From assembly GCF_026344005.1 (NCBI RefSeq), contig NZ_JAPKNH010000002.1:186001-250000 (forward strand): 64,000 bases of DNA, in the 5' to 3' direction. Below, in pieces: positions 1 to 64,000 of the stretch (position 1 is the stretch's first letter; each line of letters opens with the position of its first letter). The notes under the pieces are model-generated. The model had not been told where the DNA came from and made no database searches. It was given only the letters and a program-made list of their open reading frames with translations. A program made the translations under genes and the position numbers. The stretch comes from Kaistia terrae. GTDB lineage: Bacteria; Pseudomonadota; Alphaproteobacteria; Rhizobiales; Kaistiaceae.

Positions 1-217
1 AAAGCGAGTTGCCCCGTAGCTGCGGGGTGACGGAGGCCTCGCCTTGTCTGGATTTTTGATAAATTCGGCTGCAAAATCAATTGTTTGTGGCCAAGTTTGT
101 TTCGACTGGCAGGTGCGTATCGCCCGTCCTGCCATTGACAGTTTCGATTGATGTAGTGAAACTAGATTTATTCCGGTCGGCAGGGATTAGGGAGCCGATG
201 GGACATGGGAGGATCCA
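1..217. other. Leader region upstream of the first ABC operon
   Basis: No convincing gene. A short hairpin-forming stretch (CCCCG...CGGGG, about 13-28) may close an upstream transcript. A perfect -35 hexamer TTGACA lies at 135-140, but no good -10 follows at the usual spacing, so a promoter for the gene at 218 is only suspected. A GGGAGGA ribosome binding site lies just before the ATG at 218. Confidence 0.35.
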
Positions 218-1306
218 ATGACAAACGCCAGTAATCTTAGTCGTCGCGGCCTGCTCAAGGCTGGCGCGGCCCTCGGTGTCGGAGCGATGGTGGGCGGGAG
301 CGGCCATGCTTTCGCGGCTGACCGCGTCTTCGTTCCCTACAGCAACAAGAGCCTCGACTACTATTTCTTCGTCATCCAGGAAGAGGCCGTGAAGCGCGCG
401 GTCCAGGCGAACAAGTGGGAATTCCAGGCGACCAACGCCAATTTCGACAACACCCGCCAGTTGGAGCAGTGGCAGAGCCTTATGCTCTCCGACCCCTCCG
501 CGATCATCAGCGATCCGATCGACAGCCAGGCGATCGTCTCGGCGATCCGCCGCTATAACCAGAAGGGCATTCCGGTCGGCATCATCGACACGCCCGCCGA
601 TGGCGGCGACGTCGCGATCACCGTGTCGTTCGACAATTTCCTCGGCGGCCAGATGGCGGCCCAGGAGATCATCAAGCGCCTTGTCGAGAAGCATGGCAGC
701 GCGAAGGGCACCGTGCTGAACTGCTTTGGCGCGCTGCAGAGCGTCGCCTGGCGCCTGCGCAAGGAAGGCATGGACGCCGAGTTCGCCAAGCATCCGGAGA
801 TCAAGTATCTCGCCCGTCCGACGGAAGGCGCGCTCGACCAGATGCTGGCCGTGACGCTCTCGACGCTGTCGGAATTCCCGGATCTCGACGCCGTCCATGC
901 TCCGTCCGACTCGCCCTCGCGCGGCATCGTCACGGCGCTGCAGCAGAAGGGTCGCTGGAAGAAGGTCGGCGAGGAAGGCCACGTCATCTTCGTCAACATC
1001 GATGGCGAGCCGGTGGCGCTGAAGTGGATCCAGGACGGCTTCATGGATGCCTGCGTGTCGCAGGACCCGATCGCCTATGGCCAGATCGCGGTCGAGATGC
1101 TCGGCACCTATTCGATGAAGAAGCAGCCGGTTCCGATCGGCCCGTACGAGAACAAGAAGTACTTCTGGGAGAAGGGCGAGATCGTTGCCGGCAAAACCGG
1201 CCCGACGCTGATCATTCCGCCCTTCATCATCGACAAGTCGAATTCCGCCGATCCGCGCCATTGGGGCGCGATCGCCGAGACCGAGTGGAAGATCCCCTAC
1301 ACATAG
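218..1306 (+). CDS. Sugar-type ABC transporter substrate-binding protein, Tat-exported
   Basis: Periplasmic solute-binding protein of the ribose/galactose type (Peripla_BP_4), 362 aa, expected to deliver a small sugar-like ligand to the permease encoded downstream. The N-terminus carries a twin-arginine signal (SRRGLLK at about residues 8-14) followed by a hydrophobic Ala/Gly stretch and an AFA cleavage site, so it is probably exported folded by Tat. GGGAGGA precedes the ATG. It is the first gene of an operon with an ATPase (1407) and a permease (2988), and a strong hairpin follows its stop codon. The ligand cannot be read from the sequence; the amidohydrolase downstream suggests a lactone, cyclic or amide-containing compound. 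Confidence 0.88.
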   Translation: MTNASNLSRRGLLKAGAALGVGAMVGGSGHAFAADRVFVPYSNKSLDYYFFVIQEEAVKRAVQANKWEFQATNANFDNTRQLEQWQSLMLSDPSAIISDPIDSQAIVSAIRRYNQKGIPVGIIDTPADGGDVAITVSFDNFLGGQMAAQEIIKRLVEKHGSAKGTVLNCFGALQSVAWRLRKEGMDAEFAKHPEIKYLARPTEGALDQMLAVTLSTLSEFPDLDAVHAPSDSPSRGIVTALQQKGRWKKVGEEGHVIFVNIDGEPVALKWIQDGFMDACVSQDPIAYGQIAVEMLGTYSMKKQPVPIGPYENKKYFWEKGEIVAGKTGPTLIIPPFIIDKSNSADPRHWGAIAETEWKIPYT

Positions 1307-1316
1307 TCGGTATAGG

Positions 1317-1347
1317 CGCCGCGCCGGGGAAATCCTCCGGCGCGGCG
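1317..1347 (+). promoter_or_regulatory. Intercistronic hairpin after the binding-protein gene
   Basis: Perfect 11-bp stem (CGCCGCGCCGG at 1317-1327 pairing with 1337-1347) with a 9-nt loop and no T-tract. It sits between the binding-protein and ATPase genes, where such hairpins commonly protect the 5' message or attenuate readthrough so that binding protein is made in excess. Confidence 0.6.
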
Positions 1348-1406
1348 TCGCCTTCTGTTCAGCCGCGCTTGATGCGCGGCCATTGCGTTTTTGACAGGAG
1401 ATGCGC

Positions 1407-2927
1407 GTGACCGTGCCGATGACAGCCGGATCGCAGGCCGCGGACGACTATGTCCTGCGGGTGGAAAACCTCGGCAAGGTCTATGGCGGCGCCGTGGCGC
1501 TGCGCGATGTCAGCCTCGCCATCCGCCGCGGCTCGATCCATGGCCTGCTGGGTGAAAACGGCGCCGGCAAGAGCACGCTGGTCGGCATCATGTCGGGCCA
1601 GCGCCAGCCGACGACCGGCACGATCTATCTCGACGGCGTCGCGCTCGGCCATGCCGACGTGCCCTCGATGGAAGAGGCGGGCGTGTTCCTGGTCACCCAG
1701 GAGCCGATGATCATCGACCATCTCTCGGCGGCCGAAAACCTGATGCTCGGCATCTGGCCGCGCCGCTTCGGCTTCGTGAACTGGCGCAAGCTGCGCAAGG
1801 ACGCGGCCAGGATGCTGGCCGGCACCGGAATCGATCTCGACAGGCCTGCCGGCAAGCTCGACGCCGTGGCGCGGCGCAAGCTCAACATCCTCCGCGCCAT
1901 GTTCAGCGGCGGCAAGGTCATCATCCTCGACGAGCCGACGGCGGCCTTGACCGTCGAGGACCGCCAGCAGCTGTTCGATTTCATGCGCCGCCTCAAGGCG
2001 GACGGCGTCACCTTCATCTTCATCTCGCACTACAATGACGAGATCCTCGACATCTGCGACGCCGTCTCGGTCCTGCGCGACGGCATTCTGGCCGGCGGGT
2101 CGGAGGATGTCGGCAGCCTGACCTCGGCGCAGCTTTCCGAACTGGTGCTGGGCCGTGGCCTGGTGCTGTTTCAGCGCGAGCGGCGGGAGTTTGCCGAGGA
2201 TGCGCCGGCCGTGCAGCTTCGCGATGTCGTCGGTCCCAGCGTCCGCGTGCCGGCGCTCGATATTCGTCCCGGCGAGGTCGTCGGCTTCACCGGCCTGCCC
2301 GGTGCCGGGGCCAAGGAACTGGCGCGCTGCATCTTCGGCCTGACGCCGGTGCAATCGGGCACGATCCGCTTCGCAGACGAGACCGAGACGCACAAACTGC
2401 CGACCCATCCGCGCGATGCCTTCGAATCCGGCATTGCCTTTCTCTCCGACGATCGCCGCCGCGATGGCGCGATCGGCCAGATGTCGATCGGCGCCAACAT
2501 CTCGCTCTCGTCGTTGGCCTCGGTGGCGCGTTCCGGCTTCCTCAGCAAGGACGCCGAACTGAAGCTGTCCGACCGCTATTTTGCCGCCATGGGCATCAAG
2601 GCGCCTTCGGCGGCGGTTGCCGTCGATACGCTGTCGGGCGGCAACCAGCAGAAGGTCTGCCTTGGCCGCGTGCTCGCCACGGGCCCGCGCGTGCTGATCC
2701 TCGACGAGCCGACGCGCGGCATCGACGTCGGCGTCAAGCAGGACGTGTTGCGCATCGTTGACGAACTGAGCCGGACCGGCGTCGCCGTGATCATCGTCTC
2801 GACCGATACCGACGAGATCACCCGCGCCGTCGACCGGGTCTGCATTTTCGAAAACGGCGCCATCGCCCGTGAACTGACGGGCTCCGAGATAACCAATGAC
2901 CGGCTCCGGGGCCTTGAGCCGAGCTAG
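1407..2927 (+). CDS. Sugar-type ABC transporter ATP-binding protein (RbsA/MglA family, tandem NBD)
   Basis: Cytoplasmic ATPase with two fused nucleotide-binding domains, about 506 aa, normal for the RbsA family. The first half has Walker A GENGAGKS and Walker B VIILDEPT, but the place of the usual LSxGQ signature reads DAVARRKLNI, so its signature is degenerate. The second half has the family's degenerate Walker A (GLPGAGAKE), a canonical LSGGNQQK signature and ILDEPTRGID. An ATG at 1401 touches the AGGAG ribosome binding site directly; the GTG at 1407 has proper 6-nt spacing, so I chose it. It should power the permease at 2988 with the binding protein at 218. Confidence 0.88.
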   Translation: MTVPMTAGSQAADDYVLRVENLGKVYGGAVALRDVSLAIRRGSIHGLLGENGAGKSTLVGIMSGQRQPTTGTIYLDGVALGHADVPSMEEAGVFLVTQEPMIIDHLSAAENLMLGIWPRRFGFVNWRKLRKDAARMLAGTGIDLDRPAGKLDAVARRKLNILRAMFSGGKVIILDEPTAALTVEDRQQLFDFMRRLKADGVTFIFISHYNDEILDICDAVSVLRDGILAGGSEDVGSLTSAQLSELVLGRGLVLFQRERREFAEDAPAVQLRDVVGPSVRVPALDIRPGEVVGFTGLPGAGAKELARCIFGLTPVQSGTIRFADETETHKLPTHPRDAFESGIAFLSDDRRRDGAIGQMSIGANISLSSLASVARSGFLSKDAELKLSDRYFAAMGIKAPSAAVAVDTLSGGNQQKVCLGRVLATGPRVLILDEPTRGIDVGVKQDVLRIVDELSRTGVAVIIVSTDTDEITRAVDRVCIFENGAIARELTGSEITNDRLRGLEPS

Positions 2928-2987
2928 GGTCCGATATCGGGACCTTGCGCCGGCCGCTTTGGATGCCATGCTGACAATGAGGAAGAG

Positions 2988-4001
2988 ATGAGCCGCACGA
3001 TGACCGTTGCCGCCAAGACCGCAAGCCCCGCCGGCGCCGCCCCGACCGCGAAGGAGGGCGGGCGTTCCGCTCTCGGCTGGGTGCTGCACAATGTCGTCTG
3101 GATCTGGCTGATCGCGCTGGTCGTGATCTTCGGCCTGTTCAACCAGTTCTTCTTCACCGTCAACAACATGCAGAACATCATGGTCCAGGCCACGGTGCTC
3201 GGCATGCTGGGCCTCGCGGTGGCACTGCCGCTGCTCGTCGCCGAGATCGACCTGTCGCTGCCGGCCAATCTCGGTTTCTCGTCGGCAATCGGCGCGATGG
3301 CCTATTCCGACTGGGGCCTGCCGTGGTTCCCGGGAATGCTGGTTGGCGTCGGCGTCGCCACCTTCATCGGCTTCTTCAACGGTCTCTGCATCACCAAGCT
3401 CCGGATGGTGTCGCTGATCCAGACCTTGTCGATGATGATCATCCTGCAGGGTGCGCTGCTGGCGCTGACGCAGGGCCGCACCATCACCAATCTCTCCGAT
3501 GGCTATGTCTGGATCGGCCAGGCGACCATCGGCGGCTGGCCGATCATGCCGTTCATCTTCGTCATCGCGCTGGTCGGCGTCGGCATCCTGCTTTCCAACA
3601 CGGTGTTCGGTCGCCGCGTCTATGCGGTGGGCGGCAATCCGGTCGCGTCCAATTCGGCCGGCATCCGCGTCGACCGGGTCAAGATCCTGACCTATACGCT
3701 GGCCGGCTTCCTCGCCGGTTGCGCCGGTTTCCTGCTGGCGTCCTGGCAGATGGCGATCACCTCCAACCAGGGCTCGAGCTATCTGCTCTATGCCATCGCC
3801 GCGCCGATCATCGGCGGCGTCAGCGTCTTCGGCGGCCGCGGCAATGTCGTCGGCGTGCTGGGCGGCGTGCTGCTTCTGACCGTGATCCAGGTCGGCCTCG
3901 CCATCATCTCGGTGCCTTCCTTCTATGTCGGCATCATTGGCGGCTTCATGATCTTCATCGCGGTTGCCATCGACGCGATCCGCGTTCGCTACTTCAGCTG
4001 A
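2988..4001 (+). CDS. Sugar-type ABC transporter permease (RbsC family)
   Basis: Inner-membrane permease of the BPD_transp_2 family, 337 aa, with about eight to ten hydrophobic segments and the conserved GRRVYAVGGNPVAS / AGIRVDRVK coupling region in the second half. A hydrophilic Ala/Lys-rich N-terminus of about 30 residues precedes the first membrane segment. The start has a GAGG site 5 nt upstream; an ATG four codons in (3000) is also possible. It is the third gene of the importer operon, 60 nt after the ATPase gene, and the only permease, so it probably forms a homodimer. Confidence 0.88.
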   Translation: MSRTMTVAAKTASPAGAAPTAKEGGRSALGWVLHNVVWIWLIALVVIFGLFNQFFFTVNNMQNIMVQATVLGMLGLAVALPLLVAEIDLSLPANLGFSSAIGAMAYSDWGLPWFPGMLVGVGVATFIGFFNGLCITKLRMVSLIQTLSMMIILQGALLALTQGRTITNLSDGYVWIGQATIGGWPIMPFIFVIALVGVGILLSNTVFGRRVYAVGGNPVASNSAGIRVDRVKILTYTLAGFLAGCAGFLLASWQMAITSNQGSSYLLYAIAAPIIGGVSVFGGRGNVVGVLGGVLLLTVIQVGLAIISVPSFYVGIIGGFMIFIAVAIDAIRVRYFS

Positions 4002-4046
4002 GGCAAAGATTTCGAAACTGGAATTATTGCATCGCACAAGACTAAA

Positions 4047-4077
4047 GGAAGCGGCGCAGCATGAGTGCGCTGCTTCC
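4047..4077 (+). promoter_or_regulatory. Hairpin between permease and amidohydrolase genes
   Basis: A 12-bp stem with one G-T wobble (GGAAGCGGCGCA at 4047-4058 with 4066-4077) and a short loop, lacking a T-run. It may stabilise the upstream message or partly terminate before the amidohydrolase gene. Confidence 0.4.
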
Positions 4078-4200
4078 TGACTTTGCCGGGCCCCGGATAG
4101 ACCATAAGGCGCGAAGGGCAGCGTTTCGTCGCAATGCGAGCTAGTGCGCAGCGATGGTTCGTGGCTTAGTCTCTACCAAGAGCATGCCTGGGAGGGATCC

Positions 4201-5238
4201 ATGTTTGTTACACCGGAAGGTGAGCGCATTCTCATCGTCGATGGTCATACCCATCTCTGGGATGGTCGTCCCTCGAACTGGCGCAATGATTACGGCCGCA
4301 CCTTCATCGATACGTTCTGGGGCGGCCATGTCGGCTTCACCCCGGCAGACAAGCGCTGGACGCAGGAGCAGTTTCGCTATTACGGCGCCGAGAAAGCCGC
4401 GCGCGACCTGTTCGTCGACGGCTATTGCGACGCCGCGATCATGCTTCCCGTCGATCTCCGGGATTTCTACAATGACGGCTTCAACACCACCGAGCAGTGC
4501 AGCGAGCTGAAGGCGCTATTCCCGGAGCGCGTCGTGCTGAACGGCCGGATCGATCCGCGCGAGGGTTCGCGCGGGCTGGCGCGGCTGGAGAAGGATCACG
4601 ACCGCTTCGGCTTCAAGGGCGTCAAGCTCTATACCGGCGAGTGGAACGGCATCTCGCGCGGCTACCGTCTCTCCGACGATTTCGTAAAACCCTATCTGGA
4701 GAAGTGTCGCGAGCTCGGTATCAGCATCGTCCATGTCCACAAGGGGCCGACGACGCATCCGCTCGATTATGACGCCTTCGACGTGCGCGATGTCGACCAT
4801 GTCGCCACCTCGTTCCCGGACCTCAAATTCGTCGTCGATCATTGCGGCATGCCGCGCATCGACGATTTCTGCGCCGTGGCGGGACAGGAGCCGAACGTCT
4901 ATGGCGGGCTGGCGCTGGTCACCTCGTTCATCCGCGCCCGGCCGCGTCATTTCAAGACGATGCTGATCGAACTGCTCTGGGGCGTCGGGCCGGACCGGCT
5001 GATCTTCGGCTCGGACTACGCCATCACCAGTCCGGACTGGATCATCGATGCCTTCATGGCGTTCGAGCTTGACGAAGCGGACACGACCGAGGCCGGCCAC
5101 GCGCTGGATCTCGAAGCCAAGCGCAAGATTTTGGGCCTCAACGCGGCCAAGCTGTACGGGTTGGATGTCGATGCGCTGATGAACCTGCCGCCGGTCGATC
5201 TGTCCGCCTCCGAGGCATCCCGCCATGCGGCCGAATGA
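4201..5238 (+). CDS. Amidohydrolase family (TIM-barrel) metal-dependent hydrolase
   Basis: Amidohydrolase_2-type enzyme, 345 aa from the ATG at 4201, which has GGGAGG just upstream; an in-frame GTG at 4144 lacks such a site. The N-terminal metal motif is DGHTHLW (His16, His18). Later metal-site candidates are VHVHKG, VDHCG and the final Asp in FGSDYA, the order expected for the superfamily. Such enzymes hydrolyse or decarboxylate ring compounds, lactones and amides. The next gene overlaps its end by 14 nt, implying translational coupling with the DUF59 protein. Substrate unknown; it presumably acts on what the upstream ABC system imports. Confidence 0.82.
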   Translation: MFVTPEGERILIVDGHTHLWDGRPSNWRNDYGRTFIDTFWGGHVGFTPADKRWTQEQFRYYGAEKAARDLFVDGYCDAAIMLPVDLRDFYNDGFNTTEQCSELKALFPERVVLNGRIDPREGSRGLARLEKDHDRFGFKGVKLYTGEWNGISRGYRLSDDFVKPYLEKCRELGISIVHVHKGPTTHPLDYDAFDVRDVDHVATSFPDLKFVVDHCGMPRIDDFCAVAGQEPNVYGGLALVTSFIRARPRHFKTMLIELLWGVGPDRLIFGSDYAITSPDWIIDAFMAFELDEADTTEAGHALDLEAKRKILGLNAAKLYGLDVDALMNLPPVDLSASEASRHAAE

Positions 5239-5950
5239 AGTCGCCCTGTCGCCGATGGTCGTCGACGACGCCTTGACCTGCGCGCGGATCGCCGAGGTTC
5301 GTCTCGCGCTGGAGGCGATCCGCGACCCGGAACTCGACGAAACGGTCACGGCGATGGGCTTCATCAAATCGATTGAGATCGATGGCGGATCGGTATCGGT
5401 GACCTTTCAGTTGCCGACGCAGTGGTGCGCCGCCAACTTCGCTTTCCTGATGGCGGTCGACATCAAAGCCGCCGTCATGGCGCTGCCCTGGGTCCGTTCG
5501 GCCGAGATCACCCTGCGCGAGCATTTCGCGGCGCGGCGCATCAATGAGGCCGTCGCGCTGGATCTCTCCTTCATGGAGGCATTCCCGCAAAAGGCCGAAG
5601 GCGAACTGGACGGCCTGCGCCATACCTTCATGGAGAAGGCTTTTCTGGCGCGCCAGCACGCGGTGCTGGACGTCTTGCCGAAGGGCGGCAATCTGCCGTC
5701 GCCGGCGCTATGGACGGTTGCCGAACTGGAGCGGATGGCGCGAGAGGAAACGTATCTGGCCGAGCCGGTGGCGCGCTATCTGGCGCTTCGGAGGAACCTG
5801 CCGGGGCAGGTTGCCTTCATCACCGCGCGCGGCGAAGCTATCGAGCCGGGGCTCTGGGCCGCGCACATGCGCACCGTGCGCGGCACGGCCGTGACCATGG
5901 CCGCCAATGCCGAACATTGCCGCATTCTGGCGGCGGCCAATCTGGCCTGA
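5225..5950 (+). CDS. DUF59/MIP18-like metal-sulfur cluster assembly protein with C-terminal extension
   Basis: 241 aa. Residues about 22-110 match the MIP18/DUF59 fold: DPELDETV followed by VSVTFQLPTQWC, with one conserved cysteine at the usual place. The C-terminal 130 residues have no motif I recognise. DUF59 proteins help assemble or insert Fe-S or other metal centres. Amidohydrolase plus DUF59-type pairs are known beside binuclear-iron alkane/propane monooxygenases in actinobacteria, yet no monooxygenase is present here. It overlaps the amidohydrolase gene, so the two products are probably made in step, and it may mature that enzyme's metal site. Confidence 0.7.
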   Translation: MRPNEVALSPMVVDDALTCARIAEVRLALEAIRDPELDETVTAMGFIKSIEIDGGSVSVTFQLPTQWCAANFAFLMAVDIKAAVMALPWVRSAEITLREHFAARRINEAVALDLSFMEAFPQKAEGELDGLRHTFMEKAFLARQHAVLDVLPKGGNLPSPALWTVAELERMAREETYLAEPVARYLALRRNLPGQVAFITARGEAIEPGLWAAHMRTVRGTAVTMAANAEHCRILAAANLA

Positions 5951-6218
5951 CGGTCAGAAGAGTGATGCGGCGCGGGCGGGATAGGGGCTCGACTACCGTT
6001 GCGTTGGTCAGGGCAAGAAACCGGAAAAATCGCCCTGTTCCCCGTGCCGCCACGTCCGGTTGACGCGCGCTGCATCTGATAGGGCAACCCTCGGGCGCAG
6101 CAAAAGTTCCCTCATGCGGCAGGCGTCCGACGGCCTATGCAAGGGAGTCGATTTCTTCAGTCGAGCCGCGTTGCCTTCACCTCTCCCTGAGGGAGAGGTG
6201 AAGAAGATCAGTGGGCCT
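5951..6218. other. Convergent intergenic region with a perfect palindrome
   Basis: No gene is supported. The region separates the + strand operon ending at 5950 from the - strand gene ending at 6219. Its only clear structure is the family-1 palindrome at 6176-6202. Confidence 0.5.
6176..6202. repeat. Family-1 palindromic repeat (CCTCTCCCT/AGGGAGAGG)
   Basis: Perfect 13-bp arms around one central G (TTCACCTCTCCCT on the left). Related copies lie at 40305-40330, 40409-40434, 51802-51828, 54731-54751 (truncated) and 63285-63311. All are intergenic, like REP elements, and this one may act as a bidirectional terminator between convergent genes. Confidence 0.8.
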
Positions 6219-7403
6219 TCACGCGGGCAGGAGGCCCGCCGCCTTGGCGTGGCGGCGGGCACCGTCGGCAAGATGCGGCTCTGCCGTCTTTTCTTGCCTC
6301 CCCTGGCCGTTGGTTGTGCCGGATCCGTCCGGCCGATAGACGCTGCCGAACCGATTGGCGAGAAACGCCGCCATCGGGATTTCTTCCTGTTTCACCAGCC
6401 CGCTCGCCGGCAATTGGCCCTCGACGAGCAGGTCGAGCACGGCGCAGGCGGCCGAGGCCGTCGTCAACTGGATGGCGCTGCACGCCATCGGGCCTTCGGC
6501 GCGGCTGTAGATCTTCTTGGCGTAGATCTCCTCCACCAGCCGGCCCTGCTTCATGCCGCTGACGCTGACGAAGATGACGACGACGTCCTGACGCGTCGTC
6601 GGCAGCGCCTGCTCCAGGATGTCCTTCAGCAATTCGCGTCGGGCGCCGAGGCGCAGATCTTCCAGCAGCACCTTCATGATCGCGGCATGGCCGGGATAGC
6701 GCACGGTCTTGTAGTTCAACCGTCGCACCCGGCCTGCCAGCGTCTCGCAGAGCGTGCCGAGCCCTCCCGAGGTGTTGAACGCCTCATAGAGCACGCCGTC
6801 GAGCGAGAATTCCTCGCGCTCTTCGAGCGGCGGAACCGAGACGAGCCGGCCATTGGCAATTGCCTCGCAGGGCTCGCAATATTCGTTGATGACGCCGTCC
6901 GTGCTCCAGGTCAGGCTGTAATTGAGCCCGTTGGAGGGAAACTGCGGCAGCGCGCCGACGCGCATGCGGATGCTGTCCAGGCTGTCGAAGCGGCTGGCGA
7001 TGTCGGCGGCCACGATCGAGATGAAGCCGGGGGCGAGGCCGCATTGCGGGATCAGCGCCGCCCTGGCGGTGTCTGCCATGCTCTTCACTAAACGCGTGCT
7101 GGCGACGTCCTCGGTCAGGTCGAGATAGTGGACGCCGGCTGCAGTCGCGGCGGTGGCGACGGCCGTCGTGAGGTGGAAGGGCAGGGCGCTGATGACGGCG
7201 AAGGAACCGGCCAGGCTCGAAGCGAGCGCGCCCTCGGCGGCGACATCGACGACATGGTGGGTGATGCGCGCCTGTGACGGCAGGGCGTTGAGGCTTGCTT
7301 CGCTGCGATCGACGAGGTTGACCCGGTAGTCGCCCGTTTCCGCCAGCATAGACGCGATGGTGCTGCCGATCTTTCCGGCCCCGACGACGGTGATCTTCTT
7401 CAT
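6219..7403 (-). CDS. Saccharopine dehydrogenase family protein
   Basis: NAD(P)-dependent oxidoreductase of the saccharopine dehydrogenase/LYS9 family, 394 aa from the ATG at 7403, which is preceded by GGGGAG. An upstream extension without a ribosome binding site is ignored. The N-terminus is a Rossmann fold (VVGAGKIGSTIA), then the typical LTEDVAS and QCGLAPGF segments. These enzymes reduce or oxidise secondary amines such as saccharopine or related opine-like amino acids. It runs in the same direction as, and 143 nt beyond, the Lrp gene at 7547, the racemase-like gene lying behind that. A role in lysine or other amino-acid breakdown is inferred. Confidence 0.78.
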   Translation of the reverse strand: MKKITVVGAGKIGSTIASMLAETGDYRVNLVDRSEASLNALPSQARITHHVVDVAAEGALASSLAGSFAVISALPFHLTTAVATAATAAGVHYLDLTEDVASTRLVKSMADTARAALIPQCGLAPGFISIVAADIASRFDSLDSIRMRVGALPQFPSNGLNYSLTWSTDGVINEYCEPCEAIANGRLVSVPPLEEREEFSLDGVLYEAFNTSGGLGTLCETLAGRVRRLNYKTVRYPGHAAIMKVLLEDLRLGARRELLKDILEQALPTTRQDVVVIFVSVSGMKQGRLVEEIYAKKIYSRAEGPMACSAIQLTTASAACAVLDLLVEGQLPASGLVKQEEIPMAAFLANRFGSVYRPDGSGTTNGQGRQEKTAEPHLADGARRHAKAAGLLPA

Positions 7404-7546
7404 GGCGGCCGCTCCCCTGGTCTCTGGGGGAGATTGTCCCGCTCGCGCGTTGCGGTTGCTACGGAGGAAACTGCGCTTTCCGAGGCCTTTCGCCGACGGA
7501 AGGACGGGGTGTGCCGACGAAATGACGGAGACGGCCGGGCGTGCCG

Positions 7547-8041
7547 TCAACCCTTGTGGAAGTTGGTTGTCATGATGATCGAGCTGCGACAACGTTCGAC
7601 GCCGGGGAGATGGATGATCTCGTCGAGAACGGCATCGAGATCGTCCATCTGCGGCGCCTCGACCATCAGCGCCAGGTCGAAATCGCCGCTCACCGTGTGG
7701 CAGGTCAAAACTTCCGGCAGCAGCCGCAACCGCTCCATGACGGCGGCCTGCATGCGCTGCACCAGGCTCAGCATGACGATCGCCCGGCTCGCGGGTGTGC
7801 CTAGATTGCGCGACAGGATGGTCGAATAGCCGAGAATGACGCCGTTCGCTTCCAGCTTGGCGATCCGATCATGCACCGTCGTCCGGCCGAGCTTCAGCTT
7901 GGCGGCCAGTTCGGTCACCGAGGTGCGCGCGTTTTCCTGCAGCAGCGCAATCAACTTGCGATCGATGCTGTCGAGCGAAGCCTGCTTGTCCCGGACGCGG
8001 CCGCTGGAAGCGGGGTCCTTTCCGGATCCGGGACTGTTCAT
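7547..8041 (-). CDS. Lrp/AsnC family transcriptional regulator
   Basis: 164 aa: an N-terminal winged helix (LDSIDRKLIALLQ, then LKLGRTTVHDRI) and a C-terminal RAM/AsnC effector domain with the VSGDFDLALMVE segment. The N-terminus is about 25 residues longer than in typical Lrp proteins. GGGAGG lies 13 nt before the ATG. It starts 4 nt after the racemase-like gene ends, so the two are co-transcribed. It probably senses an amino acid and controls this block. Confidence 0.85.
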   Translation of the reverse strand: MNSPGSGKDPASSGRVRDKQASLDSIDRKLIALLQENARTSVTELAAKLKLGRTTVHDRIAKLEANGVILGYSTILSRNLGTPASRAIVMLSLVQRMQAAVMERLRLLPEVLTCHTVSGDFDLALMVEAPQMDDLDAVLDEIIHLPGVERCRSSIIMTTNFHKG

Positions 8042-8045
8042 CGGT

Positions 8046-8783
8046 TCAGTAGCCTCCCTGATAGGTCCGGCGCCGTCCCGCTCCCTGCACGAAATCGATC
8101 ATCGTCAGGAAGTCGAACACATGCCGGCCCGTCGCCCGCTGTACCGCCGCAGCGTAAAGGGGAAGGTTGGAGCATTCCAGCAGGATCGCGCCGATTTCGG
8201 GATGTTCCTCGACCAGCTTCATGGCGCGCTCAACCACTTCCTTCTCGACGGCGTCGCTGTCGAGCTCGCCCTCCTCGTCGAGAATGGCATAGCGGAACGC
8301 CGGCGCGTCCTGCAGGCCCGCGACATGCAGCGCCCGGGTCGGGTGCGGATAGGCGTAGGACAGAAGTTCGGGCGTCAGCCGGTCCTTGTTGGCGCAGATC
8401 ACGCCGATCGAGGCGCTGGGTGCCAGAGTCGCGGCGATGAAGGGCAATTGCAGCAGGCTGGAGAGCATCACCGGAATGTCGAGCGCAGCGGCGACCTCTT
8501 CCTGGAAATACAGCATGTAGCCGCAATCGCTGGTGATCGCCTTGACGCCCATGCCCTGAAGCTTCTTCGCAGCGGCGACGACCGACGGCGCCATCGAGCG
8601 GTCGCCTTCATTGATCAGGCTGTCGATGGTGACGTCATAGATCGTCTCGTAGAGCACCGGATAGTTGTAGCTCCAGGCATTGCCAACATCGCCGGGCGGA
8701 AAAGGATTGGAGCAGGCGATCAGAAGAATGCCGATTTCATGGCCGTAGCTCTGCGCATCCGGACGAACACGATAAATTCCCAC
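8046..8783 (-). CDS. Aspartate/glutamate racemase family protein
   Basis: 245 aa member of the Asp/Glu/hydantoin racemase superfamily. The two catalytic cysteines expected on opposite faces of the active site are visible: TSDCGY (Cys87) and LLECSN (Cys204). A GTG start is preceded by GGAGAG. Family members racemise amino acids or hydantoins or decarboxylate malonates by a cofactor-independent two-base mechanism. The gene is divergent from the aldehyde dehydrogenase at 8908 and co-directional with the Lrp gene. The exact substrate is not deducible. Confidence 0.78.
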   Translation of the reverse strand: MGIYRVRPDAQSYGHEIGILLIACSNPFPPGDVGNAWSYNYPVLYETIYDVTIDSLINEGDRSMAPSVVAAAKKLQGMGVKAITSDCGYMLYFQEEVAAALDIPVMLSSLLQLPFIAATLAPSASIGVICANKDRLTPELLSYAYPHPTRALHVAGLQDAPAFRYAILDEEGELDSDAVEKEVVERAMKLVEEHPEIGAILLECSNLPLYAAAVQRATGRHVFDFLTMIDFVQGAGRRRTYQGGY

Positions 8784-8845
8784 GTCTATACTCTCCTCTG
8801 CGGATCCGGATTCTCGGAAAAAGTCGCTCGCCTCACTCGGTGAAA

Positions 8846-8859
8846 TCCACTATAGGGGA
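8846..8859. promoter_or_regulatory. Shared 14-bp near-palindromic operator, copy 1
   Basis: TCCACTATAGGGGA fits the symmetric pattern TCCnCTATAGnGGA. The identical 14-mer occurs at 12947-12960 before the GMC oxidoreductase gene. This copy lies between the divergent racemase-like and aldehyde dehydrogenase genes, about 62 and 48 bp from their starts. The binding protein is unknown; the XRE-cupin protein at 10502 is the closest candidate. Confidence 0.6.
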
Positions 8860-8907
8860 ATTGCCCGTCCGTGTAATCCGCGACCGGCTTAATTCCCAGG
8901 GGGTTTC

Positions 8908-10344
8908 ATGGCGTACAACTATCCTGAGCTCTGCCTCGTCATTGGCGAAACGCGCATCACGGCCGAGCAGCGCCAGACGCGCCCGGTCATTGATCCGGCG
9001 ACAGGACAGGTGATCGCCGAGCTGCCGATCGCCACCGAGGCGGATATCCGCGCCGCTGCCGAAGCGGCAGCGCTGGCCTATCAGGATTGGCGCCGGACTT
9101 CGAGCCATCAACGGCAGGCGATCCTTCGCGCCGCCGCTGCCAAGCTGCGCGAGCGCCGCGAAGAACTGGCCTGGACGATCACCACCGAGCAGGGCAAGCC
9201 GCTGGCCGAGGCGCGCGGCGAGATCGATGCTTCCGCAGAGACGCTGGAATGGTTCGCCGACGAGGCGCGCCGCGCCTATGGCCGGATCATCCCGTCGCGC
9301 TTCCCCGGCCATCGCCAGCTCGTCGAAATCGAGCCGGTCGGTCCGGTCGCAGCCTTCGCGCCGTGGAATTTCCCGCTGATCAACGGCCTGCGCAAGGTCG
9401 CGCCGGCGCTCGCCGCCGGCTGCACCGTGGTGCTGAAGCCCGCCGAGGAAACCCCGGGTGCGACGATGATCGCGGTCGAGTGCCTGCGCGAAGCGGGGCT
9501 GCCGGCCGGCGTCCTGAACGTGCTCTATGGCGAACCGGCGCAGATCTCGGATGCGCTGATCAAGGCGCCGGAAATCCGCAAGGTGTCGTTCACCGGCTCG
9601 GTCTCGGTTGGCCAGTCGCTGGCAGCCCTTGCCGGCCGTCATGGCAAGCGCGCCACGATGGAACTCGGCGGCCATGCGCCCGTCATCATCCTGGACGATG
9701 TCGACGTTGATCAGGTCGCGACGCTGGCGGCGGCGGGCAAGTTCCGCAATGCCGGCCAGGTCTGCAATGGCGCAACCCGCTTCTATGTCCAGCGCGGCAT
9801 CTATGACCGCTTCCTGGCCGGCTTCGCCGAGCGTGCCGGCCGCGTCGTGGTCGGCGACGGCCGGGTCGATGGCACCCAGATGGGCCCGCTCGCCAACGAC
9901 CGGCGCGTGACGGCGATGGAAGGCTTTGTCGCCGATGCCCGCAAGCGTGGCGGCGGCGTCATCGGCGGTGAGCGGATCGGCAATGTCGGCAATTTCTTCC
10001 AGCCGACGATCCTGCACGATCTCGATCCGGCGGCGGAGGCTTATCATGTCGAGCCCTTCGGGCCTTTGGCGCTGGTCGCGCCCTTCGACAGCGAGGAAGA
10101 GGCGCTTGCCCGCGCCAATGACAGCAATGTCGGGCTTTCTTCCTTCGTCTTCACGGAAAGCGCGCGCCGCCAGCGCCGCATGATCGACGGCATCCAGGCT
10201 GGCCTCGTCGGCGTCAACACCTTCCAGGTCGCCTTCCCCGAGACGCCTTTCGGCGGCATCAAGGAAAGCGGCTTTGGCCATGAGGGCGGCGCAGAGGGGC
10301 TCGAGCCTTATCTGGCCAAGAAGTTCGTGCATATCGCCGGGTGA
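8908..10344 (+). CDS. NAD(P)-dependent aldehyde dehydrogenase (succinate-semialdehyde dehydrogenase-like)
   Basis: 478 aa, the usual size for class I aldehyde dehydrogenases. It has PWNFPL, the cofactor loop FTGSVSVG, the general base Glu252 in MELGGH and the nucleophile Cys286 in NAGQVCNG. This subgroup oxidises semialdehydes such as succinic or glutaric semialdehyde to the acids. It is divergent from the racemase-like gene, with a shared palindromic site between them. In context it probably finishes amino-acid or amine breakdown in the cytoplasm. Confidence 0.85.
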   Translation: MAYNYPELCLVIGETRITAEQRQTRPVIDPATGQVIAELPIATEADIRAAAEAAALAYQDWRRTSSHQRQAILRAAAAKLRERREELAWTITTEQGKPLAEARGEIDASAETLEWFADEARRAYGRIIPSRFPGHRQLVEIEPVGPVAAFAPWNFPLINGLRKVAPALAAGCTVVLKPAEETPGATMIAVECLREAGLPAGVLNVLYGEPAQISDALIKAPEIRKVSFTGSVSVGQSLAALAGRHGKRATMELGGHAPVIILDDVDVDQVATLAAAGKFRNAGQVCNGATRFYVQRGIYDRFLAGFAERAGRVVVGDGRVDGTQMGPLANDRRVTAMEGFVADARKRGGGVIGGERIGNVGNFFQPTILHDLDPAAEAYHVEPFGPLALVAPFDSEEEALARANDSNVGLSSFVFTESARRQRRMIDGIQAGLVGVNTFQVAFPETPFGGIKESGFGHEGGAEGLEPYLAKKFVHIAG

Positions 10345-10351
10345 ACCGTCG

Positions 10352-10405
10352 TCCCTGGCCGCCGATGTCGCCATCATCGGCGGCGGGATCGTGACGCTGA
10401 TGATC
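10352..10405 (+). pseudogene. Possible remnant of an FAD-dependent oxidoreductase N-terminus
   Basis: Just after the aldehyde dehydrogenase stop, one frame reads DVAIIGGGIV, the classic start of DAO-type flavoproteins (GxGxxG loop), with the final Gly of the motif replaced by Thr. The frame continues only about 25 codons with no family resemblance. This looks like a decayed gene start, though chance in GC-rich DNA is possible. Confidence 0.35.
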
Positions 10406-10501
10406 TGCAACGAAGCGCAAGCCCTACCGAGCGCGCCCTTCGACGTGCGTCGGTTTCCGTCCGCTTGTCGGCGCGCGTAGTAGCATTCGCTACAAGTCGC
10501 C

Positions 10502-11116
10502 TCACGCTCCCGTGCGTATCGCGACGGAGAGGGCCCGCACCCGCTTGCCGGTCGGCGACGTGAAGGCGTGGCCGACGCGCGCGTCGAAACAGACGCTGTC
10601 ACCAGTCGCGAGTTCCATTGGAGTTTCAAGATTCTCGCTGTGGAACAGCATCGGACCCTCCAGCGCGTAGACGAAGTTCTCGTCGTCGTGGCGGTCCCAT
10701 TGCTCGAGCATCTTGATGTCATCCGCTTCGACGGAGAATTCGACGACGACGAGCGGCGAGTTCGGATGGAGCCCGGCTTTCAGGAAGCGCAGGAAATAGA
10801 GGGAGGTCGAGAAGACCGCGCCCTCATTGCTCGCCGTGAACAGGATGTCGTCGGATTTCTCCTGGCTGGAGCCCTCCATCAGCTGGACCATGCTGACGCC
10901 GAAGCCGGAGGCGAGCTTGTGCAACGCGTTGAAGGTCGGCGACATTTCGCGCCGCTCGATCTTCGACAGGGCGGATCGCGACAGGCCGGTGTGCTCGCTG
11001 GTCGTCTCCAGCGTCCAGCCGCGCTCGTCGCGAAGCTCGCGGATGCGCGCCGCCAGAATGCGGGATGGCTCGGTGCCGGAGACGTCTCTCTGGATTGCCT
11101 TGCTGGTCTGAATCAT
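10502..11116 (-). CDS. XRE family transcriptional regulator with C-terminal cupin domain
   Basis: About 204 aa from the ATG at 11116; an ATG at 11155 gives 217 aa but neither start has a strong ribosome binding site. The N-terminal helix-turn-helix is clear (ARIRELRDERGWTLE, then GLSRSALSKIERREMSPT). The C-terminal half is a small-molecule-binding cupin beta-barrel (residues about 120-200). Such regulators usually control nearby amino-acid, amine or sugar catabolism. It lies between the aldehyde dehydrogenase and GMC genes, whose promoters share an identical palindrome, so it may be the factor that binds it. Confidence 0.82.
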   Translation of the reverse strand: MIQTSKAIQRDVSGTEPSRILAARIRELRDERGWTLETTSEHTGLSRSALSKIERREMSPTFNALHKLASGFGVSMVQLMEGSSQEKSDDILFTASNEGAVFSTSLYFLRFLKAGLHPNSPLVVVEFSVEADDIKMLEQWDRHDDENFVYALEGPMLFHSENLETPMELATGDSVCFDARVGHAFTSPTGKRVRALSVAIRTGA

Positions 11117-11188
11117 GGGTCCCCGTGCGGAAATGGTGCGCCTTGAACTTCTCATCGTTTCGTCGGCGCGCCATGCAAAATTTGTCTT

Positions 11189-12898
11189 CTAGCGACCCGC
11201 GAGGATATCGGCGGCGATCTTTTCGCCGATCATCATTGTTGAGGCGTTGATGTTGGCGGCCGGGATCGACGGCATGATCGACGCGTCCACCACGCGCAGC
11301 CCCTCGACGCCATAGACAGAGCCATGCGCGTCGACCACGGCCATGGGGTCGTCAGCGCGGCCCATCTTGTTGGTGCCGCAGGGGTGCCAGTCGCCCTGCA
11401 CGCCGGCGCGGATCCACTCTTCCATCAGCTTCTCGTCGGCCATCGTCTTGTCGAGCGGGAAGCGCTTGTCGACGGCGGCGCCCAGCACCAGCTGGCGCGC
11501 AGGACCACCGAGATCGAGCAGTCCGGCCGCGACATTGGTGATGATCTTGTTCATCGTCGTCGGCGCCGACAGGTTGCGCAGCGACGCAGCGTAGATGCCG
11601 GGCCAGTACGCATTGACATAGTTGGAGACGGGCGAGGCCGACAGGAGCCCGGCAACCTGGCGTGACGTGCTGATGAAGCGCTCGAGGTCGCGGCTGTCGG
11701 AAAGGTAGTTGAAGGCGACGAAGGGCTCGGAATTGGGCGAGGCGTCGTTGAGGCGGATGATGCCCTTCGAATAGGCCTTGTTGGGGCCGAAATTGACGGT
11801 GCCGAGGCGCTCGCCGAGCCTTGTCGCGGAGAAGCGGCCGGAAACGGTCAGCTTCATGTCGACGCGCGGCGTCCGCGGATGGCCCGAACTCCAGCGCATA
11901 TGCATCAGGAAGCCGTTCTTGGTGGCCCGCGACAGCTGGCCTTCCGGCGTCAGGTGCACGCCGAAGCCGATCAGCGGGTGGTCGAGCAGGTTTTCGCCAA
12001 CGCCGCGCCGGTCGGCAAGGACAGCGATGCCGTGCTCGGCCAGATGCTCGGCCCGGCCGATGCCCGCGCGCATCAGCACTGCCGGCGAATGCAGCGCGCC
12101 GGTCGAGATGATGACTTCGCCGCCCTCGATCGTCTCGGTCTTGTCGCCGCGCTTCACCGTGACGCCGGTGACGCGCTTGCCCGCGAAGGTGAGGCTCTGC
12201 ATCACCGTCTCGGCCATGATCTTCAGGTTCGGGCGACGGCGGGTCGCTTCGTCGAGATAGCCAGCGGCCGAGGAGACGCGGTGGTTGTAGGCGTTGTTGC
12301 GGCTGAACGGGAAGCAGGCGTCGCCGACCTGCTGGTGGCTGTCGTCGATATAGGGAATGCCGATCTTGCCGACGGCGTCGCGGAAGGCGTGCGCGAACGG
12401 GCTCCAGTATTCCGGGAAGGTGCGGCGGATCGGAATGCGGCCGTCGGTGCCGCTGAGCGGGGTCTGGAAATCGAGGTCGCGCTCGATCTTCTTGATGTAG
12501 GGCAGGCAATCGTCCCACGACCAGCCGGCGGCGCCCATCGCCTCCCACTCGTCATAATCGGAAGCGAGGCCGCGGATGAACACCTGGCCGTTCACCGAGG
12601 AGCCGCCGCCCATGACCCGCGCCTGCTCGTAGCGGCGCTCCGGCATCTCGGCCTTGATCTCCTTGGGCGACTTGTTGCCGATCGGGCCGGTATAGGCCTT
12701 CAGCTCGGTCCAGTAGCGATGGGGCTGGAAATAGTCCGGCAGGAATCCATCGGCATAAATCGCGTTGGGAACCGCCTCGGGCGGCGTGTCCGGTCCGGCC
12801 TCGATCAGCAGTACGCGGCGCTTCGGATCGGCCGAAAGGCGGTTGGCCAGCACGCAACCGGCGGAGCCGCCGCCAACGATGATATGATCGAAAAACAT
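11189..12898 (-). CDS. GMC family oxidoreductase (choline dehydrogenase-like)
   Basis: FAD-dependent alcohol oxidoreductase, 569 aa, full length for the glucose-methanol-choline family. The N-terminal FAD loop is VGGGSAGCVLANRL. The GMC signature region has GGGSSVNGQVF. The C-terminal catalytic pair is the His in DWHPCGTNKMG and the Asn in AANINAST. It oxidises a primary alcohol to an aldehyde, which the aldehyde dehydrogenase at 8908 could take to the acid; the two genes share the same putative operator. Confidence 0.85.
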   Translation of the reverse strand: MFFDHIIVGGGSAGCVLANRLSADPKRRVLLIEAGPDTPPEAVPNAIYADGFLPDYFQPHRYWTELKAYTGPIGNKSPKEIKAEMPERRYEQARVMGGGSSVNGQVFIRGLASDYDEWEAMGAAGWSWDDCLPYIKKIERDLDFQTPLSGTDGRIPIRRTFPEYWSPFAHAFRDAVGKIGIPYIDDSHQQVGDACFPFSRNNAYNHRVSSAAGYLDEATRRRPNLKIMAETVMQSLTFAGKRVTGVTVKRGDKTETIEGGEVIISTGALHSPAVLMRAGIGRAEHLAEHGIAVLADRRGVGENLLDHPLIGFGVHLTPEGQLSRATKNGFLMHMRWSSGHPRTPRVDMKLTVSGRFSATRLGERLGTVNFGPNKAYSKGIIRLNDASPNSEPFVAFNYLSDSRDLERFISTSRQVAGLLSASPVSNYVNAYWPGIYAASLRNLSAPTTMNKIITNVAAGLLDLGGPARQLVLGAAVDKRFPLDKTMADEKLMEEWIRAGVQGDWHPCGTNKMGRADDPMAVVDAHGSVYGVEGLRVVDASIMPSIPAANINASTMMIGEKIAADILAGR

Positions 12899-12938
12899 GG
12901 CGACCCCATAAATCCAGGCTAGGAAATCAACTGTTTAA

Positions 12939-12967
12939 GTCATAATTCCACTATAGGGGATCGTCAA
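12939..12967 (-). promoter_or_regulatory. Promoter of the GMC oxidoreductase gene
   Basis: On the - strand, TTGACG (12962-12967) and TATGAC (12939-12944) are separated by exactly 17 bp, a good sigma-70-type promoter about 40 bp before the ATG at 12898. The palindrome at 12947-12960 fills the spacer, so a bound protein would block polymerase. Confidence 0.55.
12947..12960. promoter_or_regulatory. Shared 14-bp near-palindromic operator, copy 2
   Basis: TCCACTATAGGGGA, identical over all 14 bp to the site at 8846-8859, placed between the -35 and -10 hexamers of the GMC oxidoreductase promoter. Its position suggests repression. Confidence 0.6.
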
Positions 12968-12997
12968 TGCGGGGTGGCGGTTTCGTCCGAAGCCCGG

Positions 12998-13474
12998 TTA
13001 TCCGCCGATATCGCGGATCGGGAAGGGGCGCTGTTCCTCGATTGCTTCCATGGCGAAATAGGAGGTCACCGTATCCAGTTCGACCTTCTCGATCAGGCGC
13101 TGGTAGAAGCGGTCATAGCTTGCCAGGTCATGCGTGACGATCTTCAGCATGTAGTCGTAATCGCCGCCGATCCGGTAGAAGTCGATCACTTCCGGCATCG
13201 ACTGCACATGCTGGCGGAAGGTTTCCAGCCACGCCTTGGAATGATGGCGGGTGCGGATCATGACGAAGACGACGACATCGAGGTCGACGGCGGCGCGGTT
13301 GAGGCGAACCGAATATCCCTGGATGACGCCACTTTGCTGGATCGCCTGCAGCCGCCGCCAGCAGGCGTTCTGCGACAGGTGCACCGTCTCCGCCAGCTCG
13401 CGCTGGGACAGCGATGAATCATTCTGCAGGGCGCGCAGAATCCGCAAGTCCATATGATCGAATTTTGGCTTCAT
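12998..13474 (-). CDS. Lrp/AsnC family transcriptional regulator
   Basis: 158 aa from the ATG at 13474 (MKPKFDHMDLRIL), the usual family start; an ATG at 13507 would add 11 residues and neither has a clear ribosome binding site. HTH region: LSQRELAETVHLSQNACWRRL; effector domain from about residue 70, including IGGDYDYMLKIV. Two copies of ATGATCGAATTTGG-like sequence, 32 bp apart, lie over its start, so autoregulation is likely. It is divergent from the class V aminotransferase-like gene at 13618 and may control it. Confidence 0.85.
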   Translation of the reverse strand: MKPKFDHMDLRILRALQNDSSLSQRELAETVHLSQNACWRRLQAIQQSGVIQGYSVRLNRAAVDLDVVVFVMIRTRHHSKAWLETFRQHVQSMPEVIDFYRIGGDYDYMLKIVTHDLASYDRFYQRLIEKVELDTVTSYFAMEAIEEQRPFPIRDIGG

Positions 13475-13499
13475 GATCCGATCAAATGATCGAATTTGG
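13454..13499. promoter_or_regulatory. Two direct repeats at the Lrp start
   Basis: ATGATCGAATTTTGG at 13454-13468 and ATGATCGAATTTGG at 13486-13499 are offset by 32 bp, about three helical turns, and lie on the Lrp gene's side of the divergent 13474/13618 region. This phasing suits an Lrp-type oligomer. Confidence 0.4.
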
Positions 13500-13617
13500 T
13501 GATGCATGTCAATGAAGTCGGTGTATTTTCCGCGTTTGGAAGTTGAAATGATGGTTTGAATGACCCGTTTCGACTTTGGCTTGCGACGGGCTTCTTCCTT
13601 TCAGAAGGCGCACGGCC

Positions 13618-15096
13618 ATGGATATCCCCCGCGACACGATCGAGACCGTCAACGCCACGCCGCTGCAGCGCTTTCGCGCCGGGCTTTCCAGCCTCGGCAT
13701 CGTGCGCGAATTGCGCGAGGGCCTGATCGGCGAGGGCAAGCCGATCGACGGACCGTTTGGGCCAAAGCCCTTGCTGTATGCCGATTATGTCGCCTCGGGT
13801 CGGGCGTTGCGCCAGGTCGAGACCTTTGTCATGGAAGAGGTTCTGCCCTTCTATGCCAACAGCCACACCGAGGCGTCCTATTGCGGTGGCGCCATGACGC
13901 GGATGCGCCGCGAAGCGCGCGCCACTATTGGTCGGCTGGTCGGCGCCGATGACGATTGCGCTGTCATCTTCACCGGCTCGGGCGCTACCGCCGGCATCAA
14001 CCGGCTGGTGTCGCTGCTCGGCGTCGCCGATGCCGCGCAGCGTGGCGAAAACCCGCTGGTTCTCGTCGGCCCCTATGAGCACCATTCCAACATTCTGCCA
14101 TGGCGCGAGAGCGGCGCCGAAGTACTCGAGATCGCCGAGGCGGCCGAAGGCGGTCCTGACCTCGCCGAGCTAGAGGACGTGCTGGCGCGCACCAGCGAGC
14201 GCGGCCTGCGTATCGGCGCGTTCTCCGCCGCCTCCAACGTCACCGGCATCACGACGGATACGGATGCGGTGACGGCGCTGCTGAAGCGGCATGGCGCGCT
14301 CGCCGTCTGGGATTATGCCGGCGGCGGTCCCTACATGCCGATGAACATGGCGCCGGCGGCCGGCCTGAAGAAGGACGCGATCGTGCTGTCGCCACACAAG
14401 TTTGTCGGCGGCCCCGGCGCGTCCGGCATTCTCGTGGTGCGGAAGTCCGCCGTCGCGCAGACGCGGCCGAGCTGGCCCGGCGGCGGCACGGTGTCGTTCG
14501 TCTCGCCCTGGGGGCATGATTATGTGAAGGACCTTTCCGCGCGCGAAGAGGCCGGGACGCCGAATGTCGTCGGCGATATCCGCGCCGTGCTCGCCTTCCT
14601 CGTCAAGGATGCCGTTGGGCAGGATTTTATCGACCACCGTCATGCCGACCTGAACGCTCGGGCGCTGGCTTCATGGTCGCAAAACCCGCGGCTGAAGCTT
14701 CTTGGCGTCGACAGGGGTAACCGGCTGCCGATCTTTTCCATGCGTGTCCTGAACGGCGAGGGCGGCTTCGTCCATCACCAGCTCTTCACCCGGATGCTGA
14801 GCGATTGCTTCGGCATCCAGGCGCGCGGTGGCTGCGCCTGCGCCGGGCCGTATGCGCATCGCCTGCTCGGAATCGATGAGGAAGCCTCCAACGCCATCCG
14901 CGCCAGCCTCGGCGCTGGTCAGGAAATAGAGAAGCCCGGCTGGATCCGGTTGAATTTCAGTTTCCTGATGGACGACACAAAGGCAGATTTCCTGATCCGT
15001 TCGGTCGATGCGCTCGCGCGGGACCCGGCAGCGGCCTCGGCCTATCAGGTTGATGTCGCAACGGCCAAGTTTCGGCCGACGTCTTCTGCTGCGTGA
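13618..15096 (+). CDS. Class V aminotransferase-fold PLP enzyme (cysteine desulfurase-like)
   Basis: 492 aa from the ATG at 13618, preceded by AGAAGG. The fold-type I PLP enzyme has the binding lysine in SPHKFVGGPG (Lys261) and the upstream Asp in WDYAGGG. A loop reading GGCACAGPY (Cys406, Cys408) sits where cysteine desulfurases carry their persulfide cysteine. It resembles SufS/CsdA-type enzymes, which release sulfur from cysteine, but is about 90 residues longer and could also be a selenocysteine or kynureninase-like lyase. The MBL gene follows after 51 nt and SulP after that, supporting a sulfur role. Confidence 0.72.
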   Translation: MDIPRDTIETVNATPLQRFRAGLSSLGIVRELREGLIGEGKPIDGPFGPKPLLYADYVASGRALRQVETFVMEEVLPFYANSHTEASYCGGAMTRMRREARATIGRLVGADDDCAVIFTGSGATAGINRLVSLLGVADAAQRGENPLVLVGPYEHHSNILPWRESGAEVLEIAEAAEGGPDLAELEDVLARTSERGLRIGAFSAASNVTGITTDTDAVTALLKRHGALAVWDYAGGGPYMPMNMAPAAGLKKDAIVLSPHKFVGGPGASGILVVRKSAVAQTRPSWPGGGTVSFVSPWGHDYVKDLSAREEAGTPNVVGDIRAVLAFLVKDAVGQDFIDHRHADLNARALASWSQNPRLKLLGVDRGNRLPIFSMRVLNGEGGFVHHQLFTRMLSDCFGIQARGGCACAGPYAHRLLGIDEEASNAIRASLGAGQEIEKPGWIRLNFSFLMDDTKADFLIRSVDALARDPAAASAYQVDVATAKFRPTSSAA

Positions 15097-15147
15097 TGGT
15101 TGGTGGAAACTTGCTATTCATGGGTTGGGAAGGCGGGGTCTAGAGAC

Positions 15148-16029
15148 ATGTCAGGCAACGCGCAGGTTACCGGGTTCTTCGATCCCCGGACATTTTCCAT
15201 CCAGTATGTCGTCGCCGATCCCGCCACGCGGCGCTGCGCGATCATCGATCCCGTTCTCGACTATGACGAGAAATCGGGTTCCATCGCGCCAATCCATGCC
15301 GATCGCCTGCTTGAGTTCGTCGCTGCCCAGGGGTTGAGCGTCGAGTGGATCCTCGACACCCATCCGCATGCCGATCACCTTTCGGCCGCAGACTACCTGC
15401 GCGGGAAGACCGGTGCGCCGACAGCGATCGGCGAAAAGGTGGTGGCGGTCCAGAAGATCTGGAACTCGATCTATAACCGGCCCGAACAGGCGGCCGACAG
15501 GTCTGCCTGGGATCGGCTGTTTGCCGATGGCGACCGTTTTCGCATCGGCGATCTCGAGGCGCGGGTGATGTTTTCGCCCGGTCACACGCTCGCTTCGATC
15601 ACCTATGTCGTCGGCGACGCGGCCTTCGTGCATGACACGCTGTTCATGCCCGATAGCGGCACGGCGCGCGCCGATTTTCCCGGCGGGTCGGCCAGCGATC
15701 TCTGGCATTCGATCCAGGCCATCCTGTCCCTGCCGGACGAGACGCGCCTGTTTACCGGCCATGACTACCAGCCGGGCGGCCGCGAGCCGAAATGGCAGAG
15801 CACGGTAGCCGAGCAGCGCGCTCACAACACGCACATCTCCGTCTGCGCGACCGAAGCCGAATTCGTGGACGTGCGCCGCCGGCGCGATGCGACGCTGCCG
15901 ATGCCCAAACTCATCCTGCATGCGCTGCAGGTGAATACGAATGGCGGTCGGCTGCCCGAGCCGGAAGCCAATGGCCGCCGCTATCTCAAGATTCCGATCG
16001 GCGCGCTCGGCGAGCCGAATTGGGACTGA
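15148..16029 (+). CDS. MBL-fold metallo-hydrolase, persulfide dioxygenase/Blh-like
   Basis: 293 aa from the ATG at 15148. The metal motif is DTHPHADHLSA, followed by FSPGHTLAS and LFTGHDYQ, the ETHE1/Blh-type pattern in which a mononuclear iron is bound by two His and one Asp. ETHE1 enzymes oxidise glutathione persulfide to sulfite; a glyoxalase II activity is the main alternative. It lies between a cysteine-desulfurase-like gene and a SulP anion transporter in one transcription direction with short gaps. I infer sulfur oxidation. Confidence 0.75.
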   Translation: MSGNAQVTGFFDPRTFSIQYVVADPATRRCAIIDPVLDYDEKSGSIAPIHADRLLEFVAAQGLSVEWILDTHPHADHLSAADYLRGKTGAPTAIGEKVVAVQKIWNSIYNRPEQAADRSAWDRLFADGDRFRIGDLEARVMFSPGHTLASITYVVGDAAFVHDTLFMPDSGTARADFPGGSASDLWHSIQAILSLPDETRLFTGHDYQPGGREPKWQSTVAEQRAHNTHISVCATEAEFVDVRRRRDATLPMPKLILHALQVNTNGGRLPEPEANGRRYLKIPIGALGEPNWD

Positions 16030-16066
16030 TCGCCTCCGAATTGTCGACGTCCCGAGCCTTCCTCCA

Positions 16067-17839
16067 ATGCGGGCCGAAAGCGTGATCGCAAGACTGCTGC
16101 ATCGAACCTTCCCCATCCTCGACTGGGGCCGCCGCTACAACCGATCGACGCTGACCAACGACCTGATCGCCGCGCTGATTGTCACGGTGATGCTGGTGCC
16201 GCAATCGCTCGCCTATGCGATGCTGGCCGGGCTGCCGCCGCAGATCGGGCTCTATGCGTCGATGCTGCCGCTGGTCGCCTACATGCTGTTCGGCACCAGC
16301 CGGGCGCTGGCGGTCGGGCCGGTCGCGGTCATCTCGCTGATGACGGCGGCGGCGATCAGCCAGGTCGCGGCACCCGGATCGCCCGAATATCTCGCCATGG
16401 CGGTGGCGCTCGCCTTCCTCTCGGGCGTCATCCTGGTGCTGATGGGCGTATTCCGGCTCGGCTTCCTCGCCGGGCTGCTCAGCCGGCCGGTTATCTCCGG
16501 CTTCATTACCGCGTCGGGCGTGCTGATCGCTGTCAGCCAGTTCAAGCACATTCTTGGTGTCCCGGCGGGCGGCAGTACCTTGCCCGGCATGGTGGCCGGC
16601 CTGGTCGGCGCGAGTCCTCTCGTCAATCCCTATGCCGTCGTTATCGGCGTCGGCGTCGCTGCCTTCCTGATCTTCGTGCGCTCGCGGCTGAAGGGAGTGT
16701 TGCTCCAACTCGGCCTCGGTCGCGCGGCGGCAGAGTTGATCGTGCGGCTCGGGCCGATCGCGGCGATCGTCGTGACGACGGCGGCGGCCGTCGTCTTCGA
16801 CCTGCAGGCCAAGGGCGTGCAACTGGTCGGCGCCATCCCGCAGGGGCTTCCGGTTTTCTCGCTGCCGGATCTCTCGATCGAGACCATGACGCGGCTGGCC
16901 GGACCCGCCTTGCTGCTCAGCGTCGTCGGCTTCGTCGAGTCGATTTCGATTGCCCAGACGCTCGCCTCGAAGCGGCGGCAGCGGATCTCGCCCAATCAGG
17001 AACTGATCGGCCTCGGCGTCGCCAATCTCGCTTCCGGCTTCTCTTCCGGCTATCCGGTGACCGGCGGCTTCGCCCGCTCGGTGGTCAATTTCGACGCTGG
17101 CGCCGAGACGCCGGCGGCCGGGCTCTATACCGCCATCGGAATCGGTCTCGTCACGCTGTTCCTGACGCCCTATCTCGCGCACCTGCCGCAGGCGACGCTG
17201 GCGGCCACGATCATCGTGGCCGTGCTGTCGCTGGTCGATATCGCGGCGATCCGGCGCGTCTATTCCTATTCGCGGCCGGATTTCGTGGCGATCTGCGCGA
17301 CGATCCTGGTGACGTGGATCTGGGGCGTCGAGATCGGCGTGGTCACCGGTGTCGCGGTGTCGCTGATCCTGCATCTCCACCGCACCAGCCGGCCGCACAT
17401 GGCCATTGTCGGCCAGATGCCGGGAACCGAGCACTTCCGCAATGTCGAACGTCATGCCGTCATCACCGACGAGGCGGTGCTCGGCTTGCGCGTCGACGAA
17501 AGCCTCTATTTCGGCAATTGCGGCTTTCTCGAAGACAATATTCTGAAGCTGGTGGCCGAGCGGCCGAAGATGCGCCACCTGATTTTGATGTGTCCGGCCG
17601 TCAACACCATCGATTCCAGCGCGCTCGACAGCCTGTTCGAGATCAATCGCCGCCTGGCGGACGCGGGTGTCCGCTTTCACCTCTCCGAGGTGAAGGGGCC
17701 GGTGATGGACCGGCTGCGCCATTCGAACCTCCTGACCGATCTGTCCGGCAAGGTGTTTTTGAGCCAGATGGAGGCGGTCCGGGCGCTGACACGATCGTCC
17801 GCCGCTCCGGCCGAGCCGGGCCTGTCGCCCACCGACTGA
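16067..17839 (+). CDS. SulP family inorganic anion transporter with STAS domain
   Basis: About 590 aa. The N-terminal two thirds form the sulfate transporter membrane domain with the family motif beginning TVMLVPQSLAYAMLAGLPP and the GLYAS segment. The C-terminal STAS domain (about residues 450-560) contains the phosphorylatable-loop region VNTIDSSALDSL. SulP proteins move sulfate, bicarbonate or dicarboxylates across the inner membrane. The ATG at 16067 lacks a strong ribosome binding site; a GTG at 16082 is an alternative. It follows the MBL gene by 37 nt, which favours sulfate or sulfite as substrate. Confidence 0.85.
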   Translation: MRAESVIARLLHRTFPILDWGRRYNRSTLTNDLIAALIVTVMLVPQSLAYAMLAGLPPQIGLYASMLPLVAYMLFGTSRALAVGPVAVISLMTAAAISQVAAPGSPEYLAMAVALAFLSGVILVLMGVFRLGFLAGLLSRPVISGFITASGVLIAVSQFKHILGVPAGGSTLPGMVAGLVGASPLVNPYAVVIGVGVAAFLIFVRSRLKGVLLQLGLGRAAAELIVRLGPIAAIVVTTAAAVVFDLQAKGVQLVGAIPQGLPVFSLPDLSIETMTRLAGPALLLSVVGFVESISIAQTLASKRRQRISPNQELIGLGVANLASGFSSGYPVTGGFARSVVNFDAGAETPAAGLYTAIGIGLVTLFLTPYLAHLPQATLAATIIVAVLSLVDIAAIRRVYSYSRPDFVAICATILVTWIWGVEIGVVTGVAVSLILHLHRTSRPHMAIVGQMPGTEHFRNVERHAVITDEAVLGLRVDESLYFGNCGFLEDNILKLVAERPKMRHLILMCPAVNTIDSSALDSLFEINRRLADAGVRFHLSEVKGPVMDRLRHSNLLTDLSGKVFLSQMEAVRALTRSSAAPAEPGLSPTD

Positions 17840-18250
17840 CGGGGATGAAGAATTCCGTCCCGGTCGGGGCTCCGCCAACAAACCGCTCGTTTTGAGGTCG
17901 CAGGCCGTCGTCGGGCTGGGCCGCATTTTCGATTGAGCTACCATTCAAATGGATGTTTAAAATTATCGATTATGATAGAGCGAGGGCGCGCCCTGATTGC
18001 TCGACGGGCGCAGGGAAGGCCATCGCGCCGTTCGGTGAGGGGCGCGACGATCGCAAAATCATGGTGACAAAGTCTTTGGAGAGCGCCTGCAAGCATTCCG
18101 GCGTTACTTTGGCGGCATGGTCATTGGGACGGGGCCAAAGTTACCCTGTACGCTGGTGGCTTGGATGTCGCTGTCGGACCTTTCGAGGTTGGCGCGGGAT
18201 CGAAGCGGGATGGGAGAACGGGTGCCTTGGTCGTATCGGAAAGCATAGCT
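17840..18250. other. Leader region of the TetR gene
   Basis: About 410 nt without a supported gene. The first half contains the TetR operator and promoter at 17933-17961 in an AT-rich patch. A 102-codon frame opening at 17953 starts inside the operator and has no family resemblance, so it is not annotated. The transcript would have an unusually long leader of roughly 280 nt. Confidence 0.45.
17933..17961 (+). promoter_or_regulatory. TetR promoter with operator C
   Basis: TTGAGC (17933-17938) and TTTAAA (17956-17961) are 17 bp apart. The operator TTCAAATGGATGTTT (17944-17958) fills the spacer; its reverse complement AAACATCCATTTGAA matches the sites at 19188-19202 and 31559-31573. It implies autorepression of the TetR gene. 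Confidence 0.6.
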
Positions 18251-18916
18251 GTGGCCGGTAAGGAAGCCGACACGCGCGAGAGGCTGATCAAGGCCGCGTT
18301 GCGAGTTTTCGCCGATCGCGGCATCGCTTCGGCGACGCTGCGCGAGATCACGGTCGAAGCCGGGGCCAATGTCGCGGCGGTCAATTACTACTTCCGCTCG
18401 AAGGAGGAACTGACGCGCACCGTGCTGGAGACCTGCCTCCGCCCGATCAACGAGAATCGCCTGCGCTCGCTGGAGAAGCTGGTCGCCGAGAATGGCGAGG
18501 CGGCGATCCCGCTGGAGAGCCTGGTCGAGGCGCTGGTCCGGCCTATGGTCGAGCAGAGCCTGGATGATTATGGCGGTCGCTCGCCCGTGCGGCTTCTGCT
18601 GCAGGTCCGTGCGCTGCCGCAGCCCCTGACCAACACCATCCTCGCCAACCAGTTCGACAGCATCCACCGCCTGTTCGTCCAGGCGCTGGGCAACACGTTA
18701 CCGGAGCTGTCCCGCTCGGAAATCGGCCTGCGCTATGATTTCGCCCGTGGCGCCATCATGCAGATCCTCGGCGACCTGGATCCCGCCGCGCGCGACCTGC
18801 CGGACCTGCCGATCAAGCAGGCGCGCCTCGACAACGAGACACTGATCCGGCAGCTGGTCCACTTCATCGCCGCCGGCTTTCGCGCGCCCGCCAGCCCGTC
18901 CTTCGCCGGCGCCTGA
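18251..18916 (+). CDS. TetR/AcrR family transcriptional regulator (CerR/YbiH-like)
   Basis: About 221 aa from the GTG at 18251; a TTG at 18227 preceded by GGGAGA is a near-equal alternative, and an open frame extends to 18161. The DNA-binding domain is plain: TRERLIKAALRVFADRG, ATLREITVEAGAN, VNYYFRSKEEL. The C-terminal ligand domain (residues 80-210) resembles the CerR/YbiH type. Matching 15-bp sites lie upstream of its own gene, of the peptide-type ABC operon (19415) and of the DHDPS-family gene (31464), so it most likely represses this whole catabolic block until an inducer appears. Confidence 0.84.
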   Translation: MAGKEADTRERLIKAALRVFADRGIASATLREITVEAGANVAAVNYYFRSKEELTRTVLETCLRPINENRLRSLEKLVAENGEAAIPLESLVEALVRPMVEQSLDDYGGRSPVRLLLQVRALPQPLTNTILANQFDSIHRLFVQALGNTLPELSRSEIGLRYDFARGAIMQILGDLDPAARDLPDLPIKQARLDNETLIRQLVHFIAAGFRAPASPSFAGA

Positions 18917-19414
18917 GGCCGCTTTCACCTTCCGCGACCGTGATCGCTGACCCATCCCGCGCCTTCGGAATGGGCAGGGTGCGCCTCGACGGCTGGCAAC
19001 GCCGTGAAACCCCTCCATCGCGTTCCTAGCCGGCCGTCCCTAACTTCGCGCCAGAGGATGGCGTGAAGGCGAGGGCTTCCGCGCCCTTTCGCGCCGCCAT
19101 CGCTGTGGAACTCCATCCCTTCAGGTTGTTCGCCGGCCGTGGAGCCAGCGCGGGCTCCTGCCCGCTAAAAGCGCTTGACCAGAAACAAAACATTCGTTTG
19201 AAATGAAGGTATGAAACATATTTTTTGCTTCTGGGTCTGACTTAGGCGGCGTTTGCCTCGGGGAGGGCGAACGCAGTTGCTATTTTGCCAAGAAGAGGCC
19301 CCGCGCGATTTGCGAGGTGCCAGCCGGCAAAAGCTTCCGCGGATGCGGATGCCGGCAATGGCGGGACGGCGGTCGTCACGCTTCGGTCATGCAGTCATCA
19401 AGGGGAGTTCATTC
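18917..19414. other. Intergenic region with the transporter-operon promoter
   Basis: About 500 nt without a supported gene. The only recognised site is operator A at 19188-19202 with TTGACC at 19175-19180. An open frame runs into the binding-protein gene from 19253, but that stretch has no ribosome binding site and no signal-peptide character. Confidence 0.45.
19175..19206 (+). promoter_or_regulatory. Promoter and operator A of the peptide-type ABC operon
   Basis: TTGACC (19175-19180) lies 7 nt upstream of the operator AAACATTCGTTTGAA (19188-19202) in an AT-rich patch. The operator matches the sites at 17944-17958 and 31559-31573 at 13 or more of 15 positions. The -10 is ambiguous (TTGAAA or TGAAAT). 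Start of translation is 209 nt downstream of the operator. Confidence 0.55.
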
Positions 19415-21007
19415 ATGCGTCCAGCTAAGTTGCTACTCGGTCTCGGCGCGGCGCTCTGCGCGCTGACGTCCTTCGCCCAGGCCGAAGAGCCTGTGCGCGG
19501 TGGCAATGCGACTTTCATCATGTCGCCCGCACCGCAGATCCTGACCTCGGCGATCACGACGGCGGGCGCGGAACAGGTGGTTTCGTCGAAGATCTCCGAC
19601 AGCCTGTTCACCTATGACTACGACCTCAACCCGAAGCCGCTGCTGGCCGAGAGCTTTTCGGTCAGCGATGACGGCCTGCGCGTCACGATCAACCTGCGCA
19701 AGGGCGTGAAGTGGCATGACGGCAAGGAGTTCACCTCCGAGGACGTCGCCTTCACCACCATGGAAGTCTGGAAGGTCCTGCACGGCCGCGGCCGCACGAT
19801 CTTCGGCAACGTCACCGCCGTCGAGACGCCCGATCCCTACACCGCGATCTTCGTTCTCTCGAAGCCGTCGCCCGGCATGCTGAAGAGCCTTGCCGCCCAG
19901 CAGGCGCAAATCCTTCCCGCCCATATCTACAAGGGCACGGACATCGCCACCAACCCGGCCAATCTGAAGCCGATCGGCACTGGTCCGTTCAAGTTCGTGT
20001 CGTTCTCGCCGGGCGACAATCTCGTGCTCGAGCGCAATCCCGACTACTGGGACACCGGCAAGCCCTATCTCGACAAGCTGATCTTCCGCTTCATCCCCGA
20101 TCCGGCCACCCGCGCCTCGGCGATCGAATCCGGCGAAGCCCAGATCGCGCCGCAGAACCTGGTGCCGATGGCCGATCTGGAGCGCCTCGGCGCGACCGGC
20201 GAATTCGACATCACCACCAAGGGCTACGAGTTCCAGAACGAGATGGAGATGATCGAGTTCAACCTCGATGATCCCATCATGAAGGACAAGCGCGTCCGTC
20301 AGGCGATCGCCCATGCGATCGACCGCGACTGGATCGTCGAGAACATCTTCTTCGGCTATGGCAAGTCGGCCGAGACGCCGCTGCACCAGCAGCTGACCGA
20401 GATGTTCGACGCGAGCGGCGTGCCGCAATACGCCTTCGATCCGGAAAAGGCCAAGGCGCTGCTCGACGAGGCTGGCTACAAGCCGGACGCCAACGGCGTG
20501 CGCCTGAAGCTGACCGTCGATCCGCTGCCCTATGGCGAGCATCAGGCCAGCATCGCGGCCTATATGCGCGAAGCCTTCCGTGCGGTTGGCATCGACCTGA
20601 CCGTCCGGGCGCAGGATTTCGCCGGCTTCGTCAAGCGCGTCTACACGGATCGCGACTTCCAGTTCACCATCAATCTGCTGACGGGTGGTTCGGATCCGAC
20701 GATCGGCACGCAGCGCACCTTCTGGTCGCAGAGCTTCAAGCCGGGCGTGGGCTTCTCCAACGGCTCGCACTATGTGAGCCCCGAAATGGATAAGCTGCTC
20801 GAAACGGCCGCTTCCGAAATGGATGTCGCCAAGCGCAAGGCCGAGTATCACGAGTTCCAGAAGCTCGCGATGGAAGACCTGCCGGTGTTCCCGCTGGTCG
20901 CCGTCGAAAGCGTGACGATCGCCAGCAAGCGTCTCAAGAACCACACGATCGACGCGAACGGCACCTATAGCAACTTCGCCAACGTCTATCTGACGCCGGC
21001 CGAGTAA
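19415..21007 (+). CDS. Peptide/opine-type ABC transporter substrate-binding protein (SBP_bac_5)
   Basis: 530 aa periplasmic binding protein of the DppA/OppA family. The ATG at 19415 has AGGGGAG 7 nt upstream and opens a Sec signal peptide (MRPAKLLLGLGAALCALTSFAQA). The family pattern follows: LAESFSVSDDG, ITINLRKGVKWHDGKEF, IGTGPFKF, ERNPDYW. It captures a peptide, opine or other amino-acid derivative for the permeases at 21087 and 22088. It is the first gene of an operon running to at least 24894, and a 10-bp hairpin follows its stop. Confidence 0.88.
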   Translation: MRPAKLLLGLGAALCALTSFAQAEEPVRGGNATFIMSPAPQILTSAITTAGAEQVVSSKISDSLFTYDYDLNPKPLLAESFSVSDDGLRVTINLRKGVKWHDGKEFTSEDVAFTTMEVWKVLHGRGRTIFGNVTAVETPDPYTAIFVLSKPSPGMLKSLAAQQAQILPAHIYKGTDIATNPANLKPIGTGPFKFVSFSPGDNLVLERNPDYWDTGKPYLDKLIFRFIPDPATRASAIESGEAQIAPQNLVPMADLERLGATGEFDITTKGYEFQNEMEMIEFNLDDPIMKDKRVRQAIAHAIDRDWIVENIFFGYGKSAETPLHQQLTEMFDASGVPQYAFDPEKAKALLDEAGYKPDANGVRLKLTVDPLPYGEHQASIAAYMREAFRAVGIDLTVRAQDFAGFVKRVYTDRDFQFTINLLTGGSDPTIGTQRTFWSQSFKPGVGFSNGSHYVSPEMDKLLETAASEMDVAKRKAEYHEFQKLAMEDLPVFPLVAVESVTIASKRLKNHTIDANGTYSNFANVYLTPAE

Positions 21008-21015
21008 CAATCCGG

Positions 21016-21048
21016 CCTCGGCCGGTCGCCCCGCGCGGCCGGCCGAGG
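21016..21048 (+). promoter_or_regulatory. Intercistronic hairpin after the binding-protein gene
   Basis: Perfect 10-bp GC stem (CCTCGGCCGG at 21016-21025 with 21039-21048) and a 13-nt loop, no T-tract, just downstream of the binding-protein stop. It parallels the hairpin at 1317-1347 and probably keeps binding-protein mRNA more abundant than permease mRNA. Confidence 0.55.
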
Positions 21049-21086
21049 GTTCCCGATCCGCACCGCCATCAGGAGACGCGTCCCCC

Positions 21087-22070
21087 TTGAACCGGCATCT
21101 GTTGAACTATCTCGGGTGGCGGCTGCTCCAGTCCCTGGTGGTGATCACCATCGTCGTGATCGGCAGCTTCATGCTGCTGCACCTCGTCCCCGGCGACATG
21201 GTCGACGTTCTCGGTGGCCAGCGCGGCGACATGGATGCCGAGCTGATGGCGACGCTCCGCACCCGCTACGGCCTCGACCAGCCGATGCTGGTCCAACTCT
21301 TCAATTACGTGACCGGAGTGCTGCAGGGCGATCTCGGCTATTCCTTCCGCAATTCGAATACGGTGCTGTCGCTGGTGTTGCAGCGCCTGCCGGCGACCAT
21401 CCTGCTGGTGGTCTGCTCGGTCGCCGTCGCAGTGTTCATCGGTACGCTGGCCGGCGTCTTCGCCGCCCGCCATGTCCACCGCCCGATCGATGTCATCATC
21501 TCGATGGTGGTGCTGGTCTTCTACGCCACGCCCGTCTTCATGACCGGCCTCGGCCTCGTCATCATCTTTTCCGTCAAGCTCAAGCTGCTGCCGGTCGGCG
21601 GCCTGATCACGCCCGGCGTCGACATGACGACGCTGCAGCTGGTCGGCGACGTGGCCCAGCATCTGATCCTGCCGGTGCTGTCGCTGTCGCTGTTCTACAT
21701 CGCCATCTATGCGCGGCTGGCCCGCGCCTCGATGCTGCAGGTTCTGAACCAGGATTATATCCGCACCGCCTATGCCAAGGGCCTCGGCACCAGCCATGTC
21801 ATCATCGGCCATGCGCTGCGCAACGCGCTGCTGCCCGTCGTCACCATGGTGGGGTTGCAGATCGCCGAACTGTTCGGCGGCGCGGTGCTGACCGAGACGA
21901 TCTTCAGCCTGCCCGGCGTCGGTCGGCTCGCCTATGACTCGGTATTCGAGCGTGATTATCCGCTGATCCTCGGCGTGCTGCTGGTCTGCTCCTTCGTCAT
22001 CATCCTCGTCAATCTGATCATCGACCTGATCTACACGCTGCTCGATCCGCGCGTCGAAGTCAGTCGCTGA
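21087..22070 (+). CDS. ABC transporter permease (DppB/OppB family)
   Basis: 327 aa inner-membrane permease. The TTG start has AGGAG 11 nt upstream. The N-terminus (LLNYLGWRLLQSL) and following membrane segment with HLVPGD are typical of DppB. The coupling motif for the ATPases is ARASMLQVLNQDYIRTAYAKGL. About six membrane segments. It pairs with the DppC-type permease whose gene begins 17 nt downstream, forming the channel of the imported amino-acid derivative system. Confidence 0.9.
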   Translation: MNRHLLNYLGWRLLQSLVVITIVVIGSFMLLHLVPGDMVDVLGGQRGDMDAELMATLRTRYGLDQPMLVQLFNYVTGVLQGDLGYSFRNSNTVLSLVLQRLPATILLVVCSVAVAVFIGTLAGVFAARHVHRPIDVIISMVVLVFYATPVFMTGLGLVIIFSVKLKLLPVGGLITPGVDMTTLQLVGDVAQHLILPVLSLSLFYIAIYARLARASMLQVLNQDYIRTAYAKGLGTSHVIIGHALRNALLPVVTMVGLQIAELFGGAVLTETIFSLPGVGRLAYDSVFERDYPLILGVLLVCSFVIILVNLIIDLIYTLLDPRVEVSR

Positions 22071-22087
22071 AACGCAAGGGGATCACC

Positions 22088-22912
22088 ATGCTTCGCCGCG
22101 TCCTGCTTTCCCCCGCCGGTTTCGTCGGCCTGCTCCTGTTGCTGATGATCGTCGGCATGGCGCTTTCGGCCGGCTACTTCTTCCCGAAGGGGCCGTGGGC
22201 GCTGGTGGCGCGTCCCTATATGTGGCCGGGCCAGCGGCCGGGGCTGCTGTTCGGCACGGATTCGCTCGGCCGCGATATCCTCGCGGCGATCTTCTACGGT
22301 TCGCGCGTATCGCTGATCGTCGGTCTCGTCGCCACCGTCTGCGCGCTCGCCGTCGGCATCACGGTCGGCTCGATCGCCGGCTATTTCGGTCGCGGCGTCG
22401 ACGCCGTGCTGATGCGCATCACCGATGCCTTCCAGACCATTCCGGGCTTCCTGTTTGCCATCGTGCTGGTGTCGATCCTGTCACCCTCGGTGACGAACAT
22501 CGTCATCGCCATCGCCGTCGTTTCCTGGCCGCCGGTGGCGCGGCTGACGCGCGCCGAGGTGCTGCGCGTACGCGAGACGGAATATGTCCAGTCTTGCAAG
22601 ATCATCGGCATGTCGACGCCGCGCATCATCCTGACCCAGGTGCTGCCCAACAGCCTGTCGCCGGTGATCGTCGTCGCCGCCGTGCTGGTCGCCACCGCCA
22701 TCATCACCGAGGCGGGCCTTTCCTTCCTCGGTCTCGGCGATCCCAATGTCATGAGTTGGGGCACGCTGATCAATGTCGGCCGGCCGTCGATCCGCAGCAC
22801 CTGGTTCATCTGCGTCCTGCCGGGCCTGTTCGTCGTCATGACCGTGCTGGCGCTGAACCTGCTCGGCGACGCGATCAACGATGCCCTCAACCCGCATTTC
22901 AGGAAGCGATAG
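22088..22912 (+). CDS. ABC transporter permease (DppC/OppC family)
   Basis: 274 aa. The family landmark FGTDSLGRDIL is at about residues 56-66, and the ATPase-coupling loop VLRVRETEYVQSCKIIG is in the second half, ending in the usual LNPHFRK tail. Five to six membrane segments. An AAGGGG site precedes the ATG. Its stop codon abuts the start of the first ATPase gene, so the genes are coupled. It forms a heterodimer with the permease at 21087. Confidence 0.9.
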   Translation: MLRRVLLSPAGFVGLLLLLMIVGMALSAGYFFPKGPWALVARPYMWPGQRPGLLFGTDSLGRDILAAIFYGSRVSLIVGLVATVCALAVGITVGSIAGYFGRGVDAVLMRITDAFQTIPGFLFAIVLVSILSPSVTNIVIAIAVVSWPPVARLTRAEVLRVRETEYVQSCKIIGMSTPRIILTQVLPNSLSPVIVVAAVLVATAIITEAGLSFLGLGDPNVMSWGTLINVGRPSIRSTWFICVLPGLFVVMTVLALNLLGDAINDALNPHFRKR

Positions 22913-23926
22913 ATGACGCCCAGCGCTTCCGCTCCGAAGGGGGCGCTCCTCGATGTCGAGGGGCTCTCCATCCTCATCAAGGACAAGCGCGGCGACGTGC
23001 GCGCCGTCGACGATGTCAGCTTTTCCGTCGCTGCCGGCGAAACGCTGGCCATCGTCGGCGAATCCGGCGCCGGCAAGTCGCTCACCGCTCTGGCCCTGAT
23101 GCGGCTGCTGCCGAAGACGCTCGGCGTCGAGGCGAAGCGCATCACGCTGGCGGGCCAAGACCTGACTTCTCCCTCCGAGCTCGACATCCGCAAGGTGCGC
23201 GGCTCGGTGATGGCGATGATCTTCCAGGATCCGCTTTCTGCGCTCAATCCGGTGCTGACGGTAGAACGCCAGCTGGTCGAGGCGATCCGCCTGCACGAGA
23301 CGATCTCCAGGACGGACGCACGGGCGCGCGCGCTGGAACTGCTCGACATGGTGCGCATCCCGGCAGCCAGCGCCCGGCTCGGCGAATATCCGCACCGGCT
23401 TTCCGGCGGCATGCGCCAGCGCGTCATGATCGCCATGGCGCTGGCCGGTCGGCCGAAGCTGATCCTCGCCGACGAGCCGACCACGGCGCTCGACGTCACC
23501 ATTTCCGGCCAGATCCTCGACCTCCTGAAGGAACTGCAGCGCGATCTCGGCCTCGGCATGCTGTTCATCACGCATGATTTGCATGTCGTCCGCTCGGTCG
23601 CGCACCGGGTGGCGGTGATGTATTCCGGCCGCGTGGTCGAGAGCGGCAGCGTGGCGGACGTGTTCGAGCGGCCGCGCCATCCCTACACGGAGGGCCTGAT
23701 CCAGGCCCGCCCGCATGGCAGCTTCGTCACCGACGGCCATCGGCTGCGCGAGATCGCCGGCACCGTGCCGGTTCCCGCCGCCCGGCCGCCCGGCTGCGCC
23801 TTCGAGCCGCGCTGCGTCCGCGCTGAGGCCGATTGCCGGCAGGTTGTGCCGCCGCTGGTGCGGGAGGCGGGCACCCCCCGGTCGCTTGCCTGCTTCCATC
23901 CGCTGCAGCAGGAGCAGTACGCATGA
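22913..23926 (+). CDS. ABC transporter ATP-binding protein (DppD/OppD family)
   Basis: 337 aa. Walker A GESGAGKS, signature LSGGMRQR, Walker B LILADEPT and the switch His in FITHD are all present. The C-terminal oligopeptide-transport extension contains the Cys-rich PGCAFEPRC...DC pattern seen in family members with an Fe-S cluster. It starts on the base after the previous stop, and its own end overlaps the next ATPase gene by 4 nt (ATGA). Drives import with the ATPase at 23923. Confidence 0.9.
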   Translation: MTPSASAPKGALLDVEGLSILIKDKRGDVRAVDDVSFSVAAGETLAIVGESGAGKSLTALALMRLLPKTLGVEAKRITLAGQDLTSPSELDIRKVRGSVMAMIFQDPLSALNPVLTVERQLVEAIRLHETISRTDARARALELLDMVRIPAASARLGEYPHRLSGGMRQRVMIAMALAGRPKLILADEPTTALDVTISGQILDLLKELQRDLGLGMLFITHDLHVVRSVAHRVAVMYSGRVVESGSVADVFERPRHPYTEGLIQARPHGSFVTDGHRLREIAGTVPVPAARPPGCAFEPRCVRAEADCRQVVPPLVREAGTPRSLACFHPLQQEQYA

Positions 23927-24894
23927 GCCCGCGCCTGCAGATCGATGAGATGGTGGTCGAGCACCGTACCAAGCGCGGCGTCGTGCATGCGGTCGCCGGT
24001 GTCAGCCTGGAACTCGCCGCCGGCGAGACGCTGGGGCTGGTCGGCGAATCCGGCTGCGGCAAGTCGAGCCTCGCCCGCGCCATCGTCGGCCTCAATACGC
24101 CCAAATCCGGCGCCATCCGCATCGATGGCCGCGCCACCGATCCGCGCCGTCGCGGCGCGCAGGCGCGCGACATCCAGATGGTGTTCCAGGACCCCTATGG
24201 CTCGCTCAATCCGCGCATGAGCGTGCGCGAGCTGGTCGAGGAGCCGCTGTCGGTGCACCGCCTCGGCAACCGCGCCGAACGCGTTGCCACGGCCAAGGCG
24301 CTGCTCGAGCGGGTCGGCATCTCGGCCGCCATGCATGACCGCCTGCCGCACCAGCTTTCGGGCGGCCAGCGCCAGCGCGTCGGCATTGCCCGCGCCATGG
24401 CGCTGGAGCCGAAGATCGTCATCTGCGACGAGCCCGTCTCGGCGCTCGACGTCTCGGTCCAGGCGCAGGTGCTGAACCTGCTGCTCGATCTGCAGAAGGA
24501 GCAGGAACTGACCTTCCTGTTCATCTCGCACGACCTCGAAGTGGTGCGCTATGTCTCGCACCGGATCGCGGTCATGTATCTCGGCGTCATCGTGGAGATC
24601 GGCCCTGCCGAAGGCGTCTGGTCGCTGCCGTTGCACCCTTATACCCGGGCGCTGATGCAGACGGCGGGCGATGCCGAGCGGGTCGCGGCGACCGGGCCGA
24701 TGGTGACGCTTTCCAGCGAACTGCCGAATCCGCTTAATCCGCCGAGCGGATGTAGGTTCCGGACAAGATGCCCCCTTGCCATCGAGGTCTGCGCCCGCGA
24801 TGTTCCGGCGCTCGAGGACTTCGGCGACGGTCATCGCGTTGCCTGTCATCGCGCCGGCGAATGGGCGTCCACCGCGACTCCGGCCCATGCCTGA
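23923..24894 (+). CDS. ABC transporter ATP-binding protein (DppF/OppF family)
   Basis: 323 aa from the ATG overlapping the previous stop. Walker A GESGCGKS, signature LSGGQRQR, Walker B IVICDEPVSALD, and FISHD. The C-terminal extension has SGCRFRTRCPLA...C, the same cysteine pattern as its partner. It completes a five-gene importer (binding protein, two permeases, two ATPases). The molybdoenzyme gene follows after 61 nt and may be co-transcribed. Confidence 0.9.
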   Translation: MSPRLQIDEMVVEHRTKRGVVHAVAGVSLELAAGETLGLVGESGCGKSSLARAIVGLNTPKSGAIRIDGRATDPRRRGAQARDIQMVFQDPYGSLNPRMSVRELVEEPLSVHRLGNRAERVATAKALLERVGISAAMHDRLPHQLSGGQRQRVGIARAMALEPKIVICDEPVSALDVSVQAQVLNLLLDLQKEQELTFLFISHDLEVVRYVSHRIAVMYLGVIVEIGPAEGVWSLPLHPYTRALMQTAGDAERVAATGPMVTLSSELPNPLNPPSGCRFRTRCPLAIEVCARDVPALEDFGDGHRVACHRAGEWASTATPAHA

Positions 24895-24955
24895 CTGCGG
24901 ATTCCGGGTCCAGCGGGACGACCGGGCCTGACGACCGAATTGCGAGGGTGAAACC

Positions 24956-27286
24956 ATGACCACGACCAGCCGCCAATTCCAGTCCCTGGCCCATTGGGGC
25001 GCCTTCACGGCCCATGTCGAGGACGGCAGGCTGGTCGGCGTCTCGCCCTTCGCCGAGGACCCGCAGCCGAGCCCGCTGATCGAGGCGTGGCCCGAGATGG
25101 TCTATGCTGAGAACCGCATCCTGAAGCCGTCGATCCGGCGCGGCTGGCTGGAAACGGTCGGGCGCGGCCTGCCGCATCCGGGGTTTGGCCGTGGCGACGA
25201 CACCTTCGTCGAGGTGTCGTGGGATGAAGCGCTCGGCCATGTGACGCGCGAACTGGAGCGCGTGCGCACCCAGCATGGTAACGCCTCGATCTTCGGCGGT
25301 TCCTATGGCTGGTCGAGCGCCGGCCGCCTGCACCATGCCCGCACGTTGATCCATCGCTTCATGGCCGCGATCGGCGGCTGCACCGGCCAGGTCACCAATT
25401 ACAGCTATGGCGCGGCGATGCGGCTGCTGCCGCATGTGCTCGGCGACATGGCGGCCGTGGCCGGTCCCGTCACCGACTGGCCGGCCATTCTCGAGCATTG
25501 CGAGCGCTTCGTGGCGATCGGCGGCATTGCCGGCAAGAACTGGCAGATCCAGTCGGGCGGCGCCGGGCTGCATCCCTATGGCGAATTCATGAAGCAGGCA
25601 GCCGCGAGCGGCGTCAGCTTCGTCAATGTCTCGCCGCTCAAGACCGATACCGCCCATGTGATCGAGGCCGAATGGATCCAGATCCGCCCCGGCACCGACA
25701 TGGCGCTGATCCTCGCGACCGCATGGCTGGTCCACGCGCGCGGCAAGACGGACATGGATTTCGTCAATCGCTACTGCGTCGGCTTCGATCGTTTCCTCGC
25801 CTATCTGCAGGGCGCCGATGACGGCGTCGTCAAGGATCCGGCCTGGGCGTCCGCGATCACCGGCCTCTCCGCCGAGGCGATCACCGAGTTCGCCGAGAGC
25901 CTGTTCGACCGCCGCGTCATGCTGACGGCGGCCTGGTCGCTGCAGCGCGCCGAGCATGGCGAGCAGCCCTATTGGGGCCTGGTCGCGCTTGCCGCGATGC
26001 TGGGCCAGATCGGCCTGCCGGGTGGCGGCGTCGCCTTCGGCTACGGTTCCATGAACGGCATGGGCAGCCCGCTCTATGAACTGCCGATCTCCGGCCTCGC
26101 CGTGCCGAAGGTTCCGGGCGAGCTGAAGATCCCCGTCGCGCGCATCACCGACCTGCTGCTGCGGCCAGGCGAGCCCTGCGAGTTCGACGGCAAGGTGTTC
26201 CCCTATCCGGATACCAAGCTGGTCTACTGGGCCGGCGGCAATCCGTTCCACCACCACCAGGACCTGTTCCGCCTGCGCGAGGCTTTCCAGCGGCCGGATA
26301 CCATTGTCGTGCACGAGCCCTGGTGGACGGCGACGGCCCGCCATGCCGACATCGTGCTGCCGGCGACGACGCCGCTCGAGCGCAACGACATCGGCGGTTC
26401 CTCGCGCGATCCGTACCTCTTCGCCATGCACAAGGCGATCGAGCCGGTCGGCGAGGCGAGGGGCGATTTCGAGATTTTTGGCGCGCTGGCCGATCGCATG
26501 GGCGCGGGCGAGGCTTTCCACGAGAACCGCAGCGAGTTCGAGTGGCTGCGCATCATCTATGATCGCTTCAGCGAGGCGATGTCGAAGCGCAACTTCAATC
26601 CGCCGGATTTCGACACCTTCTGGGAAGCCGGCCATGTCCGCATCCCCGATCCGGCCACCGGCTTCACGCTCTACAAGGATTTCAGGCAGGATCCGGTCGC
26701 TCATCCGCTGAAGACGCCGTCCGGCAAGGTCGAGATCTTTTCCGAGGCAGTGGCGGCTTTCGGCTACGAGGAATGCCCGGGCCTGCCGGTCTGGCGCGCC
26801 CCGTCCGAATGGCTCGGGTCGGAGCTGGCGACGCGCTATCCGCTGCACATGATCTCCAACCAGCCGGAAGACAAGCTGCACGGCCAGATGGACGCCAGCC
26901 GCCATAGCCGCAACAACAAGGTTCGCGAGCGCGCCGGCCTGATCATGAATCCGGCCGATGCGGCCGCGCGCGGTCTCGCCGAGGGCGACATCGTCCGCGT
27001 CTTCAATGATCGCGGCGTCTCGCTGGCCGGCCTTCGGATTTCCGAGAAGATCATGCCGGGCGTCGTCTGCCTGCCGACCGGCGCCACCTTCGATCCGATC
27101 TCGGACGGCAAGGGCGGGATGATCGAGAACCACGGCAATCCGAACGCCTTGACCAAGGACATCGGCACCTCGCGCCTCGGCCAGGGCCCGAGCGCCCAGA
27201 CCTGCCTCGTCGAGGTCGTGCGCCACGAAACCGACGCCGCGCCGATCTCGGTTCTCACCCAGCCGCCGATCGAAGCGGCGGCGTAG
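24956..27286 (+). CDS. Molybdopterin-dependent oxidoreductase, biotin sulfoxide reductase (BisC/TorA) family
   Basis: 776 aa member of the DMSO reductase superfamily. It lacks a Tat signal and the N-terminal [4Fe-4S] cysteines, as in cytoplasmic BisC. The molybdenum ligand is probably Ser121 in YGWSSAGRLHH. The molybdopterin-binding regions NYSYGAA, GGNPFHHHQD and the C-terminal NQPEDKLHGQMD are conserved. Typical substrates are S- or N-oxides. Placed behind a peptide-type importer and under the same TetR region, it may reduce an oxidised amino-acid derivative such as a sulfoxide or N-oxide; that is inference. Confidence 0.82.
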   Translation: MTTTSRQFQSLAHWGAFTAHVEDGRLVGVSPFAEDPQPSPLIEAWPEMVYAENRILKPSIRRGWLETVGRGLPHPGFGRGDDTFVEVSWDEALGHVTRELERVRTQHGNASIFGGSYGWSSAGRLHHARTLIHRFMAAIGGCTGQVTNYSYGAAMRLLPHVLGDMAAVAGPVTDWPAILEHCERFVAIGGIAGKNWQIQSGGAGLHPYGEFMKQAAASGVSFVNVSPLKTDTAHVIEAEWIQIRPGTDMALILATAWLVHARGKTDMDFVNRYCVGFDRFLAYLQGADDGVVKDPAWASAITGLSAEAITEFAESLFDRRVMLTAAWSLQRAEHGEQPYWGLVALAAMLGQIGLPGGGVAFGYGSMNGMGSPLYELPISGLAVPKVPGELKIPVARITDLLLRPGEPCEFDGKVFPYPDTKLVYWAGGNPFHHHQDLFRLREAFQRPDTIVVHEPWWTATARHADIVLPATTPLERNDIGGSSRDPYLFAMHKAIEPVGEARGDFEIFGALADRMGAGEAFHENRSEFEWLRIIYDRFSEAMSKRNFNPPDFDTFWEAGHVRIPDPATGFTLYKDFRQDPVAHPLKTPSGKVEIFSEAVAAFGYEECPGLPVWRAPSEWLGSELATRYPLHMISNQPEDKLHGQMDASRHSRNNKVRERAGLIMNPADAAARGLAEGDIVRVFNDRGVSLAGLRISEKIMPGVVCLPTGATFDPISDGKGGMIENHGNPNALTKDIGTSRLGQGPSAQTCLVEVVRHETDAAPISVLTQPPIEAAA

Positions 27287-27584
27287 GTCAGACCCTCACC
27301 CCAACCCTCTCCCGCAAGCGGGCGAGGGGGCGTTGGCGCCCGCTGCCTCAGCCTTACTGAATCAGCCCACTCCACCATCATCCTGAGGTGCTTCGCGAGA
27401 GCGAAGCCTCGAAGGAGGGTTCAGCGGAGCACGGATGCTTACCGACGCCGCCGCATCTCCACTGACCCGCGCCCGCGTCTTTCAACACGGGGGATCCCTG
27501 GACCCTCCTTCGAGGCCCGGCTTTGCCGGGCACCTCAGGATGATGAGGGAAGCATGCGGCGACGTTCAAAGACGCAGAGTCAGA
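27287..27584. other. Convergent intergenic region filled with inverted repeats
   Basis: About 300 nt with no gene. It starts with a short palindromic stretch (CCTCTCCCGCAAGCGGGCGAGG, about 27307-27329) and is then filled by the family-2 element at 27374-27546. Both operons of the TetR block end here, so it probably works as a two-way terminator. Confidence 0.55.
27374..27546. repeat. Family-2 long inverted repeat (ATCATCCTGAGGTGC...)
   Basis: Left end CATCATCCTGAGGTGC and right end GCACCTCAGGATGATG are inverted; inside each lies a smaller hairpin (CTTCGCGAGAGCGAAG on the left, CCCGGCTTTGCCGGG on the right) and GAAGGAGGGT/ACCCTCCTTC. Related elements are at 54783-54919 and 59989-60096. It is a non-coding mosaic element of the type dispersed in rhizobial genomes. 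Confidence 0.75.
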
Positions 27585-28988
27585 TCAAGCGTCCGAGCCT
27601 GTATGGCCCTGGCCGCTGTGGCTGGCGGCGAGTTCGGCGACCGTGATCGGCCGGCCGGGTGTGCGCAGGCTCGGTCGGGAAAAATCGGTGACGGCGGCGC
27701 CCAGTTCCTCGGCCAGCACGCTCACCAGTGACAGCGTGCATTGCCGCCCCTGGCAGGGACCCATGCCGCAGCGCGTCGCCGCCTTGACCTGCCGCGTGCC
27801 CGTCGCGCCCTGCGCGATCGCGGCGCGGACGCGCGAAACCGGCACTTCCTCGCAGCGACAGAGCAACGCCGAGCCATCCGCCTTCGCCGCCGACAGCGTC
27901 GGTGCATAGAGCGCGTCGACGAAGCGGCGCGCGGCCAGCCGTCTCGATCTCTCGGCAAGCACAGGGGCTGCAGCTTCGGCATGCGCCTCTGCCGTCAGCA
28001 TCGCCAGTTCGCGCGCCACGTCGAGCGCGGCGAGCCGGCCCGTCAGCGTCGCCAGATAGCCGCCGGAAATAGCCGCCGCATCGCCGGCGATCCAGATGCC
28101 GCCAACCGAGGCCCGGACCTCGGCGGTCGTCACCATCGCATAGGCCTGCGCGTCGGCGTTCCAGCGGCTGGCGCAGCCGAACGAGACCGCGAGCTGGTCG
28201 TTCGGCACGACGCCGTCATGCAGCGCCACCATGCCGGCTTCAAGCCGGTGCTCGCGGCCTTCCGCGCGGAACGCCAGTCCCTCGGCGCGGTCGGTTCCGA
28301 GCACGCGAAGATCCGTGGCGTGGCGGAAGATCGGGATTTTCGCCATGCGGATGCGGGCGAGCAGCTTCATGCCGCTTATCGCCAGCGCGGGCTCGCCGAT
28401 CAGCCCCGGCGCCTTCGTCAGGCTGGCGCGCCAGCGCCCGCGCGGCGTGGTGTCGATGATCGCCAGCGGCGGCGCGCCGGCCTTGGTGAGTTGCAGCGCC
28501 GTCAGCACCAACAGCGGGCCGCTGCCGGCCAGCACATAGCGCCCGGACGGCACGGCGGCGCTGCCCTTCAGCAGCGATTGCAGCGCGCCGACGGTGACGA
28601 CGCCGGGCAGGGTGTGGCCGGGCAGCACGACCGGGCGCTCCATCGATCCGGTGGCGAGAATGACGGCCTTTGCCTGCAACCGGCAGGTCTGGCCCTCGAC
28701 GCCATAGACCAGCGTCTCGCCATCGCGTGCCCAGACGCTGGCGCCCCGGACATGCCGCGCGCCGGACTGCTGGAAGGCGCTCGCCAGCGGCGCGCCCCAG
28801 ATCTCGTAGTGGACGCGTCGAGCGCCCGTGATGCCGCGCAGAATCTGGCCGCCGATCGTCGGCTGGTCGTCGAGGACCGTGACGGCCAGGCCATGCCGGC
28901 GCGCCTCGATCGCGGCCGCCATGCCGGCGGGACCCGCGCCGATGATCGCGACATCCGTCGCCGGGTCTACGCTCGCAAATTCCGGCAT
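27585..28988 (-). CDS. FAD/NAD(P)-binding oxidoreductase with BFD-like [2Fe-2S] domain (HcnB/OoxA/LhpE type)
   Basis: 467 aa from the ATG at 28988. The N-terminal FAD loop is VAIIGAGPAGMAAA, and a second nucleotide-binding region lies at about residues 150-180. The C-terminal 90 residues carry a BFD-like cluster site: CRCEEV and then CGMGPCQGRQC. This is the middle subunit type of three-part flavin dehydrogenases acting on D-amino acids, D-hydroxyproline, opines or glycine (HcnABC). It overlaps the 2Fe-2S subunit gene by 22 nt, and the DAO-type subunit precedes that. Confidence 0.83.
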   Translation of the reverse strand: MPEFASVDPATDVAIIGAGPAGMAAAIEARRHGLAVTVLDDQPTIGGQILRGITGARRVHYEIWGAPLASAFQQSGARHVRGASVWARDGETLVYGVEGQTCRLQAKAVILATGSMERPVVLPGHTLPGVVTVGALQSLLKGSAAVPSGRYVLAGSGPLLVLTALQLTKAGAPPLAIIDTTPRGRWRASLTKAPGLIGEPALAISGMKLLARIRMAKIPIFRHATDLRVLGTDRAEGLAFRAEGREHRLEAGMVALHDGVVPNDQLAVSFGCASRWNADAQAYAMVTTAEVRASVGGIWIAGDAAAISGGYLATLTGRLAALDVARELAMLTAEAHAEAAAPVLAERSRRLAARRFVDALYAPTLSAAKADGSALLCRCEEVPVSRVRAAIAQGATGTRQVKAATRCGMGPCQGRQCTLSLVSVLAEELGAAVTDFSRPSLRTPGRPITVAELAASHSGQGHTGSDA

Positions 28989-29245
28989 ATCACCATTCCG
29001 TCGCGCACCGGGGTCAGGCACGCCTGCACGTTGGTCCGTCCGTCTAGTTCGACGGTGCATTCGAAGCAGGCGCCCATCAGGCAATAGGGCGCGCGCGGCC
29101 GCCCGGTCGGCGTCTGCCGCGTCGGCACGAGATCGTGGCGCATCAGGCAGGCGGCGACCGTCTCGCCGGGATGGGCGTCGAAGGGCCGCCCATCGACCAT
29201 GACGGTCAGGCGCGCCTCGGCGGGATCAAGAAGCGAGCGCAGCAT
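28967..29245 (-). CDS. (2Fe-2S)-binding subunit of the D-amino-acid/opine-type dehydrogenase (HcnA/LhpF type)
   Basis: 92 aa. A small ferredoxin-fold subunit with the cluster pattern CLMGACFEC...C (fourth cysteine in QACLTP), and an upstream HPGETVAACL that is usual for HcnA-type proteins. It starts inside the end of the DAO-type gene (20-nt overlap) and ends inside the start of the FAD subunit gene (22-nt overlap). Such overlaps mean the three subunits are translated together as a heteromeric enzyme. Confidence 0.83.
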   Translation of the reverse strand: MLRSLLDPAEARLTVMVDGRPFDAHPGETVAACLMRHDLVPTRQTPTGRPRAPYCLMGACFECTVELDGRTNVQACLTPVRDGMVICRNLRA

Positions 29246-30332
29246 CGAAGCGCCTTGAGGAGAGGGTGGCGAGCTCGCCGGGTAGCGCATCGCGGGCAAT
29301 GGCCGGGCCGACGATCCCGGCATGGGCGGCTGCCAGCGTGATGCCGGAATGGCAGGCGACGGCGAAGGCGCCGGGGCAGGTCTCGGAGCGGGCATAGATC
29401 GGCATGCCGTCGGCCGGCATGACGCGGATCGCGCCCCAGCTGCGCAGTACCCTCGCCGAGGCCAGGAAGGGAAACTCGCGGATGGCGCGCTGCGCGTGGC
29501 TGGCCAGGATCGGCAGCGTGGTGCCGGGCGTCACGACGTGATCCTCGTGGCTGTTGCCGAACATGACGCTGCCGGCGCGGGCCTGACGGGTGGTCGGCGT
29601 CGCATGGGCGATCGAGGGCGGCAGCCGCTCGGTGACGACGATCTGGCCGCGCACCGGCTTCAGCGGAACGCGCATGCCGGCGGTCGCGGCGAGCGGCTGC
29701 GTCGCGAGGCCGGCGGCGATGACGACGCGCTCGGCCGGATAACGGTTTTCCGCGCAGAAGACGGTCAATTGCGATCCGGCCATGCCGATCGACAGCGCCT
29801 TGTCGTTGCGGAGGATTTCGACGCCGAGCGATCGCGCCTGAACCGCCAGCGCCTGGTTCAGAAACAGCGGGTTGGCATGGCCGTCGGCCGGGCACCAGCT
29901 GGCGCCGATCACATCCGGCCCGACCTTCGGCAGCCGTTCGCGGATGAAGTCGACATCGACCATGGCGACGTCGTCGGGAATGCCCGGCTGGCCTGAGAGC
30001 TTGGCGACCATGCTGGCTCGCGCTTCAAGCTCCTCTTCCGACAGGCAGAGGCTGAAGCCGCCGCGGCGGTCATATTCCGGATCGATGCCGGTCGCGGCCA
30101 GCAGGCTTTCGGCGAATTGCGGCCAGAGGCTTGCCGAGCGTCGGCTCCATTGCGCATAGGGCGGGTGGTTGGCGCCCTTGCCCTGCACCCAGACGAGGCC
30201 GGCATTGCCATAGGAGGCGCGCGGCTCTTGGTCGGAGCCGTCGAGGATCACGACGGAAAGCCCGGTGCGCGCCATGCCGACCGCGAGCGAAAGCCCGACA
30301 ATGCCGCCGCCGATGACGATGGCGCGCTTCAA
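29226..30332 (-). CDS. FAD-dependent oxidoreductase, DAO family (HcnC/LhpB-type catalytic subunit)
   Basis: 368 aa. The N-terminal FAD loop is AIVIGGGIVGLSLA, and the family segment KPVRGQIVV lies in the centre. A TTG start preceded by GGGGGA fits the N-terminus exactly. In HcnABC, opine oxidase and P. aeruginosa D-hydroxyproline dehydrogenase, this subunit oxidises the amine and the other two pass on electrons. It is co-transcribed with the DHDPS-family gene upstream, which in hydroxyproline catabolism deaminates the product. Substrate otherwise unproved. Confidence 0.82.
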   Translation of the reverse strand: MKRAIVIGGGIVGLSLAVGMARTGLSVVILDGSDQEPRASYGNAGLVWVQGKGANHPPYAQWSRRSASLWPQFAESLLAATGIDPEYDRRGGFSLCLSEEELEARASMVAKLSGQPGIPDDVAMVDVDFIRERLPKVGPDVIGASWCPADGHANPLFLNQALAVQARSLGVEILRNDKALSIGMAGSQLTVFCAENRYPAERVVIAAGLATQPLAATAGMRVPLKPVRGQIVVTERLPPSIAHATPTTRQARAGSVMFGNSHEDHVVTPGTTLPILASHAQRAIREFPFLASARVLRSWGAIRVMPADGMPIYARSETCPGAFAVACHSGITLAAAHAGIVGPAIARDALPGELATLSSRRFDAALAS

Positions 30333-30525
30333 GCCTTGATCCCCCGAAAGCGGGGCATCTGGCCAAGGCTCGTACCGGAAACCGTGATCACGGCCCGCGC
30401 TCCGTCGCTAGAACAATGTCGGTGTTGTCGGCTGCGCCACGAGTTGGCCTTCAGTCCGTTATGGCAAAGGCGCAGCGGGGAAGACGGCCGCGGGAGGTCG
30501 GCCGCCTTCCTGCCTTGGGAGGACG

Positions 30526-31464
30526 TTACTCGGCAGCGATCCGGGTCGCGGCGTTGAGGCCGTACTGGTCGAGCAGGCCGAGCGTGCGCATGATCTCGAC
30601 GCCCTTGTCGAGCGCCGGCCCCTTGAGGCCGGTGAGCGGACGACGCAGGTCGCCGGCAGGCAGCCCGACGGCTTTCATCAGCGACTTCACCGCGACCGGG
30701 TTGATGGCCGAATAGGTGTAGTGCAGCAGCGGCAGCAGGCGCATGTAGCTCTCGCGGAAAGCGAAGCCGTCCGTATCGGCCGTCCACGGCTTCGACAGCG
30801 CAGCCATTTCGGCCGGCGCGAGATTGCCCGTCATGTTGGCGGTGCCGTGGCCGCCGAGCGCCATGGTCGGCACGACCAGGCCCAGATTGGGCGAGTCGCA
30901 GCACATGATGGCGACGTCGGGATTGCCGGCGATGACCTGCGCCACCTGACCGACGCGGCCGGTCGATTCCTTGTGCACCACGAAGTTCGGGTGCTTGAAC
31001 AGGCGCAGCAGCGCCTCGTGGCCGAGATCGGTTTTTACGCGCGGCGGGTTGTTGTAGATGCCCATCGGCAGTTCGGTCGACTCGGCGATATCGAGGAAAT
31101 ACTGCTCGATGTCGGCTTCCGAGGCGCAGATATAGGCAGGCGCCGCGAGGATCGCGCCGTCGGCGCCTTCGCCCTTGGCGAAGCGCACGAGGTCGATCGA
31201 GGTTTTGGTGTCGCCGCCGGTGCAGCCGTAGAACAGCTTCATGCCGCCGGTCTTCATCTTCGCCGTCTTCGAGATGATGTCGCGGCGCTCTTCCAGGCTG
31301 AGCATCGAGATCTCGCCGGTCGAGCCGAGGATGAGCACGGCGGCGGTGCCGTTGTCTTCCTGGAACTTCAGCAGATCCTCGAACGCCTTGAAGTCGACCG
31401 TTCCGTCTTCGTTGAACGGAGTGATCAGGGCGACGAACGACCCTTCGATACGCATCTTGCTCAT
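30526..31464 (-). CDS. Dihydrodipicolinate synthase family protein (class I aldolase/deaminase)
   Basis: 312 aa, standard length for DHDPS/N-acetylneuraminate lyase enzymes. The carboxylate-binding loop is GSTGE (Ser48-Thr49), the catalytic tyrosine is Tyr137 in IYNNP and the Schiff-base lysine is Lys165 in VVHKES. GGAG precedes the ATG. It is first in the - strand operon, ahead of the three dehydrogenase subunits. The same arrangement in hydroxyproline degradation includes pyrroline-4-hydroxy-2-carboxylate deaminase, a member of this family, so a catabolic rather than lysine-biosynthetic role is likely. Confidence 0.82.
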   Translation of the reverse strand: MSKMRIEGSFVALITPFNEDGTVDFKAFEDLLKFQEDNGTAAVLILGSTGEISMLSLEERRDIISKTAKMKTGGMKLFYGCTGGDTKTSIDLVRFAKGEGADGAILAAPAYICASEADIEQYFLDIAESTELPMGIYNNPPRVKTDLGHEALLRLFKHPNFVVHKESTGRVGQVAQVIAGNPDVAIMCCDSPNLGLVVPTMALGGHGTANMTGNLAPAEMAALSKPWTADTDGFAFRESYMRLLPLLHYTYSAINPVAVKSLMKAVGLPAGDLRRPLTGLKGPALDKGVEIMRTLGLLDQYGLNAATRIAAE

Positions 31465-31555
31465 TCAGTCATCTCCGAAAGCCATTTGCGGCCGTCTCGC
31501 CACGGAGGCGCGCCACCCATCCAAGGAACCCGGTTCAAGCAACTCGGTCTTCGGA

Positions 31556-31589
31556 TTCAAACATGCATTTGAAATGACTGTTCGTCAAC
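31556..31589 (-). promoter_or_regulatory. Promoter and operator B of the DHDPS-family operon
   Basis: On the - strand, TTGACG (31584-31589) precedes the operator whose + strand reads AAACATGCATTTGAA (31559-31573); the wider TTCAAA-n6-TTTGAA (31556-31573) has perfect 6-bp arms. It matches the sites at 17944-17958 and 19188-19202. Distance to the ATG is about 95 nt. Confidence 0.6.
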
Positions 31590-31693
31590 GCGGATTGCAC
31601 CGGGAATTGGGCCGGTTCGGCGTTGGATTTGCTCGCGATAGGGCCGGCCGGAGACAATTGTTCCCTGCGACCCCCCATGGGCTATCGGGCAAC

Positions 31694-31723
31694 AAAAAAG
31701 CCGCCGCTCGGGGGAGCGGCGGC
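31694..31723 (-). terminator. Rho-independent terminator of the PhnA-like gene
   Basis: 10-bp perfect stem GCCGCCGCTC/GAGCGGCGGC (31700-31709 with 31714-31723), 4-nt loop, followed on the - strand by six T residues (A-run at 31694-31699). It lies 25 nt beyond the stop of the gene at 31748. Confidence 0.85.
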
Positions 31724-31747
31724 TTTCCTTGATGGTATCGCTAAGGC

Positions 31748-32653
31748 TTAGCGTCGGATGGCGACCGTATCCTCGTCGCGGCGACTGCCGGCATAGGCGG
31801 CGGCAACCGCTGCGATGAACGCGCCGACCAGCATGGCGACGACGGTAAGCAGCGCTGTCGTCAACCCGGCCTTGCGAGCGGTGTCGGCCGCTTCCTTGGC
31901 CTTGTCCTTTACGGACTGGATCTGGGCCAGGACGTCGTTGACGCGCTTTTCGGCATCGGCCTGCGGCATGCCGGTGCGGTTGGCGACCAACTGGGCCAGA
32001 TAGGCCTTGTCGCCGGGCGGGAATTCACCCGCTGCCGCGTCCTGGAGCAGGATGCGGGTTACCTCGCCGCGCACGGCAGCGGCATCGCCCTGTGGCGGCG
32101 GGGTGGAGCCGGCCTGAGCCGTCGGGCGGAACATCAGATCGATGAAATAGCCGCTCGGATCCGCCGCGCTGCTCGTGGCGGAGGACGTGGCGCCCTGTGC
32201 GGCACCCTGGGCCGCGCCGGAAGCCAGCGTTGCCGTGGCCTGCACACCCTGCGAAACGACAGAGCCGATCGCCGAGGAAAGCAGGCCGACGACGATCACG
32301 GTCGAGACGCACCAGGCGATGAAGCCATGCGCCGTGTCGCGGAAGAAGACTTCATCGGTGTGGATGCCGACCCATTTGGTCCTGAGGCGACCGGTGATGT
32401 AGCCACCGAAACCGGATGCCACCCACTGCGTTATCACGAGCCAGATGACGGTGGAGATGGCGACGGTGGTGGCCGAGGCGCCTTCGCCCGACCAAGGCGA
32501 TATGGCGGCGAGGCCGAGGCCGGAGCCGAGAAGGGCCATGACGAGCGTCACCGCGATCGCCGCCGCCGCGCCGGCGAAGATCGCGCTCCAGGCCACGGCG
32601 GACTGCGACGATTCCGGCGTGGCGGTCGCCGTTTCTACTTCGAGTAAGGCCAT
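31748..32653 (-). CDS. PhnA-like conserved membrane protein
   Basis: 301 aa of the kind annotated as PhnA-like in rhizobia; true function unknown. An N-terminal hydrophobic segment at about 20-50, others at 62-85 and 110-135, an Ala/Gly/Ser-rich and Pro-containing middle (about 135-180), an amphipathic coiled-coil-like stretch rich in Lys/Ala (235-262) and a final membrane segment before the RRDEDTVAIRR tail. GGAGG lies before the ATG. It is the second gene after a 25-residue membrane peptide and is expected to be driven by the EcfG-type promoter upstream of that peptide. Confidence 0.7.
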   Translation of the reverse strand: MALLEVETATATPESSQSAVAWSAIFAGAAAAIAVTLVMALLGSGLGLAAISPWSGEGASATTVAISTVIWLVITQWVASGFGGYITGRLRTKWVGIHTDEVFFRDTAHGFIAWCVSTVIVVGLLSSAIGSVVSQGVQATATLASGAAQGAAQGATSSATSSAADPSGYFIDLMFRPTAQAGSTPPPQGDAAAVRGEVTRILLQDAAAGEFPPGDKAYLAQLVANRTGMPQADAEKRVNDVLAQIQSVKDKAKEAADTARKAGLTTALLTVVAMLVGAFIAAVAAAYAGSRRDEDTVAIRR

Positions 32654-32662
32654 TAGATCCTC

Positions 32663-32740
32663 CTATCGGAAGAAGATGGCGAGAAGAATGATAACCGGGA
32701 TTGGAACACCGAGCAGCCAGAGCAAGATTCCGCGACCCAT
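32663..32740 (-). CDS. 25-residue membrane peptide
   Basis: A tiny gene too short for usual cut-offs: ATG at 32740 with a near-perfect AAGGAGG site 5 nt upstream and a TAG at 32663. The product begins MGRGILLWLLGVPIPV, continues as a single hydrophobic helix and ends in FFR. Its stop codon provides the start of the next gene's GGAGG site, so the PhnA-like gene is co-translated. An EcfG-type promoter lies 32 nt upstream. It may be a single-span stress peptide. Confidence 0.75.
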   Translation of the reverse strand: MGRGILLWLLGVPIPVIILLAIFFR

Positions 32741-32771
32741 AACAGCCTCCTTGTTGAATTGTCGGCGGTTC

Positions 32772-32796
32772 AACGGACTGGCGACTGTTTGGTTCC
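32772..32796 (-). promoter_or_regulatory. EcfG/RpoE2-type promoter for the small-peptide operon
   Basis: On the - strand GGAAC (32792-32796), 18 bp, then TT (32772-32773), matching the RpoE2 consensus GGAAC-N18/19-TT. It is 32 nt before the peptide's ATG at 32740. Confidence 0.6.
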
Positions 32797-32881
32797 CGTG
32801 GTCTTAGAGTTGTGATGGCGCGATTGTTGGTGGCCTATGCCGGCAGAACTCGAAAGGGGCGGTGGATAAGCTCGTTGCGCG

Positions 32882-32906
32882 GGAACCATCGGGCTTCGAC
32901 CGGGTT
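32882..32906 (+). promoter_or_regulatory. EcfG/RpoE2-type promoter for the PRC-barrel gene
   Basis: GGAAC (32882-32886), 18 bp, then TT (32905-32906), in the sequence GGGAACC...GGTTGAACC, 35 nt upstream of the ATG at 32941. It mirrors the divergent promoter at 32772-32796, so both sides look like general-stress-response genes. Confidence 0.6.
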
Positions 32907-32940
32907 GAACCGTCACCCCCACCAAAAAGGATGGATCCAC

Positions 32941-33351
32941 ATGACGAAGACGCTCGCAGCCTTGGCTATTTTCGGCGCCCTGACCGTTCCGGCCGCGCTG
33001 ACGCTACCTGCCATGGCGCAGGACGCGAAGCCCGCGCCGCAGGAGACCGTCGGCGTTGCAACGCTGGACCCGGCAACAATCGCCACCGGATGGCGCGCCT
33101 CGAAGATCATCGGCTCGACGGTCGAGAACGAGAATGGCGACGCGATCGGCTCGGTCGATGATCTGATCCTGACGGCCGACCAGCAGGTGCCTTACGCGGT
33201 TCTCTCGGTCGGCGGCTTCCTCGGCATCGGCTCCAAGCTCGTCGCTGTGCCCTATCTCGATCTCGACACGACCCAGAAGGGCAAGACGATCCTGCGCGCC
33301 GCGACCAAGGAAAGCCTGACCGCCGCGCCAGAATTCAAATACGCCGAATAG
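32941..33351 (+). CDS. Exported PRC-barrel domain protein
   Basis: 136 aa from the ATG at 32941 (AAAGGATG upstream). A Sec signal peptide ends at AMAQ (about residues 1-26). A PRC-barrel domain follows (residues about 50-115): SKIIGSTVENENGDAIGSVDDLILT, then YAVLSVGGFLGIGSKLVAVPY. PRC-barrel proteins bind partners or act in stress adaptation in the rhizobial periplasm. An EcfG-type promoter upstream supports a stress-induced role. Partner unknown. Confidence 0.82.
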   Translation: MTKTLAALAIFGALTVPAALTLPAMAQDAKPAPQETVGVATLDPATIATGWRASKIIGSTVENENGDAIGSVDDLILTADQQVPYAVLSVGGFLGIGSKLVAVPYLDLDTTQKGKTILRAATKESLTAAPEFKYAE

Positions 33352-33561
33352 TGCCGGCTTCGGTCCATAGCTATCAGCGAGGAAGTCGCGCCGAACCCGG
33401 CGTGGCTTTCTCGCGTGGTGCGGGACTTTTCTCGTGTTTCAATTGCGGCAGAAATAACTGCCCGTTCACGATGATCAACGATGGAAGGGATGGCGCTTGA
33501 TTTGCCGCTCGGTTCTACGACCTAATGGCATGATGCCCATGTCGGGCGCCTGGAGGGCGGA
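33352..33561. other. Short non-coding stretch before the histidine kinase
   Basis: About 210 nt with no supported gene and no clear hairpin, promoter or repeat beyond the GGAGGG ribosome binding site of the kinase. Confidence 0.4.
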
Positions 33562-35007
33562 TTGGGCTCTGCATTCGACGCCGTGATCAAGGATACGTCG
33601 CTCAACGAGCCGGAACTGACCGATCTCGCGCGCATGGCGCAGAGCCTCGGCCAGATCCGCGATTTCGTCGACGCGCTGCCGGCCGCGATCTACACCGTCG
33701 ATGCCCAGGGCTGGATCACCTCCTACAACGAGGCCGCCGCCGCGCTCTGGGGCCGCAGGCCGGTGCTGAACGCCGAGCAATGGTGCGGCGCCTGGCGCCT
33801 CTATCGGCCGGATGGCTCGCCGCTGCCGCATGATCAATGCCCGACCGCGATTGCGCTAAAGGAAGGCCGCCCGATCCGCGCCGCCGAGGCGATCGCCGAA
33901 CGGCCGGATGGCACGCGCGTGCCGTTCTCATCCTATCCGACGCCGCTGCGCGACGGACAGGGCAACATCATCGGCGCCGTCAACATGCTGGTCGACATCA
34001 CCGAGCGGAAACGCTCGGACCTGTCGGCCGCCGTCCTCTCGGCCATCGTCGAATCCTCGCATGACGCCATCATCAGCAAGGATTTGAATGGCGTCGTCGT
34101 CAGCTGGAATGCCGGGGCACAGAGCCTGTTCGGCTATTCCCCCGAGGAAATGGTCGGCAAGCCGATCGCGCTCCTGATCCCGCCCGACCGGCAGGACGAG
34201 GAACCGGCCATCCTCCGGCGCATCCGCAATGGCGAGCGGGTCGATCATTTCGAGACCGTCCGCCGCCGCAAGGATGGCAGCCTCGTCGAGATTTCGCTGA
34301 CGATTTCGCCGGTACGGGATCGCGACGGCAAAATAGTTGGCGCGTCCAAGATCGCCCGCGACATTTCCGAGCGCCGCAATGCCGAGCAGCAGCAGCGACT
34401 GATCGTCCGCGAGATGAGCCACCGCATCAAGAACCTGTTCGCCATTGCGGGCTCGATCGTGTCGATGAGCGCACGCTCGGCGGAAACGCCGGCAGAACTC
34501 GCGCAGGCCGTGCGGCAGCGGCTCGCTGCGCTGACCCGGGCTCATGAACTGACCCGGCCGGGATTGATCGACGACATCGAGCCGGTCAGCGGCGCGCAGA
34601 GCCTGCGGACGCTGATCGAGGCGATCATGCTGCCGTATCGCGATGGGGAGGGCGAGACCGGTCTTCGCCTGGTCCTGGCGGGCCCGGAGCTTTTCGTGAC
34701 CGGTTCAGCGATCGCCAGCCTCGCGCTCGTCTTCCACGAATTCGCCACCAACGCGGCGAAATACGGCGCGCTGGCGGTGGCCGAGGGGCGGGTCGAGGTT
34801 GTCTGGTCTGTGCGGGAGGGCATGCTGGTGGTGGACTGGCGCGAAATCGGCGGACCGCCGATCGCCGAGCGCCCGCAACGACACGGATTTGGCAGCACGC
34901 TCGCCAACCGTGTCGTCATCGGCCAGTTCGCCGGCACGCTCGATTATGCGTGGAACCTGGATGGGGTCGTCATCCATCTCGAAATGCAGATCGACAAGCT
35001 GAGCTGA
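33562..35007 (+). CDS. PAS-PAS HWE-family sensor histidine kinase
   Basis: 481 aa with no membrane segment, so cytoplasmic. Two PAS domains (about residues 35-150 and 160-280, the second with SWNAGAQSLFGYSPEEMVGK and a PAC ending DISERR) precede an HWE/HisKA_2 kinase core with the phospho-acceptor in REMSHRIKNLF and the N-box HEFATNAAKYGAL. A TTG start has GGAGGG upstream. Such kinases in alphaproteobacteria often signal to PhyR-type general stress regulators. The single-domain response regulator at 35042 is convergent and is the likely partner. Confidence 0.85.
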   Translation: MGSAFDAVIKDTSLNEPELTDLARMAQSLGQIRDFVDALPAAIYTVDAQGWITSYNEAAAALWGRRPVLNAEQWCGAWRLYRPDGSPLPHDQCPTAIALKEGRPIRAAEAIAERPDGTRVPFSSYPTPLRDGQGNIIGAVNMLVDITERKRSDLSAAVLSAIVESSHDAIISKDLNGVVVSWNAGAQSLFGYSPEEMVGKPIALLIPPDRQDEEPAILRRIRNGERVDHFETVRRRKDGSLVEISLTISPVRDRDGKIVGASKIARDISERRNAEQQQRLIVREMSHRIKNLFAIAGSIVSMSARSAETPAELAQAVRQRLAALTRAHELTRPGLIDDIEPVSGAQSLRTLIEAIMLPYRDGEGETGLRLVLAGPELFVTGSAIASLALVFHEFATNAAKYGALAVAEGRVEVVWSVREGMLVVDWREIGGPPIAERPQRHGFGSTLANRVVIGQFAGTLDYAWNLDGVVIHLEMQIDKLS

Positions 35008-35041
35008 TGCTCCGGGCCTAGCTCCGACGCATTGATCCGCT

Positions 35042-35416
35042 TCAGTGGCTCAGATCCCAGAGTGTCTTCGACAGGCTGTTCATGTCGTAGGGCTTGCTGA
35101 AGAAAGCACTGTCCACCGGCAGGCTGTCCGATGACGGCGATTGATGACCTGAGACCAGCACGAGCTTCACCGGAGGCCAGCGCTCGCGCACCGCATGGGC
35201 AAGGCGGATCCCGTCCATGGAGCCCGGCATGTCGATGTCGGTGAACAGGATGGTGATCTCGGGATGCGTCTCCAGCATCCGGATCGCCTGGTCGGCGTTG
35301 GCCGCTTCCAGAACCCTGAAACCGGCTTCGGCCAACTCGTCTGCGGCTGCCATGCGGACGAGACCTTCATCCTCGACGACGAGAATGACTGGCGGTCCAT
35401 TGTCGCGATTTATCAC
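35042..35416 (-). CDS. Single-domain response regulator (CheY-like)
   Basis: 124 aa receiver domain with no output domain. Acidic pair EDE (about residues 15-17), phospho-acceptor Asp60 in LFTDIDMPG, and Lys near the C-terminus (FSKPYD). A GTG start. It is convergent with the HWE kinase gene (34 nt between ends) and is probably its phosphorylation partner or a phosphate sink. Confidence 0.82.
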   Translation of the reverse strand: MINRDNGPPVILVVEDEGLVRMAAADELAEAGFRVLEAANADQAIRMLETHPEITILFTDIDMPGSMDGIRLAHAVRERWPPVKLVLVSGHQSPSSDSLPVDSAFFSKPYDMNSLSKTLWDLSH

Positions 35417-35686
35417 AATAATCTACCCAGTTTTGGTAGTGCCTCGTCTCTTCCGAGCCGGTCGAAATCGCAACCCTAAAACGTCAGGTATGCAAGTTTC
35501 CATGTTGCCATGAACCAACTAACGGAACCGCCGTCATATCGTTCCCCGCCGCAGCGTGCTGTCGAACGAATCTCATAACATGGTTAATAAGACGCTTTTT
35601 CACGAAGACGGGCACCAAATAGCTCGCTCCCGCGTTGGCGTCCTTGCTGCTGCGGAATTGCCCGCCAAAGCCAGACGGAGACGACA
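35417..35686. other. Divergent non-coding region
   Basis: About 270 nt, relatively AT-rich, no gene supported. A palindrome GGAAC-n12-GTTCC (about 35525-35546) lies in the middle; its spacing does not fit an EcfG promoter. Confidence 0.4.
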
Positions 35687-35932
35687 ATGTTCGGCACCTG
35701 GTACAATCTCAACATGCTGGCGCTTGAATCGCAGCAGGTCGTCTTTCTTCGGATGATGAAGCTCGCCTCAGGCGGCCAGGACGCGCAACGCGAGGCGGCG
35801 TTGATGATGAGCGAGAAGATGGACGCGGCCTCGCAATCCTCGTTGCGGCTGGCCGGGGGCGCCTCGTTCGACAGTGTCGTCAAAAACTATCGCAAGAAGG
35901 TTCGCGCCAATGCGCGCCGGTTGACCCGATAG
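35687..35932 (+). CDS. Conserved small protein, function unknown
   Basis: 81 aa, GGAGA 5 nt before the ATG. An N-terminal stretch MFGTWYNLNMLALESQQV and an amphipathic helical middle, then a basic C-terminus (KNYRKKVRANARRL). No signal peptide. It looks like a small alpha-helical protein recurring in rhizobia with no known function; a phasin-like or membrane-surface role is conceivable. Confidence 0.65.
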   Translation: MFGTWYNLNMLALESQQVVFLRMMKLASGGQDAQREAALMMSEKMDAASQSSLRLAGGASFDSVVKNYRKKVRANARRLTR

Positions 35933-36069
35933 CGCCGCCAGGCCGTCTTGGCTGAGGAAAAACAACCACTTGTTAACCATAGCTTAAGGCGCATCGCGTC
36001 ACCTGTCTCCTGGACCATGCCGAACCGGAACCCATCGGGCCCGGCGGCATCGAGGGGCAGGGCGGCGAT

Positions 36070-39000
36070 ATGCGGTGGCGGCAAGATTCCATTTCCAGTG
36101 GGGTCGGCATGGAACATTCTGCCTTGGCCCGGCAGGTTCAAGGACGTTCGCTCCGTCTCCGGCTTGCGCTCGGTTGCGCCCCGCTCTGGCTCGGCCTGAG
36201 CCTTCCCATGCCGGCACAGGCGGCGTCGTTCCGCGAATTCAACGGCTATGAATCCGCCGGCTCGGAACAGATCACCGCGAATGACGGCGATGAAGTGCAG
36301 TTCAACGATAACAGCACGGCCGATCAAGCCAACATCATCACCAATTCGGGCGGCAGCACCCAGTTCAACGACGACAGCACCGCCGCGGACGCCATTCTGA
36401 CCAATAACGGCACCGGCAGCCTGACGTTTACGGGCGCGAGTCAGGCTGGCAATTCGACCATCGTCAACAATGGTGGCGGCACGCTCGGCTTCAGTGGCAC
36501 TGCCAGCGCCGGAACCGCCGGCGTCACCAACAACGGCACGGCCGTCTTCAGCGGCGCATCGACGGCCGGCGGCGCCACTTTCGTCACCAATGCCAGCGGG
36601 ACGCTGACTTTTGCCGATGACAGCACGGCCGGGACGTCGAAGCTGACCGTCAACGGCAAGATGGAGTTCACGGACGCTTCCAGCGCCGCTAGCGCCGAGA
36701 TCACCAACAACACCACCGGCGTGGTCGATTTTCTCGATGCCAGCACGCTGGCGAATGCCGCGCTCAACAATAGCGGTATCGTCAATTTCGCCGGCAACAG
36801 CCGCGCGGGCGCTGCGACGCTGACCAACAACGCGACAGGCGCGATCGTCTTCTCCGCGCAGGCGTCGCTGGATACCGTGGCGCTGCTGTCGAACAGCGGC
36901 CAGGTGACGTTCAAGGGCAGCAGTTCGGCCGCCTCCGGCTTTGTCGTCAACAATGCCGGCGGCACGATCCGGTTTACCGAAACGAGCACGGCCGCCGATG
37001 CGCGGATCGGCAATAGCGGCTCGGTCGCTTTCTCCGGCTCGAGTTCGGCCGGCGCCTCGAAGCTGGCCAATAATGCCGGGGGCTCGATCGACTTTTCGGG
37101 AACCAGCACGGCCGGGGCATCCGAAATCGGCAATAGCGGTTCCGTCGCCTTCTCGGGGGCAAGCTCTGCCGGCACCTCGAAAATCATCAACAATCTCGAT
37201 TCCGCCATCGCTTTCTCCGGCACCAGCACGGCGGCGCAATCGACCATCGTCAGCGCCGGCCGCATCGATTTCTCCGGGTCGAGCTCGGCCGGAGAGGCCA
37301 AGATCACGACCGGCGGTGGCGGGCTGACGACATTCGCCGGCAATGCCACTGGCGGAACGGCCTATCTGATCGCCGATGAAGGCGCGACGGTGGACTTCTC
37401 GCAGGTCACGAGCGGCATCAGCGTCGGCACTATCGAGGGCGCAGGAACCTTCCGCCTCGGCGGCAAGGTGCTCAGCGTCGGCAGCGGCAACCTCTCGACG
37501 ACCGTCGACGGAACCATCAGCGATGGCGGCATCGGCGGCGGAACGGGCGGTTCGCTGGTCAAGGTCGGCAACGGCACGCTCAGCCTCGGCGGTATCAGCC
37601 TCTATACCGGCCGCACCGAGGTGCAGTCCGGCACATTGCAGGCAGCGGCCGAAGATGCTCTGGCGCAAAAATCGGCCTTCACCATCGCCGCCGGCGCGAC
37701 GCTGGATCTGGCCGGATTCAAGGCGACGATCGGCTCGCTTGCCGGCTCCGGTGTCGTGACGCTCAATGCCACGACCAGCGGGCTTTCGGTCGGTGGCGAC
37801 AACACTTCGACGGTGTTCTCCGGCACGATTTCAGGCGAGGGCGGCCTCAACAAATTCGGCGGCGGCACGTTGGCGCTCACCGCCGACAACAGCTACGAGG
37901 GCACCACGACCATCACCGGCGGCACGCTGCAGGTTGACGGCAGCATCGCCGCCTCTTCGGTCACCGTCGAGGCGAACGGCACGCTTTCCGGCATCGGCAC
38001 GGTTGGGGCGACAACGGTCGCCGGCATTCTCTCCGGCGGCAATGCAGCAAATCCGGCCGGTACCATCACGGTCGCCGGCGATCTGGCGCTCGAAGCGACG
38101 GCGACGCTGCGCACCACTGTTACCGGTACCGGCATGAGCCAGGTCGCCGTCAACGGCGATGTCTCCATCGACGGCAGCACGCTGCGGCTGGCGATCTCGG
38201 CCGTGCCGCTCAATGTCGGCACGTCCTACACGATCCTCTCCGCCACCGGCACGATCACCGGCACCTTCGGCAACACCTTCTCCGACTACGCCTTCCTGGA
38301 TCCGACGCTGACGCAGACCGACCAGATGGTCGCCGTGACGCTCGATCGCAACGACACGACATTCGCCTCGGTAGGCGCCACGCCGAACCAGATCGCGACG
38401 GCGGCGGCGATCGAGAAGCTGGCGCCCGGCAACGCCGTCCATGACGCGATCCTGCCGCTCGATGTGGCGACGGCGCGTGAGGCGTTCGACAATCTTTCCG
38501 GCGAGATCCACGCGACCGCGCTCGGCACGGCCTTCGCCCAGAACGAGCAGACGCGTTCGACGCTGCTTAACCGCATGCGCAATTCCGGCTGGGTCGAGGG
38601 CTATACGCCCTGGCTGACCGGTTATGGCTCGCAGGCCGATTTCGATGGCGACGGCAACGCCGCCGGAGGCTCGCGAAATTCGGCCGGCCTGATGGCCGGC
38701 ATCGACCGCACGATAGAAGACGTCCGGGTCGGCCTCGCGGTCGGCATGGACAAGGGCGAGATCGCGCTCGATGAACGCGACAGCACCGCCGACCTGCAAT
38801 CCTTCATCCTCGCCGGCTATGGCCAGTGGAATGTCGACGCCCTGCGGGTGCGCGGCGGCGTCGCCGTGGCGCTGCATCAGCTGGATGTCGAGCGCACGAT
38901 CGATGTCGCGCCGCTCTCGGGCATGGCGAAGAGCCGTTATGACGGCTGGAGCGCGCAGGCCTTCGGCGAGCTTGGCTATGTCGTGCGCTTCGGCGCCAGC

Positions 39001-39423
39001 GAAATCGAGCCGATGGCGGGCCTCGCCTGCATTCGCACCGATCTCGACGGCTTCCAGGAAGATGGGGCAGGGGCCGCGAACCTTTCGTCCTCCGGCTCCT
39101 CCCTTTCCGGCTGTGTCACGTCGGTGGGGCTGCGCGCCAGCCATCGCGTCGCGCTCGCCAATGGCGGCTGGATCAAACCGCGCGTGGCCGTTGCCTGGTC
39201 GCACTCCTTTGCCGATGATGCGCCGACGATCGACATGGCTTTCGCCGGCGGCGACGGCTTCCAGATCGCCGGTATCGGCTTGAGCCGCGATGCGGCGGCG
39301 ATCGATGCCGGCTTTGATTTCGGCATGACCTACGGCGCCAGCGGCTTCGTCAATTATGCCGGCCGCTTCGCCGCCGGAGCCGACAGCCACGCCGTTCAAC
39401 TCGGGGTCCACATTTCCTACTGA
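36070..39423 (+). CDS. Autotransporter with repeat-rich passenger and outer-membrane beta-barrel
   Basis: 1117 aa; an ATG at 36109 giving 1104 aa is a near-equal start. A signal peptide ends at PMPAQA. Residues about 60-460 are a run of 15 or more repeats with the core F-S-x-x-S-x-A-x-x-A-x-I-x-N-x-G, forming a predicted beta-helix. Two autotransporter beta-strand repeats follow (GNGTLSLGG, GGGTLALTADNSYEG). The last 270 residues are the barrel, ending in the aromatic ISY. It displays the passenger at the cell surface; adhesion is the usual role. No dedicated partner gene lies nearby. Confidence 0.88.
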   Translation: MRWRQDSISSGVGMEHSALARQVQGRSLRLRLALGCAPLWLGLSLPMPAQAASFREFNGYESAGSEQITANDGDEVQFNDNSTADQANIITNSGGSTQFNDDSTAADAILTNNGTGSLTFTGASQAGNSTIVNNGGGTLGFSGTASAGTAGVTNNGTAVFSGASTAGGATFVTNASGTLTFADDSTAGTSKLTVNGKMEFTDASSAASAEITNNTTGVVDFLDASTLANAALNNSGIVNFAGNSRAGAATLTNNATGAIVFSAQASLDTVALLSNSGQVTFKGSSSAASGFVVNNAGGTIRFTETSTAADARIGNSGSVAFSGSSSAGASKLANNAGGSIDFSGTSTAGASEIGNSGSVAFSGASSAGTSKIINNLDSAIAFSGTSTAAQSTIVSAGRIDFSGSSSAGEAKITTGGGGLTTFAGNATGGTAYLIADEGATVDFSQVTSGISVGTIEGAGTFRLGGKVLSVGSGNLSTTVDGTISDGGIGGGTGGSLVKVGNGTLSLGGISLYTGRTEVQSGTLQAAAEDALAQKSAFTIAAGATLDLAGFKATIGSLAGSGVVTLNATTSGLSVGGDNTSTVFSGTISGEGGLNKFGGGTLALTADNSYEGTTTITGGTLQVDGSIAASSVTVEANGTLSGIGTVGATTVAGILSGGNAANPAGTITVAGDLALEATATLRTTVTGTGMSQVAVNGDVSIDGSTLRLAISAVPLNVGTSYTILSATGTITGTFGNTFSDYAFLDPTLTQTDQMVAVTLDRNDTTFASVGATPNQIATAAAIEKLAPGNAVHDAILPLDVATAREAFDNLSGEIHATALGTAFAQNEQTRSTLLNRMRNSGWVEGYTPWLTGYGSQADFDGDGNAAGGSRNSAGLMAGIDRTIEDVRVGLAVGMDKGEIALDERDSTADLQSFILAGYGQWNVDALRVRGGVAVALHQLDVERTIDVAPLSGMAKSRYDGWSAQAFGELGYVVRFGASEIEPMAGLACIRTDLDGFQEDGAGAANLSSSGSSLSGCVTSVGLRASHRVALANGGWIKPRVAVAWSHSFADDAPTIDMAFAGGDGFQIAGIGLSRDAAAIDAGFDFGMTYGASGFVNYAGRFAAGADSHAVQLGVHISY

Positions 39424-39459
39424 CGTGCACCAGCCACAAACGCGTCGCATCCTTGACGC

Positions 39460-39487
39460 GTATGATGTTTCGCTGCATTTCTCATAC
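39460..39487 (+). promoter_or_regulatory. NikR operator upstream of nikK
   Basis: GTATGA-n16-TCATAC at 39460-39487, exactly the E. coli NikR half-sites and spacing. It directly follows TTGACG (39453-39458), a likely -35, so nickel-loaded NikR would block the promoter. nikR itself is at 44712. Confidence 0.85.
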
Positions 39488-39508
39488 ATGCAATTTCGCG
39501 GGTGGGGG

Positions 39509-40282
39509 ATGGACTTGAAACCGATACGTGTAGTGGTGCTCGCGCTAGCGATCCTCTGTCCCGGCACGGCGGCCTACGCCCATTTCCAGGAGATCCTGCC
39601 TTCGACCGATAATTTCGGGTCGGAGGACAAGGAGATCGCCCTCGATCTCGTCTTCACCCATCCGATGGATCGTGGCCCGACCATGGATATGGCGAAGCCG
39701 ACGCGCTTCGGCGTCGTCACCGATGAAGGTGAGAGCGACCTGCTTGCCACGCTGGTTGAAGCGCCGCGCGACGGCAAGATGGCCTGGAAGGCGAGCTACA
39801 AGCCGGCCAAGCCCGGCGCCTACACCTTCTTTGTCGAGCCAAAACCCTATTGGGAACCGGCCGAGGGCAAGTCGATCATCCATTATTCCAAGGTCGTCGT
39901 CGACGCGTTCGGCTGGGGCTCGGATTGGGACCGGCCGGTCGGACTTACCGTCGAGATCGAGCCGCTTTCGCGCCCGAACGGACTTTGGACCGGCAATCTG
40001 TTCAGCGGCGTCGTGCGCCGCGAAGGCGCACCGGTGCCGTTTGCCGAAATCGAGGTCGAGTGGGTCAATGACGGTTCCGTCACGCCGCCGGCCGACGCCT
40101 TCGTCACGCAAGTCGTCAAGGCGGACGGGCAGGGCGTGTTCCACTACGCGATGCCACGCGCCGGCTGGTGGGGTTTTGCCGCTCTCGTCGATGCCGATTA
40201 CCAACTGCCCGATCCGGAAGGCCAGCCGAAGCCGGTCGAGCTTGGCGGGCTGATCTGGGTCCAGGCCCGGGACATGAAATAG
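39509..40282 (+). CDS. nikK: Nickel-transport accessory protein NikK (DUF4198)
   Basis: 257 aa from the ATG at 39509. A Sec signal peptide ends near AAYAHFQ; the exposed N-terminal His of the mature protein may contact metal. The DUF4198 beta-rich domain (FTHPMDRGP, KPGAYTFF, GAPVPFAEIEVEW) fills the rest. NikK proteins accompany ECF nickel transporters in the periplasm. It is the first gene of nikKMLQO under a NikR operator. The intergenic stretch to nikM contains two family-1 palindromes. Confidence 0.8.
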   Translation: MDLKPIRVVVLALAILCPGTAAYAHFQEILPSTDNFGSEDKEIALDLVFTHPMDRGPTMDMAKPTRFGVVTDEGESDLLATLVEAPRDGKMAWKASYKPAKPGAYTFFVEPKPYWEPAEGKSIIHYSKVVVDAFGWGSDWDRPVGLTVEIEPLSRPNGLWTGNLFSGVVRREGAPVPFAEIEVEWVNDGSVTPPADAFVTQVVKADGQGVFHYAMPRAGWWGFAALVDADYQLPDPEGQPKPVELGGLIWVQARDMK

Positions 40283-40304
40283 CGTCCCTACCGGGGAATC
40301 TGGC

Positions 40305-40330
40305 TTCACCTCTCGCCTCACGGGAGAGGT
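40305..40330. repeat. Family-1 palindromic repeat, variant
   Basis: TTCACCTCTCGCCTCACGGGAGAGGT, an imperfect copy between nikK and nikM, followed about 80 nt later by a second copy in the same gap. Confidence 0.65.
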
Positions 40331-40408
40331 CGGAGCGAAGCTCCGGGTGAGGGTTTAGGGAACGATCCGGTGAGGCCGTAAACCCTCACCCGCCGGCCTT
40401 CGGCCGTC

Positions 40409-40434
40409 GACCTCTCCCTCAGGGAGAGGTGAAG
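40409..40434. repeat. Family-1 palindromic repeat upstream of nikM
   Basis: ACCTCTCCCTCAGGGAGAGGT with 9-10-bp arms, ending 21 nt before the nikM ATG. Its position inside the nik operon could affect translation or processing of nikM. Confidence 0.7.
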
Positions 40435-40455
40435 CAAGCGAGCCGCGAGAACGGT

Positions 40456-41094
40456 ATGGCCCATATTCCGGATGGCGTGTTGTCGGTCCCCGTCCTCGTC
40501 GGCGGCGGAGTCGTGACTGCCGCTGCGCTGGCCTATGCCCTGAAGAAGCTCGATGAAGACAGGCTGCCGCGTGTCGCCGTTCTGGCGGCGCTGTTCTTCG
40601 TCGCCAGCCTGATCAGCGTCGCCGTTGGCCCGACGAGCGTGCACCTGCTGCTTTCCGGGCTGATGGGCCTGATCATCGGCTGGTCCGCCGTGCCGGCGGT
40701 GTTTGTCGGCCTCGTTCTGCAGGCGGTCTTTTTCGGCTTTGGCGGAGTTACGACGCTGGGCGTCAACACTATGAACATCGCGTTGCCCGGCGTGCTCTGG
40801 GCCATGCTGTTCGCGCCGCTCCTCGCCAACGCCAATCCGCGTCGCGCCGCGATGGTCGGGGCGACCGTCGCAGCACTTTCGGTTGCCAGCACAGCGGTGA
40901 TGGTGGCGCTGTCGCTGACCCTGAGCGATGCCAGCTACACGCTTTCGGCCCGGATCGTGCTGCTTTCCTATGGTCCGCTTCTGGTCGGCGAGGCGATCCT
41001 GACCGGTTTTGCCTGTGCTTTTCTGGCCCGCGTCAGCCCCGACATTTTCTTGGCGCCCGCCATGCGACGGGGAGGCAAACTTGCCGCGTCCTGA
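40456..41094 (+). CDS. nikM: Nickel ECF transporter substrate-binding membrane protein NikM (CbiM family)
   Basis: 212 aa integral membrane protein. It begins MAHIPDG: in CbiM/NikM the N-terminal amine and the histidine next to it bind the metal; loss of Met before Ala would leave Ala-His, the same geometry. The second metal histidine is in TSVHLLLSG and the third region is LGVNTMNIA. About six membrane segments. The downstream NikL gene overlaps its end by 14 nt. It captures Ni2+ for NikQO and probably NikL. Confidence 0.85.
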   Translation: MAHIPDGVLSVPVLVGGGVVTAAALAYALKKLDEDRLPRVAVLAALFFVASLISVAVGPTSVHLLLSGLMGLIIGWSAVPAVFVGLVLQAVFFGFGGVTTLGVNTMNIALPGVLWAMLFAPLLANANPRRAAMVGATVAALSVASTAVMVALSLTLSDASYTLSARIVLLSYGPLLVGEAILTGFACAFLARVSPDIFLAPAMRRGGKLAAS

Positions 41095-41704
41095 CATCTC
41101 AAGGCTTCTCGGCTTTGCCGCCCTGATTCTGGCCGTCCTGTTGGCAACCGTCGGCACCGCTTCGGCGCATCGCCTCAAGGTCTTTGCCTCGGCGATCGGA
41201 AACAGCATCGAGGGCCAGGCCTATTTCGTCGGCAGCGGCCCGGCGGCCGGCGTCGATGTCACGCTTCGCGATGCGGCCAACACGCTGCTGCAATCCGGCA
41301 AGACCGACCCGGACGGCAAGTTCGCGCTGCCCGTCTCGAATAGCGGCGACATCGTCGTGACGGTCGATGCCGAAGATGGCCATGTCGCGCGTTTTACCGT
41401 GGCCGGAGGCGAACTGGATCCAGCGCCGACGTCAGCCAAGCCTGCCACCAACGCCGTGGTTCCTGTCGCAGCGAACGCCTCGCCGACCGTGCCGATGGCG
41501 GACATCGAAATTGCCGTCGCGCGAAAAATCGCGCCGCTGGCGGCCCAGATCGACGCGCTCGAATCCTCGCTGCGGGTTCAGGATATCGTCGGCGGCATCG
41601 GCTATATCGTCGGTGTGTTCGGGCTTCTGGCCTTCCTGAAATCGCGTCGTTCGCCAAAGGACGGTGCGCCAAAGGCTGGTGCACCAAAGGGTGGTGCCCC
41701 ATGA
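41081..41704 (+). CDS. nikL: Nickel ECF transporter accessory protein NikL
   Basis: 207 aa from a TTG start at 41081 with GGGAGG upstream, overlapping nikM by 14 nt. A Sec signal or membrane anchor ends at TASAHRLKV, a beta-sandwich (carboxypeptidase regulatory-like) follows with DVTLRDA and KTDPDGKFAL, then a C-terminal membrane segment (about 170-188) and a tail with repeated KDGAPKAGAPKGGAP. NikL replaces NikN in some nickel ECF systems. Its stop overlaps the nikQ start (ATGA). Confidence 0.78.
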   Translation: MPRPDISRLLGFAALILAVLLATVGTASAHRLKVFASAIGNSIEGQAYFVGSGPAAGVDVTLRDAANTLLQSGKTDPDGKFALPVSNSGDIVVTVDAEDGHVARFTVAGGELDPAPTSAKPATNAVVPVAANASPTVPMADIEIAVARKIAPLAAQIDALESSLRVQDIVGGIGYIVGVFGLLAFLKSRRSPKDGAPKAGAPKGGAP

Positions 41705-42471
41705 GCGGGAAGGCGAGTGCCGCTGCCATCTTCGCGGAAAATCGCGATACCGGGCCGCTCGCCGCCATTGATCCGCGCGTCCGCCTCGTCGCCGCGATCA
41801 GCTTTCTCGTCCTGCTGGCCACGCTCCATTCCGCTCCGGCTCTGGCGGCGGCGCTGATGGCCGCCATGGTCGTCGCGGTCTTCGCCCGCTTGCCGCTTGG
41901 CCCGACCTTGCGGCGGCTGACGGCAGTGGAAGGGTTTCTGCTGTTCCTGCTATTGACCCTGCCGCTGACCATGCCCGGCACGGAATTGTTCCGCCTGTTC
42001 GGCCTGTCCGTGTCGGAGGAGGGCGTGAACCGCGCCATCGTCATCATCGTTCGCGTCAATGCCGGTGTGCTGATGGCGGCGGCACTGCTCTCGACCATGG
42101 GGACGATGCGGCTTGCCGGCGCGATGAACGGCATCGGCGTTCCGCCGCGCATCGCCCATCTGTTCCAGTTGACCGTCCGCTACATCGCCGTCTTTCACGA
42201 AGAGTACGCGCGCCTCCGCCGGGCAATGCGGGCGCGAGGGTTCCGGGCGGGCAGCAACCGGCATAGCTGGCGCAGCCTCGGCCATCTGCTGGGTATGCTG
42301 GTGCTGCGCAGCGCCGAGCGGGCGGAACGCGTCGCCTGGGCGATGCGGGCGCGCGGCTTTTCCGGCAGCTTTCCTGCCTTTTCGCAACGCCGTCTCGAAC
42401 GTCCCGACTATCTTCTCCTGCTGGTCTGGCCCGCGCTTCTGCTGGCGCTCGCCTGGCTGGAGTTTTCCTGA
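41701..42471 (+). CDS. nikQ: Nickel ECF transporter T component NikQ (CbiQ family)
   Basis: 256 aa membrane coupling component. The two EcfT signature helices are visible: RLRRAMRARGF-like at about residues 172-182 (YARLRRAMRARGF) and ERAERVAWAMRARGF near 200-215, which contact the ATPase. Four to six membrane segments. It begins within the nikL stop and ends 11 nt before nikO. Confidence 0.87.
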   Translation: MSGKASAAAIFAENRDTGPLAAIDPRVRLVAAISFLVLLATLHSAPALAAALMAAMVVAVFARLPLGPTLRRLTAVEGFLLFLLLTLPLTMPGTELFRLFGLSVSEEGVNRAIVIIVRVNAGVLMAAALLSTMGTMRLAGAMNGIGVPPRIAHLFQLTVRYIAVFHEEYARLRRAMRARGFRAGSNRHSWRSLGHLLGMLVLRSAERAERVAWAMRARGFSGSFPAFSQRRLERPDYLLLLVWPALLLALAWLEFS

Positions 42472-42482
42472 ATGGACCCGGC

Positions 42483-43247
42483 ATGAACGCGCTGAACCCC
42501 GCACCGTTGATCCGCCTCTCCGGCATTGTCGCCGGCTATGCCGGCCAGCCGGTGCTCGATGGCGTCGACCTCGTGCTGGATCCGGGCGAACGCATGGTGC
42601 TTCTGGGCGCCAATGGCGCGGGCAAGAGCACGTTGCTGCATGTCATCACCGGCTTCATTCCGGCCAGCGCCGGTACGGTCGAGGCCTTCGGCGCGGTCCG
42701 TCGCAGCGAGGCGGATTTTCGCGCCGTCCGGCTGCGCGCCGGGCTCGTCTTCCAGGATGCCGACGACCAGCTCTTCTGCCCGACCGTGATCGAGGATGTC
42801 GCCTTCGGGCCGCTCAATCTCGGCCAGTCGCGCGACGAGGCCTATGAGACGGCGCGGGCGACCTTGCGTTCGCTCGGCCTCGAACCGCTCGCCGATCGTA
42901 TCACCCATCGTCTTTCCGGCGGCGAAAAGCGGCTCGTCTCGATCGCCGCCGTGCTGGCCATGAAGCCCGAGGTGCTGCTGCTCGACGAGCCGACCGTCGG
43001 GCTCGATCCCGATGCCTATGCAAGGCTTGGCGAAATTCTCGCCGCGCTGCCGCAGGCGATGATCATCGTCGCGCATGACGCGCATTTCATGGCCAGTCTC
43101 GCCACCTGCGCGCTGCTGCTCAAGGATGGTCGCGGCCATCGCGGCAGCATCCACCAGCATCCGCACCACCACAGCCATGCCCATGTGCATTTCGAACATG
43201 ATGTCGAAGGCGCGATGGCGCTCGGCCATGTCGGGCACGATAGCTGA
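42483..43247 (+). CDS. nikO: Nickel ECF transporter ATPase NikO (CbiO family) with His-rich tail
   Basis: 254 aa. Walker A GANGAGKS, Q-loop FQDADDQLF, signature LSGGEKR, Walker B VLLLDEPTVGLD and the switch histidine in IVAHD. The last 40 residues are rich in histidine (HQHPHHHSHAHVHFEHD), resembling UreE and NikR tails, and probably bind nickel at the cytoplasmic exit. It energises NikMLQ. It is the last gene of the nik operon before a 172-nt gap. Confidence 0.87.
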   Translation: MNALNPAPLIRLSGIVAGYAGQPVLDGVDLVLDPGERMVLLGANGAGKSTLLHVITGFIPASAGTVEAFGAVRRSEADFRAVRLRAGLVFQDADDQLFCPTVIEDVAFGPLNLGQSRDEAYETARATLRSLGLEPLADRITHRLSGGEKRLVSIAAVLAMKPEVLLLDEPTVGLDPDAYARLGEILAALPQAMIIVAHDAHFMASLATCALLLKDGRGHRGSIHQHPHHHSHAHVHFEHDVEGAMALGHVGHDS

Positions 43248-43419
43248 GCTGTCCGGCGCGATGGGCTGAGCCGTCGGTCATGCGCCGCGTTCCTCGCCTG
43301 TGCGCTGCGTCTCTTCCGGCCAAGGGCTCACAGCTTTTAGTTCCCGACGCGTCGCCGGTCATGATAGGCAGGCTTGCCGCTGCGTCGCCGTAGCGGGCTT
43401 GGCGAGACGGGGTAATCAC

Positions 43420-44715
43420 ATGAACGTATCGAACGCCGTCGACCCGGATGCGCCGGTGCTCTCCAATGACGGCCTGCTCGGCATCGTCGCCCTCGCAGCT
43501 GGCGCGTTCATCGTTTTCGGCTTCATCGTGTCGCCGCCCGGCGAGATCATGTCGGGGCTGGTCAAGATCCTGCTCGCCCGCGACACGCTGATCACCGACT
43601 ATATCGGCGTCGGCGGCATGGGCGCCGCCTTCGTCAATGCGGGCCTGCTGGCGCTCGTCTCGGCAGGCATCTACCGTCTTGCCGGTGCGAAGATTGGCGG
43701 AGCCTCGATCGCCTGCCTGATGCTGGTGCTCGGCTTTGGCCTGTTCGGCAAGAACCTGCTCAACATCTGGCCGATCATCGGCGGCGTCTATCTCTATTCG
43801 CTCTACAAGCAGGAAGACTTTTCGGCCCATATCAACACCGCCTTCTTCGGCTGTGCGCTGGCGCCGGTCTTTTCCGAGATCCTGTTCTCGACCGCCATTC
43901 CGATCTCGGTCGGCCTGCCGCTTGGCCTCGCTACCGGCCTGCTGATGGGCTTCGTGCTGCCGGCCGCCGCCGCCCAGCTCTTCAAGGCCCATATGGGTTT
44001 CACCCTCTACAATATGGGCTTTACCGCCGGCATCGTCGGCACGCTGGTCGTCGCCATCTACAAATCCTACGGCTTCGTGCCCGATCCCGTCTTCATCTGG
44101 ACCACCGGCAACAATCTCCTGCTCGGCTCGTTCCTGATCGTCCTGTTCCTCGGCCTGATCGGCGGCGGGATCTATCTCGATCGGTCGGCCGTGATCCGGA
44201 TGAAGGACATCATGGCGCTGTCCGGCCAGTCGCCGAGCGACTTCGTGGCGCTGGTCGGGATTGGGCCGACACTGGTCAATATGGGCCTCTCCGGCACGAT
44301 CGGCATGATCTACGTATGGCTCGTCGGCGGCGACCTCAACGGCCCGGTGATCGGCGCCATCTTCACGATCGTCGGCTTCGCGGCCTACGGCAAGCATCCG
44401 AAGAACGTCGTGCCGATCATGGCCGGCGTCTTCCTCGGTTCGCTGGCGAAACCCTGGGGCGCGTCCGATCCGACCATCGTGCTGGCGGCCCTGTTCGGCA
44501 CGACGCTGGCGCCGATCGCCGGCCGTTTCGGCTGGTATTGGGGCATCGTCGCCGGCTTCGTGCATTCCTCCGCCGCACAGAGCGTCGGCGTGCTGCATGG
44601 CGGGCTCAATCTCTACAATAACGGTTTTGCCGCCGGCATCGTCGCCTCGGTGCTGGCTCCGGTGATCACCGCCATCCAGTGGCGCAAGGCCGATCACCCG
44701 GAAGAGAAGCTCTAG
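43420..44715 (+). CDS. DUF1576 polytopic membrane protein with internal duplication
   Basis: 431 aa from the ATG at 43420 (GGGG upstream); function unknown. Strongly hydrophobic, about ten to twelve segments. Residues 56-210 and 272-412 are homologous halves: GFGLFGKNLLNIWPIIGGV aligns with GFAAYGKHPKNVVPIMAGV, and YNMGFTAGIV with YNNGFAAGIV. This resembles two-fold channels and transporters. Between nikO and nikR in a nickel/urea island, it may carry nickel, urea, ammonia or a related ion. Its end overlaps the convergent nikR gene by 4 nt. Confidence 0.72.
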   Translation: MNVSNAVDPDAPVLSNDGLLGIVALAAGAFIVFGFIVSPPGEIMSGLVKILLARDTLITDYIGVGGMGAAFVNAGLLALVSAGIYRLAGAKIGGASIACLMLVLGFGLFGKNLLNIWPIIGGVYLYSLYKQEDFSAHINTAFFGCALAPVFSEILFSTAIPISVGLPLGLATGLLMGFVLPAAAAQLFKAHMGFTLYNMGFTAGIVGTLVVAIYKSYGFVPDPVFIWTTGNNLLLGSFLIVLFLGLIGGGIYLDRSAVIRMKDIMALSGQSPSDFVALVGIGPTLVNMGLSGTIGMIYVWLVGGDLNGPVIGAIFTIVGFAAYGKHPKNVVPIMAGVFLGSLAKPWGASDPTIVLAALFGTTLAPIAGRFGWYWGIVAGFVHSSAAQSVGVLHGGLNLYNNGFAAGIVASVLAPVITAIQWRKADHPEEKL

Positions 44716-45230
44716 TCGTGGTCGTGCCCGTGATCATGCCCATGTCCATGAGTGTGGCCGTGGCCGTCGTCGTGGTGGTGATGGCGATGCGTGTGGCCGG
44801 CCTGCGGTTCGGAGCGCTCGGCCGGCATGATGTGCAGGGCGCCGTGGCGCACGCCGCGCTGGCTGATCACGCTGTCGGCAAAGGCGCGCAGCTTCGGCAC
44901 CGTGCCGCGCAGGATCGAGACCTCGAGGCAGTTGTCATGGTCCATATGGACATGGGTCGTCGAGACCGACATGTCCGAATGGTGGTGGTGGTTGGTGGTC
45001 AACCGGCTCGCCAGCGCCCGCGTCTCGTGGTTGTAAACATAGGTGAGCGTGGCATGGCAGATCTCGTCCGTGTCGTTCGCCGCTTCGGCCTCCGCCGCAT
45101 GAGCGCGGGAAAACTCCGAGCGGATAATGTCGCGCAGCGCTTCCGACCGGCTCTGGTAGCCCTTGCTCTGGCAGAGCGCATCGATGCCTTCCAGCAGGTC
45201 GTCGTCGATCGTTACCGTCACGCGCTGCAT
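44712..45230 (-). CDS. nikR: Nickel-responsive transcriptional regulator NikR with His-rich tail
   Basis: 172 aa. N-terminal ribbon-helix-helix (MQRVTVTIDDDLLEGIDAL, RSEALRDIIRSEF) and a C-terminal ACT-like nickel domain with the high-affinity ligands THVHMDHDNC, equivalent to E. coli His87, His89 and Cys95, and His76 within the preceding HHHH run. After about residue 140 it carries an unusual tail (HTHRHHHHDDGHGHTHGH...). E. coli NikR is 133 aa. It should repress nikKMLQO at the operator 39460-39487 when nickel is ample. Confidence 0.92.
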   Translation of the reverse strand: MQRVTVTIDDDLLEGIDALCQSKGYQSRSEALRDIIRSEFSRAHAAEAEAANDTDEICHATLTYVYNHETRALASRLTTNHHHHSDMSVSTTHVHMDHDNCLEVSILRGTVPKLRAFADSVISQRGVRHGALHIMPAERSEPQAGHTHRHHHHDDGHGHTHGHGHDHGHDHD

Positions 45231-45360
45231 GGCCGTCTCTCCCTAAATAATTGTCGAAGCTAGCATAAAATGAACGGGACGCCGTCTCCAGCACCGCGCT
45301 CGAATTGATTTGGACGTCGCTGCAATCTAGAGTTCGCCATGGGTGTCGGGGGTTGAAAAC

Positions 45361-45879
45361 GTGGAAGTGAAGAGCCGGAAATCATTCGCGCCGCAGGGGA
45401 TGCTGAGCCTTTGGCTCGTGCTGTTCGTCGTCTGGATGGTCGCCAATTCCACGCTCGCCGTCGAGGTCGCCATCCTCGGCGCGGTCATCACTTTCGGCCT
45501 CGGCTATGTCTTCGCCTCCGCCAGCGATGCCTGGCGCCAGATCCGCTGGACGCCTTCCGGCCTCTACCATTTCCTCGCCTATAGCGGCACCTTCCTGGTC
45601 GAGCTGGTCAAGGCGAACATCGCGATGATGCGGGTCGTCTACGCGCCGCGCATCGACATCAAGCCCGGCGTCGTCAAGATCCGCACCAAGCTGAAATCGC
45701 CGATCGGCAGGCTGGCGCTCGCCAATACGATCGCGCTGACGCCGGGTTCGCTCGTCCTCGATATCAAGGGCGAGACTTTGTACATCCACTGGCTCGACGT
45801 CCAGACGACCGATCTCGACAAGGCGACCGAGGCATTGGCCGGCCCGTTCGAGACGCATCTGGAGAAAGTCTTTGGCTGA
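45361..45879 (+). CDS. mrpE: Mrp-type cation/proton antiporter subunit E
   Basis: 172 aa, MnhE/MrpE family. The GTG at 45361 has GGGGG 8 nt upstream and is preferred to one at 45343. Membrane segments at about 15-60, then the conserved GLYHFLAYSGTFLVELVKAN and VKIRTKLKSPIGRLALANTIALTPGSLVLDI. First gene of an eight-gene run to ureF; subunit F starts within its last codons. Part of a large inner-membrane Na+ (or K+)/H+ antiporter complex. Confidence 0.9.
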   Translation: MEVKSRKSFAPQGMLSLWLVLFVVWMVANSTLAVEVAILGAVITFGLGYVFASASDAWRQIRWTPSGLYHFLAYSGTFLVELVKANIAMMRVVYAPRIDIKPGVVKIRTKLKSPIGRLALANTIALTPGSLVLDIKGETLYIHWLDVQTTDLDKATEALAGPFETHLEKVFG

Positions 45880-46132
45880 GATCATTATCCAGATCGCCGC
45901 GGTCCTGATCTTCCTTGCCATCGTCTGCGGCGTGATCCGGCTCGTCATCGGCAGGACGCTGGTCGACCGCATCGTCGCCATCGACATGCTGACCGTCATC
46001 TCGATCTCGCTGATCGCCCTCTACGCGCATGTCTCCGGCCGCTTCGTCTATATCGACGTGGCGCTGGTCTATGGCCTGCTCAGCTTCCTGGCGGTACTGG
46101 CGATCGCGCGTTTCCTGGAAAAGGGGCTCTAG
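45872..46132 (+). CDS. mrpF: Mrp-type antiporter subunit F
   Basis: 86 aa, three membrane segments, MnhF/MrpF family (LVDRIVAIDMLTVI, RFVYIDVALVYGLLSFLAV). TTG start with GGAG 7 nt upstream; overlaps mrpE by 8 nt. Small structural subunit of the antiporter complex. Confidence 0.9.
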   Translation: MAEIIIQIAAVLIFLAIVCGVIRLVIGRTLVDRIVAIDMLTVISISLIALYAHVSGRFVYIDVALVYGLLSFLAVLAIARFLEKGL

Positions 46133-46133
46133 C

Positions 46134-46376
46134 GTGCTCGAGTTCCTGCTTCTCCTGGTCTGCGCCAGCATTCTCGTCAGCGGCGTGCTTGCCGTCTGCC
46201 TGAAGAACGTATTGCCCGCGATGGTCGCTTCCGGATTGGCGAGTTTGTTTGCGGCGGTGTCGTTCCTGCTGCTCGCAGCCCCCGACGTGGCGATGGCGGA
46301 AGCGGCGATCGGCTCCGGCCTCGCCACCTTCATCTTCCTCTACGCCATCCGCAAAACCGGCAACGGGAAGGGCTGA
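46134..46376 (+). CDS. Mrp/Mbh-type antiporter small subunit (DUF4040/MbhD-like)
   Basis: 80 aa, GTG start, AAGGGG upstream, one base after mrpF ends. Three membrane segments with LLAAPDVAMAEAAIGSGLATFIFLYA, the motif of the DUF4040 domain that forms part of MrpA in classical Mrp and stands alone as MbhD in membrane-bound hydrogenases. Here it is free-standing, which shows an Mbh-like rather than standard MrpA layout. Confidence 0.8.
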   Translation: MLEFLLLLVCASILVSGVLAVCLKNVLPAMVASGLASLFAAVSFLLLAAPDVAMAEAAIGSGLATFIFLYAIRKTGNGKG

Positions 46377-46379
46377 TCC

Positions 46380-46754
46380 ATGATCGAGATCATCGGCAGC
46401 CTGTTCATCCTGGCCGGCGCCATCTTCCTGTTTTCCGCCGGCGTCGGCATCCTGCGCATGCCCGATACCTTCACCCGCATCCAGTCCGGCACCAAGGCGA
46501 CGACGCTCGGCAACATGCTCGTTCTGACCGGTCTCGCCTTCTACCACCCCGGCTGGACCTTCAAGCTGGTTCTGGCGATCTACTTCGTGCTGATGACCAA
46601 CCCGATCTCGTCGCACGCCCTTTCGCGGGCGGCGTACCGTATCCGGACGCCGATGACGCCTTCCACCAGCGTCGACATGCTGGCCGAGGATGAGGCGGGT
46701 GAGGCTGGGGCCAAGCCTCCTGCCGGGAACGCCGGCCGGAGGAAGCGGTCATGA
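46380..46754 (+). CDS. mrpG: Mrp-type antiporter subunit G
   Basis: 124 aa MnhG/PhaG family: three membrane segments with GILRMPDTFTRIQSGTKATTLG and MTNPISSHALSRAAY. A hydrophilic Ala/Glu-rich tail of about 30 residues (93-124) extends beyond the usual end. Starts 4 nt after the preceding gene and overlaps the next start by 4 nt. Confidence 0.9.
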   Translation: MIEIIGSLFILAGAIFLFSAGVGILRMPDTFTRIQSGTKATTLGNMLVLTGLAFYHPGWTFKLVLAIYFVLMTNPISSHALSRAAYRIRTPMTPSTSVDMLAEDEAGEAGAKPPAGNAGRRKRS

Positions 46755-47629
46755 TGCGCCACATCCTCGTTGCGGTGATCGTCGTGCTGTTCGGGCTGAT
46801 CTTCGCGCGCATGGTCGGCGGCTACGTCGAGCTGGACGCGCTGCGGCCGCTGGCGCTCGATTATGTCACCCGCGCTCCGGTCGAGCTCGGCACGCCCAAC
46901 ATCATCACCGGCATCCTCATTACCTATCGCGGCTTCGACACGCTGGGCGAGGTCGCCGTGCTGTTCATGGTGGCGGCCAGCGTCGGCCTGCTGCTGAAGA
47001 AGGACGACGCCAAGCCTGCCAGCGCCAAGGTCTCCAGCCCCAAGGTTTCGGGCGAGAAGACGGCGGCCGCGAAGCCTGTGCTGGCCAAGACCGAAGCGGC
47101 GCGGGCTGCGGCGGCGCGATCCGCGGCGGCGAAGGCGAATGCCAGCGCGCGCGCCGCGACGGCGGGCTCCGTGGCCGTGAAATCGACCAAGGAAGCGGCG
47201 CCGGCCGAAGACGACGAGGCGGCGCCGCGCGAGGCGAGCGAGATCGTCCGCACCGGTACCGAAATCCTGCTGCCGCTGATCTTCACTTTCGGCGCCTATG
47301 TCATCGTCAACGGCCATCTCTCGGCCGGCGGCGGTTTCCAGGGCGGCGCCGTCGTCGCCTCCGGCGTCATGCTGATGCTTTTGGCGCGGCCGGGCTCGAC
47401 GCTGAACGTCGCGCTGCTCTCGATCATCGAATCCTTCGCCGGCGTCTTCTATGTCGGTCTCGGCATACTGGGACTGGTGCTGGCCGGCGGTTTCCTCGAT
47501 CCGCGCTTCCTGCCCAAGGGTGAGTTCGGCGCCTTCATCAGCGCCGGCGCCATCCCGCTCATCTCGGCGCTGCTCGGCATCAAGGTCGGCGCCGAGCTCA
47601 GCGTCATCATCGACCGCTTCAGAAGCTGA
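46751..47629 (+). CDS. Fused MbhE-like and MrpB-type antiporter subunit
   Basis: 292 aa. Residues 1-83 resemble MbhE (the C-terminal end of MrpA), with ITYRGFDTLGEVAVLF. Residues 84-163 are a low-complexity Ala/Lys/Glu-rich linker. Residues 165-292 are an MrpB domain with GHLSAGGGFQGGAVVASG. In Mbh-type operons these are separate MbhE and MbhF genes, so this is a fusion joined by an 80-residue tether, which should lie on one side of the membrane. Overlaps mrpG by 4 nt. Confidence 0.82.
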   Translation: MMRHILVAVIVVLFGLIFARMVGGYVELDALRPLALDYVTRAPVELGTPNIITGILITYRGFDTLGEVAVLFMVAASVGLLLKKDDAKPASAKVSSPKVSGEKTAAAKPVLAKTEAARAAAARSAAAKANASARAATAGSVAVKSTKEAAPAEDDEAAPREASEIVRTGTEILLPLIFTFGAYVIVNGHLSAGGGFQGGAVVASGVMLMLLARPGSTLNVALLSIIESFAGVFYVGLGILGLVLAGGFLDPRFLPKGEFGAFISAGAIPLISALLGIKVGAELSVIIDRFRS

Positions 47630-47644
47630 GCGGGGGAACGGGAC

Positions 47645-48019
47645 ATGACCACAGGCCTACCGGTTTCCACCATCCTGCTGACCACGGGCTTCTTGCTGGC
47701 GCTGATCGGCATCTGGGGCATGCTGACCCACCGCAACATCCTGCGCATCATCATCGGCTTCGCCGTGATGGATACCGGGCTGCACCTCGTCATGGTCGCC
47801 ACCGGCTACATCACCTTGGGCACCGCGCCGATTATTGACGGCGCTTTGAGCAAGGCCGATGCGGCCAGCCGCGCCATTGATCCGATCCCCTCGGCACTGG
47901 TGGTCACGGCCATCGTCATCGGCCTTTCGGTGACGGCCGTCATGCTCGCCTACGCCATCCGCCTCTACGCCGCCAAGAAGACGCTCTCCATCGACGCGTT
48001 CACGGAGTCGAAATGGTAG
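47645..48019 (+). CDS. mrpC: Mrp-type antiporter subunit C (NuoK-like)
   Basis: 124 aa, three membrane segments, MnhC/MbhG/NuoK family (GIWGMLTHRNILRIIIGFAVMDTGLHLVMVATGY). A polar loop with ALSKADAASRAIDPIPSALVVTAIVIG precedes the third segment. Overlaps the start of the fused D-type subunit by 7 nt. Confidence 0.9.
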   Translation: MTTGLPVSTILLTTGFLLALIGIWGMLTHRNILRIIIGFAVMDTGLHLVMVATGYITLGTAPIIDGALSKADAASRAIDPIPSALVVTAIVIGLSVTAVMLAYAIRLYAAKKTLSIDAFTESKW

Positions 48020-51000
48020 ACGCGCTTTTCCATCCGCTGAACATCTTCCTGTTCGGCCTCGGCGGCGGCTTTGTCATTCCGCTGCTCTACCGTCTGGGCA
48101 AACCCTGGCTGCATGCCGGCTTCTTCATCGCGCTGATCGGTATCGTCGCCGTCAGCGGCGTCTCGTTTGCCGGCCTGCTGCAGGGCGGACCGACGATCGA
48201 AGTGCTGACCGGCGTCGGCTTGCCGCCGCTCTCGATCAATTTGCGCTTTGGCCTCTGGGAAGGCTTCTTCACCTTCGGAGTGAATCTGGTGGCGCTGCTC
48301 GGCGCGCTGCATCTCTGGGATCGCCTCAAGGGCAATTACGGCGCGCTGCTGCTCTATCTCATCCTGGTGATGGGCATAGACGGCATGGTGATGACCCGCG
48401 ACCTGTTCAATCTCTTCGTCTTCCTGGAGATTGTCTCGATCGCGACTTACGGCCTGCTCGGGCTGGATCGCAACGCTGCCGCGATGTCGGCGGCGTTCAA
48501 ATACATCATGGCGACGGTGATCGCCTCGACGCTGTTCCTGCTCGGCACGGTGCTGCTCTATTACGTCACCGGCACGCTCAACATCGACGCGCTGATCGAA
48601 CACCGCGCCCAGATCGCCGGGCCGATCGGCACCACGGCGCTGCTGATGGTGCTCGCCTGCCTCGTCATCGAGCTGAAGCCCTTTCCGGCCAATGGCTGGG
48701 GCCTCGATGTCTACGAGGCGGCGCCGAGCGGCATCGCCTCGATGGTCTCGGTCGGCGTTTCGGCCGGCGTGTTTTTCGCGCTGATGAAGCTGCTGCCGCT
48801 GTTCCAGGACCAGCTCGGCATCATCGCCGTCTCCGGCGGCATCAGCTTCCTGTTCTCCAACCTGATCGGCTGCAAGCAGACCAAGGTCCAGCGTCTGCTC
48901 GGCTATTCCTCGATCAGCCAGATGGGGCTGATGATGCTGGCCCTGGCGCTGCTGACGCAGATCGGCGCCACGGCCTCGATCCCGCTCGTCGTCGGCGGCC
49001 TGTTCGTCAACCACCTGCTCGCCAAGGCCGGCCTGTTCTGGCTCGCCGGCGTCCTGAAGCAAGACGATGTCGACGCGCGCACCAGCCTTTCCGGCCGGCC
49101 GCTGCTGCTCGGCCTGCTGGCGCTTTTCATGGTCGCGATCGCCGGCCTGCCGCCATTTCCCGGCTTCTGGGCCAAGTGGGAACTGGTCATGCAGCTGACC
49201 AGCGCCGGCAAGCTGCCCTGGATCGCCGTGATCCTGACCGGCTCGCTGCTCGAAGCCGCCTATATGTTCAACTGGTTCGTCCGCGCCATGCGCCCGTCCG
49301 ACGCGCGGGCCGAGGCGAGGCCCGACCTCGTCGCGCTGCTGCCGATCTATGGGATCGCGCTGCTGCTGGTCATCGCCGGCTATATCGCGGCACGGCTGTC
49401 GGGCGCGGCGTCGCTCTGGATCTTCGCGCCGCTCGCTGTCGGCGTCGTGCTTTATGCGCTCGATTGGCTGCCCGGCCGCCTGAAGGCGGTTCTGATGCTG
49501 CTCGCCGTGGCGCTGGTCGGCTTCTGGCTGGTCGAAAACGCCACCGGCATCGCCTGGCTGTTCGCCGTTCTGCTGCTCGGCGGCAGCCTCGTGATCGCGG
49601 CGGCCAGCCTCTATCGCGAGGATTCTCGCCCCGGCTATTTCCCGATGCTGGCGGTGCTGCTGCTGTCGATCCCGGCGCTGCTGCGCTCCTCGACCAGCCT
49701 CGAATTCTTCTTCAGCTGGGAGATCGTCACGCTCGCCTCCTGCTTCCTGATCGCCAAGGGCAGGGGGGCCGGGCCGCATGTGCTGACCTTCCTGCTGTTC
49801 TCGCTGCTCTCGGCCTTCTTCCTGCTCGCGGGCTTCGCCGGCATCGCCTCGGTGAGCGGCACGACCAGCCTGACGGCCCTGCTGACCGCCGGCCCCGACG
49901 CCACGACGGCGCTGGTGCTGCTCGGCATCGGCTTCCTGATCAAGGCCGGCACGATCGGCGTGCATGTCTGGCTGCCCGGCGCCTATACGGAAGCGGATGA
50001 TGATTTCACCGCCATGCTCTCGGCCGTGGTCAGCAAGGTGGCGATCTTCGGCCTCCTGACGGGCACCTATCTGGCGATCCGTTCCGAGGCAGCGCTGGAA
50101 CTGGCGCATGGAATGGCCTGGGTCGGCATGCTGACGACGATCGCCGGCGCCGTGCTGGCGTTGCGCCAGACCGACTTCAAGCGCCTGCTCGCCTTCTCGA
50201 GCATGAGCCAGCTCGGCTACATCGTCACGGCGATCGCGCTGATGAGCCATCTCGGCTGGGTCACCGCGCTCTATCTCGTCGCCAACCACATGATGGTGAA
50301 GGGCATCCTGTTCCTCGCCATCGCCGGCATCATCCTCAGAACCGGAACGCGGTCGTTCGGCGAGACCGGTGGTCTGGCGCGCGCCATGCCGGTCACATTC
50401 ATCCTGTTCGTCGTTGCCATCATCTCGATGTCCGGTCTGCCGCCGCTGATGGGCTTTGGCGGCAAATGGCTGCTGCTCTCGGCCATGACCGACAAGGGCT
50501 GGAACTTCCTCGCCGCCGCCGGTCTCTTCGCCACCTTCCTCGGCTTCCTCTACATGATCCGCCTCGTCGCCGGCCTCTTCTTCGGCAAGCGCATGGCGGG
50601 CCAGGCGAATGTGCGCGAACTGCCGATCGCGCTGCTGGTGCCGCAGGCACTGCTGGTAGTCGGCATCCTGGTGCTGTCGCTCTATCCGAAGCTGCTGATG
50701 GATCCCGTCTCGGCGGCGATCGATCCGCAATTCGCCTCGACGCTGGTCTGGCAGGGCATGTCGCTCTACACGATCTACGGCTATTGGAACCCGACCCCGG
50801 TGATGTTCATCGCGGTTGCCGTCGCGGCCGCGCTCGGCGTCATCGCCTGGGCGGTCTATCGCAGCGGTCTTCGCGGCGGCGGCAATCTCGCCCGCTTCTA
50901 TGCCTATTATCGCCGCGGCATCGAGCAGGCGATGCCGCCGGTCGCCACCCTGTTCTGGCAGGGCGTGACCGATTTCACGCTCGCCACCGCCGCAACCTTC

Positions 51001-51111
51001 CGCCAAGTCTATACCGGCAACGGCCAGACCTATGCGATGTACGTGCTGTTCTATTTCCTCGCGCTCTATCTCGCGAGCACCGGCCCCGCCGGATTCTGGA
51101 TCGCAGGCTGA
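48013..51111 (+). CDS. Fused double proton-pumping antiporter subunit (two MrpD/NuoN-like domains)
   Basis: 1032 aa, about twice the length of MrpD. The first domain (about 1-480) has the channel glutamate in NLFVFLEIVS (Glu138) and lysine in VIELKPFPANGWGLDVYEAAPSG (Lys222). The second (about 500-985) has FFFSWEIVTL (Glu570) and the classical LIKAGTIGVHVWLPGAYTEA (Lys644). Each Glu-Lys pair marks a proton path, so one polypeptide carries two pumping modules. No separate MrpA gene is visible. ureF starts 2 nt after its stop. Confidence 0.85.
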   Translation: MVDALFHPLNIFLFGLGGGFVIPLLYRLGKPWLHAGFFIALIGIVAVSGVSFAGLLQGGPTIEVLTGVGLPPLSINLRFGLWEGFFTFGVNLVALLGALHLWDRLKGNYGALLLYLILVMGIDGMVMTRDLFNLFVFLEIVSIATYGLLGLDRNAAAMSAAFKYIMATVIASTLFLLGTVLLYYVTGTLNIDALIEHRAQIAGPIGTTALLMVLACLVIELKPFPANGWGLDVYEAAPSGIASMVSVGVSAGVFFALMKLLPLFQDQLGIIAVSGGISFLFSNLIGCKQTKVQRLLGYSSISQMGLMMLALALLTQIGATASIPLVVGGLFVNHLLAKAGLFWLAGVLKQDDVDARTSLSGRPLLLGLLALFMVAIAGLPPFPGFWAKWELVMQLTSAGKLPWIAVILTGSLLEAAYMFNWFVRAMRPSDARAEARPDLVALLPIYGIALLLVIAGYIAARLSGAASLWIFAPLAVGVVLYALDWLPGRLKAVLMLLAVALVGFWLVENATGIAWLFAVLLLGGSLVIAAASLYREDSRPGYFPMLAVLLLSIPALLRSSTSLEFFFSWEIVTLASCFLIAKGRGAGPHVLTFLLFSLLSAFFLLAGFAGIASVSGTTSLTALLTAGPDATTALVLLGIGFLIKAGTIGVHVWLPGAYTEADDDFTAMLSAVVSKVAIFGLLTGTYLAIRSEAALELAHGMAWVGMLTTIAGAVLALRQTDFKRLLAFSSMSQLGYIVTAIALMSHLGWVTALYLVANHMMVKGILFLAIAGIILRTGTRSFGETGGLARAMPVTFILFVVAIISMSGLPPLMGFGGKWLLLSAMTDKGWNFLAAAGLFATFLGFLYMIRLVAGLFFGKRMAGQANVRELPIALLVPQALLVVGILVLSLYPKLLMDPVSAAIDPQFASTLVWQGMSLYTIYGYWNPTPVMFIAVAVAAALGVIAWAVYRSGLRGGGNLARFYAYYRRGIEQAMPPVATLFWQGVTDFTLATAATFRQVYTGNGQTYAMYVLFYFLALYLASTGPAGFWIAG

Positions 51112-51112
51112 T

Positions 51113-51799
51113 ATGAGCATGACCATGCCCCTCGACGAGACGATCCCGCTGCACCTGCTGCGGCTGGTCAGCCCCAGCCTGCCGGTTGGCGCGTTCTCCT
51201 ATTCGCGCGGCCTCGAATATGCCGCCGAGGCCGGCTGGGTGCATGACGAGGCCTCGGCGAAGACCTGGATCCACGGCACGCTGGAGAATTCCTTCGCTGT
51301 GCTCGACGGCGCTCTGTTCTGGCGGATGAGCGAGGCGCTGGCCCGCGATGACGCGGACGCTTTCGTCCAAGCCGACGCCTGGCTCGCGGCCGGTCGCGAG
51401 AGCCGGGAATTGCAGCTTGAAGACCGCCGCATGTGCGAGGCGCTGCTTCGCCTGCTTGCCGATCTCGAGGTACCGCAGGCGCAGCTTTACCTCGGTCAGA
51501 ACCTGACCTATCCGGCCGCCTTCGCCATCGCCGCACATCACTGGAACGTCTCGCCGGCGGCGGCGCTGAAGGGGCTGATGTGGACGATCGCCGAGGGACA
51601 GGTCGCAGCGCTCCTGCGTCTGGTCAAGCTCGGCCAAACCGCCGGCCAGCGCATCCTGATCGACGCCGTGCCGGTGATCGAGCGCGCCGTGGCGACCGCC
51701 CGCTCGCTCGAAGACGACGAGATCGGCAACGTCTCGGTCGCGATGGCCATGGCCAGCGCCTGGCACGAAACCCAGTATTCGCGGCTGTTTAGGTCGTGA
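51113..51799 (+). CDS. ureF: Urease accessory protein UreF
   Basis: 228 aa. Family motifs: HLLRLVSPSLPVGAFSYSRGLEYA, then PAAFAIAAHHW and ATARSLEDDEIGNVSVAMAMASAWHETQYSRLFRS at the C-terminus. With UreD and UreG it forms the complex that loads nickel and CO2 into apo-urease. It is 2 nt downstream of the antiporter fusion gene and on the opposite strand from ureDABC, about 6 kb away, so it is probably co-transcribed with the antiporter rather than with urease. Confidence 0.92.
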   Translation: MSMTMPLDETIPLHLLRLVSPSLPVGAFSYSRGLEYAAEAGWVHDEASAKTWIHGTLENSFAVLDGALFWRMSEALARDDADAFVQADAWLAAGRESRELQLEDRRMCEALLRLLADLEVPQAQLYLGQNLTYPAAFAIAAHHWNVSPAAALKGLMWTIAEGQVAALLRLVKLGQTAGQRILIDAVPVIERAVATARSLEDDEIGNVSVAMAMASAWHETQYSRLFRS

Positions 51800-51801
51800 T
51801 C

Positions 51802-51828
51802 TTCACCTCTCCCTCAGGGAGAGGTGAA
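51802..51828. repeat. Family-1 palindromic repeat
   Basis: TTCACCTCTCCCT-C-AGGGAGAGGTGAA, perfect 13-bp arms, directly after the ureF stop. Confidence 0.8.
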
Positions 51829-51870
51829 GAGGCGGCCTGCGAGTTCGCGCTGCACGTTACATTCCTCCGC

Positions 51871-51976
51871 CGTCATCCCGGGCTTGACCCGGGCCGAAAC
51901 GGCAGTCGTGCGAGCCTCTTGAAAACCCGGTTGAATGGATCCCGTATCGCCGCTTCGCGCCGTCCGGGATGACGGC
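51871..51976. repeat. Family-3 inverted repeat (CGTCATCCCGG...CCGGGATGACG)
   Basis: CGTCATCCCGGGCTTGACCCGGG at the left and CGTCCGGGATGACGGCG at the right, with TGGATCCCG internally. Related elements at 60144-60255 and 61557-61650 share the CGTCATCC...GGATGACG ends. Intergenic dispersed element. Confidence 0.65.
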
Positions 51977-52036
51977 GAGCGCGTAGCGGGATCCGGGGTC
52001 TATTCCTTCACCGGCATTAGGGAGAGCGGGGGGGGC

Positions 52037-53050
52037 TCAGACCGTGTGCTGATCATTCAAAATGACAAAATCCTTGCCCGTCCGGCTGTCGGCGGAGAGC
52101 GGCAAGTCGACCGTCACCAGCACCACGCCCGGCTTCATGCGGGCGCGGATCGCGTCGTTGATGCTGCGATCGGCGCGGATGCGGGTCAGCGTGCTCTGGT
52201 CGGCGCTCTGCGCCGCCACCTTCGGGTCGGTGCTGTAGCCGATCGGCTTCCAGTGCAGCTCCTTGTCGTCGGCGTCGAGATGCGACAGCACGAAGACGTG
52301 GTTGCCGAGCGGCTGAGACGGCTGCAGGATCGTGGCGCCGCCATCGGCGACGATCTCGCCGTCGTCGAGCACGATCACCCGGCTGTCGGCGCCGGAGATC
52401 ATGATCGAGGTCGCCGGCGGCGTATAGGGCGCTTGCGGCGAAGCCGGGATCTGCTTTTCCTTCAGCGTCGAGACCGTGTGGTCAAAATCCTTCTCCGCCT
52501 CGGCCGAGAGCACCATGCCGGGATGGATCACCGTCTCGGGGAAGGTGGCGCTGTCGGCGATGATCACCGGCGTGCCGACATGGGTGACGGTGAACAGATT
52601 GGCCGAGAACGCCATCGGCAGGCGGACGCAGCCATGCGAGGCGGGATAGCCCGGCAATTGCCCGGCATGCAGCGCGATGCCCGACCAGGTCAGCCGGTTC
52701 ATGTTCGGCATCGGCGCTTCGTTATAGGTCGAGGAGTGGTGGTTCTTGTCCTTCTGCAGGATCGTGAACACACCGGTCGGCGTGTCGTGGCCGGGCTTGC
52801 CGGTCGAACAGGTCGAGACGCCGATGCGAATGCCGTTGCGATAGACATAGACCCGCTGGTCGGGCAGCGAGACGACGATCGCCACCGGCCCGTAGGGCGA
52901 ACGCTCGGGGTGCCAGGTGAATTCGCCCGGCTTCAGAGCCGAGACCGGCTCGACCGTGTCGGCAATGGCGAGGCCATGGCTTGGCGCCACGGCCAGCACG
53001 GTGGCCCCCAGCAGCAATCCGCGCCGCGAAAGAACGAATGGTCCGGTCAT
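52037..53050 (-). CDS. Exported L,D-transpeptidase (YkuD domain)
   Basis: 337 aa. Signal sequence with SRRGLLLG suggesting Tat export, mature start near GLAIADT. The YkuD domain is early in the protein (about 55-175), with the catalytic motif SHGCVRLPM containing the active Cys and the His of HAGQLPGYPASHG. The C-terminal half has no motif I can name. It would cross-link peptidoglycan or attach proteins to it in the periplasm. No operon partner; the next gene upstream is 156 nt away. Confidence 0.85.
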   Translation of the reverse strand: MTGPFVLSRRGLLLGATVLAVAPSHGLAIADTVEPVSALKPGEFTWHPERSPYGPVAIVVSLPDQRVYVYRNGIRIGVSTCSTGKPGHDTPTGVFTILQKDKNHHSSTYNEAPMPNMNRLTWSGIALHAGQLPGYPASHGCVRLPMAFSANLFTVTHVGTPVIIADSATFPETVIHPGMVLSAEAEKDFDHTVSTLKEKQIPASPQAPYTPPATSIMISGADSRVIVLDDGEIVADGGATILQPSQPLGNHVFVLSHLDADDKELHWKPIGYSTDPKVAAQSADQSTLTRIRADRSINDAIRARMKPGVVLVTVDLPLSADSRTGKDFVILNDQHTV

Positions 53051-53206
53051 GAGGCTCCCCTTGTCGCAGCGTCGAATCCATCCTTTCGATGCTTACGGTT
53101 GTGGGGCGCAGCGTGCAACAATCATTCGAGCGAATACGCGGCGATCTCTCGCAGAGAGGCCGTCTTGGTCGGGCGCTCTCGCCCGGTCGCTGGCCCTGCG
53201 TGGGGG

Positions 53207-53515
53207 CTATTCGCCGTCGCTGGTCAGGGCCATCACGTCGATGAAATTGCCCTTTTTGTCGAAGCGGCACTGGAAGGCCTTGATGCCTTCGCTGCCCTGG
53301 TCGACGGTCCCCTTGATCGACAGGCTGCCATCCTTGGCTTTGGCGATCTTGCCTGTTTTCACATACATCGGCTTGGTGCCGTATTGGCTCGAGGCCTCGC
53401 CGCGGCAATAGGCCGGCATGTTGCCCCGGCTGACGGCGAAGGCGGGGCTTGCTGACGCGGCGACCAGAGCCAGGGTCACGGCGGCTCCGGCCAGTGTGGC
53501 GATCGTCTGCTGCAT
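53207..53515 (-). CDS. Small exported protein, function unknown
   Basis: 102 aa, GAGGAA before the ATG. Sec signal peptide ending at SPAFA. The mature 74 residues form a likely beta-rich domain with two cysteines (AYCRGE and FQCRF), probably disulfide-bonded, and FDKKGNFIDV. No recognised family. Its position between the L,D-transpeptidase and urea transporter gives no clear clue. Confidence 0.7.
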   Translation of the reverse strand: MQQTIATLAGAAVTLALVAASASPAFAVSRGNMPAYCRGEASSQYGTKPMYVKTGKIAKAKDGSLSIKGTVDQGSEGIKAFQCRFDKKGNFIDVMALTSDGE

Positions 53516-53618
53516 GGCGATTCCTCATCCGCTTGTTGGGAGAACGCCGCGCTTTTCGCGACGTTCCGATGCTAGCTAGATCAACGCTCTGCGAAGGCAA
53601 GAGGAGTTCGGCAGGAGC

Positions 53619-54677
53619 CTACTTCGCGGGGCCGGCCAGGTAGCGCGCGCGGTTGTCTTCCGGGTTTGTCGCCTCGGCCGGCGGCACCGGTACCAGCGCC
53701 TTGAAGCCGTACTGGCCGAGCAGCATCAGCCAGGTGACGAGCACGAAGGTCGAGGTCAGCACCGGCATGCCGATCGGCTTCAGGAAGATGGCGATCGAGG
53801 CCCAGAGCCAGGTCGTCACGACGATGCCGAACAGCGTGTAGACGAAGCTGCGCCAGGTCAGCACCAGGAAGAAACCGCCAAGCGCGATCGCGGTGAGCGC
53901 CGCGTTGTAGCCGAACAGGCCGTCGCGGATCGCGCCTTCCGGGCCGCCGAACACGACGGCGACGAGGGCGGCGCCAGCCGCGCCGATCAGCGCCATGCCG
54001 GCCGAAATGCGCGAGTTCACCGCGATGCCGATGACAATCAAATAGCCGGCGATCCAGTTGTCCTGGAAGAAGATTTGCCCGATCGCGTTGCCGATGCCCA
54101 TGTACCAGGTGGGCAGCGCATAGGCGATCGCCGCGTCATACTGGTCGGGTGAGACGGGCTTCGCCAGCGGGCCGGCCTCGATCGCCGCGAACTTCAGCAC
54201 AGCGAACAGGAACAGCCAGCCGATCAGCACGAAGGGCGAGGTCAGCGCCGCCACCTTGTGGGGCCCCAGCAGTGTCGCGATCGTCGAGAAGGCGATGGTG
54301 GTCATTGCCGCCGCGAAGACGATGTAGATCGTCATGTGGAAGGACGGCACCGCGCCGGTGCGAAAATCGGCGCTGGTAAAGGCGACCAGCGCCAGCCCGA
54401 CCAGCGCGCCATTGAAGCCGAACAGGCCGTCGCGGATGAGGCCCTTGTCGGCCTTGAGCAGGATGGCCGTGGCCGTGGCGACGACGACGCCGAGCACGCA
54501 GATCGTGCCATAGATCCACGAGTTGAAGAACAGCGCCAGGAGGATGATCAGGCCCGAGAGCGGGTTGTTCTGGAACACCACCTGGCCGATGCCGCGCAGG
54601 CTCCAGTCGACGAAGCCGAGGGTGGCATGGTCGCGAAACCGGTCCTGGAACGGAAATTCTGTCTGAGTCTGGGTCAC
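53619..54677 (-). CDS. Urea transporter (UT family)
   Basis: 352 aa integral membrane protein. The UT family two-fold repeat is visible: GLIRDGLFGFNGALVGLAL in the first half and GAIRDGLFGYNAALTAIALGG in the second, lining the urea pore. A GTG start has GGGGGAG upstream. It lies downstream of the ureDABC operon on the same strand, separated by a terminator and repeats, and supplies urea to urease. Confidence 0.9.
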   Translation of the reverse strand: MTQTQTEFPFQDRFRDHATLGFVDWSLRGIGQVVFQNNPLSGLIILLALFFNSWIYGTICVLGVVVATATAILLKADKGLIRDGLFGFNGALVGLALVAFTSADFRTGAVPSFHMTIYIVFAAAMTTIAFSTIATLLGPHKVAALTSPFVLIGWLFLFAVLKFAAIEAGPLAKPVSPDQYDAAIAYALPTWYMGIGNAIGQIFFQDNWIAGYLIVIGIAVNSRISAGMALIGAAGAALVAVVFGGPEGAIRDGLFGYNAALTAIALGGFFLVLTWRSFVYTLFGIVVTTWLWASIAIFLKPIGMPVLTSTFVLVTWLMLLGQYGFKALVPVPPAEATNPEDNRARYLAGPAK

Positions 54678-54730
54678 AACTTTCTCCCCCTGGAGCCGAA
54701 TAAATCTGTTTTGAAACGCCTAGGCCGTTG

Positions 54731-54751
54731 TTCACCTCTCCCTGAGGGAGA
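54731..54751. repeat. Family-1 palindromic repeat, truncated
   Basis: TTCACCTCTCCCTGAGGGAGA: the right arm stops after AGGGAGA, apparently interrupted. Confidence 0.55.
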
Positions 54752-54782
54752 TCCTTGCGCAATGCTTGTCCAGATCCCCGGC

Positions 54783-54919
54783 CATCATCCTGAGGTGCCC
54801 GGCAAAGCCGGGCCTCGAAGGAGGGTCCAGAGAGCACCGCCCGCGTTTGGCTGCGAATGGCAGCGTTTCGCTGGATCGCCCTTCGAGGCTTCGCTGACGC
54901 GAAGCACCTCAGGATCATG
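54783..54919. repeat. Family-2 long inverted repeat
   Basis: Left CATCATCCTGAGGTGCCCGG and right CGAAGCACCTCAGGATCATGG ends enclose GAAGGAGGGTC and small hairpins, as in the copies at 27374-27546 and 59989-60096. Confidence 0.7.
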
Positions 54920-55014
54920 GCGGAGCTGGCAGCGGAGTGACGAAAATCAAGTTCCGCAAACGTCTCCCAAGAGAGGCGAGGGGCAATTTTCCACCAACTC
55001 GGAGACTGCCCCCT

Positions 55015-55054
55015 GAAAAGAAAAACCCCACCGGACGTATCCGGTCCGATGGGG
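55015..55054 (-). terminator. Rho-independent terminator of the urease operon
   Basis: Stem CCCCA-CGGAC / GTCCG-TGGGG (55026-55054) with the - strand tail TTTTTCTTTTC (55015-55025), 25 nt beyond the ureC stop. Confidence 0.8.
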
Positions 55055-55079
55055 CTTGTGTCTGTCGCTTGCCGTTCTG

Positions 55080-56783
55080 TCAGAACAGGAAGTAGCGCTG
55101 CGTCATCGGCAGGGTTTCCGCCGGTTCGCAGGTGATCAGTTCGCCGTCGATGCGCACCTGGTAGTTCTGCGGGTCGACTTCGATCTTCGGCGTCAGCGAA
55201 TTGTGGATCATGTCCTTCTTGCGGACACCGCGCGTGCCCTTGACGGCCACCAGCTGCTTCTGCAGCTGCAGCTTCTCGCCGATATTGTCGTCGAGGGCCG
55301 CCTGCGACACGAAGGTGACGCCGGTCTTGCCGCGGGCGCGGCCGAGAACGGCGTACATCGGGCGGTAATGCACCGGCTGCGGCGTCGAGATCGAAGCGTT
55401 CGGATCACCCATCGGCGCGGTGGCGATCATGCCGCCGAGCAGAACGAGCGACGGCTTGACGCCGAAGAAGGCCGACTTCCACAGCACCAGATCGGCGCGC
55501 TTGCCGACCTCGATCGAGCCGATCTCATGGGCAAAGCCATGGGTGATGGCCGGGTTGATCGTGTATTTGGCGACATAACGCTTGCAGCGGAAATTGTCGT
55601 TGCGCTCGCTGTCTTCCGGCAGCGGGCCACGCTGCACCTTCATCTTGTGCGCCGTCTGCCAGCAGCGAAGCGTCGTCTCGCCGATGCGGCCCATCGCCTG
55701 CGAATCCGACGACATCATCGAGAACGCGCCGAGATCGTGCAGGATGTCCTCGGCCGCGATCGTTTCCTTGCGGATACGGGATTCGGCGAAGGCGACGTCC
55801 TCGGGAATCTGCGGGCTGAGATGGTGGCAGACCATGAGCATGTCGAGATGCTCGTCGATCGTGTTGACCGTGTAGGGCCGCGTCGGATTGGTGGAGGAGG
55901 GCAGGATGTTTTCCTGGCCTGCCGCCGTGATGATGTCGGGCGCGTGGCCGCCACCGGCGCCTTCCGTGTGGAAGGAGTGGATGGCGCGACCCTTCATCGC
56001 CGCGAACGTGTCGGCGACGAAGCCGCTCTCGTTCAGCGTGTCCGAATGCAGCGCGACCTGGATGTCCATCTCGTCGGCAACCGTCAGGCAGTTGTCGATC
56101 GCGGCAGGCGTGGTGCCCCAGTCTTCATGCAGCTTCAGGCCGATGACACCGGCGCGGATCTGTTCGCGCAGCGGTTCGGGGAGCGAGGCGTTGCCCTTGC
56201 CGAGCAGGCCGACATTGATCGGCAGCTCCTCGATCGCCTCAAGCATCCGGTGGATGTACCACGGACCCGGCGTGACGGTGGTGGCGAGCGTGCCGACCGA
56301 AGGGCCGGTGCCGCCGCCGACAAGCGTCGTCGTTCCGCTGGTCAGCGCTTCCTCGGCCTGCTGCGGCGCGATGAAGTGAATGTGCGTGTCGATGCCGCCG
56401 GCGGTCAGGATCTTGCCTTCGCCGGCGATGACGTCGGTACCGGGGCCGATGATGATATCGACGCCGGGCTGGATGTCGGGATTGCCCGATTTTCCGATGC
56501 CGGAGATGCGGCCGTCCTTGACGCCGACATCGGCTTTGATGATGCCCCAGTGATCGAGAATGATCACATTGGTGATCACCAGGTCGGCGACCTCGGCCGC
56601 CAGGCGCTGGCTCTGGCCCATGCCGTCGCGGATGACCTTGCCGCCGCCGAAGGTGACTTCGTCACCATAGACGGTGCGGTCTTCCTCGATCTCGATCACC
56701 AGTTCGGTGTCGGCCAGCCGGACCCTGTCGCCCTTGGTGGGGCCGTAGAGCGAGGCGTAGTTTTCGCGTGTGATGCTCGCCAT
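55080..56783 (-). CDS. ureC: Urease alpha subunit UreC
   Basis: 567 aa, full length. Active-site residues are intact: His134 and His136 (DTHIHF), carbamylated Lys217 (GLKLHEDWG), His246 and His272, and the mobile-flap Cys319-His320 (MVCHHLSP). With UreA and UreB it hydrolyses urea to ammonia and carbamate in the cytoplasm using two nickel ions. It starts 1 nt after ureB ends, and a terminator follows. Confidence 0.97.
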
Positions 56784-56784
56784 A

Positions 56785-57096
56785 TCAGACCTCCAGCTTT
56801 CCCATGACCTTGGCGTTGAAGCCGTAGACTTCGCGGTCGCCGGCGAGCGCTACCAGCTCGACGGTGCGCTCCTGCCCCGGCTCAAAGCGGACGGCGGTGC
56901 CGGCCGGAATGTTGAGGCGGAAGCCCTTGGCCTTGGCGCGGTCGAAGAGGAGCGCCGTGTTGGTTTCGTAGAAGTGATAGTGCGAACCGATTTGGATCGG
57001 CCGGTCGCCCGAATTGGCAACGTCGATCGAGATCTTTTCGCGGCCGACATTGAGCTCAACGTTGCCGTCTTCGAGGAAATATTCGCCTGGGATCAT
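56785..57096 (-). CDS. ureB: Urease beta subunit UreB
   Basis: 103 aa, typical length. Begins [11 protein letters not shown] and has the conserved [15 protein letters not shown] and [18 protein letters not shown]. Structural subunit of urease. Its start is 9 nt downstream of the ureA stop. Confidence 0.96.
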
Positions 57097-57105
57097 GACG
57101 CGCCC

Positions 57106-57408
57106 CTACGGTATGGGATTGTGGACGGTGACCAGCTTGGTCCCATCGGGGAAGGTCGCTTCGACCTGGATGTCGTGGATCATTTCGGGCACGCCCTCCA
57201 TGACCTGGTCGCGGGTCAGAAGCGTCGCGCCATAGGACATCAGATCGGCGACCGTGCGACCGTCGCGCGCGCCTTCCAGGATCGCCGCGGAAATGTAGGC
57301 GATCACCTCGGGATAGTTCAGCTTGACACCACGGGCCAGGCGGCGCTCGGCCACCAATCCAGCGGTGAAGAGCAGAAGCTTGTCTTTCTCGCGTGGTAGA
57401 AGTTCCAT
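57106..57408 (-). CDS. ureA: Urease gamma subunit UreA
   Basis: 100 aa. Begins [27 protein letters not shown] and includes [11 protein letters not shown]-like [15 protein letters not shown] and [18 protein letters not shown]. Structural subunit of urease, co-transcribed with ureD, which ends 24 nt upstream. Confidence 0.96.
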
Positions 57409-57432
57409 GGGCGATCCCCGCTCGTGTCGTGT

Positions 57433-58329
57433 TTACGTGTTCCAGATGCGCGGCGCGTTGGCGGCCTTGCCCTGGCATGACGTCCTGAGCGCATCCCACG
57501 CCCGGACGAAGAGTGACTTGCCTTCCGAAACCCTGGGGCCGAGATAGCGGCAGACGACCCCGTGCTCGAGCTGGCTGACGGTGAACACGCCATCCGCCCG
57601 GTTGCCCACGGCTTCGCGCACCCGCTCCGCCGCGTCCTCGGCCGTCGGGCCGACATAGACCATGGTGCCCCAGGTGGGTTGGCCCGCCAGCGCATAGGGC
57701 GCTTCGGCGAGCGTGGAACCGCCCGGAAGCCGCACGCGCTCGAACCAGATCGGCTTGCCGTCGCGAACAATCTCGATGCGCTGGCGCAATGTGCCGGTCT
57801 CGAAGCGTTCACCGGCGGCCGGCCGGCCGAGGCAGATGAAATCCCAGCCGACATAGGTGGCGCCGGCTTCGAGCGTCACGCGCGTGTCGATGCTCGCATC
57901 GGCGCCGTCGAAGACGATGGTTTCCTGCGGCAGGTATTCGCAGACCGCGTTGGCGCCGACGTCGATGCTGGTGGATTGCGTGCTGCGGCCATGCTCGCTG
58001 CGATAGAATTTGGTGGCGCCCGGCGTCGTCAGCACGGCGCGGGCATCGGCGGCCACGTGAAAGCGCAGGTCGAGTTGATCGCCGCCGGCGACGCCGCCCG
58101 GCGGATGCAGCAGATAGACGTGGCAGGTGCCGTCTTTTTCCGGATGGAACGGCTTCTGGACGACGAGGGGGCCGAGATGGCGGCGGCGCATCAGGCGCGT
58201 CTTGCCGGCATTGACAGCGAACCAGAGTTCCAGTTCCGCAAGCCATGTGCTCGGCTGCGCCGCATAGTGGGCGCGCGCCGTCGAAACGGCGTCTGGAGAA
58301 GCACCTTCGGCTAGCAAGAGCGGCTTCAC
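57433..58329 (-). CDS. ureD: Urease accessory protein UreD
   Basis: About 298 aa from the GTG at 58329, which has GAGG 5 nt upstream; the frame is open to a TTG at 58428 without a good site. UreD motifs: RRRHLGPLVVQKPFHPE, HPPGGVAGGDQL, TTPGATKFYRS, YLPQETIVFDGA and the C-terminal CRYLGPRV. It scaffolds nickel loading with UreF and UreG. First gene of ureDABC, divergent from ureEG. Confidence 0.92.
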   Translation of the reverse strand: MKPLLLAEGASPDAVSTARAHYAAQPSTWLAELELWFAVNAGKTRLMRRRHLGPLVVQKPFHPEKDGTCHVYLLHPPGGVAGGDQLDLRFHVAADARAVLTTPGATKFYRSEHGRSTQSTSIDVGANAVCEYLPQETIVFDGADASIDTRVTLEAGATYVGWDFICLGRPAAGERFETGTLRQRIEIVRDGKPIWFERVRLPGGSTLAEAPYALAGQPTWGTMVYVGPTAEDAAERVREAVGNRADGVFTVSQLEHGVVCRYLGPRVSEGKSLFVRAWDALRTSCQGKAANAPRIWNT

Positions 58330-58653
58330 TCTGTCCTCATTCTCCGGAGCCCAATGGCATGACGCAGCGTAATCTTCCGCGGTTGCATCGAAGGCTATCA
58401 CACGGAGACGCCCATACGGCAATCGCAAACTTTCAATTGTTTGCTCAAAGACTTGTCAGCCATGCTCAGGATCCCGGCGCTGTTCGCGGCGTTCCGAAAA
58501 TCGAAGCCCGGCCTTTCAGGGCGGTTTGAAAAGATGCAAACTGAGCGCTAACGCGTTCGCGCCTCGCCATGGCGGGTATACGTCGTGCGAGAGCTTCCGC
58601 GGAACCGGCCAGGCGGTCTTCGGCCGGTCTAGATTTTTGAATTGGGGAACGCA
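58330..58653. other. Divergent ureD/ureE promoter region
   Basis: About 320 nt between divergent urease operons. No gene. An AT-rich patch lies at about 58425-58455 (TTTCAATTGTTTGC). I find no convincing sigma-54 or NikR site. Promoters for both sides must be here. Confidence 0.45.
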
Positions 58654-59286
58654 ATGTTGAAGGCCATCGCTGTCACGCGGGCGTCGGATATCGCCGCCGA
58701 GGGACAGGAGCCGGTTTCCGGCCGCGCCGTGCTGCAGCATGACGAACGCCATCTGCGTCGTCGCCTGATCGAGCTGGTCGATGGCCGCAAGGTGATGGTC
58801 GATCTGCCGGAGACCGTGGTGCTGGACGCCGGCGACAGGCTGGTTCTCAGCGATGGCGGTCGCGTCGAGATCGCCGCTGCCTATGAGCCGCTCTACGAGA
58901 TTTTTGGGCAGGACCCGGTGCATCTGTCGCAACTGGCCTGGCACATCGGCAATCGCCATCTGGCCGCCGCGATCGAGCCGACCCGCATCCTCATCCTGCG
59001 CGACCACGTCATCAAGGCGATGCTGGAAGGGCTCGGCGCCCGGGTCAAGGAGATCGTCGCCCAGTTCAATCCGGTGCGTGGCGCCTATTCCGGCCATGGC
59101 GACCCTTCGCACGGCCAAGATCACGGCAGCCATTCGCATGCGGCGCATGGTGCTAGTCATGGCGAGCACAGCCACGCGCATGGGGATCACAGCCATAGCC
59201 ATGCCCATGGCGACAAGCATCACAGCCATGACCATGACCACGATCACGGCCATGACCATGGCCCCGGCGAGCACCGCCACGGCTGA
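58654..59286 (+). CDS. ureE: Urease accessory protein UreE with His-rich tail
   Basis: 210 aa from the ATG at 58654, GGGGA 6 nt upstream. N-terminal peptide-binding domain ([20 protein letters not shown]) and metal domain with [11 protein letters not shown], ending at about 145. The last 60 residues are a histidine/aspartate-rich tail ([18 protein letters not shown] and more). It stores nickel and passes it to UreG. Confidence 0.93.
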
Positions 59287-59334
59287 GCCCGGCAAGCCGC
59301 CCGTCCGATCCAGAAACACGAGGCCAGAACGCTC

Positions 59335-59970
59335 ATGACATCGAAAAACGGACCCCTTCGGGTCGGCATTGGCGGCCCCGTCGGATCGGGCAAGACGATG
59401 CTGACGGAGAAGCTTTGCAAGGCGATGCGCGAGGAATTCTCCATCGCCGTCATCACCAACGACATCTACACCAAGGAAGACGCGATGATCCTGGCGCGCC
59501 GTCAGGCGTTGTCCGAGGACCGGATCATGGGCGTCGAGACGGGCGGTTGCCCGCATACGGCGATCCGCGAGGATGCCTCGATCAATCTGCAGGCGATCGC
59601 GGAAATGAACCGCAAAATTCCCGATCTCGACATCGTCTTCATCGAATCCGGTGGTGACAATCTGGCGGCGACATTCTCGCCCGATCTCGCCGATCTGACG
59701 CTGTATGTCATCTCCGTTTGCCAGGGCGAGGAAATCCCCCGCAAGGGCGGCCCCGGCATCACCCGCTCCGATTTCCTCGTCATCAACAAGAGCGACCTCG
59801 CGCCTTACGTGAATGTCGATCTCGACGTGATGGCGGTCGACGCCAAGCGGATGCGCGGCTCACGGCCCTTCGGCTTCACCGACCTCTCGCGCGGCAAGGG
59901 CCTCGACAGCGTCATCGACTTCATCGTCGAGAATGGCGGCCTGCGGGTCGACGCGCGCAAGAGCGCGTGA
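59335..59970 (+). CDS. ureG: Urease accessory GTPase UreG
   Basis: 211 aa SIMIBI GTPase. P-loop GGPVGSGKT, the metal motif [18 protein letters not shown] with its invariant Cys-Pro-His, the switch [17 protein letters not shown] and the base-recognition NKSD. It hydrolyses GTP to insert nickel into urease with UreDF. Follows ureE by 48 nt. Confidence 0.96.
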
Positions 59971-59988
59971 GGCAATCACCTGGCCCAA

Positions 59989-60096
59989 TCATCATCCTGA
60001 GGTGCCCGGCGCAGCCGGGCCTCGAAGGAGGGTCCAGGGAGCACCTGCTGGATCCTCCTTCGAGGCTTCGCTGACGCGAAGCACCTCAGGATGATG
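59989..60096. repeat. Family-2 long inverted repeat, most compact copy
   Basis: CATCATCCTGAGGTGCCCGG... inverted as ...CACCTCAGGATGATG, with internal hairpins GCCCGGCGCAGCCGGGC and CTTCGCTGACGCGAAG and the paired GAAGGAGGGTCCA/GGATCCTCCTTC. It would fold as a cruciform directly after ureG. Confidence 0.75.
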
Positions 60097-60143
60097 GCTG
60101 GGGCCGGTGGATGGAATTGAATCGCGAGCCCGGGTCCCTCGGT

Positions 60144-60255
60144 CGTCATCCCGGCGGAGGCCGGGATCCAGACACACCGGCTTGGACGAATAGGTCTCGG
60201 AATCAGCCAGTATTACCCTGGCCGGTGTTTATGGGCCCCGGCCTTCGCCGGGGCG
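60144..60255. repeat. Family-3 related inverted repeat
   Basis: CGTCATCCCGGCGGAGGCCGGGATCCAG at the left and CCCCGGCCTTCGCCGGGGCGAC at the right. Shares the CGTCATCCCGG end with copies at 51871 and 61557. Confidence 0.5.
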
Positions 60256-60409
60256 ACGAGCTGTTCCCGCCGCGATCTGTCTGGCCATCTTTGCCGCAAT
60301 GAAAAGCGACGCCTCAGCGAGAGGCCAACAGCCCGATTCCACCACGCAAAATCTTGCTCTATAGACCGCAGGGCACGTCGATTCAGTCGGCGCGCGGCCG
60401 TGCGGTTTT

Positions 60410-61531
60410 ATGGACTCGAGTGCTCTCATGGATGAAGTCGAATGCGTTGTCGTCGGCGCGGGTGTCGTCGGGCTGGCGGTTGCGCGGGCCCTTGGGCTTG
60501 CCGGCCGCGAAGTTCTGGTGATCGAAGCCGAGGACGCGATCGGCACCCAGACATCGTCGCGCAACAGCGAAGTCATCCATGCTGGCATTTATTACGCGCC
60601 GGGCAGCCTGATGGCGCAGTTCTGCGTCGCCGGCAAGCTGGCGCTCTATGACTATTGCGCCGAGCGCGGCGTGCCGCATGCCAATTGCGGCAAGCTGATC
60701 GTCGCCGCCGATGCGGTCGAACGCAGCCGGCTGGGCGAAATCGCCCAAAAGGCCGCCGCCAACGGTGTTCACGACATGCGCGAACTGAGCGCTGCCGAGG
60801 CGCTCGCGCTTGAACCCAACCTTGCCTGCACCGGAGCGCTGCTGTCGCCCTCGACCGGCATCATCGACAGCCACGCCTACATGCTGGCGTTGCAGGGCGA
60901 TGTCGAGGCTTCGGGTGGCATGGTGGTGTTTTCGAGCCCGCTGCTGGCGGCACAGCCGGATGGCGACGGCTTCGTGCTGTCGATCGGCGGCGCCGAGCCG
61001 ATGCAGCTTCGCACGAGGTTGCTGATCAATTCAGCCGGACTGTTCGCGTCGGCCGTGGCGCGAACAATCGAAGGCCTCGATCCCTCGCATATCCCGACCG
61101 AGTATTATGCCAAGGGCAGCTACTTCACCCTGTCGGGCCGTTCGCCGTTTTCGCATCTGATCTATCCGGTGCCGGTTCCTGGCGGCCTCGGCACGCATCT
61201 GACCCTCGACATGGGAGGCCAGGCGCGCTTCGGCCCGGATGTCGAATGGATCGGCGCCATCAATTACGACGTCGACGCGGCGCGCATCCCGCTCTTCGTC
61301 GAGGCGGTGAAGCGTTATTGGCCCGAAGTCAGCGCCGACCGCCTGCAGCCGGGCTATGCCGGCATCCGCCCGAAGATCGTGCCGAAGGGCGCGCCGGGTC
61401 AGGATTTCGTCGTCCAGGACGCGTCGGTCCATGGCATTGGCGGATTGATCAACCTGTTCGGCATCGAATCCCCCGGCCTGACCGCCTCGCTGGCGCTGGC
61501 CGAGCATGTGGCGGCGGTAGCGGGGCGCTGA
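60410..61531 (+). CDS. FAD-dependent oxidoreductase, L-2-hydroxyglutarate oxidase (LhgO)-like
   Basis: 373 aa DAO-fold flavoprotein; an ATG at 60428 is an alternative start. FAD loop [16 protein letters not shown], family motif [16 protein letters not shown] typical of L-2-hydroxyglutarate dehydrogenases, and C-terminal [17 protein letters not shown]. It would oxidise a 2-hydroxy acid in the cytoplasm or at the membrane, passing electrons to oxygen or quinones. Not obviously linked to urease; the following genes are SDR dehydrogenases on the other strand. Confidence 0.8.
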
Positions 61532-61556
61532 CACAATCGGCGGTCACAACCTCCGG

Positions 61557-61650
61557 CGTCATCCTCGCGAAAGCGAGGATCCATTCAGCCGCCTTCCGCT
61601 GGCGGCTGAATGGATCCCGGGTCTCGCTGCGCTCGCCCGGGATGACGGCG
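61557..61650. repeat. Family-3 inverted repeat
   Basis: CGTCATCCTCGCGAAAGCGAGGATCC at the left and CCGGGATGACGGCG at the right, around an inner perfect palindrome CATTCAGCCGCC...GGCGGCTGAATGG. Fills the gap between convergent genes. Confidence 0.7.
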
Positions 61651-61670
61651 AGTATGAGGCTAGTGTTTGA

Positions 61671-62420
61671 TCAGCCGCGGCCGACGAGCGGCATCTTGGT
61701 GGCCATGATCGTCATCTGCAGGATGTTGGCGTCGAGCGGCAGGTTCGCCATGTGGACGACCGCGTTGGCGACGTGGCTGACGTCGAAGGTCGGCTCGACC
61801 TTGATCGACAAATCCGGCTGCATGACGCCGTGCTTCATCTTGGCCGCCATCGGCGTTTCGGTGTTGCCGATGTCGATCTGGCCGCAGGCGATGTCGTATT
61901 TGCGGCCGTCGAGCGCGGTCGAACGCGTCAGGCCGAGCACGGCGTGCTTGGACGCCGTGTAGGGCGCCGAGTTCGGGCGCGGCATCACGGCCGAGATCGA
62001 GCCGTTGTTGATGATCCGCCCGCCCATCGGCTTCTGGTCCTTCATGATGCGGAAGGCGGCCTGGGTGCAGAGGAAGACGCCCGAGACGTTGGTATCGATG
62101 ACGGCCTTCCACTGCGCGTAGGGGAGGTCTTCGATATTGACGTTCGGCGCATTGACGCCGGCATTGTTGAACAGGACGTCGAGACGGCCGAAGCGGTTCT
62201 TGATCTCGCCGAACAGGGCGGCGACCGAGGTTTCATCGGTGATGTCGGAGGCGATGGCGACGGCGTCGCCGCCCGCTTCCGCGACGACTTCCTGCAGCGG
62301 CTCGATGCGGCGGCCAGTGACGACGAGCGTGTAGCCGGCCTCGGCCAGCGCCAGTGCGACAGCGCGGCCGATGCCGGTGCCGGCGCCGGTGACGAGTGCG
62401 ATCTTGCCAGTGTTGGACAT
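61671..62420 (-). CDS. SDR family NAD(P)-dependent oxidoreductase
   Basis: 249 aa from the ATG at 62420, AAGGA 6 nt upstream. Rossmann motif [16 protein letters not shown], catalytic Ser in NGSISAV and YTASK (Tyr-x3-Lys). Short-chain dehydrogenases act on alcohols, sugars or keto acids. It lies 25 nt after the second SDR gene and is co-transcribed with it and with the DenD-like gene. Substrate unknown; a sugar-acid pathway is suggested by the neighbours. Confidence 0.82.
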
Positions 62421-62445
62421 AAGCATTCCTTCCAGAAGTCGTTTG

Positions 62446-63213
62446 TTATTGTGCGAGAAAGCCGCCATCGACCGGCAGCGTGTGGCCCGTGACCATCGAG
62501 GCGCCAGGGCCTGCCAGGAACAGGATCGCGCTGGCGACCTCTTCCGGATCGGCAAGGCGGCGAAGTGGCGTCATCGCCTCGATGCGGGCGACCAGTTCCG
62601 GGTCTGCAACCAGGCCGGCGATGAACGGGGTCCGGACATAGGTCGGCGCCACGGCGTTGACGCGGATGCCGTTCGGCGCCCATTCGACGGCCAGCGCCCG
62701 CGTCATGTTGACGATGGCGCCCTTGGTCGTCTGGTACGAGATGTTGGGGTAAAGCCCGCCGCCCGAAAAACCCATGATCGACGAGACGTTGACGATCGAG
62801 CCCTTCGTGCCGGCGGCGATCATGTGGCGTGCCGCGATCCGCGAGGCGAGGAAGGTGCCCGTCATGTTGACGTTCACCACCGTGTCCCAGTCGGCAACCG
62901 TCAGTTCGACGGCCGGACGGCGGATCGCCGTGCCGGCGCTGTTGACCAGAACGTCGATCTTTTCCGCTCGCTCGATCAGGGTGTCGAACGCGGTTTCCAG
63001 GCTGGCCTCGTCGGCGACGTCGGCAACCAGCGCGAAGTGATCTGCCGCGCCGCCCAATGTTGCCAGAACCTCGGCCGCGACGGGGCTGCGGTCGAGGATG
63101 ACGACGCGGGCGCCGGCGTTTGCAAGCGCTTGTGCGCTCGCAAGGCCGATACCGCTGCCGCCGCCGGTCACCGCGGCGACGCGGCCGGACAAAGAGAAGG
63201 GATCGCTCGCCAT
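62446..63213 (-). CDS. SDR family NAD(P)-dependent oxidoreductase
   Basis: 255 aa. [22 protein letters not shown] and the catalytic YQTTK, then the C-terminal substrate loop APTYVRTPF and the closing [10 protein letters not shown] of classical SDRs. Similar to 3-oxoacyl reductase-like or sugar-alcohol dehydrogenases. Second in a row of three dehydrogenase genes; the 107-nt gap before it holds a family-1 repeat. Confidence 0.83.
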
Positions 63214-63284
63214 CGGGGTCGTTTCCGGTTTCGTGTTGCTTCAGTTCAGTCTGGAGCGAGGGTAGATCTCGCCGAAGCTCGCTT

Positions 63285-63311
63285 TTTACCTCTCCCTCAG
63301 GGAGAGGTGAA
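63285..63311. repeat. Family-1 palindromic repeat
   Basis: TTTACCTCTCCCT-C-AGGGAGAGGTGAA, one mismatch from perfect, just beyond the DenD-like gene's stop. Confidence 0.75.
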
Positions 63312-63320
63312 GAAAGCAGA

Positions 63321-64000
63321 TCAGCCGCCGATCTTGCCGCCGAGTTCGTCTTCGACATGGGCGCGGATGATCTGGTCGAACGAGGTCTCGGCCTTGAAGC
63401 CCAGCCCGAGCGCCCGCGTCGTGTCGAAATCGCGGGCCCAGCCCGCGACGATCCGGTCGATGGTCTCATCCTTCTCGTGGCGGATCAGCTTGACGGCCTT
63501 GTCGCCGGCAACCTGGCGCAGCGCTTCGATCTCTTCGCCAACCGTTGCCGAAAGGCCCGGCATGTTGAGGGTGCGGCGCGGGCCGACCGTGTTGAGGTCG
63601 ATGGTGCCGGCATGGATCAGGAAGCCGACCGCCGAGCGCGGGCTGGCAAACCAATGGCGCACGTCCGGCGAAACCGGCAGCACGGCTTCCTGGCCGACCA
63701 GCGGCTCGCGCAGGATGTTGGAGAAGAAGCCCGAGGCGGCCTTGTTCGGCTTGCCGGGACGAATGCAGATCGTCGGCAGGCGGATGCCGATGCCGTCGAA
63801 GAAGCCGCGACGGGAATAGTCCGAAAGCAGCAGTTCGCCGATCGCCTTCTGCGTGCCGTAGCTGGTCAGCGGCGTCTCGAAGAACTCGTCGCCGATCTTG
63901 TCCGGGAAGGGCGCGCCGAACACGGCGATTGACGAGGTGAAGACCACGCGGGGCTTGTAGCCGGACTTGGCATTTTCGAGGCGGATGGTGTCGAACAGGT
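63321..64000 (-). CDS. NAD-dependent epimerase/dehydratase family protein, DenD-like (5' end outside the window)
   Basis: The last 226 codons of an extended SDR; the frame runs off the window end, so the N-terminal NAD-binding part is missing. Visible: VVFTSSIAVFG, the catalytic SYGTQKAIGE (Tyr-x3-Lys) and GIGIRLPTICIRPGKPNKAASGF, characteristic of D-erythronate dehydrogenase (DenD)-type enzymes. Those oxidise a four-carbon sugar acid at C2. Upstream on the - strand of the two SDR genes, it suggests a sugar-acid catabolic operon. Confidence 0.8.
   Translation of the reverse strand, partial: LFDTIRLENAKSGYKPRVVFTSSIAVFGAPFPDKIGDEFFETPLTSYGTQKAIGELLLSDYSRRGFFDGIGIRLPTICIRPGKPNKAASGFFSNILREPLVGQEAVLPVSPDVRHWFASPRSAVGFLIHAGTIDLNTVGPRRTLNMPGLSATVGEEIEALRQVAGDKAVKLIRHEKDETIDRIVAGWARDFDTTRALGLGFKAETSFDQIIRAHVEDELGGKIGG

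Follow-up and report, generated by a model that had tools for sequence, protein, structure and literature searches.

The import and breakdown genes in this DNA are very probably under the control of an adjacent TetR-type repressor, which would act through matching, conserved predicted operators. Three such sites, S1, S2, and S3, lie in the window (the whole 64-kb stretch that was analyzed), and the features to which we refer are as follows.

13546 to 13570, + strand: weak site, tentatively a fourth operator, ahead of a SufS-like/persulfide dioxygenase/SulP gene run
17933 to 17938, + strand: TTGAGC, candidate -35 of the S1 promoter, also found ahead of the homologous site in G017 and G018
17946 to 17971, + strand: S1, predicted operator upstream of tetR, boxes CAAATGGATGTTT (8/8) and AAAATTATCGATT (7/8)
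18227 to 18916, + strand: TetR-family regulator, PsrA-like (TetR_N and TetR_C_30), TTG start likely
19175 to 19180, + strand: TTGACC, candidate -35 of the importer operon promoter
19187 to 19225, + strand: S2, predicted operator, three tandem boxes (8/8, 7/8, and 7/8)
19415 to 21007, + strand: periplasmic substrate-binding protein, SBP_bac_5
21087 to 22070, + strand: Opp/Dpp-type permease B
22088 to 22912, + strand: Opp/Dpp-type permease C
22913 to 23926, + strand: Opp/Dpp-type ATPase D
23833 to 24894, + strand: Opp/Dpp-type ATPase F, with the actual start probably 3' of 23833
24956 to 27286, + strand: molybdenum S/N-oxide reductase, BisC/DMSOR group
27585 to 28988, - strand: NAD(P)/FAD oxidoreductase subunit (Pyr_redox_2 and Fer2_BFD)
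28967 to 29245, - strand: small 2Fe-2S subunit (Fer2_4)
29226 to 30332, - strand: DAO-fold FAD subunit, amino-acid/opine dehydrogenase type
30526 to 31464, - strand: DHDPS-family enzyme (PF00701), first gene of the - operon
31558 to 31583, - strand: S3, predicted operator, two boxes (8/8 and 7/8), reading CAAACATGCATTT GAAATGACTGTTC on the + strand
31583 to 31588, - strand: TTGACG, candidate -35 of the DHDPS operon, sharing one base with S3
17944 to 17958 (-), 19188 to 19202 (+), and 31559 to 31573 (+): exact matches to AAACATNCRTTTGAA, at S1, S2, and S3, respectively

The sequence-only reading had proposed the 15-mer AAACATNCRTTTGAA as an operator that occurs at these three places and nowhere else in the window. 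The three sites are real, with 3 exact matches in the window against 0.00 expected from 100 shuffles. Because AAACATNCRTTTGAA had been drawn from S1 to S3 themselves, we added a pattern-independent test on the three 300-bp upstream regions, both strands, in which the best common 15-mer scores 40, while 200 shuffles have a mean of 32.8 (sd 1.0) and a maximum of 37, so that the shared motif beats every one of the 200. When up to three mismatches are allowed, the window contains 6 matches versus 2.31 expected, and the three additional ones are at 19198 and 31569, which are the other halves of S2 and S3, and at 13543. "Nowhere else" holds within the window but not genome-wide, since AAACATNCRTTTGAA has 4 exact matches in the 5.59-Mb genome (and 25 matches with up to two mismatches, versus 7 for the reversed control). 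The fourth exact match, which is within a reading frame that we take from its translation to be lptF-like, was rejected as lacking regulon context, as was a one-mismatch site on contig C32.

The 15-mer is only part of a longer and more regular predicted operator, which is seen in relatives as a tandem of PsrA-type dyads AAAY-N4-RTTT repeated every 13 bp, with two boxes at S1, two at S3, and three at S2. Across 22 operators and offsets of 8 to 19, the mean score of the second box is 7.0/8 at offset 13 and does not exceed 4.0 at any of the 11 others, a test that is partly circular because most of these operators were found via motifs containing part of the second box. A matrix made from 11 sites of other genomes only ranks S2 (40.8) and S3 (39.8) top in the window, and its symmetric version scores S3 at 36.8 and S2 at 35.7, where 100 shuffled windows reach at most 22.3. 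Two other descriptions of the operator were discarded. The 18-bp dyad TTCAAA-N6-TTTGAA has a left half that is not kept in relatives. The single 23-bp dyad AACAnnCATTTGAAATGnnTGTT is specific (all matches are in the cluster for G014, G017, G018, and G020, with one stray each in G000 and G031), yet it misses S1, with 5 mismatches, and the sites of G343 and G117, finding no match at all in the latter genome, and it was therefore replaced by the tandem boxes.

We searched nine whole genomes for two-box places, and 19 of the 26 places found, in eight genomes with matches, are inside the cluster (the reversed control gives 0 to 1 per strand). This is the case for every place in G014, G017, and G018 (3/3 each), G020 (1/1), and G343 (2/2), for 2/3 in G117 and 2/4 in G031, and for 3/7 in the window genome. 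The refined operator is nearly restricted to the cluster in most genomes searched, but the window's own genome is an exception. Its 4 out-of-cluster places are read as chance and were rejected, as was a 3-mismatch place at C1:104745. The only pathway-family matches in the stretches fetched around these places are an ALDH homologue (42%, L181, ~2.7 kb away), which is a generic ALDH, and an Lrp homologue (31%, L184, ~3.6 kb away). A two-box site in G022 was also rejected; it adjoins genes read as ribosomal proteins and has no pathway gene. Nine congeneric genomes without a TetR match contain 5 scattered two-box places, and no pathway genes are beside them in the short loci checked.

The operator at the DHDPS promoter is present, at varying strength, in seven further genomes (G014, G017, G018, G020, G031, G117, and G343), which represent the family groups f1, f5, and f80 of the genome search, and in Nitratireductor indicus, which was covered as locus L029, where a GMC gene is cut at the locus end. 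The operator at the importer promoter is present in G014, G017, and G018, which belong to the window's genus, and in N. indicus, where the third box of S2 is 6/8. The genomes from the order and class levels were drawn as samples, so that absence among them is not complete absence, and many of the 80 BisC-context loci end early at contig ends. Random occurrence throughout the genome and a lack of conservation in orthologous promoters had been named as findings that would count against the regulon reading; both were checked, and neither check went against it.

The TTGAnC hexamers that had been described upstream of the sites are at 17933 to 17938, 19175 to 19180, and 31583 to 31588 (-). G014, G017, G018, and N. 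indicus retain the S2 hexamer (N. indicus as TTGACG); these four and G020 also retain the S3 hexamer, but G031 does not. A -10 hexamer could not be confirmed: no -10 element is recognizable, and a scan of the promoter stretches for strict sigma-70 promoters gave 0 promoter-like sites, with none at S1, S2, or S3. The operon layout is as first read, with a + operon from 19415 to 27286 and a - operon from 31464 to 27585 that converge at 27287 to 27584.

S1 is located ~256 bp 5' of the likely tetR start (TTG at 18227) and is the weakest of the three sites; its scores of 16.2/15.2 are matched by ~4 to 7 of 100 shuffled windows and are not significant alone. In the window S1 lies ahead of tetR itself, in the sister species G017 and G018 the homologous site heads an operon that ends with tetR, and in the sister species G014 and G020 no homologue of S1 was seen. 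Though less likely than not, S1 may be a remnant, in which case it would be the promoter operator left over from an ALDH-GMC-tetR operon, here without its first two genes, rather than a functioning operator of tetR. In favor of this are the order in G017 and G018, where the homologous site and TTGAGC precede ALDH, GMC, and then tetR, and the lack of the ALDH and GMC genes between S1 and tetR in the window. Against it, the window S1 keeps good boxes (8/8 and 7/8) and a -35-like hexamer, and a remnant could still be functional, the two being mutually compatible. The site at 13546 to 13570 is identical in G017 and G018 save for the last base, but it is lost in G014 and G020, and its score of 12.6 is no better than usual, given that the best site in a shuffled window averages 11.1. 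For these two reasons we did not accept it as a certain fourth operator and kept it only as tentative.

In the window, the TetR gene adjoins its predicted targets, and the site goes with the regulator, in that TetR relatives with 43 to 45% identity carry the operator in other gene settings. A Ketogulonicigenium TetR (43%), which played no part in deriving the operator model, adjoins hydantoinase and SBP-importer genes. Its 16.7-kb locus contains three both-strand two-box places, each of them intergenic, a number reached by 0/100 shuffles. A triple box lies upstream of the G312 homologue (43%), and one lies ~100 bp past the 3' end of the TetR gene in G223 (45%). No both-strand place was found in 15 loci of more distant TetRs, which represent fourteen genes because L118 and L113 carry the same gene; 13 of these loci are only 3.2 to 3.6 kb, and three of them have a one-strand place. 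Locus L180 of N. galegae, in which a TetR gene (38%) lies next to a DHDPS gene, does not contain the site.

In 2fbq, the best PDB match, the counterpart of the putative recognition helix GANVAAVNYYFRSK is the similar GVNLAAVNYHFGSK. The PDB table names 2fbq "probable transcriptional regulator", and we take it to be P. aeruginosa PsrA. The G014 row of the TetR comparison, translated in a wrong frame, was disregarded. The NCBIfam PsrA model, a Vibrio-named equivalog, gives 84 bits versus a cut-off of 300, and the protein is therefore not filed as PsrA. It is like Pseudomonas PsrA in its best PDB match, similar recognition helix, and AAAC-N4-GTTT-type site, but its predicted targets are local catabolic genes and its boxes are in a 13-bp tandem. 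The published PsrA site is C/GAAAC-N2-4-GTTTG/C, and binding of PsrA to its own promoter has been reported (PMC3510223, PMC13104628). The AAAY-N4-RTTT boxes come close to this site, but at some positions they have A where it has G, and T where it has C. DarR, also of the TetR family, sits on overlapping palindromes as a dimer of dimers (PMC10636190), but the box sequence in the window differs and up to three boxes occur in one 39-bp run.

The site type and the TetR relatives bear on whether some other regulator binds these sites, for example, one of two Lrp-type proteins (7.5 to 13.5 kb), with the TetR gene a bystander. We consider this very unlikely. The window does have two Lrp/AsnC genes, and the DHDPS-BisC pair adjoins an Lrp gene in several Betaproteobacterial loci; however, the motif is missing from the scanned Betaproteobacterial loci with an Lrp gene (L034, L043, and L166), while TetR homologues in different neighborhoods do carry it, and the box is of the kind published for PsrA, a TetR-family regulator (PMC3510223, PMC13104628).

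The sequence shows the sites and their tandem layout; it also shows that they are conserved, that in most of the genomes searched they are nearly restricted to the cluster, and that they occur next to genes of related TetRs elsewhere. Binding, dimer number, repression rather than activation, and an inducer are inferred. Taken as a whole, we are confident in the proposal that the TetR protein (18227 to 18916) binds the tandem dyads at S1 to S3 and blocks transcription until it is released by a ligand. The protein would bind AAAY-N4-RTTT dyads in a 13-bp repeat at three promoters, its own (S1), that of the importer/molybdoenzyme operon (S2), and that of the DHDPS/dehydrogenase operon (S3). Neighboring dimers, two at S1 and S3 and three at S2, would sit beside the -35 hexamer and block transcription, and the TetR protein would be released by a ligand that is probably either the substrate brought in by the importer or an early metabolite. 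At S1, S2, and S3, the boxes start adjacent to the -35-like hexamers or a short way downstream of them, a position that is usual for repressor sites and that makes it improbable that the TetR protein mainly activates, or does both, rather than simply repressing. In favor of activation, PsrA, a relative with a similar site, is described as an activator of rpoS and also as a repressor (PMC13104628, PMC3510223). As for the extent of the predicted regulon, the conserved, near-cluster-confined operators support the earlier claim that it comprises the importer, the molybdoenzyme, the three-subunit dehydrogenase, and the DHDPS-family enzyme.

Ser150, Tyr117, and Trp119 of the BisC-like protein align with DMSOR Ser147, Tyr114, and Trp116 in the 1eu1 alignment, Ser147 being, we assume, the Mo ligand, and no Tat-type leader was seen in the protein. 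It matches TIGR00509 over nearly the full length with 906.3 bits, below the curated cut-off of 1017.55. The window protein has the conserved Mo-ligand Ser, Tyr, and Trp positions of the BisC/DMSO-TMAO reductase group, but its gene is embedded in an importer and lyase cluster. Similarly, the DHDPS-family enzyme shares PF00701 with the DapA family and comes near TIGR00674 (DapA), with 194.4 bits against a cut-off of 206.15, but is encoded in an apparently catabolic operon. The S/N-oxide reductase gene recurs beside a DHDPS-family gene in other bacteria, and the importers and C-S lyases that go with this pair vary between them. ALDH, GMC oxidoreductase, and racemase-family genes are in the locus of some relatives and are missing from the window locus. 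C-S lyases or persulfide dioxygenase genes occur near the cluster or in relatives.

Based on the S/N-oxide reductase, the DHDPS-family enzyme, the three-subunit amino-acid-type dehydrogenase, and the C-S lyases/persulfide dioxygenase, the gene content suggests catabolism of a sulfoxide-bearing amino-acid-like compound. The enzyme set presumably also resembles those of hydroxyproline and opine pathways, and the cluster might be a variant of such a route, in which an imino or amino acid is oxidized by the three-subunit dehydrogenase, with the DHDPS-family enzyme serving as a deaminase or lyase. The three-subunit FAD/2Fe-2S/NAD(P)-FAD enzyme beside a DHDPS-family enzyme is consistent with this, as is the semialdehyde-type ALDH in relatives. 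Such a route is not known to need an S/N-oxide reductase, however, whereas this gene keeps recurring with the DHDPS-family gene in other bacteria. In addition, no epimerase of the proline-racemase type was identified among the cluster proteins examined, and the G020 locus has no importer or three-subunit enzyme, yet keeps TetR, BisC, and DHDPS. We regard the hydroxyproline/opine route as unlikely. A search of CC-licensed PMC papers found nothing on point for this gene set, and we do not claim that it is unpublished. To extend the sulfoxide reading speculatively, and with more doubt than belief, the PsrA-like TetR branch may use phased dyad arrays (13-bp period, two to three boxes) as a shared operator grammar over differing amino-acid-type catabolic islands; the one in the window would serve a previously undescribed pathway with import of a sulfoxide amino-acid-like compound, cytoplasmic BisC-type reduction, splitting aided by the DHDPS-family enzyme, and exit of sulfur via the neighboring desulfurase-like, persulfide dioxygenase, and SulP genes.

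With exact predicted operator positions, the catabolic block becomes a testable regulon, and, since both an operator and its regulator are now proposed, a screen for the inducer is feasible. A recognizable operator for this PsrA-like TetR branch also allows target finding elsewhere. The recurring pair of DHDPS-family and S/N-oxide-reductase genes points to a pathway; should this pathway act on a sulfoxide amino acid, these molybdenum reductases would form a branch with a catabolic role.

Domain and family assignments match the gene content given in the sequence-only reading (importer, molybdoenzyme, three-subunit dehydrogenase and DHDPS-family enzyme):

18227-18916 (+), TetR gene
19415-27286 (+), + operon: family-5 solute-binding protein, two permeases, two ATPases and a BisC/DMSOR-group molybdenum enzyme
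31464-27585 (-), - operon: DHDPS-family enzyme, DAO-fold FAD subunit, 2Fe-2S subunit and NAD(P)/FAD subunit

The regulator carries TetR_N and TetR_C_30 domains, matches 2fbq best among structures, and reaches 84 bits against an NCBIfam PsrA model (cut-off, 300). In the molybdenum enzyme, the residues equivalent to DMSOR Ser147, Tyr114 and Trp116 are conserved; Tyr together with Trp is described in PMC5122715 as a mark of enzymes that reduce S-oxides besides N-oxides. Because no Tat-type leader was seen at its N terminus, this enzyme is likely cytoplasmic. Between the converging operons, nested inverted repeats at 27371-27550 (arms of 21 and 19 nt) may be a repeat element or serve as a bidirectional terminator.

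As first reported, the 15-mer AAACATnCrTTTGAA has exact matches in the window only at S1 (upstream of tetR), S2 (+ operon) and S3 (- operon), with 0.00 expected by chance. Since this pattern was derived from these very sites, we place the weight on a pattern-independent test, in which the best 15-mer common to the three 300-bp upstream regions scored 40, against 200 dinucleotide shuffles that averaged 32.8 and peaked at 37. The whole genome contains four exact matches, a single match at one mismatch and 20 at two mismatches; the reversed control pattern gave 7 in total. The fourth exact match, within an lptF-like reading frame, and the one-mismatch match, adjoining a LysR-like gene, are read as chance. 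The three sites thus stand, but the 15-mer falls short of the operator: aligned promoters of relatives give longer operators built of AAAY-N4-RTTT boxes with a period of 13 bp.

Boxes of the three operators
S1, two boxes: CAAATGGATGTTT AAAATTATCGATT
S2, three boxes: AAAACATTCGTTT GAAATGAAGGTAT GAAACATATTTTT
S3, two boxes: CAAACATGCATTT GAAATGACTGTTC

Across 22 operators, a second box placed at offset 13 matches on average at 7.0 of its 8 positions, and none of the other 11 offsets tested exceeds 4.0; the test is partly circular because the motifs used to find most of the operators include part of the second box.

Of 13 other genus genomes searched, 4 have TetR orthologues (80 to 91% identity); two genomes of another family have homologues of 65% identity. 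The stretches fetched from three Kaistia genomes (G014, G017 and G018) contain both operons in full, as does that from Nitratireductor indicus, where the stretch has no TetR gene; in a fourth Kaistia genome, G020, TetR, BisC and DHDPS are all that is kept of the set. When the window is scored with a matrix from 11 sites of other genomes, the top places are S2 (40.8) and S3 (39.8), followed by their reverse strands and then S1 (15.3). With the symmetric matrix, S3 (36.8) and S2 (35.7) exceed the best of 100 shuffled windows (22.3), while S1 scores 16.2 or 15.2 depending on register, values reached by about 4 to 7 of 100 shuffles. We also searched nine whole genomes for two boxes 13 bp apart (at most one mismatch, distinct places counted); eight had matches, and 19 of the 26 places lie inside the cluster.

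Two-box places inside the cluster/all places
Window genome, 3/7
G014, 3/3
G017, 3/3
G018, 3/3
G020, 1/1
G031, 2/4
G117, 2/3
G343, 2/2

The ninth genome, G312, had no match at this threshold; its sites have two mismatches. Nine genus genomes without a TetR match contain five scattered places, and no pathway protein matched in the short loci around them. G014 has one more two-box site (L117 5486-5511), lying between its DHDPS and DAO genes, which suggests an internal regulated promoter.

In G017 and G018, an S1 homologue that shares the TTGAGC precedes an operon comprising ALDH and GMC oxidoreductase genes, with tetR following; no S1 was seen in G014 and G020. S1 now lies immediately before tetR in the window because ALDH and GMC are missing there. 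G017, G018 and N. indicus also carry a racemase-family gene, situated between DHDPS and DAO, which the window lacks at that place. All three steps may still be available through distant relatives (ALDH, 52%; GMC, 42 to 45%; racemase family, 31 to 34%) at 8.0-12.9 kb, beside two Lrp-type genes. The block at 7547-17839, upstream of the cluster, holds these Lrp-type, Asp/Glu-racemase-family, SSADH-like ALDH and GMC oxidoreductase genes together with a SufS-like PLP enzyme, a Blh-type persulfide dioxygenase (553 bits; cut-off, 625) and a SulP transporter. A 781-bp probe from this block, reaching from the Lrp gene to where the SufS-like gene begins, gave strong matches in the five genus genomes that carry TetR and in one incomplete MAG; the remaining eight showed weak, short matches or none. 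A weak two-box site at 13546-13570, unremarkable by score alone, persists in G017 and G018 and has been lost from G014 and G020; through this site, the sulfur genes may also be tied to TetR.

A close DHDPS relative occurs in 9 of 80 BisC-context loci, many of the 80 being truncated. On Bartonella and Neorhizobium plasmids the DHDPS/BisC-type pair comes with a TTT importer, and in several Betaproteobacterial loci, most of which also have an Lrp gene, a cystathionine beta-lyase-family gene adjoins it (the one tested is above the TIGR01324 cut-off). G343 has TetR, DHDPS, beta-lyase-family, GMC, ALDH, racemase-family and TRAP-importer genes. The DHDPS/BisC recurrence, the beta-lyase-family neighbors and the sulfur genes of the window together suggest that the substrate would be a sulfoxide-bearing, amino-acid-like compound; the main rival is a hydroxyproline- or opine-like route. 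Nothing on point about this gene set was found in openly licensed PMC papers.

Three lines of evidence point to TetR as the protein that would bind the boxes. The boxes are close to the PsrA-type site C/GAAAC-N2-4-GTTTG/C described in PMC3510223 and PMC13104628, some positions having A in place of G or T in place of C. The TetR recognition helix, GANVAAVNYYFRSK, is similar to that of 2fbq, GVNLAAVNYHFGSK. The box array also accompanies TetR homologues of 43 to 45% identity in other gene neighborhoods. A Ketogulonicigenium vulgare plasmid locus (L179; 43% TetR), which had no part in deriving the box model, shows both-strand places at 2796, 7894 and 8820, three in 16.7 kb and every one intergenic:

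upstream of a gamma-glutamyltransferase-family gene
between a divergent oxidoreductase gene and tetR
upstream of hydantoinase B

This TetR lies among hydantoinase/oxoprolinase and SBP-importer genes, and we predict a second, different regulon of the same TetR branch. In G312 a triple box lies upstream of the TetR gene itself, and in G223 one place lies ~100 bp past the TetR gene's 3' end; for each of these three loci, none of 100 shuffles came up to the observed count. Among more distant TetRs, fifteen loci (13 of only 3.2 to 3.6 kb) lack any both-strand place, and three of the fifteen show a one-strand place; in 79 BisC-context loci (1.40 Mb), both-strand places number three altogether. Counting against TetR as the binder, a Neorhizobium galegae TetR (38%) adjoining a DHDPS gene (L180) has no such place. 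On the N. galegae VafX2 plasmid (L164 9051-9683), the match to the TetR homologue upstream of DHDPS is split into three pieces, and on each of three other plasmids of this species one match covers 96% of the query.

We consider it very probable that TetR binds and represses these promoters. Its dimers would sit side by side on the boxes, adjoining the -35-like hexamers, until a pathway compound frees the promoters. DarR, as described in PMC10636190, offers a TetR-family precedent by analogy, a dimer of dimers on overlapping palindromes. A sigma-70 scan of the promoter stretches found no strict sigma-70 promoter at S1, S2 or S3. TetR may, less probably, activate instead of repress, PsrA being described as both activator and repressor in PMC13104628 and PMC3510223. 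The originally proposed reading of a TetR-repressed regulon is well supported by the conserved sites and by the cluster bias of two-box places. Judged from sequence, the system is a local TetR regulon of a familiar kind, and what is unusual is its tandem operator.
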